Of a DNA stretch of 64,000 nucleotides, positions 1 through 64,000 are shown one piece after another (position 1 is the stretch's first letter; every line of letters begins with the position of its first letter). Source of the stretch: Variovorax sp. PBL-H6. Lineage in GTDB: Bacteria; Pseudomonadota; Gammaproteobacteria; Burkholderiales; Burkholderiaceae_C. Under the pieces are notes generated by a model. It saw only the letters and a list, made by a program, of their open reading frames with translations, did not search any database and was not told where the DNA came from. The stretch spans positions 620,001 through 684,000 of the forward strand of contig NZ_LR594659.1 of the NCBI RefSeq assembly GCF_901827155.1, in the 5' to 3' direction. The translations under genes and the position numbers were made by a program.

Positions 1-51
1 TGTTTAGGGCGAAGTGAGTCGCCGGGTTGAACAGAGTTTTAGGAGAGTGAA

Positions 52-165
52 ATGAGAGTTTCGGCTTCGGTCAAGACCATTTGCCGCAATTGCAAGATCA
101 TCCGCCGCAAAGGTGTTGTGCGCGTGATCTGCACTGACCCGCGCCACAAGCAGCGCCAGGGTTGA
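52..165 (+). CDS. rpmJ: 50S ribosomal protein L36
   Basis: A 37-residue, very basic protein of the large ribosomal subunit, too short for most ORF cut-offs. The sequence begins [14 protein letters not shown] and carries the zinc-knuckle ligands Cys11, Cys14, Cys27 and His32, so this is the zinc-binding (C+) form of L36. AGGAGAG lies just upstream of the ATG. It is followed after 23 bp by rpsM, the normal order at the head of the alpha operon in beta-proteobacteria. The 51 bases before it hold only leader and ribosome binding site. Confidence 0.97.
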
Positions 166-188
166 CCTAGAGATTTAAGAGGACGCAC

Positions 189-554
189 ATGGCACGTATT
201 GCTGGCATCAACATTCCGCCACACAAGCACGCTGAAATCGGCCTGACCGCCATCTTCGGCATCGGTCGCACCCGCGCCCGCAAGATCTGCGAAGCGAGCG
301 GTATCGAGTATTCAAAGAAGATCAAGGATCTGACTGACGCCGATCTCGAGAAGATCCGCGATCAGATCGCGCTCTTCACCATCGAGGGGGACCTGCGTCG
401 CGAGACGACGATGAACATCAAGCGCTTGATGGACATCGGCTGCTATCGCGGCTTCCGTCACCGTCGCGGCCTGCCGATGCGCGGCCAGCGCACGCGCACC
501 AACGCCCGCACCCGCAAGGGTCCGCGCAAGGCCGCGCAGTCTCTGAAGAAGTAA
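189..554 (+). CDS. rpsM: 30S ribosomal protein S13
   Basis: S13, 121 residues, in the head of the small subunit, contacting the P-site tRNA and the A-site finger of the 50S subunit. The start [10 protein letters not shown] and the GIGRTRA helix-two-turn-helix segment are typical, as is the basic Arg/Lys-rich tail ending in LKK that reaches the decoding site. Length matches the family. GAGG precedes the ATG. It lies 23 bp after rpmJ and 12 bp before rpsK in one operon. Confidence 0.98.
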
Positions 555-566
555 GGATAGACAAGC

Positions 567-971
567 ATGGCTAAAGCTCCTGCCAACAACGCCGCACAGC
601 GCGTTCGCAAGAAGGTCCGCAAGAACGTGGCGGACGGCATCGCGCACGTGCATGCCTCGTTCAACAACACGATCATCACGATTACCGATCGCCAAGGCAA
701 CGCCCTGTCATGGGCGTCATCGGGCGGCCAGGGCTTCAAGGGCTCGCGCAAGTCGACGCCCTTCGCTGCGCAGGTTGCTTCGGAAGTTGCCGGCCGCGCT
801 GCGGTGGAACAAGGTATCAAGAATCTCGACGTAGAGATCAAAGGTCCCGGTCCGGGTCGCGAGTCTTCGGTGCGCGCGCTGGCCGCACTGGGTATCCGCA
901 TCAACTCGATCGCCGATGTGACGCCGGTTCCTCACAACGGCTGCCGTCCCCAAAAGCGCCGTCGCATTTGA
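567..971 (+). CDS. rpsK: 30S ribosomal protein S11
   Basis: S11, 134 residues, part of the 30S platform near the mRNA exit. Diagnostic segments are [16 protein letters not shown], the Gly-rich GPGPGRESS loop and the C-terminal [15 protein letters not shown], which contains the Asn-Gly site that is converted to isoaspartate in E. coli S11. Start, length and context are conventional. It is followed by a hairpin with a T-run before rpsD. Confidence 0.98.
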
Positions 972-985
972 GGCGAAGGCGTCTA

Positions 986-1028
986 GCGCAGCCAGCTTCC
1001 GGGCCGGCTGCGCGTTTGCTTTTTTTCA
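986..1028 (+). terminator. Intra-operon hairpin with T-run between rpsK and rpsD
   Basis: GCGCAGCC (986-993) pairs exactly with GGCTGCGC (1006-1013) around a 12-nt loop, and GTTTGC followed by a run of eight T begins a few bases later. The shape is that of an intrinsic terminator or attenuator, placed between two genes normally transcribed together. It could lower the dose of rpsD, rpoA and rplQ or separate two transcripts. No promoter is obvious between 1029 and 1103. Function is inferred from structure only. Confidence 0.5.
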
Positions 1029-1103
1029 ACAAGCCCACCGCCATCGGCACGCCGCTGATGGCTCCCGCAGACATCTGCGGCAGATGACACAAAGGAAGAT
1101 CAA

Positions 1104-1727
1104 GTGGCACGTTACCTCGGACCCAAAGCTAAACTCTCTCGCCGCGAAGGCACCGACCTGTTCCTGAAGAGCGCGCGTCGTTCTATCCAGGACAAGGCCA
1201 AGTTCGACTCCAAGCCTGGTCAGCATGGCCGCACCTCGGGTCAGCGCACATCCGACTTCGGTCTGCAGCTTCGCGAGAAGCAGAAGGTCAAGCGCATGTA
1301 CGGGGTGCTTGAGAAGCAGTTCCGCCGCTACTTCGAGGAAGCCGATCGCCGCCGCGGAAACACCGGCGCCAACCTGCTGTTCCTGCTGGAGTCGCGATTG
1401 GACAACGTCGTCTACCGAATGGGCTTCGGCTCCACGCGTGCCGAAGCGCGTCAGTTGGTCTCGCACAAGGCGATAACGGTGAATGGCCAGTCGGTCAACA
1501 TCCCGTCGTACCTCGTCAAGACGGGTGACGTAGTCGCGGTGCGCGACAAGTCCAAGAAGCAGAACCGCATTGTCGAGGCGCTGCAATTGGCCCAGCAGGT
1601 CGGCATCCCGGCTTGGGTCGAAGTGAACATCGACAAGGCCGAAGGCACGTTCAAGAAGGTACCCGATCGCGACGAATTCGGCGCTGACATCAACGAATCG
1701 CTGATCGTCGAGCTGTATTCGAGGTAA
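1104..1727 (+). CDS. rpsD: 30S ribosomal protein S4
   Basis: S4, 207 residues, a primary 16S rRNA-binding protein that nucleates 30S assembly and, in E. coli, represses its own operon. It begins [18 protein letters not shown] and has the S4 RNA-binding fold around residues 97-160 ([19 protein letters not shown]). The start codon is GTG, preceded by AAGGAAGA. Unlike the other genes here it is separated from its upstream neighbour by a 132-bp gap holding a terminator-like hairpin, so its expression may be set separately. Confidence 0.98.
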
Positions 1728-1855
1728 CAGGCGATAACGTGCCGCCCTTGCGCGGTCCGAATTTTTGAATCTTGTTCCCTGTCGCGGATAGCGCGACCGG
1801 GCACTTCACCAGCCTTACCGGTGTAACGAGCCGGGGGTATTGAGAGGAAGTCTGC

Positions 1856-2845
1856 ATGCAAACCACCCTGTTGAAACCCAAGACCATCCAGGTCGAGCAG
1901 TTGGCCGCCAACAAGGCGAAAGTCACGCTCGAGCCTTTCGAGCGCGGCTACGGGCATACGCTCGGCAACGCGCTGCGTCGCGTGCTGTTGTCATCGATGG
2001 TGGGTTACTCCGCCACCGAAGTGACGATCGCCGGCGTGCTGCACGAGTACTCGTCCATCGATGGCGTGCAAGAAGACGTCGTCAACATTCTGCTGAACCT
2101 CAAGGGTGTGGTGTTCAAACTCCACAACCGCGACGAGGTGACGCTGAGCCTGCGCAAGGACGGCGAAGGCGCTGTCACCGCCTCGGACATCCAGACGCCG
2201 CATGACGTGGAGATCATCAATCCCGACCACGTAATCGCGCACCTGTCGCAAGGCGGCAAGTTGGACATGCAGATCAAGGTGGAGAAGGGCCGCGGGTATG
2301 TTCCCGGAACCATGCGCCGTTATGCCGACGAACCGACCAAGTCGATCGGGCGCATCGTGCTTGACGCTTCCTTCTCGCCGGTCAAGCGCGTGAGCTACAC
2401 GGTCGAGAGCGCTCGCGTCGAGCAGCGCACCGACTTGGACAAGCTGCTGATTGAGATCGAGACCAATGGTGCGATCACGGCCGAAGACGCGGTCCGCGCC
2501 TCGGCCAAGATCTTGGTTGAGCAACTGGCCGTGTTTGCGCAGCTAGAGGGTGGTGAACTGGCCGCTTTCGATCAGCCCGCGCCGCGCAGTGCCCAGCAGT
2601 TCGACCCCATCTTGCTGCGCCCGGTTGACGAGCTCGAGCTGACCGTGCGGTCGGCCAACTGTCTGAAGGCCGAAAACATCTACTACATCGGTGACCTGAT
2701 CCAGCGTACCGAGAACGAGCTGCTGAAGACGCCGAACCTGGGTCGTAAGTCGCTCAACGAAATCAAGGAAGTGCTCGCCTCCCGCGGGCTGACTTTGGGC
2801 ATGAAGCTTGAAAGCTGGCCACCGGCCGGCCTCGACAAGCGATAA
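1856..2845 (+). CDS. rpoA: DNA-directed RNA polymerase alpha subunit
   Basis: RNA polymerase alpha, 329 residues, the standard length. The N-terminal domain (about 1-235) dimerises and carries beta and beta-prime; [15 protein letters not shown] is the conserved assembly segment. After a linker, the C-terminal domain (about 250-320) holds the helix-hairpin-helix region ([14 protein letters not shown]) that binds UP elements and activators. GAGGAAG precedes the ATG. It lies 128 bp after rpsD. Confidence 0.99.
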
Positions 2846-2954
2846 GCCACAGGTGCAAGGTCGACCGCATGCCGCGGCAGCCTTGCTTTCGCCTCCGCGA
2901 AGCGCCTTGCAGTACCTGATACGGCTGCGAGTCTTATAAGGAAAGGAACTCACC

Positions 2955-3356
2955 ATGCGTCACGGACACGGACTCCGCAAACTCAACCGCACCAGCTCCC
3001 ATCGTTTGGCGATGCTGCAGAACATGATGAACTCGCTCATCGAGCACGAGGTCATCAAGACCACGGTCCCCAAAGCCAAGGAACTGCGCCGCGTCATCGA
3101 GCCGATGATCACTCTGGCCAAGAAGCCGACGGTCGCCAACAAGCGCCTGGCATTCAATCGCCTGCGCGACCGCGAAAGCGTGGTCAAGCTGTTCGGCGAG
3201 CTGGGGCCCCGCTACCAGGCGCGCCCGGGCGGCTACACGCGCATCTTGAAGATGGGCTTCCGCGTGGGCGATAACGCTCCCATGGCTTTGGTCGAGTTGG
3301 TCGACCGCCCCGAAATCGCCGATGCCCCTGCTGACGAGCAAACCGGTGAAGAATAA
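2955..3356 (+). CDS. rplQ: 50S ribosomal protein L17
   Basis: L17, 133 residues, near the peptide exit tunnel on the large subunit. It begins [17 protein letters not shown] and contains the [18 protein letters not shown] segment typical of the family, with a short acidic tail (ADEQTGEE). AAGGAAA precedes the ATG. It ends the alpha operon; its stop codon lies just before the -10 box of the following tRNA gene. Confidence 0.98.
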
Positions 3357-3358
3357 GC

Positions 3359-3364
3359 TATAAT
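3359..3364 (+). promoter_or_regulatory. -10 box (TATAAT) for the tRNA-fMet gene
   Basis: A perfect TATAAT lies 10 bp before the mature 5' end of the tRNA and directly after the rplQ stop codon. No good -35 element is seen at 17 bp spacing; CTGACG at 3331-3336 is too far away. The tRNA may therefore be made both from this promoter and by read-through from the alpha operon. Confidence 0.5.
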
Positions 3365-3374
3365 ATTTATCTGC

Positions 3375-3451
<77 letters not shown>

Positions 3452-3484
3452 GATTTTTTACGAGTCCGAGCTTCTCGTAATTGC

Positions 3485-3514
3485 AAAACGCCCACTTTCG
3501 AGTGGGCGTTTTTG
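3485..3514 (+). terminator. Intrinsic terminator after tRNA-fMet
   Basis: ACGCCCACT (3488-3496), TTCG tetraloop, AGTGGGCGT (3501-3509), then a T-run; flanking A and T residues extend the stem. A textbook rho-independent terminator closing the ribosomal/tRNA transcription unit. Confidence 0.95.
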
Positions 3515-3857
3515 TTTCTGCAGTACGACGTGACAGCATTCGCAGTTGCCAGCGGCTGACGGACTGGTCGCCCATTTCACCATCTTGGTAGCCCTCGCAA
3601 TTAGAAAAACGGAGCCTTGGCGGGGCAGCAGGCAAATTATCCGACCCGCCCAATGCCTAGTATTTGCCTAATTTCGGCATCCGCTGGGTTGGCCCTATGC
3701 GGATTCATTGCTTGACAAGCCGCAGGTGGATGAGCCGGCCGAACGCGATCAGCTGTCGGGAAAGGCGGCGCTCGGCGGCTGGTCCGTGCATCACACGCGC
3801 GGCTAGTGCTTTCGGCCCAGGCGCAGGAACAGCATCCATGGCTAAGGCCACGGGCAC
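3515..3857. other. Intergenic region with no supported gene
   Basis: 343 bases between the terminator and the end of the convergent RidA-like gene. Open frames here are short, lack a good start signal and have no recognisable content. No tRNA, repeat copy or clear promoter was seen. Confidence 0.6.
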
Positions 3858-4253
3858 TCAGTCGGGAATGACAGCCGTGACTTCGATTTCCACCTTGGCG
3901 CTTGCTTCCACCAGCGCCGCGACTTGAACGCAGGTCATCGCCGGAAAGTTCCGACCCATCGCGTCGCGGTACACCGGCCCAAGTTCGGCCAAGCGCCGGT
4001 TGTACTCGTCCCGATCGGTCACATACCAGGTCATGCGCACCATGTGCTCTGGACCCGCGCCGCCTGCGCTCAGGATCTCTACGATGTTGCGCAGCGCTTG
4101 GCCGGCCTGCGCGATGAAGTCGTCGGAGACGAACTGCTGCTGGGCATTCCAGCCCACCTGCCCGCCAACGAAGATCATCGTGCCCCGAGCGGCGACGCCG
4201 TTCGCGTAGCCCTTGGGGGGTGCCCAGCCGGGCGGTTGCAAGAGTTTGTTCAT
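3858..4253 (-). CDS. RidA/YjgF-family enamine/imine deaminase
   Basis: 131 residues, starting [10 protein letters not shown]. RidA-family trimers hydrolyse enamine/imine intermediates to the keto compound and ammonia. Family features are VAARGTMIFVGGQVGW, the central ALRNIVEIL and the C-terminal active-site stretch FPAMTCVQVAALVEASAKVE. The start was chosen because its ATG overlaps the ligase stop (ATGA, 4250-4253), although the frame is open further upstream. It is the last gene of the 2-aminobenzoate operon. The ring-cleaved or dearomatised anthranilyl-CoA product is an enamine, so a dedicated deaminase here makes chemical sense. That role is inferred; a housekeeping RidA function is the alternative. 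Confidence 0.85.
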   Translation of the reverse strand: MNKLLQPPGWAPPKGYANGVAARGTMIFVGGQVGWNAQQQFVSDDFIAQAGQALRNIVEILSAGGAGPEHMVRMTWYVTDRDEYNRRLAELGPVYRDAMGRNFPAMTCVQVAALVEASAKVEIEVTAVIPD

Positions 4254-5866
4254 GGTGTCATCTGCCTCAGTTTGAATCGTTGGAGCTTTCCGGTTTCGGT
4301 TCGCGGCAAGCCGCCAACGAACTCGATCTCCCGTGGATATTTGAAGGGCGCAATGGTGGCCTTGACGTGATCCTGGAGCGCCTTGACCAGGGCTGCATCG
4401 CCGGTGTGGCCGGGCTTGAGCACGCAGAAGGCCTTGACGATCATCCCGCGCTCCTCGTCCGGCTTGCCGATCACGCCACACTCGGCGACGGCGGGGTGCT
4501 TGAGCAGCGCATCTTCGACCTCCGGTCCGCCCACGTTGTAGCCGGCCGTGATGATCATGTCGTCGGCGCGCGATTGATAGAAAAAGTAGCCATCTTCATC
4601 CTGCACGAAGGCGTCGCCCGGATAGTTCCAGCCGTCCTTCACGTAGTCGGTCTGGCGCGGGTCATCGAGGTAGCGGCAGCCGACCGGACCGATCAGGGCC
4701 AGCTTGCCGACAGTGCCGCGCGGCAGCTCGTTCCCCTCGTCATCGACTACCTTTGCGGTGAAGCCAGGCACGACCTTGCCCACTGCGCCGCGTCGGACTT
4801 CGTCGCCGGCTGACGAGATGTAGATGTGGAACACCTCGGTGCCGCCGATGCCATCCAGCATCTCGATGCCACAAGCCTCCTTCCACAGCTTGCGCGTCGC
4901 ATCCGGAAGCGCCTCCCCGGCGCTGACGCTGATCCGCAGCGTTGGCACGCCCGAGGCTTTGGCAAATGGCGCCATTTGCCGATAAAAGGTGGGCGCGGTA
5001 TAGCAGATCGTGGCGCCCACGTCGCGGATGGCCTCGACCATGCTCTCCGGCGTATACGGGCCATCGTTGAAATAAACGGAGGCGCCAGCCCACATCGGGA
5101 AAATCAACAGCCCGCCGAGCCCGAAGGTAAAGGCCAAGGGCGGCGAGCCCAGCACGATGTCTTCGCTGCGGGCCCGCAGCACGTGGCGCGGCCAGGTCTC
5201 GCACATCGCGAGTACGTCGCGATGCGTGGTCACCGGCGCTTTCGGCTTGCCGGTCGTGCCGGACGTGAAGGCCAGCAGGGCGATATCGTCTGCGGCGGTG
5301 GGGCAGGCCTTGAACACGCCAGACTTGGCACCGGCGCGGGTCTCCAGAGAGCCAGGCACCTTGGGCTCATTGAACGCGATCACCGTCTCGAGCACCGGAT
5401 GGGCCTCCTGTGCGCTCCGGATCTCACCCAGCAAGCGGCCGTCACACAGTGCGACCGTGGGCCGTGCCTTCTCAATGATGTCGCCCAATTCCTTGGCGCG
5501 CAGCAATGGCATGGTGGCGACGGCGATGAGCCCTGCCTTCACGACCGCGAGCCATCCCAGCGCCATCGCGATCGAATTGCCGCCACGCAACAGCACGCGG
5601 TTGCCGGGCACCAAGCCGAGGTCTTCCACCAGCACCTGCGCGATACGGTTCACCTCCGCAGCGGCTTCGGAATAACTCAGCGTACGCGCAGGCGAGCGCA
5701 GCATCGGTTGTCTTGCCCAGGGCTTGGAGGCGGCCTTGTCCAGCAGTTCCTCGACCAGGTTCAACTGGGCCGGAAGCCGCAACTCCGGCAGGTCGTAGCG
5801 GAACATCGGCAATTGCTCCGCTGGCGGCAGCCGATCGTGAACGAAGCGATCCACCTGGGCGCTCAC
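4250..5866 (-). CDS. abmG: 2-aminobenzoate (anthranilate)-CoA ligase
   Basis: 538 residues, ANL superfamily. It activates an aromatic acid to its CoA thioester with ATP, in the cytoplasm. Core motifs are the P-loop-like [10 protein letters not shown] (about 183-192), the GIGGTEVFH acyl-pocket motif, and the adenylation signature [10 protein letters not shown]. The C-terminal hinge lysine lies in [10 protein letters not shown]. Sequence alone fits the benzoate/2-aminobenzoate ligase group. The neighbouring anthranilyl-CoA monooxygenase/reductase fusion points to 2-aminobenzoate as substrate. Translation starts at GTG, overlapping the stop of the acyl-CoA dehydrogenase gene (GTGA, 5863-5866). 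Benzoate or salicylate specificity cannot be excluded without assay. Confidence 0.82.
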
Positions 5867-7059
5867 GACATGCTCCGCAACACGGCCTTGCCGATGATCA
5901 GCTGCTGCACCTCCGTCGCGCCTTCATAAATCCGCAGAGAACGGATGTCACGGTAGAGGCTCTCGACCTTGCTGCCCACCTTGACGCCCAGGCCGCCGTG
6001 CATCTGCAGCGCCATGTCGATCACGCGGCTTGCGTTCTCGGTGGCGCACATCTTGGCCATGGCGGCGGCGGCGGTGATGTCTCCGGCCGGGGGAGCGCCG
6101 CGACGCTCGCTGTCGTCGCGCATCCACGCGGCCCGGTAAGTCAGCAGCGCGGCGCTGTCGACCAGCGCTGCCATCTCGCCAAGCTTGGCTTGCGTAAGCT
6201 GGAAGTCCGCCAACCTCTGCCCGAACATGCGGCGGTTGCTCGCATGCCGCACGGCGTCTGCCAGCGCACGGCGCGCCATGCCGAGTGCGGCCCCGGCGAC
6301 CGAGGCACGAAAGATGTCGAGCGTGCGCATGGCGAGCTTGAAGCCGCCGTTCAGCTCGCCCAGCTGGGCTTCACGCGGGACTGCGCAGGCCTCGAAGCGC
6401 AGCGTGGCCAGCGGATGCGGCGCCATCACTTCGATGTGTTCCGAGGTGTCGAGACCCGGAGCGCTCGCATCGACGACGAAGGCCGTGATGCCGCGCGAAC
6501 CTGCCGCCGGATCGGTCTTGGCGAACACGCAATAAAAATCAGCGATGCCACCGTTGCTGATCCAGGTCTTCTGGCCATCGAGGCGCCAGCCTTGCGGCGT
6601 TGCAACAGCCTGCATCGCCATCGCGCCCACGTCCGAGCCGGCTTCGGGCTCGCTGAGCGCGAAGGCCGCGATCTTGTCTCCGCGCGCCACGGCGCCCAGG
6701 TAGTCGCGCTGCTGCGCGGCGCTGCCCGCCAGCGTAATCGCGCCGCTGCCCAGGCCCTGCATGGCGAAGGCGAAATCCGCCAGCGGCGAATGGAAGGCCA
6801 GCGTCTCGCGCAGCAGCACCAATGCGCGAGAGTCGAGGCGTTCCAGCGCGCCGCCCGACGCGGCCGGCACGCAATAGCGCAGCCAGCCGCCCTGGCCAAG
6901 GCGCTTCACCCAATCGCGGCAGGCGGCGCGGTCGTCGCGCTCGTCCACCGATTGCGCCGCCGCCCAGGGCAGCAGCTCGCGTGACAGCGCGCGGTGCGCG
7001 TCATCGAAAAAGGGCAGCGCCAGATGCGCTGTGGAGGGGGGCGTTGCGGATGCAGTCAT
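5863..7059 (-). CDS. Acyl-CoA dehydrogenase of the 2-aminobenzoyl-CoA pathway
   Basis: 398 residues, FAD-dependent acyl-CoA dehydrogenase fold. [16 protein letters not shown] and the [12 protein letters not shown] segment form the FAD/substrate site, and the C-terminal [14 protein letters not shown] contains the glutamate used as catalytic base in the short/medium-chain families. It probably oxidises a cyclic or ring-opened CoA ester formed after anthranilyl-CoA dearomatisation. It begins 4 bp after the hydratase stop and overlaps the ligase start, so the genes are translationally coupled. The exact substrate is inferred from context. Confidence 0.85.
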
Positions 7060-7063
7060 CGCT

Positions 7064-7918
7064 TCAGTCCCCCCCGAACACCGGCTTGCGCTTGGCCGCG
7101 AAGGCCTCGAAGGCTCGCTTGAAGTCCTCGGTCTGCATGCAGATCGCCTGGGCCTGGGCTTCGGCCTCGATCGCCTGATCGATGGTCATCGCCCATTCCT
7201 GGGACAGCATGGTCTTGGTCATGCCGTGCGCGAAACTCGGCCCTTCGGCCAGCTTGCGCGCAATAGTGGTGGCGGCGGACAGGAGCGCATCGCCCTCGTG
7301 CAAGGCATTGAAAAAGCCCCAGGCCTGGCCCTCTTGCGCCGTCATGGCGCGGCCGGTGAACAGCAGCTCCGAGGCGCGGCCCTGGCCGATCACACGCGGC
7401 AGCAATGCGCAGGCCCCCATGTCGGCGCCGGCCAGCCCGACGCGCGTGAACAGAAAGGCGGTATTGGTGGATGGCGTGCCGTAGCGCAGGTCGCACGCCA
7501 GCGCAATCATCGCGCCTGCGCCCCCGCACACGCCGTCGATCGCGCCCACGATGGGCTGCGGGCAATGGCGCATCGCCTTCACCAGGTCGCCCGTCATGCG
7601 CGTGAACTCCAGCAGCTCCGGCATGCGCATCTTGGTCAGCGGGCCGATGATTTCGTGCACGTCCCCGCCGGAGCAGAAGTTGCCGCCCGCGCCCGTCACC
7701 ACGATCGCCTTGACGTCGGTCGCGAAGTTCAGCGCACGGAACAGGTCGCGCAGCTCTGCATAGGAGTCGAAGGTCAACGGATTCTTGCGTTCCGGCCGGT
7801 TCAGGGTGATGGTGCCGACACCGGCCTCGAAGGCCCAGCTGAAGTGCTCGGCCCGGTAGGCGGATTTAGGTTCGAATTGCGCATGCATGGGATTGCCTGC
7901 GCCGATGTAGTGCTTCAT
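7064..7918 (-). CDS. Enoyl-CoA hydratase/isomerase family protein
   Basis: 284 residues, crotonase superfamily. The CoA-binding oxyanion-hole segment [15 protein letters not shown] and the second oxyanion-hole motif [18 protein letters not shown] are clear. It likely hydrates or cleaves a ring-derived CoA intermediate in the anthranilate operon. The start MKHYIGAGN was chosen because its ATG overlaps the MarR gene stop (ATGA, 7915-7918); the frame stays open upstream but only as shadow of the MarR gene. Substrate not known. Confidence 0.85.
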
Positions 7919-8391
7919 ACGGCCTCCGCCAGTTGCTGATGGGAATGCTGCTTGACCTTGCCGAGCAGCTTGTGCAGTTGCGCGATCTCCTTGGCATTGA
8001 GCGCTGCGAAAGCGTCGACGATCCATGCCTCGTGCTGCTGTGCCATGTCGTTGAAGAGCCGCCGCCCGCGCGGCGTGAGGCGCACGCGCCAGGCGCGGCG
8101 GTCGCCTTCCACATCGACGCGCTCGACGAGCCCTTCGGCCACCAGCTGGTCGGTGACGCCGGTGACGTTGCCGCCCGTCACCATCATTCGGCGCGACAAC
8201 TCGTTCATCTTGAGCCCGTCGGGTGCGCGTTCCAGCTGCGACATGAGGTCGAAGCGGGGCAGGGTGGTGCCGAACCGTTCGCGCAGCTCGTTGCGCACCT
8301 GCTTTTCGATCAGCTGCGTGCAGGTCAGGAGTCGCAGCCAGAGCCGCAGCTCCTCCGGATGCTCGCTGTGGGCGCGTGCTTCGAGGTCCAT
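7915..8391 (-). CDS. MarR-family transcriptional regulator
   Basis: 158 residues with the MarR winged helix: recognition region [19 protein letters not shown] and wing [18 protein letters not shown]. It is the second gene of the operon, directly after the monooxygenase/reductase gene and overlapping the hydratase gene. MarR regulators of aromatic pathways commonly sense the acyl-CoA intermediate. The palindrome at 10767-10780 before the first gene is its probable operator, giving autoregulated repression relieved by an anthranilyl-CoA-type ligand. Ligand identity is inference. Confidence 0.9.
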
Positions 8392-8393
8392 GC

Positions 8394-10757
8394 TTATTGC
8401 TCCTCCTCGGCATTGCGCGGCACTGCGCTCGCTGCCATTGCCGCGGCGAGTTGCTGCTGTTTGGCAATCTCGCGGTACATCTGGTCGCGGCCGCTCAGGT
8501 ATTGCCTCGGCCACTCGACGTCGCGGCTCTGGAGCTTGGCAGTCTCGTGAAGGGTCCAGGCCGGATCGGCCAAATGCGGCCGCGCGATGGCGCAAAGGTC
8601 GGCTCGGCCCGCAGCGATGATGCTGTTGGCTTGGTCGGCATCGGTGATGGCGCCCACTGCAATCGTCGAGATGCCCACCTCGTTGCGGATGCGGTCGGCA
8701 AAAGGCGTCTGGTACATGCGGCCGTACACCGGCTTGGCGGCGCGCGTGGTCTGGCCAGACGAGACGTCGATGAAGTCGCAACCCGCTTCCTTGAACATGC
8801 GTGCCACGGCGACGGCATCCGCATCGGTATTGCCGCCTGGCGCCCAATCATGGGCCGAGATGCGCACGCTCATCGGCTTGTCCTCGGGCCAGGCTGCCCG
8901 CATCGCGCGAAAGACTTCCAGCGGATAGCGGCAGCGGTTCTCGAGGCTGCCGCCGTACTCGTCGGTTCGCAGGTTGGTCAGCGGGCTGACGAAGGAGGCC
9001 AGCAGGTAGCCGTGCGCGCAGTGCAGCTCGAGCCAGTCGAAGCCTGCTTCGGCCGCACGCCGTGTCGAAGCCACGAATTGCTCGCGCAACTCATCCATCT
9101 GGGCGCGCGTCATCGCCGCGGGCAACTGATTTTGTTCTCCGTACGCCACGGGGCTGGCGGCGATCAGCGGCCAGTTGCCTTTCGGCAGCGGCTCATCGAT
9201 GGCTTCCCAGCCGAGTTGTGTGGAGCCCTTCGGTCCGCTGTGGCCCAGCTGCATGCCGATCTTTGCGCTGGTCTGTGAGTGGACGAAGTCGACGATGCGC
9301 TCGAAGGCGGCCGACTGCGCATCGTTGTAGAGCCCGGTGCAACCCGGCGTGATGCGCCCTTCCGGTGTGGGACTTGTCATCTCCACGAAAACGATGGCGG
9401 CGCCGCCGAGCGCGCGGGCGCCAAGGTGCACGAGCAGAAAATCCTGCGGCACGCCATCCACCGAGCTGTAGGTCGCCATCGGCGAGACCATGATGCGGTT
9501 CTTGAGCGTCAGGCCACGCACCTTCAGTGGCATCAGCATGGGCGGCAGGGGCTTGCCGCCCGAGAGCCATTTCTCGTAGCCGCCCAGCCATTGCGTGTCA
9601 CGCAGTCGCAGGTTCTCATGGCTGATGCGCTGCGAGCGCGTCAGCAGCGAGTAGGCGAACTGCTCGATCTCCATGCCTGTATAGCGCTTCACGTTCTCGA
9701 ACCACTCGGTCGAGTTGCGTGCTGCGTTCTGGATCTTCAGCACCTCGACGCTGCGCCGCGCTTCGTAGGCCTCGATGACGTCATCGACCTCGCCGCCGCG
9801 CTCGAACTCGTTGCACAGGTCGATCGCGTCTTCGAGTGCCAGCTTGGTGCCCGAGCCGATCGAGAAATGAGCCGTGTGCGCCGCATCGCCCATCAGCACC
9901 ACAGGCACGCTCTTGCCGTGAACCTCGATGCGGTGCGTCCAGTGCTTGCAGACCACGCGCGGGAAGCGGATCCAGTTGGCAGAGCCGCGCAGGTGGGTTG
10001 CGTTGCTGATCAGCGCGTGCCCGTCCAGGTACTTCGCGAACATCTTCTCGCAGAACGCAACGGCCTCGGGCTGCTCCATCTGGTCCAGGCCATGGGCCTT
10101 CCAGACCTCCTCGGGCGTCTCCACGATGAAGGTCGAGGTCTTGTCGTCGAACTGGTAGGCATGCGCCTGGAACCAGCCATGCTCCGTCTGTTCGAAGGCG
10201 AAGGTGAAGGCATCGAAGGTCTGGTGCGTGCCGAGCCAGACGAAACGGCACTGGCGCAGGTCGACGTCGGGCTCGAACACTTCGGCATAGCGCTGGCGGA
10301 TGCGGCTGTTGAGGCCGTCGCTGGCGATCACCAGGTCGGCGTTGTACTGGGCAGCAAGGGCCTGGTCGTCCGTCACGTCGGTCTCGAACACCAGCTTGAC
10401 GCCCAAGGCCAGGCAGCGCTCCTGCAGGATGTTGAGCAGCCGTTTGCGCCCGATGCCGCAGAACCCGTGGCCCCCCGAGCGCACCTGGCGGCCCTTGAAG
10501 AAGACCTGGATGTCGTCCCAATGATGAAACTCGTCGCCGATCAGCGCGGCGGTCTGCGGGTCGGCTGCGCGCAGGTTGTCCAGCGTCTGGTCGCTCAGCA
10601 CCACGCCCCACCCGAAGGTGTCGAAGGGGCGGTTGCGTTCGACGACGGTGACCTCGAGGCCGGGCTGCCTGGCCTTCATCAGGAGCGCGAAGTAGAGGCC
10701 GGCGGGGCCGCCGCCGATGCACAGGATGCGCTGCAGGTTGGGTGCTGAGCTATTCAT
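8394..10757 (-). CDS. Bifunctional 2-aminobenzoyl-CoA monooxygenase/reductase (salicylyl-CoA 5-hydroxylase-like)
   Basis: 787 residues, a fusion of two flavoenzymes. The N-terminal half (about 1-390) is an FAD aromatic monooxygenase with [14 protein letters not shown] at residues 12-25 and the second FAD motif [14 protein letters not shown] near 290. The C-terminal half (about 405-765) is an old-yellow-enzyme FMN barrel starting [14 protein letters not shown]. The same fusion in Azoarcus evansii hydroxylates and then reduces 2-aminobenzoyl-CoA, giving a non-aromatic amino-oxocyclohexene-CoA without ring cleavage by a dioxygenase. It leads the operon; its stop lies 2 bp before the MarR start. 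Database names often read salicylyl-CoA 5-hydroxylase, which remains possible. Confidence 0.88.
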
Positions 10758-10766
10758 GGATCAATA

Positions 10767-10780
10767 GTTTAGACCTAAAC
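10767..10780. promoter_or_regulatory. Palindromic operator GTTTAGACCTAAAC before the anthranilate operon
   Basis: GTTTAG-AC-CTAAAC is a perfect 6-bp inverted repeat with a 2-bp spacer, 9 bp upstream of the first gene of the operon (minus strand) and 77 bp upstream of the divergent methyltransferase gene. Size and symmetry fit a MarR dimer. Position over the translation-initiation region suggests repression. Confidence 0.65.
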
Positions 10781-10852
10781 AATGTGATGTCAACTCCATG
10801 AAGGGCTTTCCCTGAAGGTCGGTTGACGACTTTGCGAGTGCTGGCAAGAATC

Positions 10853-10900
10853 GCTCCATGCCAAGTCTGATGCCAAGCTCCATACCAAGCCTGATGCCGA
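10853..10900 (+). repeat. 24-bp tandem duplication across the cfa start
   Basis: Units 10853-10876 and 10877-10900 match at 21 of 24 positions. The first carries ATG where the second has ATA, and both contain an internal ATG. The copy adds eight residues to the predicted N-terminus. Confidence 0.85.
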
Positions 10901-12144
10901 AGATCGAATCGCAGCTTTCCGATCTGCCGGTTCCGCTGACTCTGCAGTTGCCCGATGGGCGACAGGTGAGTCGGCCAGGTTCACGCATCACACTGGCTTT
11001 TTCGGACTGGTCGGCGCTCGCCAAGCTGGGTGCCCGGCAGCTCGGCGCAATCGGCGAGGCCTATGTCGAAGGCAAGGTCCAGATCCAGGGCGCCATGCGT
11101 GACCTGGTCGATGTGACGGTCGGGCTGCTGCCGCGCAATCCGGTCGAGATCACGCATGGCTGGTGGAGCAAGCTGCAGCGGCGTGCGCGCTCGCGCAGCG
11201 CGCATTCGCTGGGCAAGGACGCCCAACAGATCGAGTTCCACTACGATGTATCCGACGACTTCTATGCGCTGTGGCTCGACGCGCGTCGCGTCTATTCATG
11301 CGCCTATTTCCGCGACGCCGACATGACCCTGGCGCAGGCCCAGGAGGCCAAGCTCGACCATATTTGCCGCAAGCTCATGCTGCAGCCTGGCGACCGCTAT
11401 CTGGACGTCGGCTCGGGCTGGGGTGCACTGCTGCTGTGGGCCGCCGAGCACTACGGCGTCGATGCAACCGGCATTACGCTGTCGAAGAACCAGCAGGCGT
11501 ACGTGACGCGCCTGATCGAGGAGAAGGGGCTGCAAGGCCGGGTGCGGGTCGAGCTGCGCGACTACCGCCTGCTCGAAGAGGACAAGCCCTTCGACAAGAT
11601 CTCTTCCGTGGGCATGTTCGAGCACGTGGGCAGCGCCAACATGGGCACCTATTTCCGCAAGATCCACGCCCTGCTCAAACCGGGAGGGCTGGCGTTGAAC
11701 CACGGCATCACTTCTGGCCAGCTCGACTATGCGCAACTGGGCGCCGGTCTTGGCGACTTCATCGAGAAGTACATCTTCCCGGGTGGCGAGCTGCTGCACG
11801 TTACCACCATCCTGCGCGAGACCGCCGCTGCAGGACTCGAGATGGTCGATACCGAGAACCTGCGGCCGCACTATGCGCGCACGCTGTGGCATTGGTCCGA
11901 CGCGCTTGATGCGCGTTTCGACGAGGCACGAGAGGTCCTGGTGCGCACGAGCGGCGCGGAAAGGGCCGAGCGCGTCCTGCGCGCGTACCGCCTGTATCTT
12001 GCGGGCTCGGCGATGAGCTTCGAGCAGGGCTGGATTGCGCTGCACCAGATGCTGTCCACCAAGCCTGACGGCAAGGTCAAGGCGGGGCCGCTGTTCGGCG
12101 CACAGTCGGCGTATCCTTTCGTGCGCAACTACATGTACAAGTAA
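10858..12144 (+). CDS. cfa: Cyclopropane-fatty-acyl-phospholipid synthase family methyltransferase
   Basis: 428 residues. CFA synthases methylenate unsaturated acyl chains of membrane phospholipids with S-adenosylmethionine. Visible are the SAM motif YLDVGSGWGALLLWAAEHYG, the upstream FHYDVSDDFYALWLD, the acidic VGMFEHVG motif and the C-terminal FEQGWIALHQML. The N-terminus (MPSLMPSSIPSLMPK) arises from a 24-bp tandem duplication (10853-10900), so the true start could be the Met at 10897. It is divergent from the anthranilate operon and followed after 12 bp by the DUF1840 gene. Confidence 0.92.
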   Translation: MPSLMPSSIPSLMPKIESQLSDLPVPLTLQLPDGRQVSRPGSRITLAFSDWSALAKLGARQLGAIGEAYVEGKVQIQGAMRDLVDVTVGLLPRNPVEITHGWWSKLQRRARSRSAHSLGKDAQQIEFHYDVSDDFYALWLDARRVYSCAYFRDADMTLAQAQEAKLDHICRKLMLQPGDRYLDVGSGWGALLLWAAEHYGVDATGITLSKNQQAYVTRLIEEKGLQGRVRVELRDYRLLEEDKPFDKISSVGMFEHVGSANMGTYFRKIHALLKPGGLALNHGITSGQLDYAQLGAGLGDFIEKYIFPGGELLHVTTILRETAAAGLEMVDTENLRPHYARTLWHWSDALDARFDEAREVLVRTSGAERAERVLRAYRLYLAGSAMSFEQGWIALHQMLSTKPDGKVKAGPLFGAQSAYPFVRNYMYK

Positions 12145-12156
12145 AGCGAGTCACCC

Positions 12157-12480
12157 ATGCTGTATCGATTCAACTCCCGCGCCAGCCCTCCCTTCGTAAT
12201 GCTCGAGACACATGCACGGCAGCTGTTCGACATCATCGGCAAGGCGCCGGCGCCCAAGGGTGTCATCACGGGCGAGCAGATGCCCGCCGCCATTTCCGCG
12301 CTCGAGTCCGCCATTGCGCGCGAAAGCCGCAACACCCACAACCACGACGACTATGCCGTCGAGGGCCACGACAACGAAGCCGAGAAGCAGCATATCGGGC
12401 TGCACCAGCGCGCCGTGCCGTTGCTGCACATGCTGAAAGAATCCCTGGCTGACGGCAAGGACGTGACCTGGGAGGTTTAG
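12157..12480 (+). CDS. DUF1840 family protein
   Basis: 107 residues beginning MLYRFNSRASPPFVMLE, with the family-typical GVITGEQMPAAISALE followed by a His/Asp/Glu-rich middle and a C-terminal RAVPLLHMLK helix. DUF1840 proteins are small cytoplasmic proteins common in beta-proteobacteria, of unknown function. It lies 12 bp after the cfa gene and is probably co-transcribed with it. No signal peptide or membrane segment is seen. Confidence 0.85.
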   Translation: MLYRFNSRASPPFVMLETHARQLFDIIGKAPAPKGVITGEQMPAAISALESAIARESRNTHNHDDYAVEGHDNEAEKQHIGLHQRAVPLLHMLKESLADGKDVTWEV

Positions 12481-12484
12481 TTCG

Positions 12485-12554
12485 CCCCCAGGGGCCCGGC
12501 GAAGCCGGTTCCGCGGTGTCTCCCGAACGGGCGGCGCTTCGCGCGGCCTGGGGG
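12485..12554. repeat. Partial copy of intergenic GC-rich repeat, forming a large hairpin
   Basis: Bases 12485-12519 match the end of the 85-bp repeat found at 27.3 and 38.8 kb (shared CCCGGC-AAGCCGGTTCCGCGGTGT with one changed base). CCCCCAGG (12485-12492) pairs with CCTGGGGG (12547-12554), and CCGGC/GCCGG forms an inner stem. It sits between two convergent genes and may end transcription from both sides, although no T-run follows. Confidence 0.6.
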
Positions 12555-12565
12555 AAGTCCCCCGC

Positions 12566-13573
12566 TCAGTCCACTTTTGCGCCTGAGGCCTTCACCACCT
12601 TCGCCCACTTGATGTGTTCGCTTTCGATCAGCTTGGCGAACTCGGCCGGCGTATTCCCGCTCGGGATCGCGCCCTGGGCCGTCATCTTCTCCTTGATGGC
12701 CGGAGTGCCCAGCGACTTGGCGACCTCCTGCTGGATGCGGTTCACGATCTCCGGCGAGGTGCCGGCCGGCGCCAGCAGGCCGAACCACGAGCTCGCCTCG
12801 TAGCCCTTGAGCGCCGGGCCGCCGGCCTCCTCGACGGTCGGCACATCGGGCAGGGCCGGTGAACGCTGCGCGCTCGTCACGGCCAACGCCTTGAGCTTGC
12901 CGCCCTTGATCTGCTGCATCGACGAGGGCAGGTTATCGAACATCACGTCGGAATTGCCGCCCACCAGGTCCAGCAGCGCGGGGCTCGAGCCACGGTACGG
13001 GATGTGCGTCATGAAGCTGCCGGTCATCGTCTTGAAGAGCTCGCCGGCCAGGTGGATCGAGGTGCCGCTGCCGCTGGAAGCCATGTTGAGCTTGCCCGGG
13101 TTGGCCTTCGCGTATTTGATGAAGTCTGTCACGCTGTTGATGTTGAGCGCCTTCGCCTTGTCGACATTCATCTCCATGACGTTCGGCACCGCCGCCACAA
13201 GCGTGATCGGCACGAAGTCCTTGATCGGGTCGTAAGGCAGCTTGGGGTAGAGCGCGCGGTTGATGCCATGCGTGCCGACGGTGCCCATCAGCAGCGTATA
13301 GCCGTCGTTCGGCGCCCTGGCGACGATTTCAGCCCCGACGTTGCCGCCGGCGCCCGCGCGGTTGTCGACGATGAACTGCTGCCCGAATGCCTTGGACAAT
13401 TCGGGCGCGATCGCGCGCGCCAGGATGTCGGTGGTGCCGCCTGGCGCAAAGGGCACGACGATGCGCACCGGCTTGGTGGGCCAGGTGCCTTGCGCGGTGG
13501 CGGGACCCGCGGCGAGTACCGCGGCGGCGGCGAGGGCCAGTGCGGCGCGGCGGGGAATGAATGCTGAGCTCAT
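12566..13573 (-). CDS. Bug/TctC-family periplasmic substrate-binding protein
   Basis: 335 residues, starting [12 protein letters not shown] with a signal peptide cleaved after about residue 27 (ATAQ). Bug proteins are Venus-flytrap solute receptors, usually for carboxylic acids; [17 protein letters not shown] and [12 protein letters not shown] form the ligand-binding carboxylate pincers. The start was chosen for the AGGA box about 10 bp upstream; an ATG 21 bp earlier is possible. No TctA/TctB permease genes are nearby, so partner and ligand are unknown. It is next to a LysR gene on the same strand. Confidence 0.9.
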
Positions 13574-13649
13574 GCGGAATTCCTGTTGATGCATCGCGTC
13601 GTGTTGTACAGGGCTCGCGTCACATCCGGCGCAGGGAATTACCCCGTGT

Positions 13650-14624
13650 TCACCGGAGTACCTTTGCCCTCGGCTGCGCGCTCGCCCATGCAGGCGTGAC
13701 GGACCCCCCATGTACGCTCTGCGCAAAGCCACGCGCGCGGAACTGCTCCACCACGAAGTCGACGAACACGCGGGTCTTCGCCGGCAGCAGCTTCCGGCTC
13801 GGGTAGTACAGCGACAACGGCCCCGCATCGTCATACCAGCCCGGCAGCAGCCGCAGCAGCGCGCCGCTCTGCAGCCCGGGCAGAGCAAACGGCATCGGCA
13901 CCAGCGCGACGCCCAGACCCAGCATCGCCGCGCGGCACATCGCTTCGGGGTCGCTGAAGATCAGGCGGGCCCGGACTGCCACCGCCACTTCGTCACCGGC
14001 GGTGTTGCGCAGCGTCCAGGGGCGGATGCGCCCGGTGGGCGAGGAGCGGCGCACGATGCTGTCGAAGGCGGCCAGCTCTGCCGGGTGCGACGGCATCGCC
14101 TTGCCGGCCAGGTAGTCCGGCGCGGCGACGGCAACTACATGGATGCGCGCCAGCTCGCGCGCGACCAGCCCCGGCGTGAGCTCGATGCCGCCGCCGATCG
14201 CCGCGTCGAAGCCCTCGCCGATCAAGTCCACCTGCCGGTTCTCGAAATGCCAGTCGGGCAGCACGGCCGGATAAAGCGCCAGGAAATCGCCGAGCAGTGG
14301 CACGACGTACTCGCGTCCGAAGGCCTGCCCCATGCTGACCTTGAGGGTGCCCGCCGGCTGCCGATCGGCGTCGGCGGCGCCGGCCACGGCGTCGGCCAGC
14401 GTCCCGAGCGCACCGGCGACCTGGTGCAGCAGTCGCTCGCCGCCCTCGGTCAGGGTCAGCTTGCGCGTGCTGCGCTGAAACAGGCGCAGGCCCAGGCGGG
14501 CTTCCAGTCGCGCGACGTTCTTGCTCACCGCTGCGGGCGTCAGCCCCAGTTGCCGCGCGGCAGCGGAGAAACTGCCAGTTTCGGCGCTGCGGACAAAGGA
14601 CTCGAGGTGACTCAGGGGTTGCAC
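13650..14624 (-). CDS. LysR-family transcriptional regulator
   Basis: 324 residues. The N-terminal winged helix-turn-helix (about 4-62) reads [20 protein letters not shown] with [14 protein letters not shown] as recognition helix. The effector-binding domain follows from about residue 90. The start is GTG. It is transcribed away from the SDR gene at 14735, the usual arrangement for a LysR regulator and its target, with an inverted repeat in the shared region. The C-terminal extension (last ~25 residues) is low in family character. Ligand unknown. Confidence 0.92.
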
Positions 14625-14632
14625 GCGCCCAT

Positions 14633-14651
14633 TTTCAACCCAAAGTTGAAA
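14633..14651. promoter_or_regulatory. Inverted repeat TTTCAAC-N5-GTTGAAA, probable LysR site
   Basis: A perfect 7-bp inverted repeat with 5-bp spacer lies in the 110-bp region between the divergent LysR and SDR genes, only 8 bp before the LysR start. It contains the T-N11-A spacing of LysR boxes. It likely serves for autorepression and activation of the SDR gene. Confidence 0.6.
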
Positions 14652-14734
14652 TTGATAAGGCCGTTGGGGCGCTACCGGAGGCGCAATCGAATCCCGACAC
14701 TGCAGTCATCGCAACACACTTTCCAAAGTCCACC

Positions 14735-15496
14735 ATGTCCCAAGCCACTTCCCCCAAGCCCCTCTTCAGCGGCAAGGCCGCCTTCGTCACCGGCGGTTCG
14801 CGCGGCATCGGCGCCTCCATCGTGCGGCGTCTCGCGCAGGACGGGGCTGCCGTCGCCTTCAGCTATGCCAGCAACGATGCCGCCGCCCGTGATCTGTCCG
14901 CAAGCATCGAAGCCGCAGGCGGACGCGCGATGGCGCTGCGCGTCGACAGCGCCGATGCGGATGCGCTGCGCTCAGCCATCGACCAGGCTGCGCAAGCATT
15001 CGGCCGGCTCGACATCCTGGTCAACAATGCCGGCGTGCTCAAGCTCGGCACCGCCGATCAGATCTCGCTGGAAGATTTCGACCTCACGTTGAACGTCAAC
15101 GTGCGCGCCGTCTTCGTCGCCATTCAGGCGGCCCTGCGGCACATCGGCGAAGGTGGCCGCATCATCAACATCGGCAGCACCAACGCCGAGCGCATGCCCT
15201 TTCCGGGGGGCGGCGTCTATGCCATGAGCAAATCCGCGCTGACCGGCCTCGTGCAAGGCTTCGCGCGCGACCTCGGGCCGCGCGGCATCACGATCAACAA
15301 CGTGCAACCCGGCCCGGTCGACACCGACATGAACCCGGCCGATGGGCCGATGGCTTCGACCATGCACGGGTTCATGGCCATTCCGAGACACGGCCGCGGT
15401 GACGAGATCGCGGGCATGGTGGCTTACCTTGCAGGCCCCGAGGCCGCCTTCGTCACTGGCGCCAGCCTCAACATCGACGGAGGCTTCGCGGCCTGA
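14735..15496 (+). CDS. Short-chain dehydrogenase/reductase (SDR)
   Basis: 253 residues, classical SDR. NAD(P)-binding TGGSRGIG at 19-26, structural NNAG, catalytic Tyr162 and Lys166 in YAMSK, and the C-terminal TGASLNIDGGF are all present, so an active oxidoreductase is expected. The GGSRGIG motif and downstream residues fit NADP(H) use. Expression is probably set by the divergent LysR gene. Substrate cannot be read from sequence. Confidence 0.92.
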   Translation: MSQATSPKPLFSGKAAFVTGGSRGIGASIVRRLAQDGAAVAFSYASNDAAARDLSASIEAAGGRAMALRVDSADADALRSAIDQAAQAFGRLDILVNNAGVLKLGTADQISLEDFDLTLNVNVRAVFVAIQAALRHIGEGGRIINIGSTNAERMPFPGGGVYAMSKSALTGLVQGFARDLGPRGITINNVQPGPVDTDMNPADGPMASTMHGFMAIPRHGRGDEIAGMVAYLAGPEAAFVTGASLNIDGGFAA

Positions 15497-15532
15497 CCGA
15501 AGCAGGCCACTGCCGCTGGCCGGCCGGCTCGC

Positions 15533-16531
15533 TCATCGGCACATCGCCCGGGCCGCGTCGACGATGCGCTGGGCGCCCACGCGCGATTGCGCTTCCAGAA
15601 CCGGCGCATAGCCCACCGGGATGCGCGGCGCCCCCAGCCGCGCGATGCGGCAGCCGGTGGCCTCGGCGGCGCTGGCTGCGATCTCGGCGCCGAAACCGGC
15701 GGCCTGCACCGCCTCGTGCACCACCAGCAGTCGCCCGGTGCGCGCGCACGAGCCGAACACCATCTCGCGGTCCCACGGCCACACGGTACGCAAGTCGATC
15801 AGCTCGACCGCGATTCCCTCGGTGGCGAGCACATCGCAGGCGGCGCTGCAGGCTTGCAACTGGCGGCTCCAGCTGACCAGTGTCAACGCGTCGCCCGCGC
15901 GCAGGCGCGCAGCCTTGCCCAGCGGCACCTTGACCGATTCGTCCACGGCGCCGCGCGAACCCCACAGGTTCTTGTGCTCGATGTAGACCACCGGGTCCCC
16001 GCATTGGAGGGCCGCGCGCAGCAGCGAATGGTTGTCCTGCGGCGTCGACGGGCACACCACGACCACGCCCGGCAGGTGCGCGAACCAGGCTTCCAGCGAT
16101 TGCGAATGCTGCGCGGCCGACGCATCCCAGATGCCGCCCGGCATGCGCGCCACCAGCGGCACCCGGCCCTGGCCGCCGAACATGAAGCGGTTCTTGGCGG
16201 CCTGGTTCACCAGCTCGTCCATGCCGCAGAGCGCGAAATCCACCACACGCATCTCGACGACCGGCCTGAGCCCCGCGAGCGCCATGCCCACGCCGGCACC
16301 CATGATCGCGGCTTCGGAGATCGGCGTGTCGATCACCCGCTCGGCGCCGAAGCGCTGCTGCAGGCCCTTGTACTGGCCGAAGATGCCACCCCGGCCCACG
16401 TCCTCGCCGAGCACCACCACGCGGGCATCGGCCTCCATCTCGCGTTGCACGGCCAGCGCCGCAGCCTCGGCGTAGCTCAGCTCCCGGACTGTGGCCGCAC
16501 GCCCGCCGCCCGGCGCCGTGTCGCTGCTCAT
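15533..16531 (-). CDS. 2-oxoacid dehydrogenase E1 component, beta subunit
   Basis: 332 residues, transketolase-like pyrimidine-binding fold. VVVLGEDVGRGGIFGQYKGL, DTPISEAAIMGAGVGMAL and PGGIWDASAAQHSQSLEAWF are the conserved E1-beta segments; the last contains the His that contacts thiamine diphosphate. With the alpha subunit it forms an alpha2beta2 decarboxylase. The ATG overlaps the alpha stop (ATGA, 16528-16531); a second in-frame ATG lies 6 bp earlier. No E2 or E3 gene is present in the window, so the pair must borrow lipoyl carriers or use another acceptor. Confidence 0.9.
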   Translation of the reverse strand: MSSDTAPGGGRAATVRELSYAEAAALAVQREMEADARVVVLGEDVGRGGIFGQYKGLQQRFGAERVIDTPISEAAIMGAGVGMALAGLRPVVEMRVVDFALCGMDELVNQAAKNRFMFGGQGRVPLVARMPGGIWDASAAQHSQSLEAWFAHLPGVVVVCPSTPQDNHSLLRAALQCGDPVVYIEHKNLWGSRGAVDESVKVPLGKAARLRAGDALTLVSWSRQLQACSAACDVLATEGIAVELIDLRTVWPWDREMVFGSCARTGRLLVVHEAVQAAGFGAEIAASAAEATGCRIARLGAPRIPVGYAPVLEAQSRVGAQRIVDAARAMCR

Positions 16532-17547
16532 GTCCATTGGCCGGCTCCGGTGCTTTGCACGTCGGTGAAGGCGGCCGCGGCCTCGGGCCAGGGCGCGGCG
16601 TCGGCCGCAGCCAAGGCGGCCTCGACCTCCGCCTGCGCCTCGTGCTCGATGGCGTCGAGCACGGCCGCCTCGGCGCCGCCGGCCAGCAGCCGCGCACGAG
16701 CGCGGTCGATGGGGTCGGTCTCGAGTGCGGCAGCCAACTCCGCCGGATCGCGGTAGCCCGCCGGGTCGACCGACACATGGCCCTTGACGCGGTAGGTGAG
16801 GGCATGCAGCAGCCGCGGCCCGCGCCCACTGCGCACCTGGGCCACGAGCGCGCCCGCGGCCGCGTGCACGGCGAATACATCGTTGCCATCCACGCGCGTT
16901 GCCGCGATGTCCAGCGCCTCGGCGCGGGCCGACGCGCCGTCGCCGCCCGTCATCGGCCCGCTGGCCGTGGTCGCGCTCCATTGGTTGTCCTCGCAGACGA
17001 AGAGCACCGGCAGCGCGTAGACACGCGCCCAGTTGAGCGATTCGAGGAAGGGACCGCGGTTGATCGCACCGTCGCCGAAGAAGCACACGGTGATCGCGTC
17101 CTTGCGCTGCAGCTTCTGCGCATGCGCCGCGCCCACCGCGATCGGCAGCCCGGCGGCGACCACGCCATTGGCGCCCAGCATGCCCACGGAGAAATCGGCG
17201 ATGTGCATGGAACCGCCCTTGCCGCCGTTGAAGCCGCTGGCCTTGCCGAACAGCTCGCACATCATGCGCGTCAGATCGGCGCCCTTGGCCAGCGTGTGGC
17301 CGTGGCCGCGGTGCGTGGAGGTCAGGTAGTCGGTCTTCGCGAGGTGGGCGCAGACACCCGCGGCCACGGCCTCCTGGCCGGTCGACAGGTGCAGCGGGCC
17401 ACGCACCCTGGCGGCGCCCGCGGCTTCCTGGCCATAGGCACTGACGCCGCCTTGGCTGGCCACCTCGGCAGCGTTCTCGAAGGCGCGAATGCGGCGCATC
17501 GTCCGGTAGAGCGCCAGGCGCTCGGTCTCTGGGATCTCGGTGTTCAT
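16528..17547 (-). CDS. 2-oxoacid dehydrogenase E1 component, alpha subunit (acetoin/pyruvate type)
   Basis: 339 residues. The thiamine-diphosphate motif begins GDGAINRGPFLESLNWA and ends at CEDNQW, and GFNGGKGGSMHIADF and THRGHGHTLAKG are typical of PdhA/AcoA-type E1 alpha. A stretch of about 18 residues around 40-57 (GGVSAYGQEAAGAARVRG) looks like an insertion relative to the usual family. GGAG lies before the ATG. It is paired with the beta gene only. Acetoin, pyruvate or a branched 2-oxoacid are all possible substrates. Confidence 0.88.
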   Translation of the reverse strand: MNTEIPETERLALYRTMRRIRAFENAAEVASQGGVSAYGQEAAGAARVRGPLHLSTGQEAVAAGVCAHLAKTDYLTSTHRGHGHTLAKGADLTRMMCELFGKASGFNGGKGGSMHIADFSVGMLGANGVVAAGLPIAVGAAHAQKLQRKDAITVCFFGDGAINRGPFLESLNWARVYALPVLFVCEDNQWSATTASGPMTGGDGASARAEALDIAATRVDGNDVFAVHAAAGALVAQVRSGRGPRLLHALTYRVKGHVSVDPAGYRDPAELAAALETDPIDRARARLLAGGAEAAVLDAIEHEAQAEVEAALAAADAAPWPEAAAAFTDVQSTGAGQWT

Positions 17548-17680
17548 CTCGGCTCCAGCGCAGAGCACGGCTGCGCTTCGCCGGGAATCGTATCGATCGC
17601 GACCCCGCGCGCGTGAGGTGGCTAACCCCGAGCGGCTGCGCGACCTGTCGCTGGCGAGGAGATCAGCCGGCGGGCGTTGA

Positions 17681-18007
17681 CTACCAGACGGTGCCGAGCG
17701 CCGTCACGCCGGCCAGGGAATTGATGACGAGCCAGAAGGCCGCCAGGTCCCAGGTCCAACCCTGCCGCCGCGTGGCGCCCCATCCGCCCAGAGGAGCTGT
17801 CGGCTCGCCGGCAGGCGTCGCGCCATAGAACGCTGGCAGCTTGTGCGAGCAGCCCTTGCAGAATCGAGCGGCGCCGAGGTTGATGGTGTTGCAAGCCTCG
17901 CAGACTTCAACAGACACCGCGCCCGTCCGAAGCATGGCCAGATCGATCAGGTTTCCGAAGGCAACGTCCGAAGGCAGCGATGGATTGGCAGCGGCGGCTG
18001 AGGTCAT
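17681..18007 (-). CDS. Zinc-ribbon membrane protein of unknown function
   Basis: 108 residues. An N-terminal segment precedes a four-cysteine ribbon, CEACNTINLGAARFCKGCS (CxxC...CxxC, about residues 37-55), followed by KLPAF and one C-terminal membrane helix near DLAAFWLVINSLAGV. GAGGAG lies before the ATG. The same ribbon-KLPxF-helix plan appears in the 355-residue protein at 22568-23635, so the two are paralogues. It overlaps the reading frames of the gene before it. Function unknown; a sensor or assembly role at the inner membrane is a guess. Confidence 0.75.
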   Translation of the reverse strand: MTSAAAANPSLPSDVAFGNLIDLAMLRTGAVSVEVCEACNTINLGAARFCKGCSHKLPAFYGATPAGEPTAPLGGWGATRRQGWTWDLAAFWLVINSLAGVTALGTVW

Positions 18008-18032
18008 GGTGCTCTCCTCGCGACAGATGGGT

Positions 18033-18377
18033 TCAAGGCGACTGGCGCAGGCGGCGCGCCAGCCGTTGTTCTGCGATCGCCAGTCTTGCGAAGGTCAGAA
18101 GCTCTTCGTCGCTGGGGCCAGGTCCCGACCCGTTGACGTAGGCGCCGAAGGCCTCGACGATGCGCGCCTGCATGGCCCTCCTCACGCGCATCGCGGCGAT
18201 CCATGCGTCCCGTGCCTTCTTCTCGCGGGGCTCCCTCCAGCTCCGCGATGACGATCTCGCGTAGCGCGCCCCGCCAATCGATCGGCTGCTGCGCCACGCC
18301 GCGGAGCTCTTCTTGTGTGTGACAGGCTTCACATTTCTACCTTTGATGCGTCGGTCGTTTGGATGTGAAAACTTCAC
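18033..18377 (-). CDS. Hypothetical protein, probably frameshifted
   Basis: As read, 114 residues. The second half (KARDAWIAAMRVRRAMQARI through EELLTFARLAIAEQRLARRL) looks like genuine helical protein. The first half in this frame is Ser/Arg low-complexity, while the neighbouring frame over 18215-18297 reads sensibly (start GTG at 18297, MAQQPIDWRGALREIVIAEL). The simplest reading is one gene of about 88 residues broken by a single-base shift near 18220, either a real mutation or a sequence error. The likely start at 18297 would put both palindromes at 18318-18380 in its upstream region. Function unknown. Confidence 0.5.
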   Translation of the reverse strand: MKFSHPNDRRIKGRNVKPVTHKKSSAAWRSSRSIGGARYARSSSRSWREPREKKARDAWIAAMRVRRAMQARIVEAFGAYVNGSGPGPSDEELLTFARLAIAEQRLARRLRQSP

Positions 18378-18380
18378 ATC
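18318..18380. promoter_or_regulatory. Two TGTGA/TCACA palindromes between divergent operons
   Basis: TGTGA-CAGGCT-TCACA (18318-18333) is a perfect CRP-type palindrome with a 6-bp core. GATGTGAA-AAC-TTCACATC (18362-18380) is a perfect 8-bp inverted repeat sharing the same half sites with a 5-bp core spacing. A -10-like TATAGT follows at about 18397 on the plus strand. The pair lies between the zinc-ribbon operon (minus) and the DUF6502/DUF5666 operon (plus). Confidence 0.6.
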
Positions 18381-18465
18381 AATAGTGCTCTTGTCTTATA
18401 GTCACAGGCACCGTTTTGTAAGACGGTTCCGCATGTCGTTGTCCATTTCGTAACGGAGCGCGTCA

Positions 18466-18699
18466 GTGTCACCATCTTCTGCACCGAGGAGCATCGTGTC
18501 CCGCAGGACGTTGCGCGCCCTGTTCGAGATCAGGCTGCGCTGGTCCGACAAAGTCATCCAGGAAGAACCTCGCCCCTATGGCGGCGGCTTGTGGGTCCCA
18601 GACACACCGCGCAATCGGGACCGGCTCGACAAAGCCGTGGCCTTCGGCAATACGCTTTATGGCGATCAAACGCACTGGATTGAAAAACGCCAGGCATGA
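18466..18699 (+). CDS. Small hypothetical protein
   Basis: 77 residues from a GTG start with GGAG 8 bp upstream. Composition is that of a real protein, with PYGGGLWVPDTPRNRDRLDK and the C-terminal YGDQTHWIEKRQA. No known domain, signal peptide or membrane helix is recognised. It runs into the start of the DUF6502 gene (overlap of about 40 bp if the ATG at 18659 is used) and is probably the first gene of that operon. Confidence 0.6.
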   Translation: MSPSSAPRSIVSRRTLRALFEIRLRWSDKVIQEEPRPYGGGLWVPDTPRNRDRLDKAVAFGNTLYGDQTHWIEKRQA

Positions 18700-19597
18700 C
18701 CCGGGCGACGACGCCGCGCCCCCCGTGGCGGGTGCCGCTGGCGGCGAAGGCCCGATGGGCTGGGCCCTCCAGGCTTGCGCACGCGTCATGCGGCCGATCG
18801 TCCGGCTCGCATTGGCCCTGGGACTGAAGCACGCCCATCTGGAGCTGGTGCTGCGCGAACTTCTCATCGACGAGGCCCGGCGGGCCTGGCTCGACAAGGG
18901 GGTGGAGCCGAATCTCAGCCAGCTTTCGGTGACCACCGGATTGAACCGCAAGGCGGTGACGGCCAAGGTCCGGGAAGCCGAGGAACCGCTGCCCCACACC
19001 GAGATGTCGGCGGCGGCCAAGACGCTCACCCTGTGGCTGCAGATGTCCACCGATGACCCCGGCCTGGTGGAGCTGCCCCTCGTCGCAGAAGGCGGGGCAC
19101 CCTCCTTCGAGGCCGTGGCCCGCCATGTCAGCCGCGGAAACGTGCACCACCGCACCATCCTCGATGAGCTGGTGCGCCTGAACCTGGCGACCGAACAGGC
19201 CGGCCGGGTGGCACTCAACGCCGCCGGGTTCGTGCCGTCGAACGATCTCAAGGGCATGCTTGCCTTCCTCGGCGACAACGCGCGCGACCACCTACTCGCC
19301 AGCGTGGCCAACACCTTGGGTGCCACTGCGCCTTTGCTCGAGCGGGCGGTGTTCGCCACCGGCATTGCGGTCGAGGACTGCGAGCGGATCCACCAGCTCG
19401 TGCGGCAACGCTGGAGCACACTCCATCACGAACTGACAAGCGAGATGACGCGTGCGTTCGAGGCCGCCGAGGGCGCGCAAGACACGGCCTCGGGTCGCAT
19501 TCGTGTCGGGATCTACACCTACTACGAGGACGCCGCGGATGTGGCACAACATCGCGCGGTGACTCCCGCAAAACGATCGGACGGAAAAGAAGCATGA
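18659..19597 (+). CDS. DUF6502 family protein
   Basis: 312 residues from the ATG at 18659; a TTG further in (about 18680) would avoid most of the overlap with the preceding ORF. The core MGWALQACARVMRPIVRLAL and NLSQLSVTTGLNRKAVTAKV look like a helix-turn-helix-bearing cytoplasmic protein, and the middle (VARHVSRGNVHHRTILDEL) resembles a second winged helix. This family is found next to DUF5666 secreted proteins. The stop overlaps the next ATG (ATGA, 19594-19597), showing coupled translation. A regulator-like role is suggested but unproven. Confidence 0.8.
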   Translation: MAIKRTGLKNARHDPGDDAAPPVAGAAGGEGPMGWALQACARVMRPIVRLALALGLKHAHLELVLRELLIDEARRAWLDKGVEPNLSQLSVTTGLNRKAVTAKVREAEEPLPHTEMSAAAKTLTLWLQMSTDDPGLVELPLVAEGGAPSFEAVARHVSRGNVHHRTILDELVRLNLATEQAGRVALNAAGFVPSNDLKGMLAFLGDNARDHLLASVANTLGATAPLLERAVFATGIAVEDCERIHQLVRQRWSTLHHELTSEMTRAFEAAEGAQDTASGRIRVGIYTYYEDAADVAQHRAVTPAKRSDGKEA

Positions 19598-21111
19598 AGA
19601 AAGCCTTCCTTCGCGCTGCCCTGGCGGCGCTGTCGACCGCGCTGCTGCTCTCGTGCGGCGGCGGCGGGAGCGGCGGCGGCAGCGTTGCGCTCGTCGGCGT
19701 TGGGGGAACGGCTTCGGTCACCGGTTCGAGCCGGGGAGACGTGAGCGGCAGTCCGGCAGGCATCGCCGCAGCCGATGGCCAGGGCGGCAGCGCGTCTGCG
19801 ACCGGGGGTGGCCTGGGGGGCGCCGATGGCACTTCGACAGGGAACGGCGGCAGCTCCACAGGCGCTGGCGGCAGCTCCGCAGGCACAGGCGGCAGCTCCG
19901 CGGGCGCAGGCGGCAGCTCCGCGGGCGCAGGCGGCAGCTCCACGGGCGTCGGTGGCACCTCGTCCGGCGGCAGTTCGACGGGCACCGGCGGCACTTCGAC
20001 GGCGGCCTCGGGCGACGACGGATCGGGCGTGGGCTCCGGCGGCACCGGCGTCAGCACCGCCGATGCGTCCGGCGTGGGCGGGGTCGACGGAGCGGGCAGC
20101 ATCATCGTCAACGGCGTGCGCTACAACACCGACACTGCCGTCCTGAACGTGGAGGATGCACCGTCCCTGCAATTGGGCATGAGTGCGAAGGTCACGGGGC
20201 CTTTCAGCGCCGACTTCACCAGCGGTGTCGCGCGCCGGGTCGATTCCGCCGCGGATCTGCGCGGGACCTTGTCTTCGGTCAACCTTGCCCAAGGCAGCTT
20301 CGTCATCCTGGGCACCACCGTCACCACCGACGATTCCACTGTTTGGGCCGATTCCACGGGCCTCGCGGCGATCCCCGCTGGCAGCACGCTGCAGGTGTGG
20401 GGCTTGCCGGGCGCGCCGGGGGTCCTGCGCGCCACGCGCGTGGAACAGCGCGGCACCTCCACGCCGATCCTGACGGGTACGGTGCAGAACCTCGATCCTG
20501 GCCGCCGCACCTTCACCATCGGCACCTTCACGGTCGACTACGGCACCGCGGTGTTGTCCGGTAGCCTGGACGGCAGCCCGCTGGCCAACGGCACCCTCGT
20601 GCGCGTGCGCGCGGCCAGCGTGCTGCCCGGCCGGCTGTCCGCCACTCAGGTCCAGTGGTGGTATCCGGTGTCGAGGGCCAACGGCACCCCGCTTCAGCTC
20701 GCGGGCATCGTCACCGACTACGCCGGACTGGGTTCGCTGACCGTGCTCAATGTCCCGGTGAACGCGGCGTCGGCCCAGATCACCGGCGGGCCTGCACGCT
20801 CGGTGGGCAACGGGGTCAAGGTGGAAGTGGGCGGTGTCATATCCAACGGCGTGCTCCAGGCCACCAAGCTCAAGATCCGGCACGTGCCGGGCACCGGCGG
20901 ACCCTCTTCGTTCACCCTGATCGGCAACGTCGGCAACTTCCTCTCGCCCGCGAGCTTCCGCGTGAGAGGCCAGCCCATCGATGCCAGCGGCCCGGGCGTG
21001 ATGTTCGTCAACGGCACGGCCGCCAATCTGGGCAATGGGGTCAGGGTCAACGTCGAGGGGGCGCAGGTGGTGAACGGGGTGCTCATCGCGACGCGCGTCA
21101 GCTTCGAGTGA
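19594..21111 (+). CDS. DUF5666-containing lipoprotein with Gly/Ser-rich repeat
   Basis: 505 residues. A signal peptide ends in a lipobox-like LLLSCGGG (Cys near residue 21), so it is probably a lipoprotein anchored at the outer membrane. Residues 22-175 are Gly/Ser/Thr-rich and include five exact-length GGSS[TA]GA-type heptads. From about 170 to the end lie repeated beta-rich modules (for example VNGVRYNTDTAVL, GTVQNLDPGRRTFTIG, IVTDYAGLGSLTVLNVPVNA) matching the DUF5666 pattern. It is coupled to the DUF6502 gene. Function unknown; the low-complexity region probably is a flexible spacer holding the modules away from the membrane. Confidence 0.85.
   Translation: MKKAFLRAALAALSTALLLSCGGGGSGGGSVALVGVGGTASVTGSSRGDVSGSPAGIAAADGQGGSASATGGGLGGADGTSTGNGGSSTGAGGSSAGTGGSSAGAGGSSAGAGGSSTGVGGTSSGGSSTGTGGTSTAASGDDGSGVGSGGTGVSTADASGVGGVDGAGSIIVNGVRYNTDTAVLNVEDAPSLQLGMSAKVTGPFSADFTSGVARRVDSAADLRGTLSSVNLAQGSFVILGTTVTTDDSTVWADSTGLAAIPAGSTLQVWGLPGAPGVLRATRVEQRGTSTPILTGTVQNLDPGRRTFTIGTFTVDYGTAVLSGSLDGSPLANGTLVRVRAASVLPGRLSATQVQWWYPVSRANGTPLQLAGIVTDYAGLGSLTVLNVPVNAASAQITGGPARSVGNGVKVEVGGVISNGVLQATKLKIRHVPGTGGPSSFTLIGNVGNFLSPASFRVRGQPIDASGPGVMFVNGTAANLGNGVRVNVEGAQVVNGVLIATRVSFE
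19846..19950 (+). repeat. Five 21-bp tandem repeats inside the DUF5666 gene
   Basis: The unit GGCGGCAGCTCC plus 9 variable bases is repeated five times in phase (7 residues each, residues 85-119), followed by degenerate copies to about 20000. Copies three and four are identical. Such a tract can change copy number by slippage without a frameshift. Confidence 0.9.
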
Positions 21112-21257
21112 CGTTCAGGGACCGGGCAGGTCCTCGAACCCCTTGCAGCCGGCAAGCATCGCGGTGCCTGGCGCATTGACGACACGGAGAACGGGCCTCG
21201 ACATGGCCTGCATGGCTGCGTGCAGGCGCAGGGCCGGGATGGCCACGTGGTCACGGC

Positions 21258-21422
21258 GATCTGCCCGTTGTGTTCGGCCTGAGCGATCGCCTGGCCGTGG
21301 TGAAGAATGGCCCGCTGGTCGGAACCTACCGCACCGCCGAAGTCGACGAGGACGAGGTACTCGGCTTGATCATCGAGGGCAAGCGGCCCGGCGGGAAGGC
21401 CCGGGCCGAGCACGCGACATGA
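21258..21422 (+). pseudogene. 3' relic of a sugar-type ABC transporter ATPase gene
   Basis: The frame ending at TGA 21420-21422 reads VFGLSDRLAVVKNGPLVG followed by GTYRTAEVDEDEVLGLIIEG and a basic tail. This is the C-terminal end of ribose/simple-sugar importer ATP-binding proteins, which close with a similar DEVLxLIxxG segment. Walker A, signature and Walker B parts are absent and there is no start signal. The preceding 21112-21257 holds only a short unrelated open stretch. It is a leftover of a deletion between the DUF5666 gene and the Bug gene. Confidence 0.65.
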
Positions 21423-21446
21423 TCGCGCGCCGGCCGACGGGCCGCA

Positions 21447-22424
21447 TCAGTCCGCGTAGACCCCGGCCGCCTTGATGATCGGGCTCCACTTGGCGATCTC
21501 GGCGATGACGAACTTCTTGTGCTCGGCCGGTTCGACGCGGCTGTCGCTGGTGACCACGGCGCCCAGGCCTTCCTGCTTCTTGATGAAGTCCGGGTCCTTC
21601 AGTGCCACCTTGAGCGCATCGTTGAGTTTCTTGGTGACCGCCGCCGGCGTGCCCTTGGGCGCGTAGAGCCCGTGCCAGATGGTGATCTGGAAGTCCTTCA
21701 AACCCACTTCCTGCAGCGTCGGCAGGTCCTTGAGCAGCGGCGTGCTCAGGCGCTTGGAGGTGGTCACGGCATAGGCCTTGACCTTCTTGGCCTCGATCTG
21801 CGGCGAGGTGTTGGTGGTCTGGTCGCACAGCAGGTCGATCTGGCCGCCGATCAGGTCGGTGATGGCGGGCGCGGTGCCCTTGTACGGCACCGGTGTCATC
21901 TCGGTCTTGGTCGCACTCTGGAACAACAAGCCGCACAGGTGCGAGGCCGAGCCCACGCCCGCATTGCCGAGGTTGATCTTGCCTTTGTTTTCAGCGAGCC
22001 AAGCCGTCAATTCCTTGTAGTTGTTGGCCTTCATCGAGGGCTTGGCGATGAGCGTCATCGGCACGTCGTTGACGATGCCCAGGTATTCGAAATCGCTCTC
22101 GACCTTGAAGGGCACGTTGCGCACCAGCGTCGGGACGGTCGCCATGCCGATGTGGTTGAGGAGCAGCGTATAGCCGTCCGGCGCGGCACGCGCGACCTTG
22201 GCTGCGCCGATCGAGCTGCCGGCACCGGGCACGTTGTCGATCACCACGCTGCCGCCGCCCAGCGGCTTGCGCAGGGCTTCGGCCAAGTCGCGGGCCACCC
22301 GGTCGGTCGGGCCGCCGGCGGAGAAGGGCACCACGATGGTGATGGGCTTGCTGCCCGGGAAATCCTGGGCGTGGACGCCCGCTGCGGCGCACGCGATTGC
22401 CGTCAGGGCGAACAGTTTTTTCAT
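21447..22424 (-). CDS. Bug/TctC-family periplasmic substrate-binding protein
   Basis: 325 residues, start MKKLFALTAIACAAAGVHAQ with cleavage after HAQ. KPITIVVPFSAGGPTDRVAR and IDNVPGAGSSIGAAKVA are the family's binding-pocket segments. GGAGAAGAG precedes the ATG; an ATG seven codons earlier is less likely. It stands alone with no permease partner. Compared with the other two Bug proteins in the window it has a Cys pair region (SHLCGLLF, IDLLCDQTTNT), so it is not a recent duplicate. Ligand unknown. Confidence 0.9.
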   Translation of the reverse strand: MKKLFALTAIACAAAGVHAQDFPGSKPITIVVPFSAGGPTDRVARDLAEALRKPLGGGSVVIDNVPGAGSSIGAAKVARAAPDGYTLLLNHIGMATVPTLVRNVPFKVESDFEYLGIVNDVPMTLIAKPSMKANNYKELTAWLAENKGKINLGNAGVGSASHLCGLLFQSATKTEMTPVPYKGTAPAITDLIGGQIDLLCDQTTNTSPQIEAKKVKAYAVTTSKRLSTPLLKDLPTLQEVGLKDFQITIWHGLYAPKGTPAAVTKKLNDALKVALKDPDFIKKQEGLGAVVTSDSRVEPAEHKKFVIAEIAKWSPIIKAAGVYAD

Positions 22425-22567
22425 GGGTCTCTTCTCCGTGTTCAATCCAAGTTCAAGGGCCGCGATTTTATTGCGGCCCTGCCGGACGCCCCACCCGGAA
22501 TGCCCCTAACGAACCTGCACGCTTCCTGCGCGTTCAGGGACCGCTGCGCGCATTTCTTACCTGCGGG

Positions 22568-23635
22568 CTACGGCTCCCTGGTGCGGTTGTAGACCGGGCC
22601 GGGGCCGATCGTGATCGGCGGCCCCGGGTCATTGGCCGCCCAGCTCGGCGTGCGCACCGAACTGAAAGTCGGGCCCGGACCCGGCACGATCGGGGGACCT
22701 CCGTCACCGGCAAGCACGGGCGAAGGAGCTCTGGAGGGCGTGACCAACGGCCCTGGCCCAGCGACGACCGGCGGGCCTCCGTCGCCACGGTTCCACGATG
22801 GCGAACGAGTTGCGCTGAATACCGGTTGCGGGCCGGAAGTGCTCGGCGGACTGGAATCGTCGCGGGACCAGGCCGGCGCGCGCGCGGGACCCGGCGAAAC
22901 GGTGGCGGGCACGATGGCGAGCGGCACCGACGGTGCCTCCTCAGCCCAGGCCGGAGCGCGGTTGCGCCGTGGCGAGCCCGCCGCGCTGTCGCGGTCGCGA
23001 TCGGCCGGGGCCCCGGAGGGGGCGCGAGATGCACCCGCGCCGGCCGGCTCCGCCTTCGCGACCGGGGGTTCTGCCTTCGAAGCAGTCGGCTGCGCCTTCG
23101 TGGAAGCCGGCGCGGCGCTTTCGGTCGTTGTGCGTGGCGCCGGCGGGGCGGGCGTCTGCGTGGAGGCCCTGGCGGGCGTGGCGGGTACTTTTGCTGCGGT
23201 CGTCCCTTCCGGCGTTGGCGTCGGGGCGGGGGCTGTCGAAGCGCTCGGCGCGGCGAGCGCGACCGATCCCTCGGTGGGCGGCTTCCGGTCTTCCCCCGCC
23301 AGCGCTGCCGTGATCGGCTCCAGGAAAGACGGTGCTGTCAATTGACGCGTGACGTAGAGATACCAGCCGATGAAGCCGATGCTCATCGCCAGCCCCAGCA
23401 AGGCGAGCCGCAGCCAGAAGCCCGCTGTTTCCGCGGGCAGCAGCGTCAGCGGATCGTCGCGCCGCCAGGCACGCCGCGTCGTGCGAACGGGCGTGCGCGC
23501 CGGCCGCGCGTTGTCGATGGCCTCCAGGGCCGAGGGTCCCGTGGGTACGAAGCCGGGCAGGCGGCGTGCACAGCCGATGCAGAACTTCGCGTTCTCCCGG
23601 TTGCTGCTCCCGCAAGCCGTACAAACGACGGGCAT
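22568..23635 (-). CDS. Zinc-ribbon, single-pass membrane protein with Pro-rich 25-residue repeats
   Basis: 355 residues. Residues 5-23 form a four-cysteine ribbon (CTACGSSNRENAKFCIGC) followed by RRLPGFV. One membrane helix lies near 78-98 (FWLRLALLGLAMSIGFIGWY). The rest is disordered and Pro/Ala/Thr-rich, ending in about five copies of a 25-residue motif of pattern R-x-P-[SA]-W-...-G-P-P-...-G-P-x-P. The predicted layout is ribbon inside, Pro-rich region in the periplasm. It is a larger paralogue of the protein at 17681-18007. Function unknown. Confidence 0.75.
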   Translation of the reverse strand: MPVVCTACGSSNRENAKFCIGCARRLPGFVPTGPSALEAIDNARPARTPVRTTRRAWRRDDPLTLLPAETAGFWLRLALLGLAMSIGFIGWYLYVTRQLTAPSFLEPITAALAGEDRKPPTEGSVALAAPSASTAPAPTPTPEGTTAAKVPATPARASTQTPAPPAPRTTTESAAPASTKAQPTASKAEPPVAKAEPAGAGASRAPSGAPADRDRDSAAGSPRRNRAPAWAEEAPSVPLAIVPATVSPGPARAPAWSRDDSSPPSTSGPQPVFSATRSPSWNRGDGGPPVVAGPGPLVTPSRAPSPVLAGDGGPPIVPGPGPTFSSVRTPSWAANDPGPPITIGPGPVYNRTREP

Positions 23636-23844
23636 GGATGAGTTCCTCCGTGTAATACCGAATCCATCCACTGTCCACGTCAAGTCGCGCCTGTCTGTCA
23701 GCGATCTCCTACGCAATGCCCCAGAGGCCGGCGCTTGCCAACGCAACCGCCGTGGTCCTGGTCCGACAGGTTGAGCCGACCCATGCCGATCCATCGCCGC
23801 CTGCTGCGGCTTAGGGTGACAGGCTCGCATGAAAGGATGTTCCC

Positions 23845-24402
23845 ATGATGAAACGCCAGCTTGAGGGCATGAAGGTCGCCCTCCTCGTAACGGACGGCTT
23901 CGAGCAATCCGAGATGACCGAGCCGCGCAAGGCGCTCGACGCCGCAGGCGCGGACACCAGCCTGGTGTCGCCGAGTCAAGGCGCCGTGCGCGGCTGGAAG
24001 CACCACACACCGGCGGACGCCTTCGATGTCGATGTGCCGCTCCAGCAGGCCGCCGCCCACGAATACGATGCCCTCGTGCTGCCGGGCGGGGTCATGAACC
24101 CCGACGCGCTGCGCACGAACGAACAGGCAGTGGCCTTCGTGCGCGACTTCGTCAAGGCCGGCAAGCCCATCGCCGCGATCTGCCATGGACCGTGGACCCT
24201 GATCGAGGCGGATGCGGTCAAGGGCCGCACGATGACCTCCTGGCCCTCCCTGCGCACGGACTTGAAGAACGCCGGCGCAAAGTGGGTCGACCTCGAGGTC
24301 GTGGCCGACGGGCCGCTGATCACGAGCCGCAAGCCCGCCGATCTGCCGTCCTTCAACCGCGTGATGCTCGAAGCTTTCGCCGACGCCCACGCGCACGCGT
24401 GA
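23845..24402 (+). CDS. PfpI/DJ-1 family protein (type 1 glutamine amidotransferase-like)
   Basis: 185 residues. The nucleophile elbow AAICHGPW places Cys113 with His114, and Glu20 sits in TDGFEQSE, the arrangement of PfpI/YhbO proteins linked to protease, glyoxalase or deglycase activities under stress. GGVMNPDALR is also conserved. Start codons at 23845 and 23848 are both possible behind AAGGAT. It is a single gene with no obvious partner. Confidence 0.9.
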   Translation: MMKRQLEGMKVALLVTDGFEQSEMTEPRKALDAAGADTSLVSPSQGAVRGWKHHTPADAFDVDVPLQQAAAHEYDALVLPGGVMNPDALRTNEQAVAFVRDFVKAGKPIAAICHGPWTLIEADAVKGRTMTSWPSLRTDLKNAGAKWVDLEVVADGPLITSRKPADLPSFNRVMLEAFADAHAHA

Positions 24403-24547
24403 GGGCAAGGCGCACTCGGATCTACCGCATCGTTGGAGCCCGGAGTGCGATGAAAGCGTTGCAGATAACGCGGCCAGGTTGACCGAGGGGGCTCTATCGC
24501 TGAACCCCGATGCTCGCGCCTTCAGTAGCAGTAGACGAACTGCTCTA

Positions 24548-25801
24548 TCAACGCGCGAGCAGCCAACCCGCTACCGCCGCAAGCGCCACGACCCACACAG
24601 GCGACTGCCGCCCATAGACCAGCAAGCCGAAAGCGCCCAGAGCAAGACCGAAATCGGCGCGTGAATGGATGGCGCTCGTCCATACCGGGTCGTACAGCGC
24701 AGCTGCCAGAACACCGACCACAGCAGCGTTGATGCCGGCCATCGCACGCTGCACGCCGTCGCGCTGGCGCAGAGGCTCCCAGAACGGGAGAGCGCCGGCC
24801 ACCATCAGGAACGCAGGAACAAAGATGACGACGAGGAGCGTCAAGCCGCCGGCCCACCCGCCCAGCGTGCCTGTCATCACCGCGCCGAGGTATGCGGCGA
24901 AAGTGAACAAGGGGCCGGGTACGGCCTGCGCGGCCCCGTATCCGGCGAGGAAGGCATCGTTGGTGACCAGCCCAGCGGGCACAACACTCGTTTGCAGAAG
25001 CGGTAGCACGACATGCCCCCCTCCGAACACGAGTGCGCCCGATTGGTAGAAGGACGAGATGACGGCAAGCGCTGGCGACCGAACTGCAGCCGCCAGAACC
25101 GGCAGCAGAACTAGCAACAGGCCGAATAGCAGCAGCATCGCTGCACCGGTTCTCTTGCTCACGCCGTAGTCGCGGTGCTCTGCAACAGGCAGCTGTCGGA
25201 GATGTACTGCCCATCGTCCTGCGATACCGCCTGCGACGATGGCCCCGACCTGACCGATCGCCGACGGAATGGCCAGCACCAGCAAAGAGGCGACGATAGC
25301 AACACCCGCTCTCAGACGGTCCGGACAAAGCGTCTTGGCCATGCCCCAGACTGCCTGCGCGACGATGGCAACTGCGACGACCTTGAGGCCGTGGACCGCA
25401 CCGGATTGCGACAGGGCAGCCCATTGGGTGACACCGAATGCGAACAGGATGAGCACGATGGCCGACGGGAGAGTGAAACCAATCCAAGCGCAAAGCGCGC
25501 CAAGCCACCCTGCGCGCCCAAGTCCCAGCGCAATGCCTACCTGGCTACTCGCAGGACCCGGCAAGAACTGACAAAGCGCGACCAGGTCGGAGTAGTTCTT
25601 GTCGTCTAGCCACGCTCGACGCTCGACGAACTCGGTGCGGAAGTAGCCAAGGTGAGCAACGGGCCCGCCGAATGAGGTCAGCCCGAGCTTCAAGAAGGCC
25701 AGGAGCACCTCAATGGCCGAGCCTCGCCGCGCAGGCGCGCTTGTTGGCAAAGCGTCGGACAGGACACCATCCTGCTTGTCTTGCTCTTGACTCTGGCTCA
25801 T
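24548..25801 (-). CDS. chrA: Chromate efflux transporter ChrA (long-chain CHR family)
   Basis: 417 residues, two homologous halves of five or six membrane helices each. FLKLGLTSFGGPVAHLGYFR (first half) and FGGGHVVLPLL (second half) are the CHR-family signatures, together with CQFLPGPASSQ and AQAVPGPLFTF. ChrA exports chromate driven by the proton-motive force. Codon third positions are noticeably less GC-rich than in its neighbours, suggesting acquisition from elsewhere. No chrB or other resistance gene lies beside it. Confidence 0.93.
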   Translation of the reverse strand: MSQSQEQDKQDGVLSDALPTSAPARRGSAIEVLLAFLKLGLTSFGGPVAHLGYFRTEFVERRAWLDDKNYSDLVALCQFLPGPASSQVGIALGLGRAGWLGALCAWIGFTLPSAIVLILFAFGVTQWAALSQSGAVHGLKVVAVAIVAQAVWGMAKTLCPDRLRAGVAIVASLLVLAIPSAIGQVGAIVAGGIAGRWAVHLRQLPVAEHRDYGVSKRTGAAMLLLFGLLLVLLPVLAAAVRSPALAVISSFYQSGALVFGGGHVVLPLLQTSVVPAGLVTNDAFLAGYGAAQAVPGPLFTFAAYLGAVMTGTLGGWAGGLTLLVVIFVPAFLMVAGALPFWEPLRQRDGVQRAMAGINAAVVGVLAAALYDPVWTSAIHSRADFGLALGAFGLLVYGRQSPVWVVALAAVAGWLLAR

Positions 25802-25978
25802 CGGACGCCCGACCCCAATGTTGCTACGACGGGCATCTTATCGAGGGCGCTCGAACTCGCCTCTCGCAGGGCCGATGACGAATAGGCATTCGCAAGTCGG
25901 GCGGGGCCGAGCAAGTGGGAAGCACTCGCCAGACACCTGTGACTTGCGTCCCTCTTTTCCGCCGACGAACGGCCGAGG

Positions 25979-27226
25979 CTAGCGGTAGCTGCGCGCGTCC
26001 TCGATCACCTTGCCATCGTTGGGCAGGCTGCCAGGCTCCATCAGCTCGACTTCGCTGCGCAGCTTGGTGACGTCGCGCACCGCCTCGGCAACGCGCCCGG
26101 CCAGTCCCTCGGGCTCGGAGGCGCATTCGAGCCGCAGCGTCATGCGGTCTTCGCCCATCTCGCCCTCGACCACCAACCGCGCGCGCCGCACCTCCGGGAA
26201 GCGCCGCGCGATCTCCGCCACCTGGCCCGGATGCACGAACATGCCGCGCACCTTGGTGGTCTGGTCGGCGCGACCGAGCCAGCCCTTGATGCGGGTGTTG
26301 GTTCGGCCGGTCGGGCAGGGACCCGGCAGCACCGCCGAAAGGTCGCCGGTGCCGAAGCGGATCAGCGGATAGTCGGGGTTCAGCGTGGTGACGACGATCT
26401 CGCCCACCTCGCCCTCGGGCACCGGGTCGCCCGTGCCGGGGCGCACGATCTCGACGATCACGCCTTCGTCGAGCACCAGGCCCTCGCGTGCGGTGGTCTC
26501 GTAGGCGATCAGGCCCAGGTCCGCCGTCGCATAGCACTGCGTACCGTCGACGCCGCGCTCGGCGATCCAGTCGCGCAGGCTGGGCGGGAAGGCCTCGCCC
26601 GAGACGAGGGCCTTGGTCAGCGAGGGCAGGGCGATAGCGCGCTCGGCCGCCTTCTCCAGCAGGATCTTCAGAAAGCTCGGCGTGCCGGCGTAGCCCGCAG
26701 GCCTGAGCTCGGCCATCGCGTCCACCTGCTGCTCGGTCTGGCCCGTGCCGCCGGCGAACACCGTGCAACCCAGCGCGCGCGCCCCGCTTTCCATGATCGC
26801 GCCTGCGGGCGTCATGTGGTAGCTGAAGGCGTTGTGCACCAGCTCGCCGCTACGAAAGCCGGCGGCATGCAGTGCACGGGCCGTGCGCCAATAGTCGCGC
26901 GCCTCCCCTTCAGGCTCGTAGATGGTTCCCGGGCTCGCAAACACGCGCAGCATGCGCGGCCCGAAGCGGATGGCGGAGAAGCCGCCGAACGGGTCGCGCG
27001 CGCGCTCGGCCTTCTGCCGCTCCAGCAGCTCGGACTTGCGCGTGACGGGCAGTCGCGCCAGCGCCTCGCGGCTGGCGATGTCTGCGGGCTTCACGCCGTC
27101 GAGGATCTTCGCGAAAGCGGGCGCTGCGGTCTGGGCCTGGGCGATCTGCTTCGGCAACGCCGCGAGCAGGTCCTGTTCGCGCTGCGCCGGGTCGCGCACT
27201 TCAAGCGCATCGTAGAAATCATTCAT
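25979..27226 (-). CDS. Phenylacetate-CoA ligase-like protein
   Basis: 415 residues, PaaK-type member of the ANL superfamily. Visible are VFASPGTIYEPEGEARDYW, CYATADLGLIAYE (the adenylate-binding TxDxG region), NPDYPLIRFGTGDLS and RADQTTKVRGMFVHPGQV, which covers the hinge. It is the distal gene of the liv-type operon, separated from livF by one intergenic repeat. It probably activates an aromatic or related acid brought in by the transporter; the substrate is not known. Confidence 0.85.
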   Translation of the reverse strand: MNDFYDALEVRDPAQREQDLLAALPKQIAQAQTAAPAFAKILDGVKPADIASREALARLPVTRKSELLERQKAERARDPFGGFSAIRFGPRMLRVFASPGTIYEPEGEARDYWRTARALHAAGFRSGELVHNAFSYHMTPAGAIMESGARALGCTVFAGGTGQTEQQVDAMAELRPAGYAGTPSFLKILLEKAAERAIALPSLTKALVSGEAFPPSLRDWIAERGVDGTQCYATADLGLIAYETTAREGLVLDEGVIVEIVRPGTGDPVPEGEVGEIVVTTLNPDYPLIRFGTGDLSAVLPGPCPTGRTNTRIKGWLGRADQTTKVRGMFVHPGQVAEIARRFPEVRRARLVVEGEMGEDRMTLRLECASEPEGLAGRVAEAVRDVTKLRSEVELMEPGSLPNDGKVIEDARSYR

Positions 27227-27258
27227 AGCCGTTGTCCTGGATCAGCCCTGTTCGGGGA

Positions 27259-27342
27259 ACACCGCGGAACCGGCTTTGCCGGGCCGCTGGTGTCGCCCCC
27301 GGTAGGGGGTGGGCGGCTACACGAAGTGAGCCAACCTGGGGG
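27259..27342 (-). repeat. Copy of the 85-bp intergenic repeat (minus orientation)
   Basis: 84 bp, near identical in reverse complement to the two copies at 38808-38988, including CCCCCAGGTTGGCTCACTTC, the CCGGC-AAA-GCCGG hairpin and the end CCGCGGTGT. It occupies almost all of the gap between livF and the PaaK-like gene inside an apparent operon. Confidence 0.9.
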
Positions 27343-27349
27343 CGAGCCA

Positions 27350-28162
27350 TTACGCCAGCCACCTCTTGCGGCGCTTGTAGCTCTTGGCGTCGCGAAAGCT
27401 CTTGCGGTCCGCGCCGCCGACGCCCAGGTAGAACTCCTTGACGTCCTCGTTCTCGCGCAGGCTCTGCGCTTCCCCGTCCATCACGATGCGGCCGTTCTCC
27501 AGGATGTAGCCGTAGTCGGCATAGCGCAGCGCCATGTTGGTGTTCTGCTCGGCCAGCAGGAAGGTCACGCGCTCCTTCTGGTTCAGGTCCTTCACGATGC
27601 CGAAGACCTCGTCCACGATCTGCGGCGCCAGGCCCATGGAGGGCTCGTCGAGCAGCACCATGCTGGGGTTGGCCATCAGCGCGCGGCCGATGGCGCACAT
27701 CTGCTGCTCGCCGCCTGACGTATAGGCGGCCTGCGAGCCTCGACGCGTCTTGAGGCGCGGGAAATAGGCATAGACCTTCTCCAGCGTCTGCGCCACGGCA
27801 GCCTTGCCGTCGGTGCGGGTGTAGGCGCCGGTCATCAGGTTGTCCTCGATGGTGAGGTGGGCGAAGCAGTGGCGGCCCTCCATCACCTGGATCAGCCCGC
27901 GCTTGACCAGCTCCGCCGGCGACAGTGCCTCGATGCGCTCGCCACGCAGCTCGATCGTGCCCTTGGTCACCGCGCCGCGCTCGCCCGCCAGCAGGTTCGA
28001 CACCGCGCGCAGCGTGGTGGTCTTGCCCGCGCCGTTGCCCCCGAGCAGCGCCACGATGCCGCCCTCCGGCACCTTCAGCGAGACGCCCTTGAGCACCAGG
28101 ATCACGTGGTTGTAGATGACCTCGATGCCGTTGACGTTGAGGAGGGTGTTGGACGTACTCAT
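27350..28162 (-). CDS. livF: Branched-chain-type ABC transporter ATP-binding protein LivF
   Basis: 270 residues. Walker A GGNGAGKTT, signature YTSGGEQQ and Walker B MVLLDEPSMGLAP are present. It is one of the two ATPases that power uptake by the LivHM channel. A basic C-terminal tail (KSYKRRKRWLA) extends past the usual LivF end. Together with the binding protein, livM, livH and livG on the same strand it forms a complete importer. Confidence 0.93.
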   Translation of the reverse strand: MSTSNTLLNVNGIEVIYNHVILVLKGVSLKVPEGGIVALLGGNGAGKTTTLRAVSNLLAGERGAVTKGTIELRGERIEALSPAELVKRGLIQVMEGRHCFAHLTIEDNLMTGAYTRTDGKAAVAQTLEKVYAYFPRLKTRRGSQAAYTSGGEQQMCAIGRALMANPSMVLLDEPSMGLAPQIVDEVFGIVKDLNQKERVTFLLAEQNTNMALRYADYGYILENGRIVMDGEAQSLRENEDVKEFYLGVGGADRKSFRDAKSYKRRKRWLA

Positions 28163-28213
28163 GCTGGAAAAGTCAACGTGCGTATCGAGGTTGCGTTGCG
28201 AAGCCTGGGTGGA

Positions 28214-29530
28214 CTAAGCCGCGCAGTCCGACGCCTCGCGCTTGGGCAGCTTCTTCTCTGTCGCGTACTTGTCGCCCGCGGCTTTCACCATCGGCTTGAT
28301 GATCTGCTCGTCGGCCTGGTACCAGTCGCTCATGCCGCCCCACTTGCTGCCGTCCCAGGTGTGGACGCGCGCCCAGGTGGAGCCCATGTGGTCCTGGCAC
28401 GAGGTGCTGATCGGCCGCAGCACGCCCGAGAAGCCGAGCGCATCGAGCTTCTTCTGATCGAGCGCGAGGTTCTCCAGCCCCCAGCGCACCTGCTCGCCGG
28501 TCATGACCTTGCCCTTGCCGAAGCGCTCCTGTGCGCGGCGCACCGCCTCCACGCCCAGCATCTGGATGATCAGGCCGCGCGTGTAGAGCACCGAGCCGAC
28601 CTCGTCGCGCGGACCCGTGCCCTGGCCCTTGTCATGCACGACCTTCAGGATGTCCTGGATCACCTTGGGTTGCGTGCCCGAGGTGTTGAGCGCCAGCGCG
28701 TTGTAGCCCTTGGCTGCTGCGCCCACGTCCTTCACGTCCGGCTCGGCGCCGGCCCACCACACGCCGTACATCTTCTCGCGCGGATAGCCGGTGGCGACCG
28801 CTTCCTTCAGCGCGGTCGAGTTCATCACGCCCCAGCCCCACAGCAGCACGTAGTCGGGCCGCTGCTGGCGCACCTGCAGCCAGGCCGACTTCTGCTCGAT
28901 GCCGGGCGCGGCCACGGGGATCAGCGTGAGCTCGAAGCCGTTCATCTTCGCGCGTTCCTGCAGCAGCGGAATCGGCTCCTTGCCGAAGGGCGAGTCGTGG
29001 TAGACCAGCGTGATCTTCTTGCCCTTGAGCTTGTCGGGGCCGCCTTCCTTCTTCGCGATGTGCTGGATCAGGATGTCCGCCGCTGTCCAGTAGCTGCCCA
29101 TCAGCGGGAAGTTCCACTTGAACACGCTGCCGTCCTGCGAGGCCGAGAGGCCGTAGCCGAGCGTGATGAGCGGAATCTTGTCGACCGGGGCCTTGTCCGT
29201 GAGCGCGAAAGTGATGCCGGTGGCCTGCGGATCGATCAGCGTCGCGCCCTTGTCCTTGAGCCGCTCATAGCACTCCACCCCCTTGTCGGTGGCGTAGCCG
29301 GTCTCGCATTCCTCGTAGCTGATCTTCACGCCGTTGATGCCGCCGGTCGCGTTGATGAGCTTGATGTAGTCCTGCTTGCCGTTGGCCCAGGGCGTGCCGT
29401 TCGGCGCATAAGGGCCGGTGCGGTAGACCAGCAGCGGGAAGAACTGCTCCTTGGCCTGGGCGAACGCAGGGGCCACGCCCGCGAGTGCCGAGATTGTTGC
29501 GATGGCGAGTGCGAGTGACTTCAGCTTCAT
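28214..29530 (-). CDS. ABC transporter periplasmic substrate-binding protein (LivJ/K-like)
   Basis: 438 residues, longer than classical LivK. The signal peptide MKLKSLALAIATISALAGVA ends at AFAQ. The mature part has the type I periplasmic-binding fold, with CETGYATDKGVECYERLKDKG and a C-terminal disulphide-capable end (DCAA). AAGGAG sits 8 bp before the chosen ATG; the frame remains open 45 bp further up. Its position between livM and livF, and the CoA ligases at both ends of the operon, suggest an aromatic or fatty-acid-like ligand rather than leucine. Confidence 0.9.
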   Translation of the reverse strand: MKLKSLALAIATISALAGVAPAFAQAKEQFFPLLVYRTGPYAPNGTPWANGKQDYIKLINATGGINGVKISYEECETGYATDKGVECYERLKDKGATLIDPQATGITFALTDKAPVDKIPLITLGYGLSASQDGSVFKWNFPLMGSYWTAADILIQHIAKKEGGPDKLKGKKITLVYHDSPFGKEPIPLLQERAKMNGFELTLIPVAAPGIEQKSAWLQVRQQRPDYVLLWGWGVMNSTALKEAVATGYPREKMYGVWWAGAEPDVKDVGAAAKGYNALALNTSGTQPKVIQDILKVVHDKGQGTGPRDEVGSVLYTRGLIIQMLGVEAVRRAQERFGKGKVMTGEQVRWGLENLALDQKKLDALGFSGVLRPISTSCQDHMGSTWARVHTWDGSKWGGMSDWYQADEQIIKPMVKAAGDKYATEKKLPKREASDCAA

Positions 29531-29571
29531 GGTTGTCTCCTTTTGGAAAGGTGCGTTGGTGCCGGTTGAAA

Positions 29572-30636
29572 TCAATGAGGGAAGGGCCAGAGCCGCAGCT
29601 TTTCCTTGGCGGTGGACCAGAGCCGCGCGAGCCCGTGCGGCTCCACGATCAGAAAGAACACGATCAGCGCGCCGAAGATCATGAACTCGAGATGCGAGGC
29701 CAGCGCGGTCGACATCGACAAGCCGAACCAGCCCGGGAGCTGGTTAAGGACGATCGGCAGCAGCACGATGAACGCCGCGCCAAAGAAGCTGCCCATGATC
29801 GAGCCCAACCCGCCGATGATCACCATGAAGAGCAGTTGAAAAGAGCGGTCGATGTTGAACGCCGCCGGCTCCCAGGTGCTCAGGTGGACGAAGCCCCACA
29901 ACGCGCCCGCCACGCCGACGATGAAGGAACTCACCGCGAAAGCCGTCAGCTTGGCGTACACCGGGCGGATGCCGATCACCGCTGCGGCCACGTCCATGTC
30001 GCGTATGGCCATCCACTCGCGCCCGATGGCGCTGCGCACGAGATTCTTGGCCAGCATCGCGAACAGCACCAGCAGCGCAAGGCACAGCAGGTATTTCTGC
30101 ACCGCCGTCTGCACCGGCAGCCCGAACACGTTGAGCCCGGCGACACTCACCGAGCCCGACGCCGAGTTGTTGGTCAGCCAGTTGATGCGCAGGAAGGCCC
30201 AATCGAGGAAGAACTGCGCGGCCAGCGTCGCCACCGCCAGGTAGAGCCCCTTGATGCGCAGGCTCGGAATGCCGAAGAGCACGCCCACGACGGTGGCGCA
30301 CAGCCCGCCCAGCAGCAGCGAGGCGATGAGCGGCATGCCCTCGATGCGCACGTGGAAGTTGTAGGCCGCGTAGGCGCCCACCGCCATGAAGGCGCCCGTA
30401 CCCAATGAGATCTGCCCGCAATAGCCCACCAGGATGTTGAGCCCAAGCGCCGCCAGCGAGAGGATCAGGAAGGGAATCAGGATCGCACGGAAGAAGTATT
30501 CCGAGGCGACCAGCGGCACCACCGCGAAGGCGATGGCGAGCAGTGCCAGCATGAAGACGCGGTCCTGCAGGATCGGGAAGACCTGCTGGTCCGCGCGGTA
30601 GGTGGACTTGAACTGGCCGTTTTCTCTGTAAATCAT
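29572..30636 (-). CDS. livM: Branched-chain-type ABC transporter permease LivM
   Basis: 354 residues with eight to ten membrane helices. The conserved GYCGQISLGTGAFMAVGAYA and the cytoplasmic coupling region REWMAIRDMDVAAAVIGI are visible, as is the C-terminal FFLIVEPHGLARLW. It pairs with LivH to form the channel. It begins after a repeat copy that separates it from livH. Confidence 0.93.
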   Translation of the reverse strand: MIYRENGQFKSTYRADQQVFPILQDRVFMLALLAIAFAVVPLVASEYFFRAILIPFLILSLAALGLNILVGYCGQISLGTGAFMAVGAYAAYNFHVRIEGMPLIASLLLGGLCATVVGVLFGIPSLRIKGLYLAVATLAAQFFLDWAFLRINWLTNNSASGSVSVAGLNVFGLPVQTAVQKYLLCLALLVLFAMLAKNLVRSAIGREWMAIRDMDVAAAVIGIRPVYAKLTAFAVSSFIVGVAGALWGFVHLSTWEPAAFNIDRSFQLLFMVIIGGLGSIMGSFFGAAFIVLLPIVLNQLPGWFGLSMSTALASHLEFMIFGALIVFFLIVEPHGLARLWSTAKEKLRLWPFPH

Positions 30637-30672
30637 GTCAGCGCCCGCCCGGCCGCCCGAAGGGCGTTGAAA

Positions 30673-30716
30673 GCCCCCTCGGGGGGCAGCGATACACGAA
30701 GTGATGAGCGTGGGGG
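30673..30716 (-). repeat. Related GC-rich intergenic repeat between livH and livM
   Basis: In reverse complement it starts CCCCCACGCTCATCACTTCG and carries CCCCCCGAGGGGGC, a perfect GC hairpin. It shares the CCCCCA start and the CACTTCGTGTA core with the 85-bp family but has a different tail, so it is a second subtype. It sits inside the operon, 7 bp from the livH stop. Confidence 0.7.
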
Positions 30717-30723
30717 TTCATGT

Positions 30724-31653
30724 CTAGACCCGGTCGATGATCTTTTCGCCGAAGAGGCCTTGCGGTCGCACGAGCAGAAAGGCCAGCGCCAGCACGTAGG
30801 CGAACCAGATCTCGATGCCGCCGCCGAGCATCGGCCCCAGGTAGATCTCCGAGAGCTTTTCGCCCACGCCGATCAGCAGCCCGCCGATGATCGCGCCGGG
30901 CACCGAGGTCAGCCCGCCAAGGATCACCACCGGCAGTGCCTTCAGCGCCACCAGCGAGAGCGAGAACTGCACGCCGAGCTTCGAGCCCCAGATGATCCCG
31001 GCCACCAGCGCCGCGAAGCCCGCCACCGACCACACGATGACCCAGATCCGGTTGAGCGGAATGCCGATGGACTGCGCAGCCTGGTGGTCGTCCGCCACCG
31101 CGCGCAGCGCGCGGCCCGTGGCCGTCTTCTGGAAGAACAGAGCCAGGACCGCCACCAGCGCGGCGGCGACGCCTGCGGCGATCAGGTCTTCCTGGCTCAG
31201 CAGCAGGCCGCCCTGGAAAGTGCTCTCCAGCACCATCAGCGGTTCCTTGGGCATGCCGACATCGATCTTGTAGATGTCGTTGCCGAACAGCGTCTGGCCG
31301 AGACCGTCGAGGAAGTAGGCGATGCCCAGCGTGGCCATCAGCAGCGTGATGCCTTCCTGGTTGACCAGCCTGCTGAGCGCGAGCCGCTCGATCAGCCACG
31401 CCACCACGATCATCACCGCCATCGCGGCGACGAAGGCCAGCAGGTTGGCGAGCACCTGGCTCTCGAAGCCCAGCCATCGTGGGAACCATTCCGCGAAGCG
31501 CGCCATTGCCAGCGCGGCGAACAGCACCATCGCGCCCTGCGCAAAGTTGAAGACGCCGGAGGCCTTGTAGATCAGCACGAAGCCGATCGCGATCAGCGAG
31601 TACAGCATGCCGACCATCAGGCCGCCGAAGAGTGTTTCGAGGAAGAATCCCAT
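30724..31653 (-). CDS. livH: Branched-chain-type ABC transporter permease LivH
   Basis: 309 residues, inner-membrane permease. GFFLETLFGGLMVGMLYSLI opens the first helix, followed by FNFAQGAMVLFAAL, and the coupling helix region is TGRALRAVADDHQAAQSIGI. Its ATG shares one base with the livG stop (TGATG, 31651-31655), so the two are translationally coupled. Confidence 0.93.
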   Translation of the reverse strand: MGFFLETLFGGLMVGMLYSLIAIGFVLIYKASGVFNFAQGAMVLFAALAMARFAEWFPRWLGFESQVLANLLAFVAAMAVMIVVAWLIERLALSRLVNQEGITLLMATLGIAYFLDGLGQTLFGNDIYKIDVGMPKEPLMVLESTFQGGLLLSQEDLIAAGVAAALVAVLALFFQKTATGRALRAVADDHQAAQSIGIPLNRIWVIVWSVAGFAALVAGIIWGSKLGVQFSLSLVALKALPVVILGGLTSVPGAIIGGLLIGVGEKLSEIYLGPMLGGGIEIWFAYVLALAFLLVRPQGLFGEKIIDRV

Positions 31654-32486
31654 CAGTGTTCCGTGCCGAGGTAAGCCCGGATCACGTCCTCGTTGTTGCG
31701 CACGTCGTCCGGCGTACCGTCGCCGATCTTCTTGCCGTAGTCGAGCACCACCACGCGGTCCGAGATGTCCATCACCACGCCCATGTCATGTTCGATCAGC
31801 ACGATGGTGGTGCCGAACTCGTCGTTCACGTCGAGGATGAAGCGGCTCATGTCCTGCTTCTCCTCCACGTTCATGCCGGCCATCGGCTCGTCCAGCAGCA
31901 GCACCTGCGGCTCCATGGCCAGCGCGCGGCCAAGGTCGACGCGCTTCTGCAGGCCGTAGGGCAGGCGCCCCACCGGCGTCTTGCGGTGCAACTGGATCTC
32001 GAGGAAGTCGATGATGCGTTCGACGAACTCGCGCTGCGCGAGCTCCTCGCGCTCGGCCGGGCCCCAGCGCAGCGCCTGCGCGAGCAGGCCGCTCTTCATC
32101 TTGAGGTTGCGGCCCGTCATGATGTTGTCGAGCACGCTCATGCCCTTGAACAGCGCCAGGTTCTGGAAGGTGCGCGCCACGCCCATCTCGGCGACCTGGC
32201 GCGAGTTCATGTGCCTGAAGTGCTTTCCGCGAAAGGTGATGGAGCCCTGCTGCGGCTGGTAGACGCCGTTGATGCAGTTGAGCATGGAGCTCTTGCCCGC
32301 ACCGTTGGGGCCGATGATGGCGCGCACCTCGTGCTCGCGCACGTCGAAGCTGATGTCGGTCAGCGCCTTGACGCCGCCGAAGGACAGCGAGATGTTCTGC
32401 ACGTCGAGGATGACCTCGCCGATGTTCCGGCCGCCGTGGGTGGCGCTCGCGAGCATCGCGGCTTCGGCGATGTTCTGCGCGTTCAT
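31653..32486 (-). CDS. livG: Branched-chain-type ABC transporter ATP-binding protein LivG
   Basis: 277 residues. Walker A GPNGAGKSS, the LivG-type signature LPYGLQKR, Walker B VLLLDEPMAGM and switch histidine in LIEHDMG are present. About 25 extra N-terminal residues precede the domain. The ATG overlaps the acyl-CoA synthetase stop (ATGA, 32483-32486). The chosen start is therefore supported by coupling. Confidence 0.93.
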   Translation of the reverse strand: MNAQNIAEAAMLASATHGGRNIGEVILDVQNISLSFGGVKALTDISFDVREHEVRAIIGPNGAGKSSMLNCINGVYQPQQGSITFRGKHFRHMNSRQVAEMGVARTFQNLALFKGMSVLDNIMTGRNLKMKSGLLAQALRWGPAEREELAQREFVERIIDFLEIQLHRKTPVGRLPYGLQKRVDLGRALAMEPQVLLLDEPMAGMNVEEKQDMSRFILDVNDEFGTTIVLIEHDMGVVMDISDRVVVLDYGKKIGDGTPDDVRNNEDVIRAYLGTEH

Positions 32487-34441
32487 GCGGCGGCCTTCAG
32501 CGGCGGGAAGCGCCTGGCTTCGACGATCTTCAGCGTGGCGTTCACCACGCCCGTGCGCCCGTCCTCGAACTTGACCTGCGTCTCGATGTACTGCTCGGCC
32601 TTGCCGCCGTAGAGCGCATCGACGAGCACGCGGTACTTGTCGGCGATGAAGCCGCGCCGCACCTTGCGCGTGCGGGTGAGCTCGTCGTCGTCGGGGTCCA
32701 GTTCCTTGTGCAGCACCAGGAAGCGCGCGATCTGCGTTTCGCCCATGCCTTCCTCGCTCGCCAGGTCGGCGTTCACCTTCTCGACGCATTCGGCGATCAG
32801 CTGCAGCACCTCGGCCTTGCCGGCGAGGTCGACGTAGCCGCCGTAGGGCAGTCCGCGGCGCTCGGCCCAGTTGCCCACGGCCTCGTAGTCGATGTTGATG
32901 GCGGCGCAGACCTCCTCGCGCCCGTTGCCGAAGCACACCGCTTCCTTGATCTGCGGGAAGAACTTCAGCTTGTTCTCGATGTAGTTGGGCGCGAAGATCG
33001 CGCCGCGCGAGAGTTTGCCGACGTCCTTGGCGCGGTCGATGATGCGGAGATGGCCCTCGGCGTCGATCACGCCGGCGTCGCCGGTGTGGAAGTAGCCCTC
33101 TGCATCGAGCACCTCGGCCGTGGCGTCGGGGCGCTTGTAGTACTCCTTCAGCACCGAGACGCCCCGCACCAGCACCTCGCCGTCCGGTGCGATGCGCAAC
33201 TCGATGCCGGGCGCCGCGCTGCCCACGGTCTGCAGCTTGACCTTGCCGTCCTGCTGAAGGCAGACGTAGGCGCAGGTCTCCGTCTGACCGTAGAACTGCT
33301 TGAGGTTGACGCCGATCGAGCGGTAGAAGCGGAACAGGTCGGGCCCGATCGCCGCGCCCGCGGTGTAGGCCACGCGGATGCGGCTCATGCCCAGTACGTT
33401 GCGCAGCGGTCCATAGACCAGCAGGTCGCCCAGGCCGTAGAGCAGCCGGTCGCCGAGGCCCACCTTCGCCCCGTTCAGGATGTCGGCGCCCACACGCTGT
33501 GCCAGCGACATGAACTTCGCGTAGAGCCAGCGCTTGGGCGCAGCCGCGTCTTCCATGCGGATCGAGACCGCCGTCAACAGGCCCTCGAAGGTGCGAGGCG
33601 GGCCGAAGTAGTAGCTGGGGCCGATCTCGCGCATGTCGTTCATCACCGTGGCCGAGGACTCGGGGCAGTTGAGCGTGAAGCCGCCCACCATCCACTGCGC
33701 CACCGAGAACAGGTGGTCGCCGACCCAGGCCATCGGCAGGTAGCTCATGATGTTGTCGCCGGGGCCGAGCCGGTCGGTCTCGACGCCGCCGCGGCCTGCC
33801 GCGATGAAGCTGGCGTGCGTCTGGCACACGCCCTTGGGTCGGCCCGTCGTGCCGGAGGTGTAGAGGATCACCGCGACGTCACCGGGTTCGGCGCCGTTCA
33901 GGCTCTGTTCGAAGAATGCGGGCTGTGCGCTGTCGAAGGCGCGGCCCAGCTCCCGCAGGCGGTCGTATCCGAGCAGGCCGGGCTGCGCGTAGTGCCGCAA
34001 CCCGCGCGGGTCGTCGTAGACGATGTGGTGGAGGCCCGGCTTGCCTTGTAGCGCCATCAGCTCTCGGCATTCCAGCAGCTTGTCGACCTGCTCCTGGTCC
34101 TCCGCAATTACGAAGTCGATGGCTGCGTCCTCCAGCATGAAGACCATCTCGCCTGCCACTGCGTCCTGGTAAAGCGGCACCGGCACGCCGCGCAGGCTCT
34201 GTGCCGCCAGCACCGCCATGTACAGGTGCGGGCGGTTGGCGCCGACGATCGCCAGGTTGTCGCCCGGCTTGAAGCCCAGGCTGGCGAGCCCGCAGGCGAT
34301 CTCGCGCACCTCGCGGGCCACCGCCGACCAGCTCCAGGTCTGCCAGATGCCGAGATCCTTCTCGCGCACGGCCGGCGCGTCGGGCTGGCGCTGCGCATGG
34401 GCCAGCAACAGGCGGGGAAAGGTGTTGGCGGTGGTTTGCAC
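32483..34441 (-). CDS. AMP-dependent long-chain-type acyl-CoA synthetase
   Basis: 652 residues from a GTG start (VQTTANTFPRLLLAHAQRQP). The P-loop VILYTSGTTGRPKGV, linker FYGQTETCAYVCLQ and adenylation motif GYFHTGDAGVID are clear, and the C-terminal part (DDDELTRTRKVRRGFIADKY) is of the large eukaryote-like/FAA type. It is the first gene of the liv operon, so it likely converts the imported acid to a CoA ester. A divergent Crp/Fnr gene and an 18-bp palindrome lie just upstream. Fatty, aryl-alkanoic or isoprenoid acids are all possible. Confidence 0.88.
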   Translation of the reverse strand: MQTTANTFPRLLLAHAQRQPDAPAVREKDLGIWQTWSWSAVAREVREIACGLASLGFKPGDNLAIVGANRPHLYMAVLAAQSLRGVPVPLYQDAVAGEMVFMLEDAAIDFVIAEDQEQVDKLLECRELMALQGKPGLHHIVYDDPRGLRHYAQPGLLGYDRLRELGRAFDSAQPAFFEQSLNGAEPGDVAVILYTSGTTGRPKGVCQTHASFIAAGRGGVETDRLGPGDNIMSYLPMAWVGDHLFSVAQWMVGGFTLNCPESSATVMNDMREIGPSYYFGPPRTFEGLLTAVSIRMEDAAAPKRWLYAKFMSLAQRVGADILNGAKVGLGDRLLYGLGDLLVYGPLRNVLGMSRIRVAYTAGAAIGPDLFRFYRSIGVNLKQFYGQTETCAYVCLQQDGKVKLQTVGSAAPGIELRIAPDGEVLVRGVSVLKEYYKRPDATAEVLDAEGYFHTGDAGVIDAEGHLRIIDRAKDVGKLSRGAIFAPNYIENKLKFFPQIKEAVCFGNGREEVCAAINIDYEAVGNWAERRGLPYGGYVDLAGKAEVLQLIAECVEKVNADLASEEGMGETQIARFLVLHKELDPDDDELTRTRKVRRGFIADKYRVLVDALYGGKAEQYIETQVKFEDGRTGVVNATLKIVEARRFPPLKAAA

Positions 34442-34476
34442 GATGGGCGGACTGTAGGGCCGCGCTTGTCGCCAGC

Positions 34477-34494
34477 TTGTCGTTTCAACGACAA
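34477..34494. promoter_or_regulatory. Palindrome TTGTCGTT-TC-AACGACAA, probable Crp/Fnr-family operator
   Basis: A perfect 8-bp inverted repeat with a 2-bp spacer, centred in the 84-bp gap between the acyl-CoA synthetase gene (minus) and the Crp/Fnr gene (plus). It is well placed for the regulator to control both. An extra CTTGTCG half site lies at 34465-34471. Confidence 0.7.
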
Positions 34495-34525
34495 TCCTAG
34501 GGACACTACTCCCCGGAGTTTCCCG

Positions 34526-35248
34526 ATGACCCGCGGCAGTTCGTACGGCGTTTCTTCCCTGCGCGAGCGCGTGCGGCCCGCCACGGCGCAAGAGCTGCAG
34601 AACATCCCCTGGCTTCACACCCTCACGCCTGCCGAGCGGCGCCGCGCCGAGGCAGCGGTGGTGGTGGGCGACGCCGAGTCGGGCGACCTGGTCTGCCGCA
34701 TCGGCCGTCCGCCCACCTTCTGGTTCGGTGTCGTCGAGGGCCTGCTCAAGATGAGCAACGACAACGCCGATGGCACGTCGATGACCTACAGCGGCCTGCC
34801 GCCCGGCGGCTGGTTCGGCGAAGGCACGGCCCTCAAGCGCGAGCCCTACCGCTACAACATCCAGGCGCTGCGCCGCAGCGTGGTGGCAGGCCTGCCGGTG
34901 GATGACTTCCACTGGCTGCTGGACCATTCCATCGGCTTCAATCGCTTCGTGATGAACCAGCTCAACGAGCGCCTCGGCCAGTTCATAGCGGCGCGCGAAG
35001 CCGACCGGCTCAACAACCCCGACGCGCGTGTCGCGCGCAATCTGGCGGCGCTGTTCAACCCGGTGCTCTTCCCTGGCGTGGGGGAGCTGCTGCGCATCAC
35101 CCAGCAGGAGCTGGCCTACCTGATCGGCTTGTCGCGCCAGCGCGTCAACGAGGCGCTGCGGACGCTGCAGGCAAAGGGTGCGATCCGCGTCGAGTACGGC
35201 GGGGTGCGCGTGCTCGACCTTGTGGCCTTGCGCGCGGGTGGGGGGTGA
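34526..35248 (+). CDS. Crp/Fnr-family transcriptional regulator
   Basis: 240 residues. The N-terminal cyclic-nucleotide-binding-like beta-roll (about 35-140) includes GVVEGLLKMS and PPGGWFGEGTALK. The C-terminal helix-turn-helix is ITQQELAYLIGLSRQRVNEAL (recognition helix SRQRVNEALRTLQ). No Fe-S cysteine cluster is seen, so it is not an oxygen sensor of the Fnr type. Divergent from the liv/ligase operon and next to a perfect palindrome, it most likely controls that operon. Confidence 0.92.
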   Translation: MTRGSSYGVSSLRERVRPATAQELQNIPWLHTLTPAERRRAEAAVVVGDAESGDLVCRIGRPPTFWFGVVEGLLKMSNDNADGTSMTYSGLPPGGWFGEGTALKREPYRYNIQALRRSVVAGLPVDDFHWLLDHSIGFNRFVMNQLNERLGQFIAAREADRLNNPDARVARNLAALFNPVLFPGVGELLRITQQELAYLIGLSRQRVNEALRTLQAKGAIRVEYGGVRVLDLVALRAGGG

Positions 35249-35252
35249 TCAA

Positions 35253-35903
35253 TCAGGAAGCCGCAGGCGCGCGCTCCGGCAATGGAATGGCAGGGTCGTT
35301 CACGATCGTGCGGCGCACCAGCTTGTCAAGCGCGTAGGGGCGCAGGTAGGCGGCGGTCTCCTCGACGGGGCAATGCAGCCAGTCGTCGATCCAGGCTTCG
35401 CGCAGGAAGACGACCCGGCGCTGGGCGGGCTGCTCCACGGCGGGCAGCGTCAGCAGCGCGAAGCTTTCGACGCATGTGCCATCAGGCGCGCGCCAGCCAT
35501 TCCACAGGCCGGCCAGCGCCAGCGGCTTGCCGTCGGCGCGGCTGACGCGCACCACCGAGTCTTCGCTGTCGCCGCGGCGGTACAGCGCATCGGCCAGCAC
35601 CACGCAGCGGTGGCCGCGCTTCCACGGCTGGTGGAAGTCACGCTCGCTCGAGGCCGTTTCGCTGCGTGCCTCGAAGGTGAAGGGGTACTCGCGCTCCTTG
35701 GCGAACAGCGGGATCAGCCCCCAGCGCCCTGCGGCCGCCTCGAAGCGCGCGGTGACGGCGCTGCCTTCGCGGTCGCCACGCGGCCTGCGGATGAACACGC
35801 CCTGCCCGCCGGGGCGGATCACCGGCGGCTGTGCGGGGCTGGAAAGTCCGAAGCCCTCGAGGAAATGGCGCGCGTCGCGCGTAGGCTCGTACTGGATGGG
35901 CAT
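35253..35903 (-). CDS. SRAP/YedK-like protein lacking the catalytic residues
   Basis: 216 residues. The fold-defining segments of the SOS-response-associated peptidase (HMCES/YedK, DUF159) family are present: GRWGLIPLFAKE, FTFEARSETASSERDF, HRCVVLADALYRRGD and LALAGLWNGWRAPDG. Active family members need Cys2 for cross-linking abasic DNA. Here residue 2 is Pro (MPIQYEPT). The position of Asn75 (NARxET) is Glu78, the Glu of the GFYEW motif is Arg, and the HDRMP histidine region reads QRRVVF. It is therefore a degenerate paralogue, perhaps DNA-binding only. The stop lies 4 bp after the convergent Crp/Fnr stop. Confidence 0.75.
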   Translation of the reverse strand: MPIQYEPTRDARHFLEGFGLSSPAQPPVIRPGGQGVFIRRPRGDREGSAVTARFEAAAGRWGLIPLFAKEREYPFTFEARSETASSERDFHQPWKRGHRCVVLADALYRRGDSEDSVVRVSRADGKPLALAGLWNGWRAPDGTCVESFALLTLPAVEQPAQRRVVFLREAWIDDWLHCPVEETAAYLRPYALDKLVRRTIVNDPAIPLPERAPAAS

Positions 35904-36002
35904 GGCCGACTTTAAGAAGGCGTACCGCGCTTCGTCAATCCACCTATAGGATCGGCGCCACACGGCACATTGCCGTCGATGACGAATTTCACGGGATCAT
36001 TC

Positions 36003-36767
36003 ATGAATACATCGCAACTCACGATCATCACCGGCGCCTCGCGCGGCCTCGGCCGCGCCATGGCCGAGCAGCTGCTGGCCGTGCCCGGCCAGCGCCTGCT
36101 GTGCATTTCCCGGCGTGTCGACGATGCGCTCGCCGCTCGCGCCAGCAAAGCCGGCGCCGAGCTCGAGCAATGGCAGCAGGACCTGGCCGATCCGGTGCCG
36201 GCCGCCGCCCGGCTTGCGGCCTGGCTGCAGGGCCTGGACGGGCAGACTTTCGCAGGCGTCACGCTGATCAACAACGCCGGTACCGTGGGCCGCACCCGCC
36301 CGCTTTCGCAGGCGGTGGCCACCGAGCTGTCGCAGGCGCTGCGCGTGGGCCTGGAAGCGCCGCTGCTATTGACCTCGGCCTTCCTCGCCGCCACGAGCGG
36401 CTGGCGCGCAGAGCGCAAGGTGCTCAACATTTCCTCCGGCCTTGGCCGCAACGCCATGGCGAGCCAAGCCCCTTACTGCGCGGCGAAGGCCGGCATGGAC
36501 CATTTCTCGCGCGCCGTGGCGCTGGAGGAGGAGGCTCTGGGCGGCGGCGCGAAGATCGTCTCGCTCGCACCGGGCGTGATCGACACCGACATGCAGGTGC
36601 AGCTTCGCGGTGCCGAGGCCGACATGTTCCCCGACCGCGCGCGATTCGAGCGCCTGAAGGCCCAGGGCCAGCTGGATACGCCAGAGTCGGCGGCAGCGAA
36701 GGTCCTCGCGTACCTGGCCCGCCCCGACTTCGGCAGCAAGCCCGTCGCCGACGTCCGCGACGCGTAG
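36003..36767 (+). CDS. Short-chain dehydrogenase/reductase, sepiapterin-reductase-like
   Basis: 254 residues. NAD(P)-binding TGASRGLG at 10-17, INNAG, and YCAAKAGMDHF holding catalytic Tyr and Lys are all intact. The EEEALGGGAKIVSLAPGVIDTDMQ end is typical of the benzil/sepiapterin reductase-like group. An ATG 33 bp upstream is possible but lacks support. It is divergent from the degenerate SRAP gene. Substrate unknown. Confidence 0.9.
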   Translation: MNTSQLTIITGASRGLGRAMAEQLLAVPGQRLLCISRRVDDALAARASKAGAELEQWQQDLADPVPAAARLAAWLQGLDGQTFAGVTLINNAGTVGRTRPLSQAVATELSQALRVGLEAPLLLTSAFLAATSGWRAERKVLNISSGLGRNAMASQAPYCAAKAGMDHFSRAVALEEEALGGGAKIVSLAPGVIDTDMQVQLRGAEADMFPDRARFERLKAQGQLDTPESAAAKVLAYLARPDFGSKPVADVRDA

Positions 36768-36786
36768 TAAAAAGCGGCGAGCTTAT

Positions 36787-37749
36787 CTACTCAATGACCG
36801 CGCCGGAGGCCTTCACGATGTCGCGCCACTTCAGGTAGTCGGTCTTCAACAGCGTGCCGAACTGCTCCGGCGTCATGCCCTGCGGCTCCGCGCCCTGGGC
36901 GATGATCGCGGCCTTCATCTCGGGCGTGGCCAGCAGCTTGTTCACCTCGGCGTTCAACGTGGTGACGATCTCCTTGGGCGTGCCCGCCGGTGCGAAGAGC
37001 CCGTACCAGGTGCTCACGTCGAAGTCCTTGTAGCCCAGCTCGGCGACCGTCGGCACCTCGGGCAGCGAGCTGCTGCGCTTTGCTGATGTCACCGCCAACG
37101 CGCGCAGCTTGCCGGACTTGATTTGCCCCATGGCCGAGGGCAGCGAGGAAACCATCAGGTCCACGTTCCCGGCCAGCACGTCCATCATGGCTGGGTTCGA
37201 ACCCTTGTAGGGCACGTGGCGCATCTTGACGTTGGCGGCGCTCTTGAAGATCTCGCCCGCCAGGTGGATGGTGGTGCCATTGCCGGGCGAGCCGTAGGTG
37301 ATGGTGTCGGGTGCCGCGCGCGCGGCATCGACCACGTCCTTCAGCGTCTTGAACTTCGATTCGGTGCGCGTGACGATCACCACAGGCGTATAGGCCACGT
37401 GCGCCACGGCGGTCAGGTCCTTGGTCGGCTCGTAGCTGAGGTTCTTGTAGAGCCAGGGTGCGACGACCATGTTGTCCTTCTGGCCCATCACGATGTCGTA
37501 GCCGGTCGGCTGCGCGCGCACCGCCTCGGCGATGCCGATGGTGCCGCCGGCGCCGGCCCGGTTGTCAGGCACCACGGTCCATTTGCTGACCTCGGTGAGC
37601 TTGGTCGCCACCAGTCGCGACAGGATGTCGGTGCCGCCCCCAGGCGGGAAGGGCACGATCAGGCGCACGGGCTTGGCGGGATAGGGCTGGGCCTGCACGG
37701 CGGCGAACGCCAGTGCCAGGGCCGCGGTGGTCAGCAGCTTTCGGATCAT
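36787..37749 (-). CDS. Bug/TctC-family periplasmic substrate-binding protein
   Basis: 320 residues. Signal peptide MIRKLLTTAALALAFAAVQA, then KPVRLIVPFPPGGGTDILSR and [16 protein letters not shown], the two loops that grip the ligand carboxylate. No TctAB permease is nearby. It ends 19 bp from the convergent SDR stop. This third Bug protein is closest in motif wording to the one at 12566-13573. Ligand unknown. Confidence 0.9.
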   Translation of the reverse strand: MIRKLLTTAALALAFAAVQAQPYPAKPVRLIVPFPPGGGTDILSRLVATKLTEVSKWTVVPDNRAGAGGTIGIAEAVRAQPTGYDIVMGQKDNMVVAPWLYKNLSYEPTKDLTAVAHVAYTPVVIVTRTESKFKTLKDVVDAARAAPDTITYGSPGNGTTIHLAGEIFKSAANVKMRHVPYKGSNPAMMDVLAGNVDLMVSSLPSAMGQIKSGKLRALAVTSAKRSSSLPEVPTVAELGYKDFDVSTWYGLFAPAGTPKEIVTTLNAEVNKLLATPEMKAAIIAQGAEPQGMTPEQFGTLLKTDYLKWRDIVKASGAVIE

Positions 37750-38156
37750 GGGATGTTGTCTCTTCGTTCAGGCGCAGCCGGGAGGCTGCGCGGGATGGGG
37801 CGGGCAGTGTGCCGGATCGGGAAGAATGGAGGGTGCGCGATTCGCGATGGCGATCTTATCGAAGCGCGAATACCGGGCGCGGCTGATGGCCCTCCACCTC
37901 GCCGACGAGACCATCGGACGAGCGGCTGAAGCGGGCCGACTTTCTTGCTGTCTCTGCGATAGCCGGACTTCGGCCATCGGACACCCATGCCGCCATCGAC
38001 GACGTCCTGCAGCGAATGCGCGTTGCCATTGCAGCGATCACCTTGCCCCGGCTCCCTGGCGATGGGGCATCCGGCGAGGCCACCGTGATTCGATTGCTCG
38101 GGATATGCCGCGAAGGGTTGCCTCGTTCGCGTGAGTGTCAGGCCGCCTTTTGCCCC
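37750..38156. other. Region without a supported gene, possible gene debris
   Basis: 407 bases. Two frames on the plus strand read sensibly for short stretches (for example ILSKREYRARLMALHLADET near 37852-37911, and DERLKRADFLAVSAIAGLRP shortly after in another frame), as if one gene had been broken by shifts. No intact start-to-stop ORF with a ribosome binding site is convincing. No repeat or RNA was seen. Confidence 0.4.
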
Positions 38157-38363
38157 TCAATGCATCGTCTGCGACTCGCCGCGCGCATCGGCGCGCCGCT
38201 GCAGCGCCGCGATGCCGGCCATCATGGCCGCGCCGTAGGTCGGCATCGGCCCCTCGGCGGCGTCGATGGGGCGGCAGTCGCTGCCGTCCTGCTTCTGCAG
38301 CACCCAGTAGAAGTGGCCGGCGATCGGTTCGTCCACGATGAGTGCGATGGCTTCCGTTTCCAT
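38157..38363 (-). CDS. Small hypothetical protein
   Basis: 68 residues, METEAIALIVDEPIAGHFYW at the start and GAAMMAGIAALQRRADA near the end. Composition and an ATG behind AAAGACGAGGA support a real gene. The first half looks like a beta hairpin and the second like a helix. No known domain. It is transcribed away from the kdp operon and shares its upstream region. Confidence 0.55.
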   Translation of the reverse strand: METEAIALIVDEPIAGHFYWVLQKQDGSDCRPIDAAEGPMPTYGAAMMAGIAALQRRADARGESQTMH

Positions 38364-38497
38364 GTGAATCCTCGTCTTTCAATGCATGCACCGGTTGTAC
38401 GCAGGCCGGGGCCTATCCGGTAGCGAGGAATTCACGAAGCGGGCCCCGCCGCGCGACAAAAGCCCGGCGAGTGTGCAAATGCGCACGCCATGTCGCC

Positions 38498-38546
38498 TTT
38501 ACGCCTTTTTTACGGCCGGCGCCCGACTCTGTTCCCCATCTTTACG
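38498..38546 (+). promoter_or_regulatory. Three TTTACG direct repeats before kdp, probable KdpE sites
   Basis: TTTACG occurs at 38498, 38509 and 38541. Spacings of 11 and 32 bp are about one and three helical turns, as expected for tandem binding of an OmpR-type regulator. The T-rich array lies 50-100 bp upstream of the first kdp ORF. KdpE encoded in the same operon is the natural candidate. Confidence 0.55.
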
Positions 38547-38594
38547 CGTGCCTCGCGAGACTGCCTGCACGTGCTTCGCATGAGGAGTTGAAAG

Positions 38595-38699
38595 ATGGAT
38601 TTCGTATGGATTGCCGCCATCGGGGTGTTCTGGGTCGTGATGGCGGAGGCGGTCATCGGCCTCGCCAGGCTCGACGCGCCCAAGAGAGGGGCCCAATGA
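38595..38699 (+). CDS. 34-residue membrane peptide preceding kdpF
   Basis: MDFVWIAAIGVFWVVMAEAV followed by IGLARLDAPKRGAQ: one membrane helix and a short basic tail. TGAGGAG precedes the ATG (about 10 bp). The stop overlaps the kdpF ATG (ATGA, 38696-38699), so it is translationally coupled to kdpF. It is too short for usual gene callers. A role as an extra small subunit or leader peptide of the Kdp complex is inferred from context only. Confidence 0.7.
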   Translation: MDFVWIAAIGVFWVVMAEAVIGLARLDAPKRGAQ

Positions 38700-38794
38700 T
38701 CAGCCTCGATGTGCTCTATGGATTCGCCGGCCTGCTGGCCGTGATGCTCTTCGCCTACCTGGTGTTCGCGCTCATCTGCGCCGAGGAATTCTGA
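38696..38794 (+). CDS. kdpF: K+-transporting ATPase subunit KdpF
   Basis: 32 residues, a single membrane helix: MISLDVLYGFAGLLAVMLFA then YLVFALICAEEF. KdpF stabilises the KdpABC complex by sitting at the KdpA-lipid interface. It overlaps the preceding 34-residue ORF. Unusually, kdpA does not follow at once: about 230 bp holding two repeat copies intervene. Confidence 0.88.
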   Translation: MISLDVLYGFAGLLAVMLFAYLVFALICAEEF

Positions 38795-38807
38795 TGAATC
38801 AAGCTCT

Positions 38808-38892
38808 CCCCCAGGTTGGCTCACTTCGTGTAGCCGCCCACCCCCTCACCGGGGGCAACACCAGCGGCCCGGCAAAGCCGGTTCCGCGGTGT
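38808..38892 (+). repeat. 85-bp intergenic repeat, copy 1 in kdp operon
   Basis: Starts CCCCCAGGTTGGCTCACTTC, contains a C5/G5 stem (CCCCCTCACCGGGGG), then CCGGC-AAA-GCCGG and ends GGTTCCGCGGTGT. Copy 2 follows after 11 bp in the same direction. Confidence 0.92.
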
Positions 38893-38903
38893 CACTTGGC
38901 TCG

Positions 38904-38988
38904 CCCCCAGGTTGGCTCACTTCGTGTAGCCGCCCACCCCCCTACCGGGGGCAACACCAGCGGCCCGGCAAAGCCGGTTCCGCGGTGT
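38904..38988 (+). repeat. 85-bp intergenic repeat, copy 2 in kdp operon
   Basis: Identical in length to copy 1 and different from it at only a couple of bases in the C/G stem loop (CCCCCCTACCGGGGG). The pair forms a tandem array between kdpF and kdpA. Confidence 0.92.
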
Positions 38989-39025
38989 TCGCTGGCGAAG
39001 GCATTCCGCTGCGGAGGCCCGTTCC

Positions 39026-40831
39026 GTGAATAGCGCCGCCTGGATGCTTCTGGGTCTTTACCTCGTGGTTCTGGGCCTGCTCGCCTGGCCGCTGGGCCGC
39101 TGGTTGGCGGCGCTGTGCGAAGGCGGGGTCCCCGCCTGGATGCAGCGCGCCGAAGCGCCGCTCTACAAGCTCGCCGGCGTGGACGTTGGCCACGCGATGC
39201 ACTGGCGCGGCTATGCGCTGGCGCTGCTGGCCTTCAACGCCGTTGGCGCGCTGGCCCTCTATGGCCTGCAGCGCCTGCAGCACTTGCTGCCGCTGAACCC
39301 GGCCGGCATGAGCGCGGTGTCGCCCGACTCGGCCTTCAACACGGCCGTGAGCTTCGTTTCCAACACCAACTGGCAGGGCTATGCGGGGGAGTCGACCCTG
39401 AGCTATCTCACGCAGATGCTGGGGCTCACGGTGCAGAACTTCTTGTCCGCTGCCACCGGCATCGCGGTCGCCTTCGCGCTGGCGCGCGGCTTCGCGGCGC
39501 GCAACACGGACGGCAAGGGCTTCGTCGGCAATTTCTGGGTCGACGTGACCCGCATCACCACCTGGCTGCTGCTGCCGATCTCGTTCGTGATCGCCATGGT
39601 GTTCGTGGGCCAGGGCGTGATCCAGAACTTCGACACCTACAAGACAGTGACGACGCTGGAAGCCACGGCCTACCAGAACCCCAGGCTCGACGCTGCCGGG
39701 CAGCCACTGAAGGATGCGGCCGGCAACGCGCTGACCGAGGACGCGAGCACCACCACGCAGACCCTCGCCATGGGCCCGGTCGCCTCGCAGGAGGCGATCA
39801 AGATGCTCGGCACCAACGGCGGCGGCTTCTTCAACGCCAACTCGGCGCACCCTTACGAGAACCCGACGGCACTCGCCAACTTCGTGCAGATGATCGCGAT
39901 CTTCCTGATCCCCACCGCGCTGTGCTTCGCCTTCGGCCGCGTGGTGGGCGACCCGCGGCAAGGCTGGGCAATCCTGGCGGCGATGACGGTGATGTTCGTG
40001 CTGGCCGTGGTCGCCTTGATCTCGGCCGAGCACGCCGGCAATCCGCTGCTGGCGCCGCTGGGTGTCGACCAGGCCTCGAGCGCGCTCCAGGCCGGCGGCA
40101 ACATGGAAGGCAAGGAGGTGCGCTTCGGCATCGACGCCTCCGCGCTCTTCGCCGCCATCACCACGGCTGCATCCTGCGGCGCGGTGATCGCCATGCACGA
40201 CTCCTTCACGCCGCTGGGCGGCATGGTGCCGCTGGTGCTGATGCAGCTCGGCGAAGTGGTGTTCGGCGGCGTCGGCACCGGCCTGTACGGCATGCTGGTC
40301 TTCGCGGTGCTGGCGGTGTTCATCGCCGGCCTGATGATCGGCCGCACACCCGAGTACCTGGGCAAGAAGATCGAGATCCGCGAGATGAAGCTGACCTCGA
40401 TCGCGATCCTGGTCACGCCGATCCTGGTGCTCGCCGGAACCGCCGTCGCCGTGATGGCCGATCCGGGCAAGGCAGGCATCGCGAACCCGGGCGCGCACGG
40501 CTTCTCCGAGGTCCTCTATGCCTTCACTTCGGCCGGCAACAACAACGGCAGCGCCTTTGCCGGCCTCTCGGCCAACACGCCCTTCTACAACGCGATGCTG
40601 GCGCTCGCAATGTGGTTCGGCCGCTTCGGCGTGATCGTGCCGGTGCTCGCCATCGCGGGCTCGCTGGCCGCCAAGAAGCGCCTGCCGGTCACGGCCGGCA
40701 CCATGCCCACGCACGGCCCGCTGTTCGTCACGCTGCTGATCGGCACCGTGCTGCTCGTCGGCTTGCTCAACTACGTGCCGGCCCTGGCGCTCGGCCCTGT
40801 CGTCGAGCACCTGATGCTGTGGAAGCCTTGA
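39026..40831 (+). CDS. kdpA: K+-transporting ATPase, K+-binding channel subunit KdpA
   Basis: 601 residues, about 45 longer than E. coli KdpA because of an extracytoplasmic insertion near 205-240 ([19 protein letters not shown]). Selectivity-filter-like segments are [45 protein letters not shown] and [13 protein letters not shown], one for each pore repeat. The start is GTG with GGAGG 8 bp upstream. It binds and conducts K+ within the KdpFABC P-type pump in the inner membrane. Confidence 0.97.
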
Positions 40832-40841
40832 TGCCATCGAG

Positions 40842-42935
40842 ATGCAAATGAAATCGTCCCTTCCTCTGTTCGACGGCTCCCTGGTGCGCCCCGCGCTGTG
40901 GGCCGCCGTCGCCAAGCTGGACCCGCGCGTCCAGTGGCGCAACCCGGTGATGTTCATCGTCTACATCGGCAGCATTCTCACGACGTTGCTGTGGGTCCAC
41001 GCGCTGAGCTTTCCGGGCGACACCGGCATGGCGCCGCCCTTCGTGCTGGCGATCTCGACCTGGCTGTGGTTCACCGTGCTCTTCGCCAACTTCGCCGAGG
41101 CCCTGGCCGAGGGCCGCAGCAAGGCGCAGGCTGCCTCGCTGCGCGGCCTGCGCAAGGACACCTGGGCCAAGAAGATGGTCGAGCCGCATCACGGCGGCAA
41201 GTGGCTGCCTCTGCAGGCACCCGAACTGCGCCGCGGCGACGTGGTGCTGGTCGAGGCGCATGACGTGATCCCGCTGGACGGCGAGGTGATCGAGGGGGTG
41301 GCCTCGGTCGACGAGAGCGCCATCACCGGTGAATCGGCGCCGGTGGTGCGCGAGTCCGGCGGCGACTTCTCGGCCGTGACCGGCGGCACGCGCGTGCTGT
41401 CCGACTGGCTGGTGGTGCGCGTGACAGTCAACCCGGGCGAGTCCTTCCTCGACCGCATGATCGGCATGGTCGAGGCCGCCAAGCGCCAGAAGACGCCCAA
41501 CGAGATCGCGCTGACCATCCTGCTGGTCGCGCTGACCCTGGTGTTCCTGATGGTCACGGTCACGCTGCTGCCCTATTCCATCTTCAGCGTGGGCGCGATG
41601 CACGCGGGCACGGTGGTGTCGCTGACGGCTCTCGTGGCGCTGCTGGTGTGCCTGATTCCGACCACCATCGGAGGCCTGCTGTCGGCGGTCGGGGTCGCGG
41701 GCATGAGCCGCATGATGCAGGCCAACGTGATCGCGACCTCGGGCCGCGCGGTCGAGGCGGCGGGCGACGTCGACGTGCTGCTCCTCGACAAGACCGGCAC
41801 CATCACGTTGGGCAACCGCCAGGCAAGTGCTTTCCTGCCGGCCCCCAACGTGATGCAGCCGCGGCTCGCACGCGCCGCGCTGTTGGCCTCCCTGGCAGAC
41901 GAGACGCCCGAGGGCCGCAGCATCGTCGAGCTGGCGCGCCGCGGCGGCATCGACGAGCCGGCAAGCGAAGGCACGCGCTTCGTGCCTTTCACCGCGCAGA
42001 CGCGCATGAGCGGCGTGGACCTGCCCGCCACGCCCAAGGCCCTCGACGCCGACTACGTGTCGCTGCGCAAGGGCGCGGTCGATGCCGTGCGCCGCCACGT
42101 CGAGGCGCTCGGCGGCGCCATGCCGGCCGAGCTGCTGCGCGCCGCCGACCAAGTCGCGCGCCGCGGCAGCACGCCGCTCGCAGTGGCCGAGGGCCACCGG
42201 GTGCTGGGCATCGTCGAGCTCAAGGACATCGTCAAGACCGGTATCCGCGAGCGCTTCGCCGAGCTGCGCCGAATGGGCATCCGCACGGTGATGATCACCG
42301 GCGACAACAGGCTCACGGCCGCTGCCATCGCGGCCGAGGCCGGCGTGGACGACTTCCTGGCCGAGGCCACGCCGGAGGACAAGCTGGCGCTGATCCGCAA
42401 GTACCAGTCCGAAGGCCGCCTGGTCGCGATGACCGGCGACGGCACCAATGACGCGCCCGCGCTTGCCCAGGCCGACGTGGCAGTGGCCATGGGTAGCGGC
42501 ACGCAGGCGGCCAAGGAGGCCGGCAACATGGTCGACCTGGACTCCAACCCGACCAAGCTGCTGGAAGTGGTGGAGACCGGCAAGGCCCTGCTGATGACGC
42601 GCGGCTCGCTCACCACCTTCTCCATCGCGAACGACGTGGCGAAGTACTTCGCCATCATCCCGGCGATCTTCGTGTCGACCTACCCGCAGCTCGCAGCGCT
42701 CAACGTGATGCGGCTGGCGAGTCCTTCGTCGGCCATCCTGTCGGCGGTGATCTTCAACGCGCTGATCATCGTGTTCCTGATCCCGCTCGCGCTGAAGGGC
42801 GTGCGCTACCGGCCGGTGGGCGCCGCCGCGCTGCTGCGCCGCAACCTCGCGATCTACGGCCTCGGCGGGCTGGTCGTTCCCTTCGTCGGCATCAAGCTCA
42901 TCGACTCGCTGCTGGTCGCCATCGGCCTGGTCTGA
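40842..42935 (+). CDS. kdpB: K+-transporting ATPase, ATP-binding subunit KdpB
   Basis: 697 residues, P-type ATPase. The phosphorylated aspartate is Asp316 in [13 protein letters not shown]. The TGES-type dephosphorylation loop ([11 protein letters not shown]) and hinge [16 protein letters not shown] are intact. It hydrolyses ATP to drive K+ through KdpA. It lies 10 bp after kdpA. A second Met two codons on (MKSSL) is an alternative start. Confidence 0.98.
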
Positions 42936-42947
42936 AGGAAGCACCTC

Positions 42948-43520
42948 ATGTTCAAGATTCTTCGTCCCGCGCTCGTCATCTTCGTGCTGCTCAGCGGTCT
43001 GACCGGGCTGCTCTATCCCCTGGCCGTCACCGGCGCCGCACATGCGCTGTTCCCGGCGCAGGCCGAGGGCAGCCTCGTGCTGCGCGGCGGCAAGCCGGTG
43101 GGCTCCTCGCTGGTCGGGCAGAACTTCGGCGATCCGGCGCACTTCTGGGGGCGGCCGTCGGCCACGGCACCCATGCCCTACAACGCGGGCGCTTCCGGCG
43201 GCTCCAACCAGGGGCCGCTGAACCCGGCGCTCGCCGATGCGGTGAAGCGCCGCGTCGAGGTGCTGCGCGCGGCCGATCCCGGCAACGCGCAGCCGGTGCC
43301 TGTCGACCTGGTCACGGCCTCGGCCAGCGGGCTCGATCCGCACATCACCCCGGCCGCGGCGCGCTACCAGGCGGCACGCGTGGCGCGGCTGCACCAACTG
43401 CCGATCGACCGTGTCGAGCAGCTGATCGACGATCACACCGAAGGGCGGTGGCTCGGCCTCGTCGGCGAGCCGCGGGTGAACGTGCTTGCGCTCAACCTGG
43501 CGCTCGACTCGGCGCGCTGA
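42948..43520 (+). CDS. kdpC: K+-transporting ATPase subunit KdpC
   Basis: 190 residues with one N-terminal membrane helix ([20 protein letters not shown]) and a periplasmic domain. [20 protein letters not shown] and [17 protein letters not shown] segments (here [19 protein letters not shown]) and [14 protein letters not shown] are the family hallmarks. KdpC acts as an assembly and affinity-tuning subunit. GAAGGAAG precedes the ATG. Confidence 0.97.
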
Positions 43521-43572
43521 GCTGCGGGCGTCCAACAGCGGGCCTGCGGTAACCTGACTCGCTTCCCTGTCC

Positions 43573-46320
43573 ATGAACGACGCCGTACGCCCCGACCCCG
43601 ATGCCCTGCTGGCCGAGCTGCGCGCGCAGGAAGCGCAAGCCCGACGCGGCAAGCTGCGCATCTACTTCGGCGCCAGCGCGGGCGTCGGCAAGACCTGGGC
43701 CATGCTGAGCGCCGCGCAGCGCGAGCGCGCGGGCGGCCGCGACGTGGTGATCGGGGTGGTCGAGACGCATGGCCGCAGCGAGACCGCGGCGCTGCTCGCC
43801 GGCCTGGAGACCTTGCCGCCGCGCGAGCTGTCCTACCGAGGCCGCACCCTGGCCGAGTTCGACCTCGATGGCGCGCTGGCGCGCAAGCCCGCCGTGCTGC
43901 TGGTCGACGAGCTCGCGCATTCCAACGCGCCCGGCTCGCGCCACGCCAAGCGCTGGCAGGACGTGCAGGAGCTGCAGGCCGCGGGCATCGAGGTCTGGTC
44001 CGCCCTCAACGTGCAGCACCTGGAAAGCCTCAACGGCACGGTGGGCGCGATCACCGGTGTGCGCGTGCACGAGACCGTGCCCGACACCGTGCTCGACGAG
44101 GCCGACGAGGTGGTGCTGGTCGACGTCACGGCCGACGAGCTCACGGCGCGGCTCGCGGCCGGCAAGGTCTACCTGCCGCAGCAGGCCGAGCGCGCGGCGC
44201 AGAACTTCTTCCGCAAGGGCAACCTCATCGCGCTGCGCGAGATCGCGCTGCGGCGCACCGCCGAGCACGTGGAAGACGACGTGCGCGGCTGGCGCATCGA
44301 GCAGTCGGGGCGCGGCGGTGAGGCCGGGCCGCCGGCCTGGAATACTTCCGGCGCAATCCTCGCGTGCGTCGGGCCGCACGAAGGTGCGAGCCAGACGGTG
44401 CGCACCGCAGCGCGGCTCGCGGGACAGCTCAACGTGCGCTGGCATGCGGCGTACGTCGAGACGCCGCGCCTGCAGCGGCTGCCTGCGGGGCGTCGCGACC
44501 GCATTCTGGCGGTGCTCCAGCTCGCCGAAGAGCTGGGCGCCGAGACCGCGGTGCTGACTGGCGAGAACGTGGCCGAGGCGCTGTCCGCGCAGGCACGGCG
44601 CCTCAATTGCGCCACGCTGGTGGTGGGGCGGCCGGAGCCGGAGCGAGGCTGGCGGCGCTGGTGGCCGCCGCGCGTGCTGATGCGCCAGCTGGCGCGCCAT
44701 GCACCTGGTATCGACATCGTCGAAGCGGCGCGCGCAGACAGCGTGCGCCGCCTTCCCCAACGGCCCGGCCGGCGCCGCGACCCCGGCGCGGAAGACAGCG
44801 ACCCCCCGGAGGTCCGCTGGCGCGGCTATGCCTGGGCCGCGGCCAGCAGTGTGGCCGTCACCCTGCTGGCGACGCCGCTGGCGGGCGTGCTGGAGCTGGC
44901 CAACATCGTGATGCTGTTCCTGCTCGGCGTGGTCGGCGTCGCGATGCGCTTCGGCCGTGGGCCGGCCGCCTTCGCGGCGCTGCTCAACGTCGCGGCCTTC
45001 GACTTCTTCTTCGTCTCGCCGCGCCTCTCGTTCGCGGTCAGCGACGTGCAGTACGTCCTGACCTTCGCGGTCATGCTGGGCGTGGGCCTGCTGGTTGGCC
45101 AGCTGACCGCCGGCTTGCGCTTTGCCGTCGGCGTCTCGACCAGCCGCGAGCGGCGTGCGCAATCGCTGTTCGAGCTGACGCGCGAACTGTCGGCCGCGCT
45201 CGAGACTTCGCAGGTCGTGCAACTGGGCGCGGCCGCGGTGCAGGGCCACTTCGGCGGCCGGGCGCTGGTGCTGGTGACCGATGCCGGCGACCGCCTGGCG
45301 ATGCCTGCCGAGCTGCCGATCGGCTTCGATCCCAGCGTCGCCGACTGGACCTTCCGCCACGGCCAGCCGGCCGGCCTCGCCACCGCCACGCTGGCGGCCC
45401 AGCCCTGGCACTACGTGCCGCTCAAGGCGCCGATGCGGGTGCGCGGCGTGCTCGCGCTGGAGCCGGCGCAGCCGCGCTGGCTGATGATCCCGGAGCAGGC
45501 GCAGCAGCTCGACACGCTGGCGCGGCAGATCGCGATCGCGCTGGAGCGGGTGCATTACGTCGACGTGGCGCAGCAGGCGGTGGTCGAGATGGAATCGGAG
45601 CGGCTGCGCAACGCCTTGCTCGGCGCGATCTCGCACGATGTGCGCACGCCCTTGACGGCGCTGATTGCGTTGGCCGAATCGCTGCAGGCGGCACCCGCGG
45701 CACCCGGGGCACCCGGGGTGGATGGGCCCGCGGTGGCGCGGGCCATCGTCGCGCAGGCGCACCAGCTGCACGCGTTGGTGAACAACCTGCTGGACATGGC
45801 GCGTCTCGAAAGCGGCATCGCCGGCAGCGCGGTCCAGCTGCGGCGCGAATGGCAGTCGGTCGAGGAGGTGGTGGGCGCGGCCATCCGCGCCGCGCGGCCC
45901 GCGCTTGGCGAGATCGCGGTGCAGACCGATCTGCCGCCCGACCTGCCGCTGGTCGAGTTCGACGCCGTGCTGATCGAGCGCGTGCTGGTCAACCTGCTGG
46001 AGAACGCCGGCAAGTACGGCGCCGCGCCGGTCGTGGTCGCCGCCCGTGCCACTGAACGCTCGCTGGTGCTGAGCGTGCGCGACCATGGGCCGGGCCTGCC
46101 GGCCGCGCTCGAGGGCCGCGAGCAGACGCTCTTCGACAAGTTCACGCGTGGGCAGGCCGAGTCGGCCACGCCTGGCGTGGGGCTGGGCCTGGCCATCTGC
46201 AAGGCGGTGGTCAGCGCCCATGGCGGCGAGATCACGGCCGCCAATGCGGTGGACGGCGGGGCGGTGTTCACCGTGACGCTGCCTCGGCGGGAGGCCCCTG
46301 TGACCGAGGAGGCGGTGTGA
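43573..46320 (+). CDS. kdpD: K+-responsive sensor histidine kinase KdpD
   Basis: 915 residues. The N-terminal KdpD domain has Walker A YFGASAGVGKTWAML and VLLVDELAHSNAPGS. A universal-stress-protein-like domain (about 250-370), four close membrane helices (about 415-505), a GAF-like region, then the HisKA box with His688 in AISHDVRTPLTAL follow. The ATPase has N box NLLENAGKYG, G1 DHGPGLP and G2 GVGLGLAICKAV. It senses low K+/turgor and controls KdpE. It lies 52 bp after kdpC. Confidence 0.96.
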   Translation: MNDAVRPDPDALLAELRAQEAQARRGKLRIYFGASAGVGKTWAMLSAAQRERAGGRDVVIGVVETHGRSETAALLAGLETLPPRELSYRGRTLAEFDLDGALARKPAVLLVDELAHSNAPGSRHAKRWQDVQELQAAGIEVWSALNVQHLESLNGTVGAITGVRVHETVPDTVLDEADEVVLVDVTADELTARLAAGKVYLPQQAERAAQNFFRKGNLIALREIALRRTAEHVEDDVRGWRIEQSGRGGEAGPPAWNTSGAILACVGPHEGASQTVRTAARLAGQLNVRWHAAYVETPRLQRLPAGRRDRILAVLQLAEELGAETAVLTGENVAEALSAQARRLNCATLVVGRPEPERGWRRWWPPRVLMRQLARHAPGIDIVEAARADSVRRLPQRPGRRRDPGAEDSDPPEVRWRGYAWAAASSVAVTLLATPLAGVLELANIVMLFLLGVVGVAMRFGRGPAAFAALLNVAAFDFFFVSPRLSFAVSDVQYVLTFAVMLGVGLLVGQLTAGLRFAVGVSTSRERRAQSLFELTRELSAALETSQVVQLGAAAVQGHFGGRALVLVTDAGDRLAMPAELPIGFDPSVADWTFRHGQPAGLATATLAAQPWHYVPLKAPMRVRGVLALEPAQPRWLMIPEQAQQLDTLARQIAIALERVHYVDVAQQAVVEMESERLRNALLGAISHDVRTPLTALIALAESLQAAPAAPGAPGVDGPAVARAIVAQAHQLHALVNNLLDMARLESGIAGSAVQLRREWQSVEEVVGAAIRAARPALGEIAVQTDLPPDLPLVEFDAVLIERVLVNLLENAGKYGAAPVVVAARATERSLVLSVRDHGPGLPAALEGREQTLFDKFTRGQAESATPGVGLGLAICKAVVSAHGGEITAANAVDGGAVFTVTLPRREAPVTEEAV

Positions 46321-46363
46321 GAATTCGGACATTCGTTCGGCCCCCGTTCCCGCCTACCTCAAC

Positions 46364-47056
46364 ATGCCATCCCCCACCGCCATCGTGATCGAGGACGAGC
46401 CCCAGATCCGGCGCTTCGTGCGCGGCGCGCTGGAGGCCGAGGGCTGGCAGGTGCATGAGGCGGCGACGCTGCGCGAGGGGCTGGTGGCGGCCGGTACGCG
46501 GCAGCCCGACCTGGTGGTGCTGGATCTCGGCCTGCCCGACGGCGATGGCGTCGGTTTGATCCGCGATGTGCGGGGATGGTCGGGCGTGCCGATCATCGTG
46601 CTCTCGGCGCGCACCGACGAAGCCGACAAGGTCGCCGCGCTCGATGCCGGCGCCGACGACTACCTGACCAAGCCCTTCGGGACCGGCGAGCTGCTGGCCC
46701 GGGTGCGCGCCAACCTGCGCCGGCCGCGCACTGCCAACGGCAGCGAAGACACCGAGCCGGTGTTCCGCTTCGGCGAGGTCGAGGTCGACCGCAGCGCGCG
46801 CCTGGTGCGGCGCGCCGGCGCAGAGGTGCACCTGACGCCCACCGAGTACCGGTTGCTGTCGGTGCTGATCGCCAATGCCGGCCGCGTGCTCACGCATCGC
46901 CAGCTCTTGCGCGAAGTGTGGGGGCCCTCGCATGCCGAGCAGAGCCATTACCTGCGCATCTACATGGGGCACCTGCGCCAGAAGCTGGAAGCCGACCCGG
47001 CCCAGCCGATGCACCTGCTGACCGAGACTGCCGTCGGGTACCGCCTGGTGCCGTGA
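46364..47056 (+). CDS. kdpE: Response regulator KdpE
   Basis: 230 residues, OmpR/PhoB family. Acidic pocket IEDE, phospho-acceptor Asp54 (VVLDLGLPDGDG), Thr/Ser switch VLSAR and Lys in YLTKPFG form the receiver. The C-terminal winged helix has LTPTEYRLLSVLIANAGRVL and SHYLRIYMGHLRQKLE. It should bind the T-rich TTTACG array upstream of the kdp operon. It lies 43 bp after kdpD. Only 8 bp after its stop comes the broken end of a DUF4242 gene. Confidence 0.96.
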   Translation: MPSPTAIVIEDEPQIRRFVRGALEAEGWQVHEAATLREGLVAAGTRQPDLVVLDLGLPDGDGVGLIRDVRGWSGVPIIVLSARTDEADKVAALDAGADDYLTKPFGTGELLARVRANLRRPRTANGSEDTEPVFRFGEVEVDRSARLVRRAGAEVHLTPTEYRLLSVLIANAGRVLTHRQLLREVWGPSHAEQSHYLRIYMGHLRQKLEADPAQPMHLLTETAVGYRLVP

Positions 47057-47064
47057 GCCGCACG

Positions 47065-47157
47065 GCCGCCGCGGGACTTGATGGACAGCGCCTTGAGGTC
47101 GCGATCCGACAGCTTTCCGGCGCCCGGGAGCGTGCGTTCGATGACATAGCGTGGCAT
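47065..47157 (-). pseudogene. 5' fragment of a DUF4242 (nickel-binding-like) gene
   Basis: The minus-strand frame from ATG 47157 begins MPRYVIERTLPGAGKLSDRD followed by LKALSIKS, matching the first 28 or so residues of DUF4242 proteins (normally about 90 residues). After RGG the frame runs into sequence antisense to the end of kdpE and loses similarity. A good GGAGG box remains upstream, so a hybrid peptide of about 65 residues may still be made. It marks a rearrangement breakpoint beside the kdp operon. Confidence 0.7.
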
Positions 47158-47304
47158 GGCGTGTCCTCCGGTGAAGGGTGGCGAAGCGCTCGCTCCAGTA
47201 TGGCCGGCGGCGCGCCGGAATGCGATGTGCCATCCGGCCAACCCTCGGCGCCGCTCTGTCGAATGGCAGACAATGGCGCGCCGCGTCCGAGCCCCTCGTT
47301 GCAC

Positions 47305-48072
47305 ATGTCCGACATCCCCGAACTGACCCGACTCAACAAGCGCATGGCCGAGCTCGGCCTGTGCTCGCGGCGCGAGGCCGACGACTGGATCGCGCAGGGG
47401 TGGGTCAAGGTCAACGGCCGGCCCGCTGAAATGGGGCTCAAGGTCGGCCCTGCCGATCGCATCGAGGTCGATCGCAAGGCCCAGAACCAGCAGCAGCAAC
47501 AGGTCACCATCCTGCTGCACAAGCCGATGGGCTATGTCAGCGGCCAGGCCGAGGACGGCCACGAGCCCGCGGTGGTGCTGATCAACCCGCGAACGCACTG
47601 GCGCGAGGACCCGAGCCACGTGCGCTTCTCGCCGCCCCAGCTGCGCGGCCTGGCACCGGCCGGCCGGCTGGACATCGATTCGGTGGGCCTGCTGGTGCTG
47701 ACGCAGGACGGCCGTGTCGCGCGCCAGCTGATCGGCGAGGGCTCAGGCATGGAGAAGGAGTACCTGGTGCGCGTGAGCTACGGCGATGTGGCGCAGAACC
47801 CGCAGGCCACCTTCCCGCGCGAGCAGCTGCAGCGCTTGCGCCATGGACTGAGCCTGGACGGCCAGCCGCTCAAGCCGGCGCTGGTCGACTGGCAGAACCC
47901 GGAGCAGCTGCGCTTCGTGCTGACAGAGGGCAAGAAGCGCCAGATCCGTCGCATGTGCGAGCTGGTCGGGCTCAAGGTGGTGGGCTTGAAGCGAATCCGC
48001 ATCGGCCGCGTGGTGCTCGGACACCTCCCGGTAGGGCAGTGGCGCTACCTCGGCCCGCACGAGCGCTTCTAG
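47305..48072 (+). CDS. RsuA/RluF-family rRNA pseudouridine synthase
   Basis: 255 residues. An N-terminal S4 RNA-binding domain (LNKRMAELGLCSRREADDWI to VKVNG) precedes the catalytic domain, whose active-site Asp lies in GRLDIDSVGLLVLTQDG. MEKEYLVRV and EGKKRQIRRMCELVGL are also conserved. The layout is closest to RluF (23S rRNA uridine 2604), but RsuA- or RluB-type specificity cannot be separated by eye. The preceding 250 bp holds the DUF4242 relic and no other gene. Confidence 0.9.
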   Translation: MSDIPELTRLNKRMAELGLCSRREADDWIAQGWVKVNGRPAEMGLKVGPADRIEVDRKAQNQQQQQVTILLHKPMGYVSGQAEDGHEPAVVLINPRTHWREDPSHVRFSPPQLRGLAPAGRLDIDSVGLLVLTQDGRVARQLIGEGSGMEKEYLVRVSYGDVAQNPQATFPREQLQRLRHGLSLDGQPLKPALVDWQNPEQLRFVLTEGKKRQIRRMCELVGLKVVGLKRIRIGRVVLGHLPVGQWRYLGPHERF

Positions 48073-48139
48073 CGAAACACCTCACGACGCGCTAACAATC
48101 GGCCTGTAGTCTTCGCTGGGTTCGCAAAAAGGAGGCGCC

Positions 48140-48799
48140 GTGCGCACGCTGCTGGTGGAAGACGACGAGATGATCGGGAGCAGCCTGCGGCATGCGCTCG
48201 AGGGCGCCGGCTGGTCGGTCGACTGGGTGCGTGACGGCGCGCTGGCGCAGAGCGCCTTCGCCGATGGCGGCTATACCTGCGTGCTGCTCGACCTCGGCTT
48301 GCCCCGGCAGGATGGCACCGAGGTGCTGCGCAGGGCGCGGGAGCGGGGCGATACCACGCCCGTGCTGGTGCTCACCGCGCGTGATGGCCTGGAGGACCGC
48401 ATCCACGGCCTCGACCTCGGCGCCGACGACTACCTGCTCAAGCCCTTCGAGTTCCGCGAGCTGCTGGCGCGCATGCGCGCCGTGATCCGCCGCCGCGACG
48501 GCGCGGCGCATTCGGTGATCGGCGGCGACGGCCTGCAGCTGGACCTGACCACGCGCGAGGTGTTGCGCAACGGCGATCGCGAGGCCCTGACGGCGCGCGA
48601 GTTCGCGCTGCTGCACGCGCTCCTGGAGCGGCCGGGCGCCATCCTGTCGCGCGAGCAGCTCGAGAACCGCATCTACGGCTGGGGCGAGGAGGTCACCAGC
48701 AACGCGGTGGACGTGCTGATCCACGGCATGCGGCGCAAGCTCGGGCCCGACGCAATCCGCAACGTGCGAGGGCTCGGATGGCGAGTGGCGGGGGCATGA
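48140..48799 (+). CDS. OmpR-family response regulator (QseB/TctD/PmrA-like)
   Basis: 219 residues. Receiver with EDDE, Asp51 in VLLDLGLPRQDG, switch LTAR and Lys in YLLKPFE, then an OmpR winged helix (LTAREFALLHALLERPGAIL, NAVDVLIHGMRRKL). GTG start behind AAGGAGG. The stop overlaps the kinase ATG (ATGA, 48796-48799). The QseB-like class often handles envelope or organic-acid signals. Target genes unknown; the secreted-subunit operon nearby is a possible one. Confidence 0.92.
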   Translation: MRTLLVEDDEMIGSSLRHALEGAGWSVDWVRDGALAQSAFADGGYTCVLLDLGLPRQDGTEVLRRARERGDTTPVLVLTARDGLEDRIHGLDLGADDYLLKPFEFRELLARMRAVIRRRDGAAHSVIGGDGLQLDLTTREVLRNGDREALTAREFALLHALLERPGAILSREQLENRIYGWGEEVTSNAVDVLIHGMRRKLGPDAIRNVRGLGWRVAGA

Positions 48800-50175
48800 A
48801 GAAATACATGCACTACCCGCGGCCTTGGTACATGCCCTGCTCGCTGCGCGGCAAGCTGCTGCTGTGGCTGGTTTCCCTGCACCTGATCGCCGCCGGCGTT
48901 GCGGCCTGGGCCTCTTACATGAGCTACGGGCGCATGGTCCACACCTTCATGGACGACCAGATGCAGCTGCTGGCCAACTCCTACGCCGCGAACGACAACA
49001 CGCCGGTGCTGCAGCCGCAGGCGGACGAGAGCGTCTTCAAGTGGGGCGCCTTCGTGGTCCAGATCTGGAGCCCCGACGGCCGGCTGCTCGCCAGCTCCTG
49101 GCCCCGGCTCGCCGTGCCCCTGCAGGCCGGGCCCGGGCTGCGCAACGTGCGCACCGGCGCCGACCGCGACGACGACTGGCGCGTCTACACCGCCGAGGCC
49201 GGCGCCCGGCCCCTTCAGCTCCGCGTGCAGATCGCGCAGAGCGGCAGCTTCCTGCGCCACGAGGTGGCACACCGCGCCCTGTTCGCGGCATTGCCGATCG
49301 CGCTGCTGCTGCCGGTTTCCCTGGCGGTGCTCTGGATGGTGGTGTGGCTCAGCTCCTACTCGCTGCACGCCGTGGCGCGCGAGGTGGCCGCACAGGACGA
49401 GCGCAGCCTCTCGCAGCTCTCGCTGGCGCGCGTGCCCGACGAGATCGCGCCGTTGGTGAGCGCCTTCAACAGCCTGCTGGCACGCCTGCGCGACGCTTTC
49501 GCGGCCCAGCGCCGCTTCGGGCAGGACGCGGCGCACGAGTTGCGCACCCCGGTCGCTGCCATCGGCCTGCAGCTCGAAAACTTGCGCGCCCATGTGCCGG
49601 CGGGCGACGCGGCAGAGCGCTTCGCCCAGCTCGAGGCCGGCGTCACCCGTGCGCAGCACCTGATCGAGCAACTGCTGCGGTTGTCGCGCCAGGAAAGTGC
49701 CGCACCGGCGTCGACCGCCGAGCCGGTCGATGTCGCCGCGCTGCTGCGCGAAAGCCTGGGCCAGCTGATGGTGGTGGCGGATCGGCGCCGCATCGATGTC
49801 GGCTTCGACGGCACGGTGGCGCCCGTGGTCAGCGCGCCCGCGGCCGAGCTGCGCAGCGTGTTCGACAACCTGATCGACAACGCTTTGCGTCACGCGCCCG
49901 AGGGCAGCGTGGTCGACGTGCGCCTGCACGCGGTGCAGGGCCGGCCGGTGGTGGACGTGGTGGACAACGGGCCCGGCATCCCGCCGGAGTTCATGACGCG
50001 GGTGTTCGACCGCTTCTTCCGCGTGCCCGGCACCTCGGCCGGCGGAAGCGGGCTGGGCCTTGCCATCGCTCGCACGGCGGCGCTGCGGCACGGGCTGCGC
50101 ATCGCGCTCAGCAACCGCAGCGAGCAGGAGGAAGGCGGCACCGGACTGATCGCGAGGGTCTATCTGCCGGCCTGA
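48796..50175 (+). CDS. Sensor histidine kinase (QseC-like)
   Basis: 459 residues. Two membrane helices (about 20-42 and 160-182) bracket a periplasmic sensor of about 115 residues. The H box has His247 in QDAAHELRTPVAAI, N box FDNLIDNALRHAPEG, G1 VVDNGPGIP and G2 GGSGLGLAIARTAA. The start MKKYMHYPRPW was chosen because it overlaps the regulator stop. It phosphorylates the response regulator just upstream. Signal unknown. Confidence 0.92.
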   Translation: MKKYMHYPRPWYMPCSLRGKLLLWLVSLHLIAAGVAAWASYMSYGRMVHTFMDDQMQLLANSYAANDNTPVLQPQADESVFKWGAFVVQIWSPDGRLLASSWPRLAVPLQAGPGLRNVRTGADRDDDWRVYTAEAGARPLQLRVQIAQSGSFLRHEVAHRALFAALPIALLLPVSLAVLWMVVWLSSYSLHAVAREVAAQDERSLSQLSLARVPDEIAPLVSAFNSLLARLRDAFAAQRRFGQDAAHELRTPVAAIGLQLENLRAHVPAGDAAERFAQLEAGVTRAQHLIEQLLRLSRQESAAPASTAEPVDVAALLRESLGQLMVVADRRRIDVGFDGTVAPVVSAPAAELRSVFDNLIDNALRHAPEGSVVDVRLHAVQGRPVVDVVDNGPGIPPEFMTRVFDRFFRVPGTSAGGSGLGLAIARTAALRHGLRIALSNRSEQEEGGTGLIARVYLPA

Positions 50176-50243
50176 GCCTGCGGCGTTGAATGCAGGCGAA
50201 AGTAGTAAAAAAGCGCTTGTTACTTTGTGTTTAACTAGGCACA

Positions 50244-50567
50244 ATGTATTACATGCAAGTTCACACCAACACCCGCACCCAATGGTCGTCCAACGGCCTT
50301 CTTCGTCTGTTGCGCGCCACGCTTCCGCCGTCGGGTGGACGCCGGGTGCAGGCCGAAGCCGAGCTGGACTCGCCGCCCAAGCGTCTCAGCAGCGAACAGC
50401 TTTCGGCGCTCGCACAGAAGTGGCGCCGCCGCTGCGAGGAAGGCGATGCCGGGGCCGAGTCCGTGGCCATGGCGCTCGAGCAACTGGCGCAGCGTCGCGC
50501 CCGGGAAAAGAGCACGAAGATGCAGGCTGTCGGCCGGCGACTGTCGGAATTGATGCAACTGAGCTGA
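50244..50567 (+). CDS. Hypothetical protein
   Basis: 107 residues. The first third is poorly structured, and from about residue 45 it is a charged helix (KRLSSEQLSALAQKWRRRC to AREKSTKMQAVGRRLSEL), likely a coiled coil. No known domain. TTGTTA-17-CACAAT or TTGTGT-16-TATTAC promoter-like sequences lie so close that the transcript might be leaderless, perhaps starting at the second ATG (50253). Its upstream gap is unusually AT-rich. Cytoplasmic; function unknown. Confidence 0.6.
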   Translation: MYYMQVHTNTRTQWSSNGLLRLLRATLPPSGGRRVQAEAELDSPPKRLSSEQLSALAQKWRRRCEEGDAGAESVAMALEQLAQRRAREKSTKMQAVGRRLSELMQLS

Positions 50568-50617
50568 GCTGAAGTATCGGCAATCCCGCCTCGTGCGGAA
50601 CTCGGCAAATCGAGACC

Positions 50618-50866
50618 ATGAAGACCCAAACCGAAGCTATTTGCGAAGGCTACAACGTGGATCTGTCCGGACCCGGCCGCCCCTTGGGCGCGCGCGGCCA
50701 GTACCCACGCTACGAGATGATTCCGCTGCTCACCGACATGGAGGCCGAGCTCCTCAACACCCTCGGATTGATCCGCACGATGCTGGTCGAGGGCACGCCC
50801 ACGGTCGAGGCGCGGCAAGGCGTCGTCCACGCCATCGATGGCCTCCTGTCGGTTGCGCGCGCCTGA
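50618..50866 (+). CDS. Hypothetical protein
   Basis: 82 residues: an N-terminal part with YNVDLSGPGRPLGARGQY and a helical C-terminal half (LTDMEAELLNTLGLIRTML, GVVHAIDGLLSVARA). Good start context is not obvious, but codon use is typical. It follows the preceding small ORF by 50 bp and may be cotranscribed. No known domain. Confidence 0.55.
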   Translation: MKTQTEAICEGYNVDLSGPGRPLGARGQYPRYEMIPLLTDMEAELLNTLGLIRTMLVEGTPTVEARQGVVHAIDGLLSVARA

Positions 50867-50914
50867 ATCGCAGCGCCTCGCCGAGAAGCGCACTGAGCCG
50901 CGCAGCCAGGCTCG

Positions 50915-51202
50915 CTAAAGCCCGTGCACCACGCAGAGGGCCGACGGCGCTGCAGGCAGGTTCAACGTGCTCTCGCCAGCGTGGGTGAAGCGAAATTCGC
51001 GGCCATTGAGCACCACGGAGCGCTGGTTGGTCCAGACGCGGTACTCGAAACCGCCTGCCATGGGCGTCGCCTGCAGGACCCGGAACACCGGCGGCACGAT
51101 GACCGTGAAAGTCAGCCGGGCCCTTGCGCTGTTGGCGCCCACCTGCGTTTCCGCCGCGCAAGCCAGCGGCAGCAGGAGCAGGGCAATCAGGGCGCTTTTC
51201 AT
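50915..51202 (-). CDS. Small secreted protein of the subunit/usher-like locus
   Basis: 95 residues with signal peptide MKSALIALLLLPLACAAE. The mature start ARLTFTVIVPPVFRVLQATP resembles the N-terminal strand of the three larger secreted subunits (LNFSITIPKVLFLQVGTGT and similar). It ends with a Cys (ALCVVHGL). It is the last gene of the locus, 234 bp after the usher-like stop, on the same strand. Possibly a minor tip or terminator subunit; role inferred. Confidence 0.65.
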   Translation of the reverse strand: MKSALIALLLLPLACAAETQVGANSARARLTFTVIVPPVFRVLQATPMAGGFEYRVWTNQRSVVLNGREFRFTHAGESTLNLPAAPSALCVVHGL

Positions 51203-51436
51203 GCAAACCCCTTGGAGAAGACGCTGGCGGACACGGACGGCACGAGGCAGTGAAGACGGGAGACGTCGCAGCGACGCCCGGTCTCCGCATATCGGCAGCG
51301 CCGCGCCAAAGTTGAGGCGCCGCCGGTACGCTCGTGGATCTGTCCGGAGTAGATCCGACGGAAGTGTCCTGCGCAATCAGCCGAAAGTTCGCTCGGCCGG
51401 ATTGAAGCTCGCGCGGAACGCCGCGCCGTCAGCCGC

Positions 51437-53551
51437 TCAGCGCTCTTTCTGCACCGGGTAGTCTGCCGTCACGGTGTCGCGCACGCGCACCTCGATGCGC
51501 CGCGAGGGGGCAGCGCTGCTCCATGGCAGGGGCAGGTTGTCCTGGACGAGCTCGATCTCGTGCGGGCCGGCCACGACCTGAGGAAAGCTGTAGAAGCCCT
51601 GGGCATCGGTGCGCGCCACGTAGCGGCGGTCGAGCACCAGCGTCACGTTAGCCACGCCGCCCTCGCTGGCTTCGCGCCGACCGCTGTTGTCCTGGTCGAA
51701 GAACACATGACCTTCGAGCCGGCCTGCTCCGCTGCCGGGCATGCCGCCGATCGGCGCGCTCGCCAGGCCGCTTCGGTTCTCGTAACGTAGCGCGACCATG
51801 AAGCTGCGGCTCGAAGGCGTGGTCAGCACCGGTGCCTGCGTCGCAGCAGACAGCGCTGACACCACCGCCGGATTGAGCGATTCCTGCCCGTGCGCCGCGG
51901 TGTATTGGGCAATGAAGGACCAGCCCAGGCCGAGCGGCCAGCTCAGCCGCGCGTTGGCGCTCAGGAAGCGCGCGCTGTTGTCGCCAGTGCCGTTGCTGCC
52001 GCGCAGGCTCAGGTCCAGGCGCGCGCCGGCCGGCAGCGGCGTGGTGCCGAGCACGCCCCAATACACCGTGCGCCGTTCGACCCCCTGCTCGCGCGAGTGC
52101 TCCAGCGCCAGCGAGGTCGAGAGCCACTGCGTCTCGCCCACGGCCCAGGCATGGTCGACGCCGCTGCGCAGCACGCGCAGCTCGGTGCCGTGGGCGACAT
52201 CGGTGCGCCACTGCGTGTAGCCCCAGTCGGACCTGTGCTCCCAGGTGAGCTGCATGGACTGTGCGGCGAAGTTGCCGCTGCGCGCCGCCAGGGTGGCGGA
52301 GATCGCGTCGCGCGAGTCGAAGCGCCAGTGGCCGAAGAGGTTGCCGAAGATCGAGCTGCGCCGCAGGCCGCTGACGCTGTCGCTGGCTTCGACGTTGCCG
52401 CCGAGTTGCCACTGGCGCGTCGCGATGTCGCCGCGCCAGGACGCGCCGCGCAGGTTGTTCGGCAGCGAGTCGCCGCCCCAGCGCAGCGATGGCTCGAAAT
52501 AGAACACCGATGCCGCTTGCTGCATCAGCTCGCTGCGCCAGGCAGCGTCGACCCAGGCGCCCGTGGCCGAGTCACTCCGCGCCAGCGAACCGGCGTCCGA
52601 AGGCCGGCCCTGGCTGCGCGCCAGATTGGCCTGGATGCGCATGCCGCCCACCTTGTCGGCCAGGCCGCCGAAACCACTGCCCAGTGAGTCGGCCCAAGGT
52701 GCCAGGCCTTGCCAGGCCACGGCGGTCCAGAGCGAACGCGTGTTCTGCGCGTAGCCGGGCACCCCGTTACCGTTGACGTCACGCGTCTCGGTCATCTGTG
52801 CCGCCGCGTCCACCCGATTCGGCGCCAACGCGCCCTCGGCGCCGGCCAGTTGCGTTTGGGCTCCCAGGCTTACCGCGCTTCCGCGCCCGGCGGTGAAGCC
52901 CTGGAAGTTGAGACCGTCGAAGAAACCGAGCCGCCCCGCCGAGGCATTGAAGCTGGTGCGGCCCGGCTGCTCCAGCGTGGCGGCCACGCCCTCGATCGGC
53001 AGGTTCGGCAGATAGACCCGGCCGATGCCGCGCGACAGCGGCGTGCTCGCCATGTTGATGTTGCCCACGCTGTTGTTGGCGAACCAGCCGCCGTCGAAAG
53101 GCATGCCGCGCTGATCGATGCGCCACGTGCTGCCGGTGCGGTAGCTGTAGGGCACCACCGTGGTCGGCGTGCCGGTGCTGCCGACGAGGCCGAGGCCCGT
53201 GACGGGTGCGCTGTCGCGGTTCAGGTTGAGATTGGCCGAGATCGTGCCGTAGTCGGGCGTGTCGACATGGCCGGAGAACAGCAGCGACTGGCTGGCCTGG
53301 CGCACCGCGCCGCTCTGCCGGGTGGACTGCCCCTCCACGCTCCAGTCGCGCGGCCAGCCGGTGTCGCGGAGGCCCATCGCCTCTTCGCCCTGTGCCGCCT
53401 GAGGGCTGTCGTCGAGGACGCGGTCGACGTACTCGCCAGCGCCGGCGGATGCCGCAGCGGGCGGCGCGGATTGGGCCCACGCAGACGCTCCGGCCAGGGT
53501 GGCGCCCGCCCAGCACAGTTCGAGGGCGTGACGCGCGAGCGTTCGTCTCAC
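51437..53551 (-). CDS. Usher-like outer-membrane beta-barrel protein with SdrD/Cna-B-like C-terminal domain
   Basis: 704 residues from a GTG that overlaps the chaperone stop (GTGA, 53548-53551). Signal peptide ends near ASAWAQ (residue 27). About 60 linker residues follow, then a long stretch of alternating amphipathic strands and aromatic girdles typical of outer-membrane barrels. From about residue 615, GHVFFDQDNSGRREASEGG and ARTDAQGFYSFPQV form a calcium-binding SdrD/Cna-B-like module. The classical FimD N-terminal domain is not recognisable and the protein is shorter than usual ushers (800+). Its place right after a pilus-type chaperone supports an export-pore role; a plain surface barrel is the alternative. 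Confidence 0.65.
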   Translation of the reverse strand: MRRTLARHALELCWAGATLAGASAWAQSAPPAAASAGAGEYVDRVLDDSPQAAQGEEAMGLRDTGWPRDWSVEGQSTRQSGAVRQASQSLLFSGHVDTPDYGTISANLNLNRDSAPVTGLGLVGSTGTPTTVVPYSYRTGSTWRIDQRGMPFDGGWFANNSVGNINMASTPLSRGIGRVYLPNLPIEGVAATLEQPGRTSFNASAGRLGFFDGLNFQGFTAGRGSAVSLGAQTQLAGAEGALAPNRVDAAAQMTETRDVNGNGVPGYAQNTRSLWTAVAWQGLAPWADSLGSGFGGLADKVGGMRIQANLARSQGRPSDAGSLARSDSATGAWVDAAWRSELMQQAASVFYFEPSLRWGGDSLPNNLRGASWRGDIATRQWQLGGNVEASDSVSGLRRSSIFGNLFGHWRFDSRDAISATLAARSGNFAAQSMQLTWEHRSDWGYTQWRTDVAHGTELRVLRSGVDHAWAVGETQWLSTSLALEHSREQGVERRTVYWGVLGTTPLPAGARLDLSLRGSNGTGDNSARFLSANARLSWPLGLGWSFIAQYTAAHGQESLNPAVVSALSAATQAPVLTTPSSRSFMVALRYENRSGLASAPIGGMPGSGAGRLEGHVFFDQDNSGRREASEGGVANVTLVLDRRYVARTDAQGFYSFPQVVAGPHEIELVQDNLPLPWSSAAPSRRIEVRVRDTVTADYPVQKER

Positions 53552-54351
53552 GGCGCGAATCGCTGCTCGATGGCCATCGAGCCCTTGCGGCCCCATTCGA
53601 GCTTGCCGCTGACCACGAGGGGGTAGCGGATCGCGACGGCGGTCTCGGTGTCGCCGGCCTTGGTCGCGACCAGCGCGATCTCGCGTGTCTCGCCCGCCAT
53701 GACGGGCGTTGTGGCAGCCTGAATTTCCAGCGCGGTGCCGTCGGCGTCCTTGCCGCCGAGGAAGCCGGCCAGCCGGCCATGCGCGTTGCCGGTGTTTCGG
53801 ACCTTGAGCACGGGCGTGGGGCGGCCGTCGACAGTCTTGACGGTGGCGCCCGCCAGTTCCAGCACAGGCGCCACCTCGCCCACGGCGACATACACGATGA
53901 CGCCGATGCGCGCGCCCAGCGCGATCGGCATGCTCGGCGCGGCCGTCGGCTGCTGGCCTTCGATCATCACGGCGAACCGGCACTCCGTCGGCGGCGCGTC
54001 GGCCGGTGGCGCCACCTCGAAGCGGAAGCGGTAGGGCCGCCCGGGTGTGATGCTGAGCTCGCGCCGCTCGATCGCCACCCAGGGGCGGCAGCTGCCGGGC
54101 AGCAGCTCGTCGCTGAAGTCGACCGAGCCATCCGGACGCAGCGTCCAGTCTGCCGTCTTGAGCTTGTAGGCACCGGCGCGCTCGTCGCGGTGCGTCAGCT
54201 CGAGCACCTCGCTCACCCGCTGGCCGGGCTTGGCGGAGAGCTCGAAGCGCGGCGGCGAGACGGCCAGCGAGAACTGGGCGTGGGCTGGCAAGATGGCCGC
54301 CACCCCCATGGCGAGGGCAGCGGCGATGCGGAAAGCGGCAAGGCTCTTCAA
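53548..54351 (-). CDS. Pilus-assembly-type periplasmic chaperone
   Basis: 267 residues. Signal peptide MKSLAAFRIAAALAMGVAAI ends at AHAQ. The mature protein has two Ig-like domains: FSLAVSPPRFELSAKPGQRV to the G strand near ALGARIGVIVYVAVG, then LELAGATVKTVDGRPTPVL and a C-terminal LVVSGKLEW strand. Cys at CRPW and CRFAV may pair. The ATG overlaps the preceding stop (ATGA). Chaperones of this type complete the fold of pilus subunits and hand them to an usher, which is the next gene here. Confidence 0.78.
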   Translation of the reverse strand: MKSLAAFRIAAALAMGVAAILPAHAQFSLAVSPPRFELSAKPGQRVSEVLELTHRDERAGAYKLKTADWTLRPDGSVDFSDELLPGSCRPWVAIERRELSITPGRPYRFRFEVAPPADAPPTECRFAVMIEGQQPTAAPSMPIALGARIGVIVYVAVGEVAPVLELAGATVKTVDGRPTPVLKVRNTGNAHGRLAGFLGGKDADGTALEIQAATTPVMAGETREIALVATKAGDTETAVAIRYPLVVSGKLEWGRKGSMAIEQRFAP

Positions 54352-54818
54352 GGCGTGACCTCGATTTCGAAGTAGAACTGGAGCGATTGCGCCCGCTCCA
54401 CGGCACGCCCGTCGGCCATCAGGTCGAGCACGATGCTTTCATGGAGGAAGGGCTCGCGCACCGCGCCCTCGAACACCAGGGTGCGGCCACCCCCGCGCAC
54501 CGTGCCGGGCAAGAGCCGGCCCTGCGTGCGCCAGGTGGCGACCATCTGTTCGCCCTCGGTCGGTGCCAGGCCCATGTAGAGGCGCGCGGACCGGTTCAAC
54601 CAGGGCGAGAGGTTGAGCCGCAGCGCCACGGCGAGGCGGCCGTCCACCGTGTTGTCGCCTGCGCGGCCGGGCGCCAGCTGGCGCCAGCGCATCGGCGTCG
54701 TGGGCTGGCTGAGATAGGTGCCTGTGTCGTCGACGCGGTAGGTGGCTGCATGCGCTGCGGCCTGCAACGCCAGCGCGAACAGGGCGGCAATCGGCCAGTG
54801 AAGACAGCAGACCTTCAT
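54348..54818 (-). CDS. Secreted accessory/minor subunit of the usher-like locus
   Basis: 156 residues. Signal peptide MKVCCLHWPIAALFALALQA ends near AHA. The mature part is beta-rich (LAVALRLNLSPWLNRSARLY, RTLVFEGAVREPF) and ends QFYFEIEVTP, an alternating aromatic strand ending in Pro as in the three larger subunits. Both ends overlap neighbours by ATGA (54348-54351 and 54815-54818), so it is made in step with subunit and chaperone. No known domain. Confidence 0.7.
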   Translation of the reverse strand: MKVCCLHWPIAALFALALQAAAHAATYRVDDTGTYLSQPTTPMRWRQLAPGRAGDNTVDGRLAVALRLNLSPWLNRSARLYMGLAPTEGEQMVATWRTQGRLLPGTVRGGGRTLVFEGAVREPFLHESIVLDLMADGRAVERAQSLQFYFEIEVTP

Positions 54819-55486
54819 GGCGTGCTCAGCGTGAAGGTCGCACGTCCGGTGAAGGTGCCCGCGGGGACCAGCTGGGTATTGAGGTAGCGGAACGCGAGGC
54901 AGCTTTCGAACCAGGTGTTGCGGGTGACCGTGAGCAGGGTCTGCGCGCCCCCGGTGAACGCGCCGCTCGGAAGGGTCGGTGTTGAATCTCCGTTTCCCGA
55001 CGAGGTCCAGGCGACGTTGCTGAAGGCGAGGGTGGCGCCATCCGCGTTGATCAGCGCGGCAGGCGTGCTGACGCTGAGCATGGCGTCGCTGCCGCCGCTG
55101 CCGTTTCCCGGCCTCCGAAAGAAGCCGCCGACATACACCTGTCCGGTGCTGGCGGGCGAGGTGCAGAACGCGCGGCCATCCCACGCACTGGCCGTGAGCG
55201 TGCTGTCGGTCGTCATGGTCTGTCCGGCGCCGGAACCGATCTGTGCGCTGGGCACGGTGACCGAGGCGCTGTTGACCGTGGTGTTGCTGCCGGGCGTGCC
55301 GCCGCTGTTGAAGTTGCCGCCCGTCACCGTGCCCGCGCCGACCTGCAGGAAGAGCGCCCGGCTACCGGGGGTGATGTCGACCGTGAAGCCTAGGGCCGCC
55401 GGCGGGCCCGCACTGCAGAGTGCCGCAACCAGCGCCAGCAAGGGGCGTCGTCCGGCACGTTGGAAAAAGGCGGGCAAGGTTTTCAC
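54815..55486 (-). CDS. Secreted structural subunit (third paralogue) of the usher-like locus
   Basis: 223 residues. Signal peptide to about residue 33 (AALGF). The mature N-terminus FTVDITPGSRALFLQVGAGT carries the shared FLQVG-G motif and the C-terminus GRATFTLSTP the shared strand-plus-Pro end. The interior is Gly/Ser/Thr-rich with NFNSGG, typical of a beta-sandwich pilin. Two Cys (FCTSP, SCLAF) may form a disulphide, absent in the two longer-spaced paralogues. The stop overlaps the accessory gene start. Confidence 0.72.
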   Translation of the reverse strand: MKTLPAFFQRAGRRPLLALVAALCSAGPPAALGFTVDITPGSRALFLQVGAGTVTGGNFNSGGTPGSNTTVNSASVTVPSAQIGSGAGQTMTTDSTLTASAWDGRAFCTSPASTGQVYVGGFFRRPGNGSGGSDAMLSVSTPAALINADGATLAFSNVAWTSSGNGDSTPTLPSGAFTGGAQTLLTVTRNTWFESCLAFRYLNTQLVPAGTFTGRATFTLSTP

Positions 55487-55583
55487 GGTCGACGCTGCCT
55501 TGCGGCGGTGGGCTCAGGTTGCCGCCGGCTCCGGCGATGGTTGTGTCGAGGGCTGCCCGGGTGACTGCAGGGGCTGGCCTGGA

Positions 55584-56222
55584 TCAGGGCGCGGTGGCGG
55601 TGTAAGTCACGACGCCGTTGTTGCCCGCCGTGCTGCCATAGGTGCCCGCCGGCAGCGTCGCAGTGTTGGCGTACGCGAAGGTCCATTTGCCTTCCTGGCG
55701 CACCAGGCCACCCGTGGCCGCGAGCGTGGTCCCAGTCGTCGAACTGCCGCCGGCTGCAGCAGTGTTGAAGGCCGGGTGGGCGATGCCCGTGTTAATGAAT
55801 CCGGCGGTGGTAGACCCCAACGCGCCGGACGCCACCGTGATGTCGCTCCACGGCACCGTGGGATTGCCGGCAACGCCGGTGCTCAGCGGGCCAGTGACCC
55901 CGCTGTTGAGCGTCACCGTGCCGGTGTTGCCGAGCACGCGAACCGTGACGGCGCCAGCCGTCAGGTCACCGCCGGTGCCCGCCACTGCGCCGCCGCCGAC
56001 GTTTCCGGCCGCCACACTGAAATCGATGGCATCTACCGTTGCGTTGGTCGCGTAGATGGTGCCCGTACCCACTTGCAGGAATAGCACCTTCGGAATGGTG
56101 ATGCTGAAGTTCAGCCTTGCGCTCGCTGACAGGGCGCCAGCGCCGGTCACGAAATTCGATTCGGCATGGGCCGCCAGCGGTGCGATAGCGGCAAAGGCAG
56201 CGATCACGAGGAGTTTTTTCAT
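55584..56222 (-). CDS. Secreted structural subunit B (pilin-like)
   Basis: 212 residues. Signal peptide MKKLLVIAAFAAIAPLAAHA. Mature SARLNFSITIPKVLFLQVGT and C-terminal VVTYTATAP bracket a Gly/Thr/Ala-rich beta domain (NPTVPWSDITVASGAL, GIAHPAFNTAA). It is about half identical by eye to the next upstream subunit, including NPTVPWSDI and IAHPAF. Its 5' leader shares a CCTACATT...CCACCTT block with that paralogue. No cysteine. Candidate repeating subunit of a surface fibre. Confidence 0.75.
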   Translation of the reverse strand: MKKLLVIAAFAAIAPLAAHAESNFVTGAGALSASARLNFSITIPKVLFLQVGTGTIYATNATVDAIDFSVAAGNVGGGAVAGTGGDLTAGAVTVRVLGNTGTVTLNSGVTGPLSTGVAGNPTVPWSDITVASGALGSTTAGFINTGIAHPAFNTAAAGGSSTTGTTLAATGGLVRQEGKWTFAYANTATLPAGTYGSTAGNNGVVTYTATAP

Positions 56223-56385
56223 AGGGATCCGAAGAAAGTGGGTTGTTAAGGTGGCCGCAATGTAGGTGAGTACCTGCAAAAAATGTGAACACTAAAGTTC
56301 TCAGAAAATTACCATTGAATACTTCCGTTAAAAAGTTGCGCTAAATGTTTTCACCGGCGAGGGGCGGGATTTCGGCATCCCTGAC

Positions 56386-57030
56386 TCAGGGCACCGTCGC
56401 GCTGTAAACAACGAGGCCGTTCTTGGCGGCGGAGCCACCGTAGGTGCCTGCTGGCACTGCTTGCGAATTGGCGTACCTGTAAAACCAGAGGCCTTCCCGG
56501 CGCACCCTGCCGCCAGTGGCGGCCACCGTGACGGGGGTGCCTGGGCCGCCGACGGGGCCGGTGCTGAACGCGGGGTGGGCGATGGCTCCGTTGATGAAGC
56601 CGAAGGTCGCATTCGGCAAGGCGCTGGTCGTCACGAGGATGTCGCTCCAAGGCACCGTGGGATTGCTCGCGACGCCGCTGCTCAGTGCGCCGGTGGTCGT
56701 GCTGTTGAGCAAGATGTCGCCGCTGTTGCCGAGCAGGCGGACGGTGACAATGCTTGACAAGAAGAGGTCGCCTCCGGTGCCAGCCAGCACCGTGCCGTTG
56801 CCGACGCTGCTGGCCGGCACGACGAAATTGATGTTGTCCACCGTCGGGTTGGCGGTGTAGCTGGTGCCCGTGCCAATTTGAAGGAACAACACCTTGGGAA
56901 TGGTGATCCCGAAGCGCAGACTTGCGGTCGCCGAGAGACTGCCGGCGCCGGTGGTCGAATTCGATTCAGCACGCGCTATGAGCGGCGCGATGGCAGCTAG
57001 AGCGGCCAGCAGAAGAATTTTCTTGTTCAT
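56386..57030 (-). CDS. Secreted structural subunit A (pilin-like)
   Basis: 214 residues, the promoter-proximal gene of the locus. Signal peptide MNKKILLLAALAAIAPLIAR followed by AES. Mature SLRFGITIPKVLFLQIGTGT and C-terminal LVVYSATVP match subunit B, as do NPTVPWSDILVTTSAL and IAHPAFSTG. It has no cysteine. The start with MNKK was preferred to an ATG eight codons earlier. Being first and duplicated, it is a candidate major subunit; function is inferred. Confidence 0.75.
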   Translation of the reverse strand: MNKKILLLAALAAIAPLIARAESNSTTGAGSLSATASLRFGITIPKVLFLQIGTGTSYTANPTVDNINFVVPASSVGNGTVLAGTGGDLFLSSIVTVRLLGNSGDILLNSTTTGALSSGVASNPTVPWSDILVTTSALPNATFGFINGAIAHPAFSTGPVGGPGTPVTVAATGGRVRREGLWFYRYANSQAVPAGTYGGSAAKNGLVVYSATVP

Positions 57031-57288
57031 GTTGCCCTGGTCGAAGGTGGGCAAATGTAGGCGAGAAATTTCTTGTTTTTTTAGAACTTAAGAATTCAAA
57101 AATATTACGGAGAATGCTTATGTATTCGGCCTCTGCTAGGGGTTTGCTCTAAGTCCGGCGCCTGCACTCTTGGGCGTCTGCGAAACGATCTGCCAGTCTG
57201 CTGCCGCTTAGATTTGCATCTGCGCGGTCTTGTAAAGTTCTCGGTTCGCCCCGAGTTCACCCACGTTTCCATTTCTCTCGAGCCAGTC
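57031..57288. promoter_or_regulatory. AT-rich divergent region between the subunit operon and htpG
   Basis: 258 bp. Bases 57055-57125 are strongly AT-rich (long T and A runs) and precede the subunit A gene on the minus strand. The minus-strand leader CGCCTACATTTGCCCACCTT (57040-57062 area) recurs with few changes before subunit B. On the htpG side, TTGCAT and GTAAAG hexamers near 57212-57237 are possible promoter parts. No clear heat-shock sigma consensus was found. Confidence 0.45.
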
Positions 57289-59334
57289 ATGACGCTTTCC
57301 AAGACCAAACTTCCTTTCCAGGCCGAAGTCGCCCAGCTGCTCCACCTGGTGACGCACTCGCTCTACTCGAACAAGGAAATCTTCCTGCGCGAGCTGATCT
57401 CGAACGCCTCCGATGCCTGCGACAAGTTGCGCTTCGAAGCCATCGACCAGCCGGCGCTCTACGAGGACCAGCCCACGCTGGAGGTGCGCGTGTCCTTCGA
57501 CAAGGACGCCAAGACCCTCACGATCGCCGACAACGGCATCGGGCTGTCGCAGCAGGAGGCCATCGACAACCTGGGCACCATCGCCAAGAGCGGCACCAAG
57601 GAGTTCATGAGCAAACTGTCGGGCGACCAGAAAGCCGACGCGCAGCTCATCGGCCAGTTCGGGGTGGGCTTCTATTCCGGCTTCATCGTGGCCGACAAGA
57701 TCACGGTGGAGTCGCGCCGCGCCGGCCTGCCGGCCGAAGAGGGCGTGCGCTGGGTCAGCACCGGCGCCGGCGACTTCGAGGTCGACACCATCACCCGCCC
57801 GCAGCGGGGCACCAGCGTGACCCTGCACCTGCGCGACGACGCCGAGGAGTACCTGAATCTCTGGAAGCTCAAGTCCATCATCTCCAAGTACTCGGACCAC
57901 ATCTCATTGCCCATCCTGATGGAGAAGGAAGAGTGGAAGGAGGGCGAGGACAACAAGGGCGGCCAGATGGTCAAGACCGGCGAATGGGAGCCGGTGAACC
58001 AAGCCAACGCGCTGTGGAGCCGCCCCAAGAAGGACATCACGGACGAGCAGTACGTCGAGTTCTACAAGAACGTCAGCCACGACTACGAGCCGCCGCTGGC
58101 CTGGAGCCACAACCGCGTCGAGGGCAACACCGAGTACACGCAGCTGCTCTACATCCCCTCCAAGGCGCCGATGGACCTCTGGAACCGCGAGAAGAGCGCG
58201 GGCGTCAAGCTCTATGTCAAGCGCGTCTTCATCATGGACGATGCCGAGGCGCTGCTGCCGAGCTACCTGCGCTTCGTCAAGGGCGTGATCGACTCGGCCG
58301 ACCTGCCGCTCAATGTGAGCCGCGAGCTGCTGCAGGAAAGCCGGGACGTGAAGGCGATTCGCGAGGGCAGCACCAAGCGCGTGCTCGGCATGCTCGAAGA
58401 CCTGGCGAAGAAGCAACGCAAGACCACGACGAGCAGCGGCGATGAGGGAAAACTCGACATCGGCTCCGGCGAGTCGGTGCCCGCGCCCAACCCGGCCGAC
58501 GGCGTGACCGACGTGGTCGACAAGAACGCCGACACCACCCTGGCCGCCGAGGCCGCGGCCGAGTACGGCGATGAATCGGGCAAGTACGCCAAGTTCTACG
58601 CCGAGTTCGGCGCCGTGCTCAAGGAAGGCCTGGGCGAGGACTTCGCCAACCGCGAGCGCATCGCCAAGCTGCTGCGCTTCGCCTCCACCAGCAGCGACAC
58701 AATGAGCGTGAGCTTTGCCGACTACAAGTCGCGCATGAAGGAAGGCCAGGAGGCGATCTACTACATCACGGCCGAGACGCTGGCCGCCGCCCGGAACAGC
58801 CCGCAGCTCGAGATCTTCAAGAAGAAGGGCATCGAGGTGTTGCTGATGACCGACCGCGTAGACGAATGGGCGCTCAACTACCTCACCGACTTCGACGGCA
58901 CGCCGCTGCAGAGCGTGGCCAAGGGGGCGGTCGACCTGGGCAAGCTGCAGGACGAGACCGAGAAGAAGGCAGCCGAGGAAGCGGCCGAGGCCTTCAAGCC
59001 GCTGCTGGAGCGGCTCAAGGAAACGCTGAAGGACAAGGCCGAGGATGTGCGCGTGACCACCCGCCTGGTCGATTCGCCCGCCTGCCTGGTGGTGCAGGAC
59101 GGCGGCATGAGCACGCAGCTGGCGCGCATGCTCAAGCAGGCCGGCCAGCCGGCGCCGGAGCTCAAGCCAGTGCTTGAAGTGAATGCCGAGCACCCGCTGG
59201 TGAAGAAGCTCGAGGGCTCGCCGCATTTCGAGGACCTCGCGAACATCCTGTTCGATCAGGCCCTGCTCGCCGAAGGCGGCCTGCCCGCCGACCCGGCCGC
59301 CTACGTGCGGCGAGTGAACGCGCTGCTGGTCTAA
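57289..59334 (+). CDS. htpG: Molecular chaperone HtpG (Hsp90)
   Basis: 681 residues, GHKL ATPase and Hsp90 middle/C-terminal domains. [32 protein letters not shown] and [15 protein letters not shown] are the ATP-lid motifs; [20 protein letters not shown] and [15 protein letters not shown] lie in the middle domain. A segment near 385-440 ([20 protein letters not shown]) is an insertion that makes it longer than E. coli HtpG. The start MTLSKTK was chosen over an upstream in-frame ATG. Followed after 56 bp by the P450 gene. Confidence 0.97.
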
Positions 59335-59390
59335 GGCGGGGACCCGAGGCCGTGCCACCGGCCGGCCCGAATCCCGCAGAGGGGGCATCC

Positions 59391-60647
59391 ATGAACGCCG
59401 AGCCTTGTGTCGTCGATCTCTCGGGCTTCGACCTGCGAAGTCCCGGCACGGCCTTCTACGAGAACCCCTACCCATGGTATGCGGCGCTGCGCGACGCAAC
59501 GCCCGTGCGCCGCATGCCCGACGGCTCGCTGCTGCTCACGCGGCATGCCGACTGCGTGGCCGTCTACAAGGACACGCACAGTTTCAGCTCCGACAAGCGT
59601 GCCGAATACGCGCCCAAGTACGGAGCGGGAAGCCCGCTCTACGAGCATCACACCACCAGCCTGGTGTTCAACGACCCGCCGCTGCACACGCGCGTGCGCG
59701 GGCTGATCGCCGGGGCGCTCACGGCGCGCGCGATCGAGTCGATGGAGGACGGGCTGACGCACCTTGTCGCGGGCCTGCTCGACCGCATCGAGGAGCGGCA
59801 GCGCGCCGGCGGCGAGGTCGACCTGATCGAGGACTTCGCCGCTGCCATTCCCGTGGAAGTCATCGGCAACCTGCTCGGCGTGCCGCGCGAGGAGCGAGGC
59901 CCGCTGCGCCACTGGTCGCTTGCCATCCTCGGCGCACTGGAGCCGCAGCCCAGTGCGGCGCAGCTGGAGGCCGGCAACCGCGCCGTGACGGAGATGGTGG
60001 CCTGCCTGCGCGGGCTGGTGCTCGAACGCCGGCGGCACCCGGGCGACCCCGCGCACGACGTGCTCACGCGCCTGATCCAGGGTGAGGAAGACGGCGGAGA
60101 TCGGTTGACCGAGAACGAGCTCTACCAGAACTGCATCTTCATCCTCAACGCCGGACACGAGACCACCACCAACCTGATCGGCAATGGCCTGGTTGCGCTG
60201 CTCGAATGGCCCGAGGAGAAGCAGCGCCTGCTGGACGACCCCTCGCTCCTGCGCGGCGCGATCGAGGAGTTCCTGCGCTTCGAGAGTTCCAACCAGCTCG
60301 GCAATCGCATCGCGACCGCAGCGGCGCGCGTGGGCGGCGTCGAGGTGCAGCCCGGCACGCGGATCACCCTGTGCATCGGCGCGGCCAACCGCGACCCGGC
60401 GGTGTTTGCCGAGCCCGATCGGCTGGACATCACGCGTTCGCCCAATCGCCACCTCGCCTTCGGCTCCGGCACGCACCAGTGCGTGGGCATGAACCTCGCG
60501 CGGCTGGAGGCGCGGATTGCCATCTCCGCTTTCCTCGCGCGCTTCCCGGACTACCGGCTTTGCGCGCCGGTGGTGCGCGGCGGACGCGTGCGCTTTCGCG
60601 GCTACCTGCGCGTGCCGCTGAGCCTGGGACTGCCGATCGAGTCCTGA
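59391..60647 (+). CDS. Cytochrome P450
   Basis: 418 residues, soluble bacterial P450. I-helix oxygen-activation motif LNAGHETTTNLIGNG, K-helix ExxR in EEFLRFESS, and heme-binding FGSGTHQCVGMNLARLEA with Cys364. It needs ferredoxin and reductase partners, not present in the window. The first ATG 39 bp upstream is less likely than the chosen one. Substrate unknown; the FESSNQ segment after ExxR differs from common terpene hydroxylases. May be co-transcribed with htpG. Confidence 0.92.
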   Translation: MNAEPCVVDLSGFDLRSPGTAFYENPYPWYAALRDATPVRRMPDGSLLLTRHADCVAVYKDTHSFSSDKRAEYAPKYGAGSPLYEHHTTSLVFNDPPLHTRVRGLIAGALTARAIESMEDGLTHLVAGLLDRIEERQRAGGEVDLIEDFAAAIPVEVIGNLLGVPREERGPLRHWSLAILGALEPQPSAAQLEAGNRAVTEMVACLRGLVLERRRHPGDPAHDVLTRLIQGEEDGGDRLTENELYQNCIFILNAGHETTTNLIGNGLVALLEWPEEKQRLLDDPSLLRGAIEEFLRFESSNQLGNRIATAAARVGGVEVQPGTRITLCIGAANRDPAVFAEPDRLDITRSPNRHLAFGSGTHQCVGMNLARLEARIAISAFLARFPDYRLCAPVVRGGRVRFRGYLRVPLSLGLPIES

Positions 60648-60680
60648 AGCCAGGGCGCTGGCAATTGGGGGCGGCCCAGC

Positions 60681-61703
60681 TCACGCGTAAAGCGGTTCCT
60701 CCGCCATCGCCTCGCACTGGTCCTGCAGCATCTGGATCTGCTCCTTCCAGTAGTCGCTCGTGCCGAACCAGGGAAAGTTGATCGGAAAGATCGGGTCTTG
60801 CCAGCGCCGCGCGAGCCAGGCGCTGTAGTGGATCTGGCGCAGGGTTCGCAACGGTTCGATCAGCGCCAGCTCGCGGCGGTCGAAGGAGCGGAACTGCTCG
60901 TAGCCCTCGAGCAGGCCGCTGAGCTGCGCCGTGCGTTGGGCGCGGTCACCCGACAGGAGCATCCAGAGGTCCTGCACCGCGAAGCCGGTGCGGGCGTCGT
61001 CAAGGTCGACGAAATGGGGGCCGCCATCCGGGCGATCGGTCGGGGTCCAGAGGATGTTGCCGGGGTGCACGTCGCCGTGAAGGCGCAGCTTCTGCATCTC
61101 GGTGTAGGTGTCTGCACCCAGCGCGGTGACTGCAATCATCTCGAACGCCTCGGTGCACGCCTTCTCCCAGTCGCGCTGCACGTCCAGCGGGATCATCTGG
61201 TGCTCCAGCAGCCAGTCGCGCGACGCGAGGCCGAAGGTCTGCAGGTCGAGCGAAGGCCGTTCGACGAAGGGCCGCGCCGCGCCCACGGTGTGGATGCGCG
61301 CGAGGAAGCGGCCCACCCATTCGAGCACCTCGAAGTCGTCCAGCTCCGGCCGGCGTCCGCCGCGGTAGGGACTCACGCTGAAGGCGAAGCCGCCGTGATG
61401 GTGGAGCGTGCCACCTTCCACTGCGAGCGGCGCGATTGCCGGGATCTCGGCCGTGGCCAGCTCGGCGGAAAAGCGGTGTTCCTCGGCGATCTGGGCATCG
61501 CTCCAGCGGCCCGGCCGGTAGAACTTGAGCACCACCGCGCGGCCATCTTCCAGGTAGGCCTGGTACACGCGGTTTTCGTAGGAGTTCAGCGCCATCAGGC
61601 GGCCGTCGCCATAGAGGCCCAGCCCGGCGAGCGCGTCCAGCACCACTTCGGGCCTGAGCGATTCGTAGGGATGGGTGCTGGCCGATTGCTCTGCGGATGT
61701 CAT
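60681..61703 (-). CDS. srkA: Stress-response serine/threonine kinase SrkA (YihE/RdoA)
   Basis: 340 residues, aminoglycoside-phosphotransferase-like fold. The catalytic loop LHGDVHPGNILW, metal-binding FVDLDDARTG and the YSAWLARRW and FPWFGTSDYW segments match SrkA, which counters MazEF-type and Cpx stress death in E. coli. It starts 13 bp after the DUF2855 stop on the same strand, so the two are probably cotranscribed. Convergent with the P450 gene. Confidence 0.92.
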   Translation of the reverse strand: MTSAEQSASTHPYESLRPEVVLDALAGLGLYGDGRLMALNSYENRVYQAYLEDGRAVVLKFYRPGRWSDAQIAEEHRFSAELATAEIPAIAPLAVEGGTLHHHGGFAFSVSPYRGGRRPELDDFEVLEWVGRFLARIHTVGAARPFVERPSLDLQTFGLASRDWLLEHQMIPLDVQRDWEKACTEAFEMIAVTALGADTYTEMQKLRLHGDVHPGNILWTPTDRPDGGPHFVDLDDARTGFAVQDLWMLLSGDRAQRTAQLSGLLEGYEQFRSFDRRELALIEPLRTLRQIHYSAWLARRWQDPIFPINFPWFGTSDYWKEQIQMLQDQCEAMAEEPLYA

Positions 61704-61716
61704 CCGCGCATTGTCG

Positions 61717-62826
61717 CTACCTCGAGAGCGACAGCACATGTCCGATGCGCGGATCGCTCCTGCCGGACAGCACCTGCACATACGCGGCCTGCACCGCCGC
61801 CGCGCCATCGTGGTGCTCGGCCGCCAGCCAGGGCGCCACCGGCTGCGCCACGGTCGCGAGGAAGCCCTGCCAAGCCTTCACCATTCGCTGGCTGAAGCCC
61901 TCGGCACCCCATTCCCCGGTGCGCTTCCTGATTTGAGCCGGCGCGAAGAAGAAGGTGGCGCGCGGGCCGGGCAGCTCCTTGGCACTGCCGGCCGGCGCGA
62001 GCTGCTCCACGTGTGTGCCGCCGATCACGCAGTCGTGGCGCAGTTGCGAGAAGCGCGTGTGGATCGCCCGCCGCAGCTCGCCGTTGCCGGCGAAGTCCAC
62101 GTACACGCAAGGGACATCCGCTGCGACCTGGTCGAGCTCCTCGTAGGCCAGCACACGGTCGTAGCAGCCCAGGCTCTCGCAGAAGGCCTTGTTGGCGGCC
62201 GAGGTCAGGCCGACCACCTCGATGCCGGGCCGCTGGTGCATCTGGAAGGCAGTGCCATAGGCCGTCTTGCTCGAGGCGCTGGAGAGCAGTGCAATGCCCG
62301 GCCGCGCGCCGAAGAAGTCGTTGTCGTCGAAGAAGTCGTCGATCAGCCACGAGGTGATGAAAAGCGGGCGCAGCAAGGCCTGCAAGTCCTCCGTCCCCGC
62401 GGTGTAGAGCGGATCGCCGGCGCAGCGAAGGTACTGGTTGTAGACCGCCGGGAGTGCGGTTCGATGCGCCGTGCCGTCGGTGAAGCGCGCGGGCGAGAGC
62501 CGTTCGGGCGAAAGCACCAGGCTCGAGGCCATCGGCACATAGCCGTAGAGCCGCTCACCCACTGCCACGCCTGGATGGAGCGATTGCACCACCGAGCCGA
62601 AGCCCCAGACCGGGATGCAGCCCCAGCCTTCTTCCCCGGTCGGGAAGAACTGCCAATAGTTCATCGAGTCGCCGAAGGCAGCGTAGGTGATGTTGTTGGA
62701 CGTCAGGGCGAAGCGGTCGATTCGCAGCCGGACCTGGCCCTCGGCCAGCGCTGCGTCCTCGGTCGTGTGCACCCGCGTGGAAGGAAGGTCGTCCTTGCGG
62801 ACCAGCAGCTGCGTCGTGGTGCTCAT
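61717..62826 (-). CDS. DUF2855 family protein (MDR/zinc-less alcohol-dehydrogenase-like)
   Basis: 369 residues. TSNNITYAAFGDSMNYWQFF and GWGCIPVWGFGSVV are the DUF2855 hallmarks. LSSASSKTAYGTAFQM and VVGLTSAANKAFCESLGCYD look like the coenzyme-binding half of medium-chain dehydrogenases, so NADPH-dependent reduction is plausible. No structural zinc Cys cluster is seen. ATG chosen four codons after an alternative. Paired with srkA. Substrate unknown. Confidence 0.88.
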   Translation of the reverse strand: MSTTTQLLVRKDDLPSTRVHTTEDAALAEGQVRLRIDRFALTSNNITYAAFGDSMNYWQFFPTGEEGWGCIPVWGFGSVVQSLHPGVAVGERLYGYVPMASSLVLSPERLSPARFTDGTAHRTALPAVYNQYLRCAGDPLYTAGTEDLQALLRPLFITSWLIDDFFDDNDFFGARPGIALLSSASSKTAYGTAFQMHQRPGIEVVGLTSAANKAFCESLGCYDRVLAYEELDQVAADVPCVYVDFAGNGELRRAIHTRFSQLRHDCVIGGTHVEQLAPAGSAKELPGPRATFFFAPAQIRKRTGEWGAEGFSQRMVKAWQGFLATVAQPVAPWLAAEHHDGAAAVQAAYVQVLSGRSDPRIGHVLSLSR

Positions 62827-62869
62827 GAACGGCACCATAGCGCGAAGCCGCGTCCGGCGCATGAAGAAA

Positions 62870-62907
62870 GCCCGCCGCCACGTCACCTGCGTGACGTGGC
62901 GGCGGGC
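62870..62907 (-). terminator. Long hairpin downstream of ohr
   Basis: GCCCGCCGCCACGTCAC (62870-62886) pairs perfectly over 17 bp with 62891-62907 around a CTGC loop. Read on the minus strand it is followed by CTTTCTTC, a weak U-tract. It lies 20 bp past the ohr stop and is the likely terminator of the ohrR-ohr unit. Confidence 0.75.
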
Positions 62908-62927
62908 CGTGCGTGCCTGAACCGCTG

Positions 62928-63356
62928 TCAGGCGATCGCGAGCTCGACCTCGATGTTGCCGCGCGTGGCGTTCGAGTACGGGCACACCTGGTGGGCGGTG
63001 TCGACCAGCAGCTTCTTCTGCGCGTCGTCCAGTCCCGGCAGCGTGATCGCCAGCTTGACCGCGATGCCGTAGGCCTTGCCGCCGTCCGTCGGGCCGAGGG
63101 AGACGCTCGCGTCGATCGCGACGTCTTCCGGCACCTTGACATTGATCTTCGGCGCCACGGCCTTCATCGCACCGATGAAGCAGGCCGAGTAGCCGATCGC
63201 GAACAGCTGCTCGGGGTTGGTGCCGGCCTTGCCGGAGCCAGGCGGGTTGAGCTTGACCTCCAGCGCGTTGTCGCTGGATTGGCCGGCGCCGCCGTCGCGG
63301 CCGCCGGTGGTGTGGGACTGGGCGGTGTACAGGACCTTGTCGAGCTGCTTGACCAT
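62928..63356 (-). CDS. ohr: Organic hydroperoxide resistance protein Ohr (OsmC family)
   Basis: 142 residues. Catalytic Cys59 (YSACF) and resolving Cys125 (HQVCPYSNA) give the Ohr thiol peroxidase site, and GGRDGGAGQSSDNALEVKL is typical of the Ohr subfamily. It reduces fatty-acid and other organic hydroperoxides using lipoylated proteins. GAAGGAAT precedes the ATG. It lies 71 bp after ohrR on the same strand. Confidence 0.96.
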   Translation of the reverse strand: MVKQLDKVLYTAQSHTTGGRDGGAGQSSDNALEVKLNPPGSGKAGTNPEQLFAIGYSACFIGAMKAVAPKINVKVPEDVAIDASVSLGPTDGGKAYGIAVKLAITLPGLDDAQKKLLVDTAHQVCPYSNATRGNIEVELAIA

Positions 63357-63427
63357 GGGTTGATTCCTTCAGGTTGGGGGTGGGAAAAGGTGCTTCGATG
63401 CCGAAGCGGTTGGGAACGGTAAAGAGC

Positions 63428-63883
63428 CTAGGCCGCCGCCTTCACGCGGTCGCGCAGCTGCTGAAGCTGGTGCGTGAGCGCCACCAGCTCGTCGATGGAG
63501 CACTGGCTGGCGGCCATCAGGCAGGCCGGAACGGAAGCCGCACGCGCCTTGAGGCGGCGCCCGGCGGTGGTGAGGCTGACGTGCACGCGCCGCTCGTCGG
63601 TCGCGTCGCGGATGCGTGCCACCAGGCCATTGGCTTCGAGGCGCTTGAGCAGCGGCGTCAGCGTGCCCGAGTCGAGCGACAGACGCTCGCCCAGCTCGGA
63701 GACCATCAGGCCGTCACGCTCCCACAACACCAGCATGACGAGGTACTGGGGATAGGTGAGCTTGAGCTTCTCGAGCAGCGGCTTGTACAGCTTGGTCATT
63801 GCCAGCGAGGCGGAATAGACCGCGAAGCACAGCTGGTTGTCGAGCTGGAGCATCTCGTCGGCGGTAGGAGCTCTGGAGGGCAT
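63428..63883 (-). CDS. ohrR: Organic-hydroperoxide-sensing MarR-family repressor OhrR
   Basis: 151 residues. The redox-sensing Cys19 in LDNQLCFAVYSAS matches the reactive cysteine of OhrR; a second Cys near the C-terminal (ACLMAASQCSID) could make it a two-Cys type. Winged helix ERLSLDSGTLTPLLKRLEAN and wing RDATDERRVHVSLT. Oxidation by organic peroxide releases DNA and derepresses ohrR-ohr. The probable operator lies 15 bp upstream of its start. Confidence 0.94.
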   Translation of the reverse strand: MPSRAPTADEMLQLDNQLCFAVYSASLAMTKLYKPLLEKLKLTYPQYLVMLVLWERDGLMVSELGERLSLDSGTLTPLLKRLEANGLVARIRDATDERRVHVSLTTAGRRLKARAASVPACLMAASQCSIDELVALTHQLQQLRDRVKAAA

Positions 63884-63898
63884 GAGGCGAATTGTAGT

Positions 63899-63915
63899 GC
63901 TCTATTAAATAGTGC
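63899..63915. promoter_or_regulatory. OhrR operator candidate
   Basis: CTATT-A-AATAG (63902-63912) is a palindrome, extended outward to GC...GC with one mismatch. It is embedded in an AT-rich patch (ATTGTAG...GCGCAAT flanks) directly upstream of ohrR, where OhrR boxes are found in other proteobacteria. The remaining 63916-64000 holds no gene start that can be supported. Confidence 0.6.
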
Positions 63916-64000
63916 GCAATCTAATCGGGTACTTCGATTTTGGGAGGGCCGTCCGGTCCCGATACTCTCCGGCAGAGGGCAGACATCAGCGTCCGCTGAA

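Follow-up and report, generated by a model that had tools for sequence, protein, structure and literature searches.

In chaperone-usher systems, two conserved basic residues of the chaperone, one in strand A1 and the other before the end of strand G1, anchor the C-terminus of the subunit, and known ushers hold subunits on two C-terminal domains. In the Csu operon, the subunit gene is followed by the chaperone gene and then by the usher gene. The pathway is split into three classes in the available part of PMC10104325. In the available part of PMC8410936, ushers are described as built of five domains, with recruitment by the N-terminal domain, gating by the plug, and a role of the C-terminal domains in assembly and secretion. 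Among the open-licence PMC papers listed, titles and abstract openings contained nothing on the operon described below or on ushers that lack both plug and N-terminal domain, and a word search for missing or truncated usher domains or archaic ushers matched no passage in the available part of the usher-diversity paper PMC5717340.

Here, we analysed a window of 64,000 nucleotides from Variovorax sp. PBL-H6. Seven minus-strand genes, all found as open reading frames with the position and sizes claimed in a preliminary description of this DNA, probably encode a fibre system of the chaperone-usher type whose usher is reduced, a fibre being predicted from the genes. The features are as follows.

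56386..57030, minus strand: s1, pilin-like subunit of 214 aa, signal-peptide-like N-terminus (ORF and profile comparison)
55584..56222, minus strand: s2, pilin-like subunit of 212 aa, paralogue of s1 and s3, no Cys (ORF and profile comparison)
56091..56120, minus strand: s2 residues 35-44, candidate donor strand ARLNFSITIP (alignment; putative function)
54815..55486, minus strand: s3, third subunit, 223 aa, GTG start (ORF and profile comparison)
54815..54818, minus strand: ATGA overlap of s3 and p156 (sequence)
54348..54818, minus strand: p156, 156 aa, signal-peptide-like N-terminus (ORF and conservation)
54348..54351, minus strand: TTGA overlap of p156 and chaperone (sequence)
53548..54351, minus strand: predicted PapD-like periplasmic chaperone, 267 aa, TTG start (profile and fold)
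53548..53551, minus strand: GTGA overlap of chaperone and barrel (sequence)
51437..53551, minus strand: predicted usher-like outer-membrane barrel, 704 aa, GTG start (fold and profile)
53414..53431, minus strand: barrel residues 41-46, N-terminal tail motif YVDRVL (alignment; putative role)
51770..53350, minus strand: barrel residues 68-594, predicted transmembrane beta-barrel of 24 to 26 strands (predicted strands and fold)
51440..51736, minus strand: barrel residues 606-704, C-terminal domain with CTD1/SdrD-type alignment and invariant PLPW (profile and alignment)
50915..51202, minus strand: p95, 95 aa, signal-peptide-like N-terminus, conserved C-terminal HGL (ORF and conservation)

The N-termini of the window's predicted secreted proteins are hydrophobic and signal-peptide-like, as read directly from the sequence. 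None of the seven proteins matched Pfam or NCBIfam above the curated cut-offs. The gene overlaps had been described as ATGA, ATGA and GTGA; the first and the third are correct, and the second, between p156 and the chaperone, is TTGA. Among 27 related loci, in-frame overlaps recur at s3/p156 (23/26 junctions), p156/chaperone (25/26) and chaperone/barrel (22/25), counting only junctions with both genes found. Because the same junctions overlap in frame across related loci, the overlaps are not due to chance.

The subunit, chaperone and barrel genes are clustered, and the cluster is kept among the related loci. Gene counts in the 27 loci were 26 for s2, s3 and p156 each, 25 for the barrel, 15 for p95, and 27 for the chaperone, the last being a selection effect since the loci were chosen by their chaperone. 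The first protein search took in the best 120 of 2557 chaperone matches, and the barrel protein searches scored the 7995 candidates with the most shared words. The preliminary description would have been abandoned by its own terms if the gene order were confined to this strain. The order s2-s3-p156-chaperone-barrel was found beyond the strain and the genus: in Variovorax, other Burkholderiales, Erythrobacter and Porphyrobacter. The latter two we take to belong to another class, so that the order is presumably conserved beyond the class. Six further genomes have the same gene set in another arrangement; one Polaromonas locus has no barrel, which counts against the chaperone-usher reading. The loci L098-L100, in three other-class genomes, have chaperone-like genes, but these profiles found no barrel or subunit close by, and the loci are not included in the system count; L103 carries an operon of the archaic type (Pfam Usher, with PapD_N sub-threshold). 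The best reading is a strongly divergent system, present in Variovorax and scattered other Proteobacteria.

By profile and structural model, the 267-residue protein is a predicted PapD-like chaperone. It matches archaic-type PapD chaperones in profile comparison (98.1%, E 8e-14, 217 columns; proteins of at least 360 aa were excluded from that profile) and also the chaperone encoded in the archaic chaperone-usher operon of this genome, L049 (E 1e-8), an operon with Pfam matches to SCPU, PapD_N and Usher. The protein itself matched no Pfam family up to E 10 and no PDB sequence, and PapD_N was unmatched in 27 aligned members. Its model (pLDDT 86.3) has the PapD-like two-domain Ig fold; CsuC was the best PDB match in Foldseek, and CfaA, FimC and PapD were also among the 50 matches listed. 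Two conserved basic residues are present in the chaperone alignment, R35 in 33/33 and R148 in 30/33 sequences, both opposite an Arg of the archaic-type template. It is very improbable that this protein is instead an Ig-like partner of the WxLIP kind, with no folding-chaperone role, in an operon that builds a WxLIP/WxL-like surface layer. The first rank of CsuC, the closer superposition of PapD-type chaperones (3.8-6.0 A over 173-199 residues), the archaic-type profile match and the two Arg residues all argue against it, as do the neighbouring genes, which encode an outer-membrane barrel and pilin-like subunits.

The locus L101 bridges the system of the window to archaic-type chaperone-usher systems. 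It contains a relative of the chaperone (98.5%, E 3.9e-15 in profile comparison) and, near it, a full-length divergent usher of 875 aa that matches archaic-type ushers over 621 columns (98.1%). The barrel family profile was built without L101.

The model of the 704-residue protein resembles ushers in fold. FimD/PapC made up its 14 best matches of the 50 listed by Foldseek (E 4.8e-13 to 9.9e-8); FimD chains superposed over 353-386 residues at 3.8-4.2 A, and porins among the 50 over 226-301 residues at 6.8-9.4 A. The list of predicted strands allows 24 to 26 in the barrel. The fold scores are modest. A profile search against chaperone and usher families had been suggested for both proteins; it succeeded for the chaperone and failed for the barrel part, which alone has no usher-specific sequence-profile signal and scores higher with TonB receptors (54.2-84.4%) than with ushers, where the archaic-type usher profile excludes proteins of <=600 aa and the classical and archaic-type groups are split by Pfam score, not by tree.

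These TonB receptor scores favour a reading that has no usher mechanism: the barrel would be an outer-membrane protein of the TonB receptor or porin kind, with no export function and with a Cna-B/SdrD domain, and the secreted proteins would assemble in the periplasm or on the surface. The C-terminal domain also fits such a protein, as it matches SdrD B in Pfam (E 5.6e-5; 23.7 bits, below the curated cut-off of 29.7), in the PDB profile comparison (E 4.4e-12) and with the SdrD-type profile (98.5%). We regard this reading as unlikely, because the best fold matches are all FimD/PapC and the gene overlaps that of the PapD-like chaperone. Furthermore, the 704-residue protein matched no TonB receptor, porin or Usher family of Pfam up to E 10, so that the assignment to a porin family, which was to have refuted the preliminary description, was not found. 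Among 29 aligned barrel members, the 16 Pfam families matched up to E 1 include no Usher and no TonB receptor family, and OMP_b-brl is the sole barrel family (2 members, best E 0.59). Against PDB sequences, the barrel gave weak matches to UafA and cyclases only, and its profile matched only SdrD/UafA-type domains and cellulosomal scaffoldin.

The C-terminal domain bears on the same question. Its SdrD character, claimed in the preliminary description as an SdrD/Cna-B-like module, is genuine: 28/29 barrel members have some SdrD_B match up to E 1 (best 4.7e-10), and the SdrD chain 10ps superposes at 2.0 A over 98 residues. That claim was incomplete, in that the domain aligns with usher CTD1 as well. 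The CTD1 of archaic-type ushers matches the barrel family at 95.6-97.0% (control 98.6%), but SdrD-type domains as a group at only 15.0%, the barrels of the window (L246) and of a relative (L232) being left out of the latter control; this argues against a non-export barrel.

Three of the five usher domains seem, from profile comparison, to be absent from the barrel protein. Scores in the barrel family were 0.2% for the N-terminal domain (91.6% in the classical-usher control), 2.8% for the plug (control 98.2%) and 0.2% for CTD2 (control 97.5%), and these profiles are weak on L101 too (1.0%, 12.2% and 28.6%, respectively). Only about 40 residues lie between the signal-like stretch and the first barrel strand, gaps between the predicted strands of residues 68-594 do not exceed about 25 residues, and the protein stops after the CTD1-like domain. 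The absence of three soluble usher domains would explain the small size of the protein. That no FimD-type N-terminal domain is recognisable had already been claimed; a test that included a positive control confirms it here and leaves plug and CTD2 undetected as well.

The undetectable domains could also mean that the barrel is a remnant or an accessory, and that a full usher elsewhere, such as the archaic one on C2, exports the subunits. The genome does have one Pfam usher, on C2, and the locus L036 is without an adjacent barrel, yet this alternative is most improbable: the barrel is intact, and its conservation extends to members with about 21% identity to the window protein; Y41 and D43 of the YVDRVL tail, which sits where ushers carry the N-terminal domain, are present in 28/28 aligned members, as is PLPW; and the start of the gene overlaps the chaperone gene in frame at the junctions counted above.

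The three subunits are paralogous, as claimed: the s1/s2 family matches the s3 family in profile comparison (99.5%, E 1.6e-22). Genes of the s1/s2 type are present in 26/27 loci. s3 has Cys at 108 and 196, both past the signal-like stretch. The subunit profile matched SCPU weakly and PDB sequences at chance level only (best E 0.69), and DUF4402, a candidate pilin family, gave one sub-threshold match across 80 genomes. At s2 positions 37, 39, 41 and 43, the residues are non-polar (one Tyr) in 26/26 aligned subunits; this alternating N-terminal stretch of s1/s2 is a candidate donor-like strand that may serve as donor.

p156 adjoins the chaperone gene and is present in 26/27 loci. p95, of 85-103 aa where found, is a real gene, because it is present in 15/27 loci and its C-terminal HGL is invariant in 13 aligned sequences. 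The strand that follows its signal-like stretch resembles that of s1/s2. Apart from this strand of p95, no profile result supports either protein as the N-terminal domain, plug or CTD2 that the usher lacks, or as a pilin or chaperone.

The preliminary proposal of a divergent chaperone-usher branch is supported for the chaperone by profile, fold and the bridging genome, and for the barrel by fold and CTD1. We suggest the following pathway. s1, s2, s3 and perhaps p95 would enter the periplasm via Sec, where the PapD-like chaperone would complete the unfinished Ig folds of the subunits and hold them. The subunits would then be handed to the outer-membrane barrel, which would polymerise them through N-terminal strand exchange (A-x-L-x-F-x-I-x-I-P) and release the resulting fibre. 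Since CTD1 is the sole soluble usher domain kept, recruitment is provisionally assigned to this domain together with the conserved YxDR tail at the N-terminus, and gating, if any, to the barrel loops or the growing fibre. p156 may be a tip or adaptor, and p95 an initiator, terminator or anchor. A bolder reading, to which we give slightly less than an even chance, is that barrel and CTD1 form a two-domain usher that recruits, polymerises and exports subunits without N-terminal domain, plug and CTD2, with the YxDR tail and p156 or p95 for recruitment or anchoring, and that the system is a further class besides the classical, alternative and archaic ones.

If true, an usher of barrel and CTD1 only would show which usher parts are dispensable, serve as a compact model of how subunits are handed over, and bring a further class to a pathway now divided in three. 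It would also give a function to the barrels of Variovorax and relatives, annotated among the candidates scored as 'hypothetical' or 'SdrD B-like domain-containing', and tie them to their neighbours, a few of which, among the matches listed, are already named molecular chaperone or 'chaperone PapD'.

Compared with classical pili (Fim, Pap), the system shares the barrel fold and the chaperone fold, but not sequence-profile similarity (chaperone 1.0%, barrel 3.0%). With alternative (alpha) pili, it shares a chaperone fold to which CfaA and EcpB are among the closest of the matches listed, whereas CS1 pilin and alpha-usher are absent from the Pfam matches, the alpha ushers having been compared by Pfam alone. 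WxLIP of Enterococcus is a Gram-positive surface protein from another genomic setting that superposes worse than PapD-type chaperones. The C-terminal domain of the barrel resembles SdrD_B of the Gram-positive SdrD/Cna-B adhesins, but in the window it stands last in an outer-membrane barrel protein and has an LPLPW tail that aligns to usher CTD1. From archaic (sigma) pili (Csu, CupE, L049), the system differs in having no Pfam SCPU, PapD_N or Usher matches, in a barrel with no recognisable N-terminal domain, plug or CTD2, and in the addition of p156 and p95 to the operon; it shares with them the fold and profile of the chaperone and CTD1, with L049 the order of subunit gene, chaperone and usher, and with CupE, as described in the available part of PMC10104325, a candidate N-terminal donor strand.

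The seven genes (the pilin-like subunit genes s1, s2 and s3, p156, the genes for a 267-residue Ig-type protein and a 704-residue barrel, and p95) all lie on the minus strand between two flanking ORFs:

48778-50175, plus strand, presumably histidine-kinase-like by the look of its translation
57214-59334, plus strand, which from its translation we take to be htpG-like

Against the curated family libraries, none of the seven proteins scored above threshold; below it, the barrel C-terminus matched SdrD_B and CarboxypepD_reg. Upstream of s1 (57031-57180) and of s2 (56223-56385) lie similar stretches with a common CCTACA-TTGC-like element, the pattern that a joint duplication of gene and leader would give; a promoter scan did not find a sigma-70-type site.

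When genome contigs were searched with a profile of the chaperone family, 27 loci emerged. Their hosts are Variovorax, Polaromonas, Erythrobacter, Porphyrobacter, a Thiobacillaceae MAG (two contigs), one MAG labelled Gammaproteobacteria, and other MAGs of Burkholderiales or Comamonadaceae. The recurring gene order is s2-(s2)-s3-p156-chaperone-barrel-(p95). The chaperone is present in 27/27 by selection; s2, s3, and p156 are each found in 26 loci, the barrel in 25, and p95 in 15. In-frame overlaps of the ATGA, GTGA, or TTGA types occur at the s3/p156 junction in 23 of 26 loci, at p156/chaperone in 25 of 26, and at chaperone/barrel in 22 of 25. One locus (L039) lacks the upstream genes because its sequence starts within the chaperone gene. 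Two loci have no barrel: L042, whose sequence stops within the chaperone gene, and L036 (Polaromonas sp. JS666), in which the barrel is absent from the 5.9 kb downstream of the chaperone. The latter (9744-15662) contains subunits, p156, and the chaperone, with a 566-residue ORF on the opposite strand, presumably a two-partner-secretion transporter. Counting the window's own genome, searches of whole genomes found the chaperone in 14 of 41 relatives, with 13 of 25 for the genus; in the order the count was 7 of 250, and in the phylum 9 of 398 (3 strong, 6 weak). Six divergent genomes among the 41 relatives, five of the same genus, have the barrel, s2-like, s3-like, p156, and chaperone genes, in some cases in altered order. 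The conservation of the locus and the genome survey thus show a system that is real, has a sporadic distribution, and predates the strain.

Reference chaperones, collected at PapD_N loci within the order, were divided by Pfam score into a high (classical) and a lower (archaic-type) group. The chaperone family profile (33 sequences) matched the archaic-type group with a probability of 98.1% (E 8e-14, 217 columns) and the classical group with 1.0%; the two groups matched each other at 99.5%. Elsewhere in the window's own genome lies an archaic chaperone-usher operon (G000:C2:260000-274000, 4521-8130) with Pfam SCPU pilin, PapD_N chaperone, and Usher, and its chaperone was found by the family HMM at E 1e-8 among 992 ORFs. 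The top Foldseek match of the AlphaFold2 model (pLDDT 86.3) was CsuC (E 5.9e-7, TM 0.46-0.52), closely followed by unrelated Ig proteins, e.g. CEP192 and WxLIP; CfaA, FimC, and PapD were also among the 50 matches listed. In VIA superpositions, PapD-type chaperones covered 173-199 residues at 3.8-6.0 A; WxLIP was top by Z, but with 227-228 residues at 7.5-7.9 A. R35 (33/33) and R148 (30/33) both align opposite Arg in the archaic-type template, and basic residues at such positions anchor the subunit in chaperones. In the N-terminal domain (gene 53548-54351), Cys88 (33/33) and Cys124 (32/33, one gap) form a possible disulfide. A few relatives are publicly named molecular chaperone, COG1470 family protein, or 'P pilus assembly protein, chaperone PapD'. 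Chaperone-like two-Ig proteins also occur in genomes of another class (L098, L099, and L100), with no barrel or subunits nearby by the family profiles used.

The barrel model (34 sequences, pLDDT 76.4, pTM 0.69) has 24 to 26 strands within residues 68-594 plus a C-terminal domain; residues 1-64 are of low confidence almost throughout. Its 14 best PDB fold matches were all FimD and PapC (E 4.8e-13 to 9.9e-8), with the next protein already at 1.3e-7 and TM-scores of 0.27 to 0.45. By VIA, FimD chains covered 353-386 residues at 3.8-4.2 A, the alignment extending beyond the barrel into what we take to be CTD1 (the first C-terminal domain); PapC covered 368 at 6.2 A, the receptor PirA 341 at 5.9 A, and porins with similar Z 226-301 at 6.8-9.4 A. 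For the whole family, sequence profiles gave 97.4% with archaic-type ushers (E 1.3e-11, 202 columns), 62.4% with TonB receptors, 14.9% with LptD, and 3.0% with classical ushers. The barrel part by itself gave 18.6% for archaic-type ushers and 54.2% for TonB receptors, and its second half 36.7% and 84.4%; the archaic-type usher match of the whole family thus comes from the C-terminal domain. We read these middling values as probably generic barrel patterns, yet they do not favor an usher. Barrels with a LysM-looking N-terminal extension ahead of the YxDR tail were seen in two genomes of one genus (L086:6474-9104 and L087:7768-10239), and one of 29 aligned members gave a LysM match (E 0.017).

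An usher is described as having five domains: barrel, plug, N-terminal domain (NTD), CTD1, and CTD2 (in PMC8410936). Each of the four soluble domains was made into a profile from archaic-type ushers, and classical ushers served as the positive control (NTD 91.6%, plug 98.2%, CTD1 98.6%, CTD2 97.5%). The barrel family matched CTD1 at 95.6%, and no NTD (0.2%), plug (2.8%), or CTD2 (0.2%) was detectable by these profiles. Lengths in the model agree with an absence of these three domains: some 40 residues separate the signal-like stretch from the first strand, no gap between predicted strands could accommodate a plug (about 80 residues), and nothing follows the CTD1-like domain. The C-terminal domain matched a profile of 28 SdrD-type domains at 98.5% and CTD1 at 97.0%. 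As a profile, SdrD-type domains matched usher CTD1 at 15.0%, and 4 of 28 single sequences exceeded 50% (best, 89.7%), versus 28 of 28 barrel family members (60.8-96.5%). The alignment core pairs GVANVTLVLDRRYVARTDAQGFYSFP...LPLPW (barrel) with GFPNVRVYLDNQEVGRTNARGNLFVA...LPMS (usher CTD1); PLPW and, in the N-terminal tail, Y41 and D43 are invariant (28/28). Public names of the barrel relatives are hypothetical or SdrD B-like.

A bridging locus, L101 (G505:C27:8000-20195), comes from a genome of the same phylum and a different class:

5794-8421, minus strand, 875-residue divergent usher
9022-9924, minus strand, related chaperone
10000-10635, minus strand, 211-residue protein

Its chaperone matched the window's family at 98.5% (E 3.9e-15) and archaic-type chaperones at 98.1%. 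The 875-residue protein, which lacks a Pfam Usher match, matched archaic-type ushers at 98.1% over 621 columns spanning the plug and C-terminal domains; the 211-residue protein had no family match. The locus is a second, uncatalogued chaperone-usher-like cluster. A chaperone of the window's lineage therefore does occur near an usher not reduced in the same way. On this single sequence the soluble-domain profiles were weak (NTD 1.0%, plug 12.2%, CTD1 75.4%, CTD2 28.6%), so divergence alone could conceal a domain in the barrel family.

Profile comparison shows that the s1/s2 family is homologous to the s3 family (99.5%, E 1.6e-22). The similarity of these families to SCPU pilins (92% global, 64 and 82% local) is suggestive only, and p156 matched none of the profiles tested. 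An N-terminal stretch is common to p95 and s1/s2 (93.6%, 32 columns). Positions 37, 39, 41, and 43 of s1/s2-type proteins are non-polar in 26 of 26, save one Tyr; this alternating stretch is a candidate donor strand, having the expected pattern. CupE pili are described with a 13-residue N-terminal donor strand (in PMC10104325).

Subunits would be delivered to the barrel while bound to the chaperone, be linked via N-terminal strand exchange, and then exit through the barrel pore; their recruitment and holding would fall to CTD1, to the conserved N-terminal tail with its short length, or to a protein encoded separately. From the genes and models, we consider it likely that the operon is a fibre-making system of the chaperone-usher type with a reduced usher. 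That a two-domain usher (barrel and CTD1) works without NTD, plug, and CTD2, as a further class, we hold to be about an even call, if anything a little below. Both estimates were slightly lowered because of L101 and the SdrD controls. We do not place the barrel in the usher family in its present definition, since profiles for three of the defining domains did not detect them. Among the papers listed in searches of open-licence PMC literature, none described the operon or an usher without NTD, plug, and CTD2. The chaperone-usher pathway is divided into classical, alternative, and archaic branches in PMC10104325. We do say that the present system works like chaperone-usher, and it probably descended from, or is sister to, the archaic branch.
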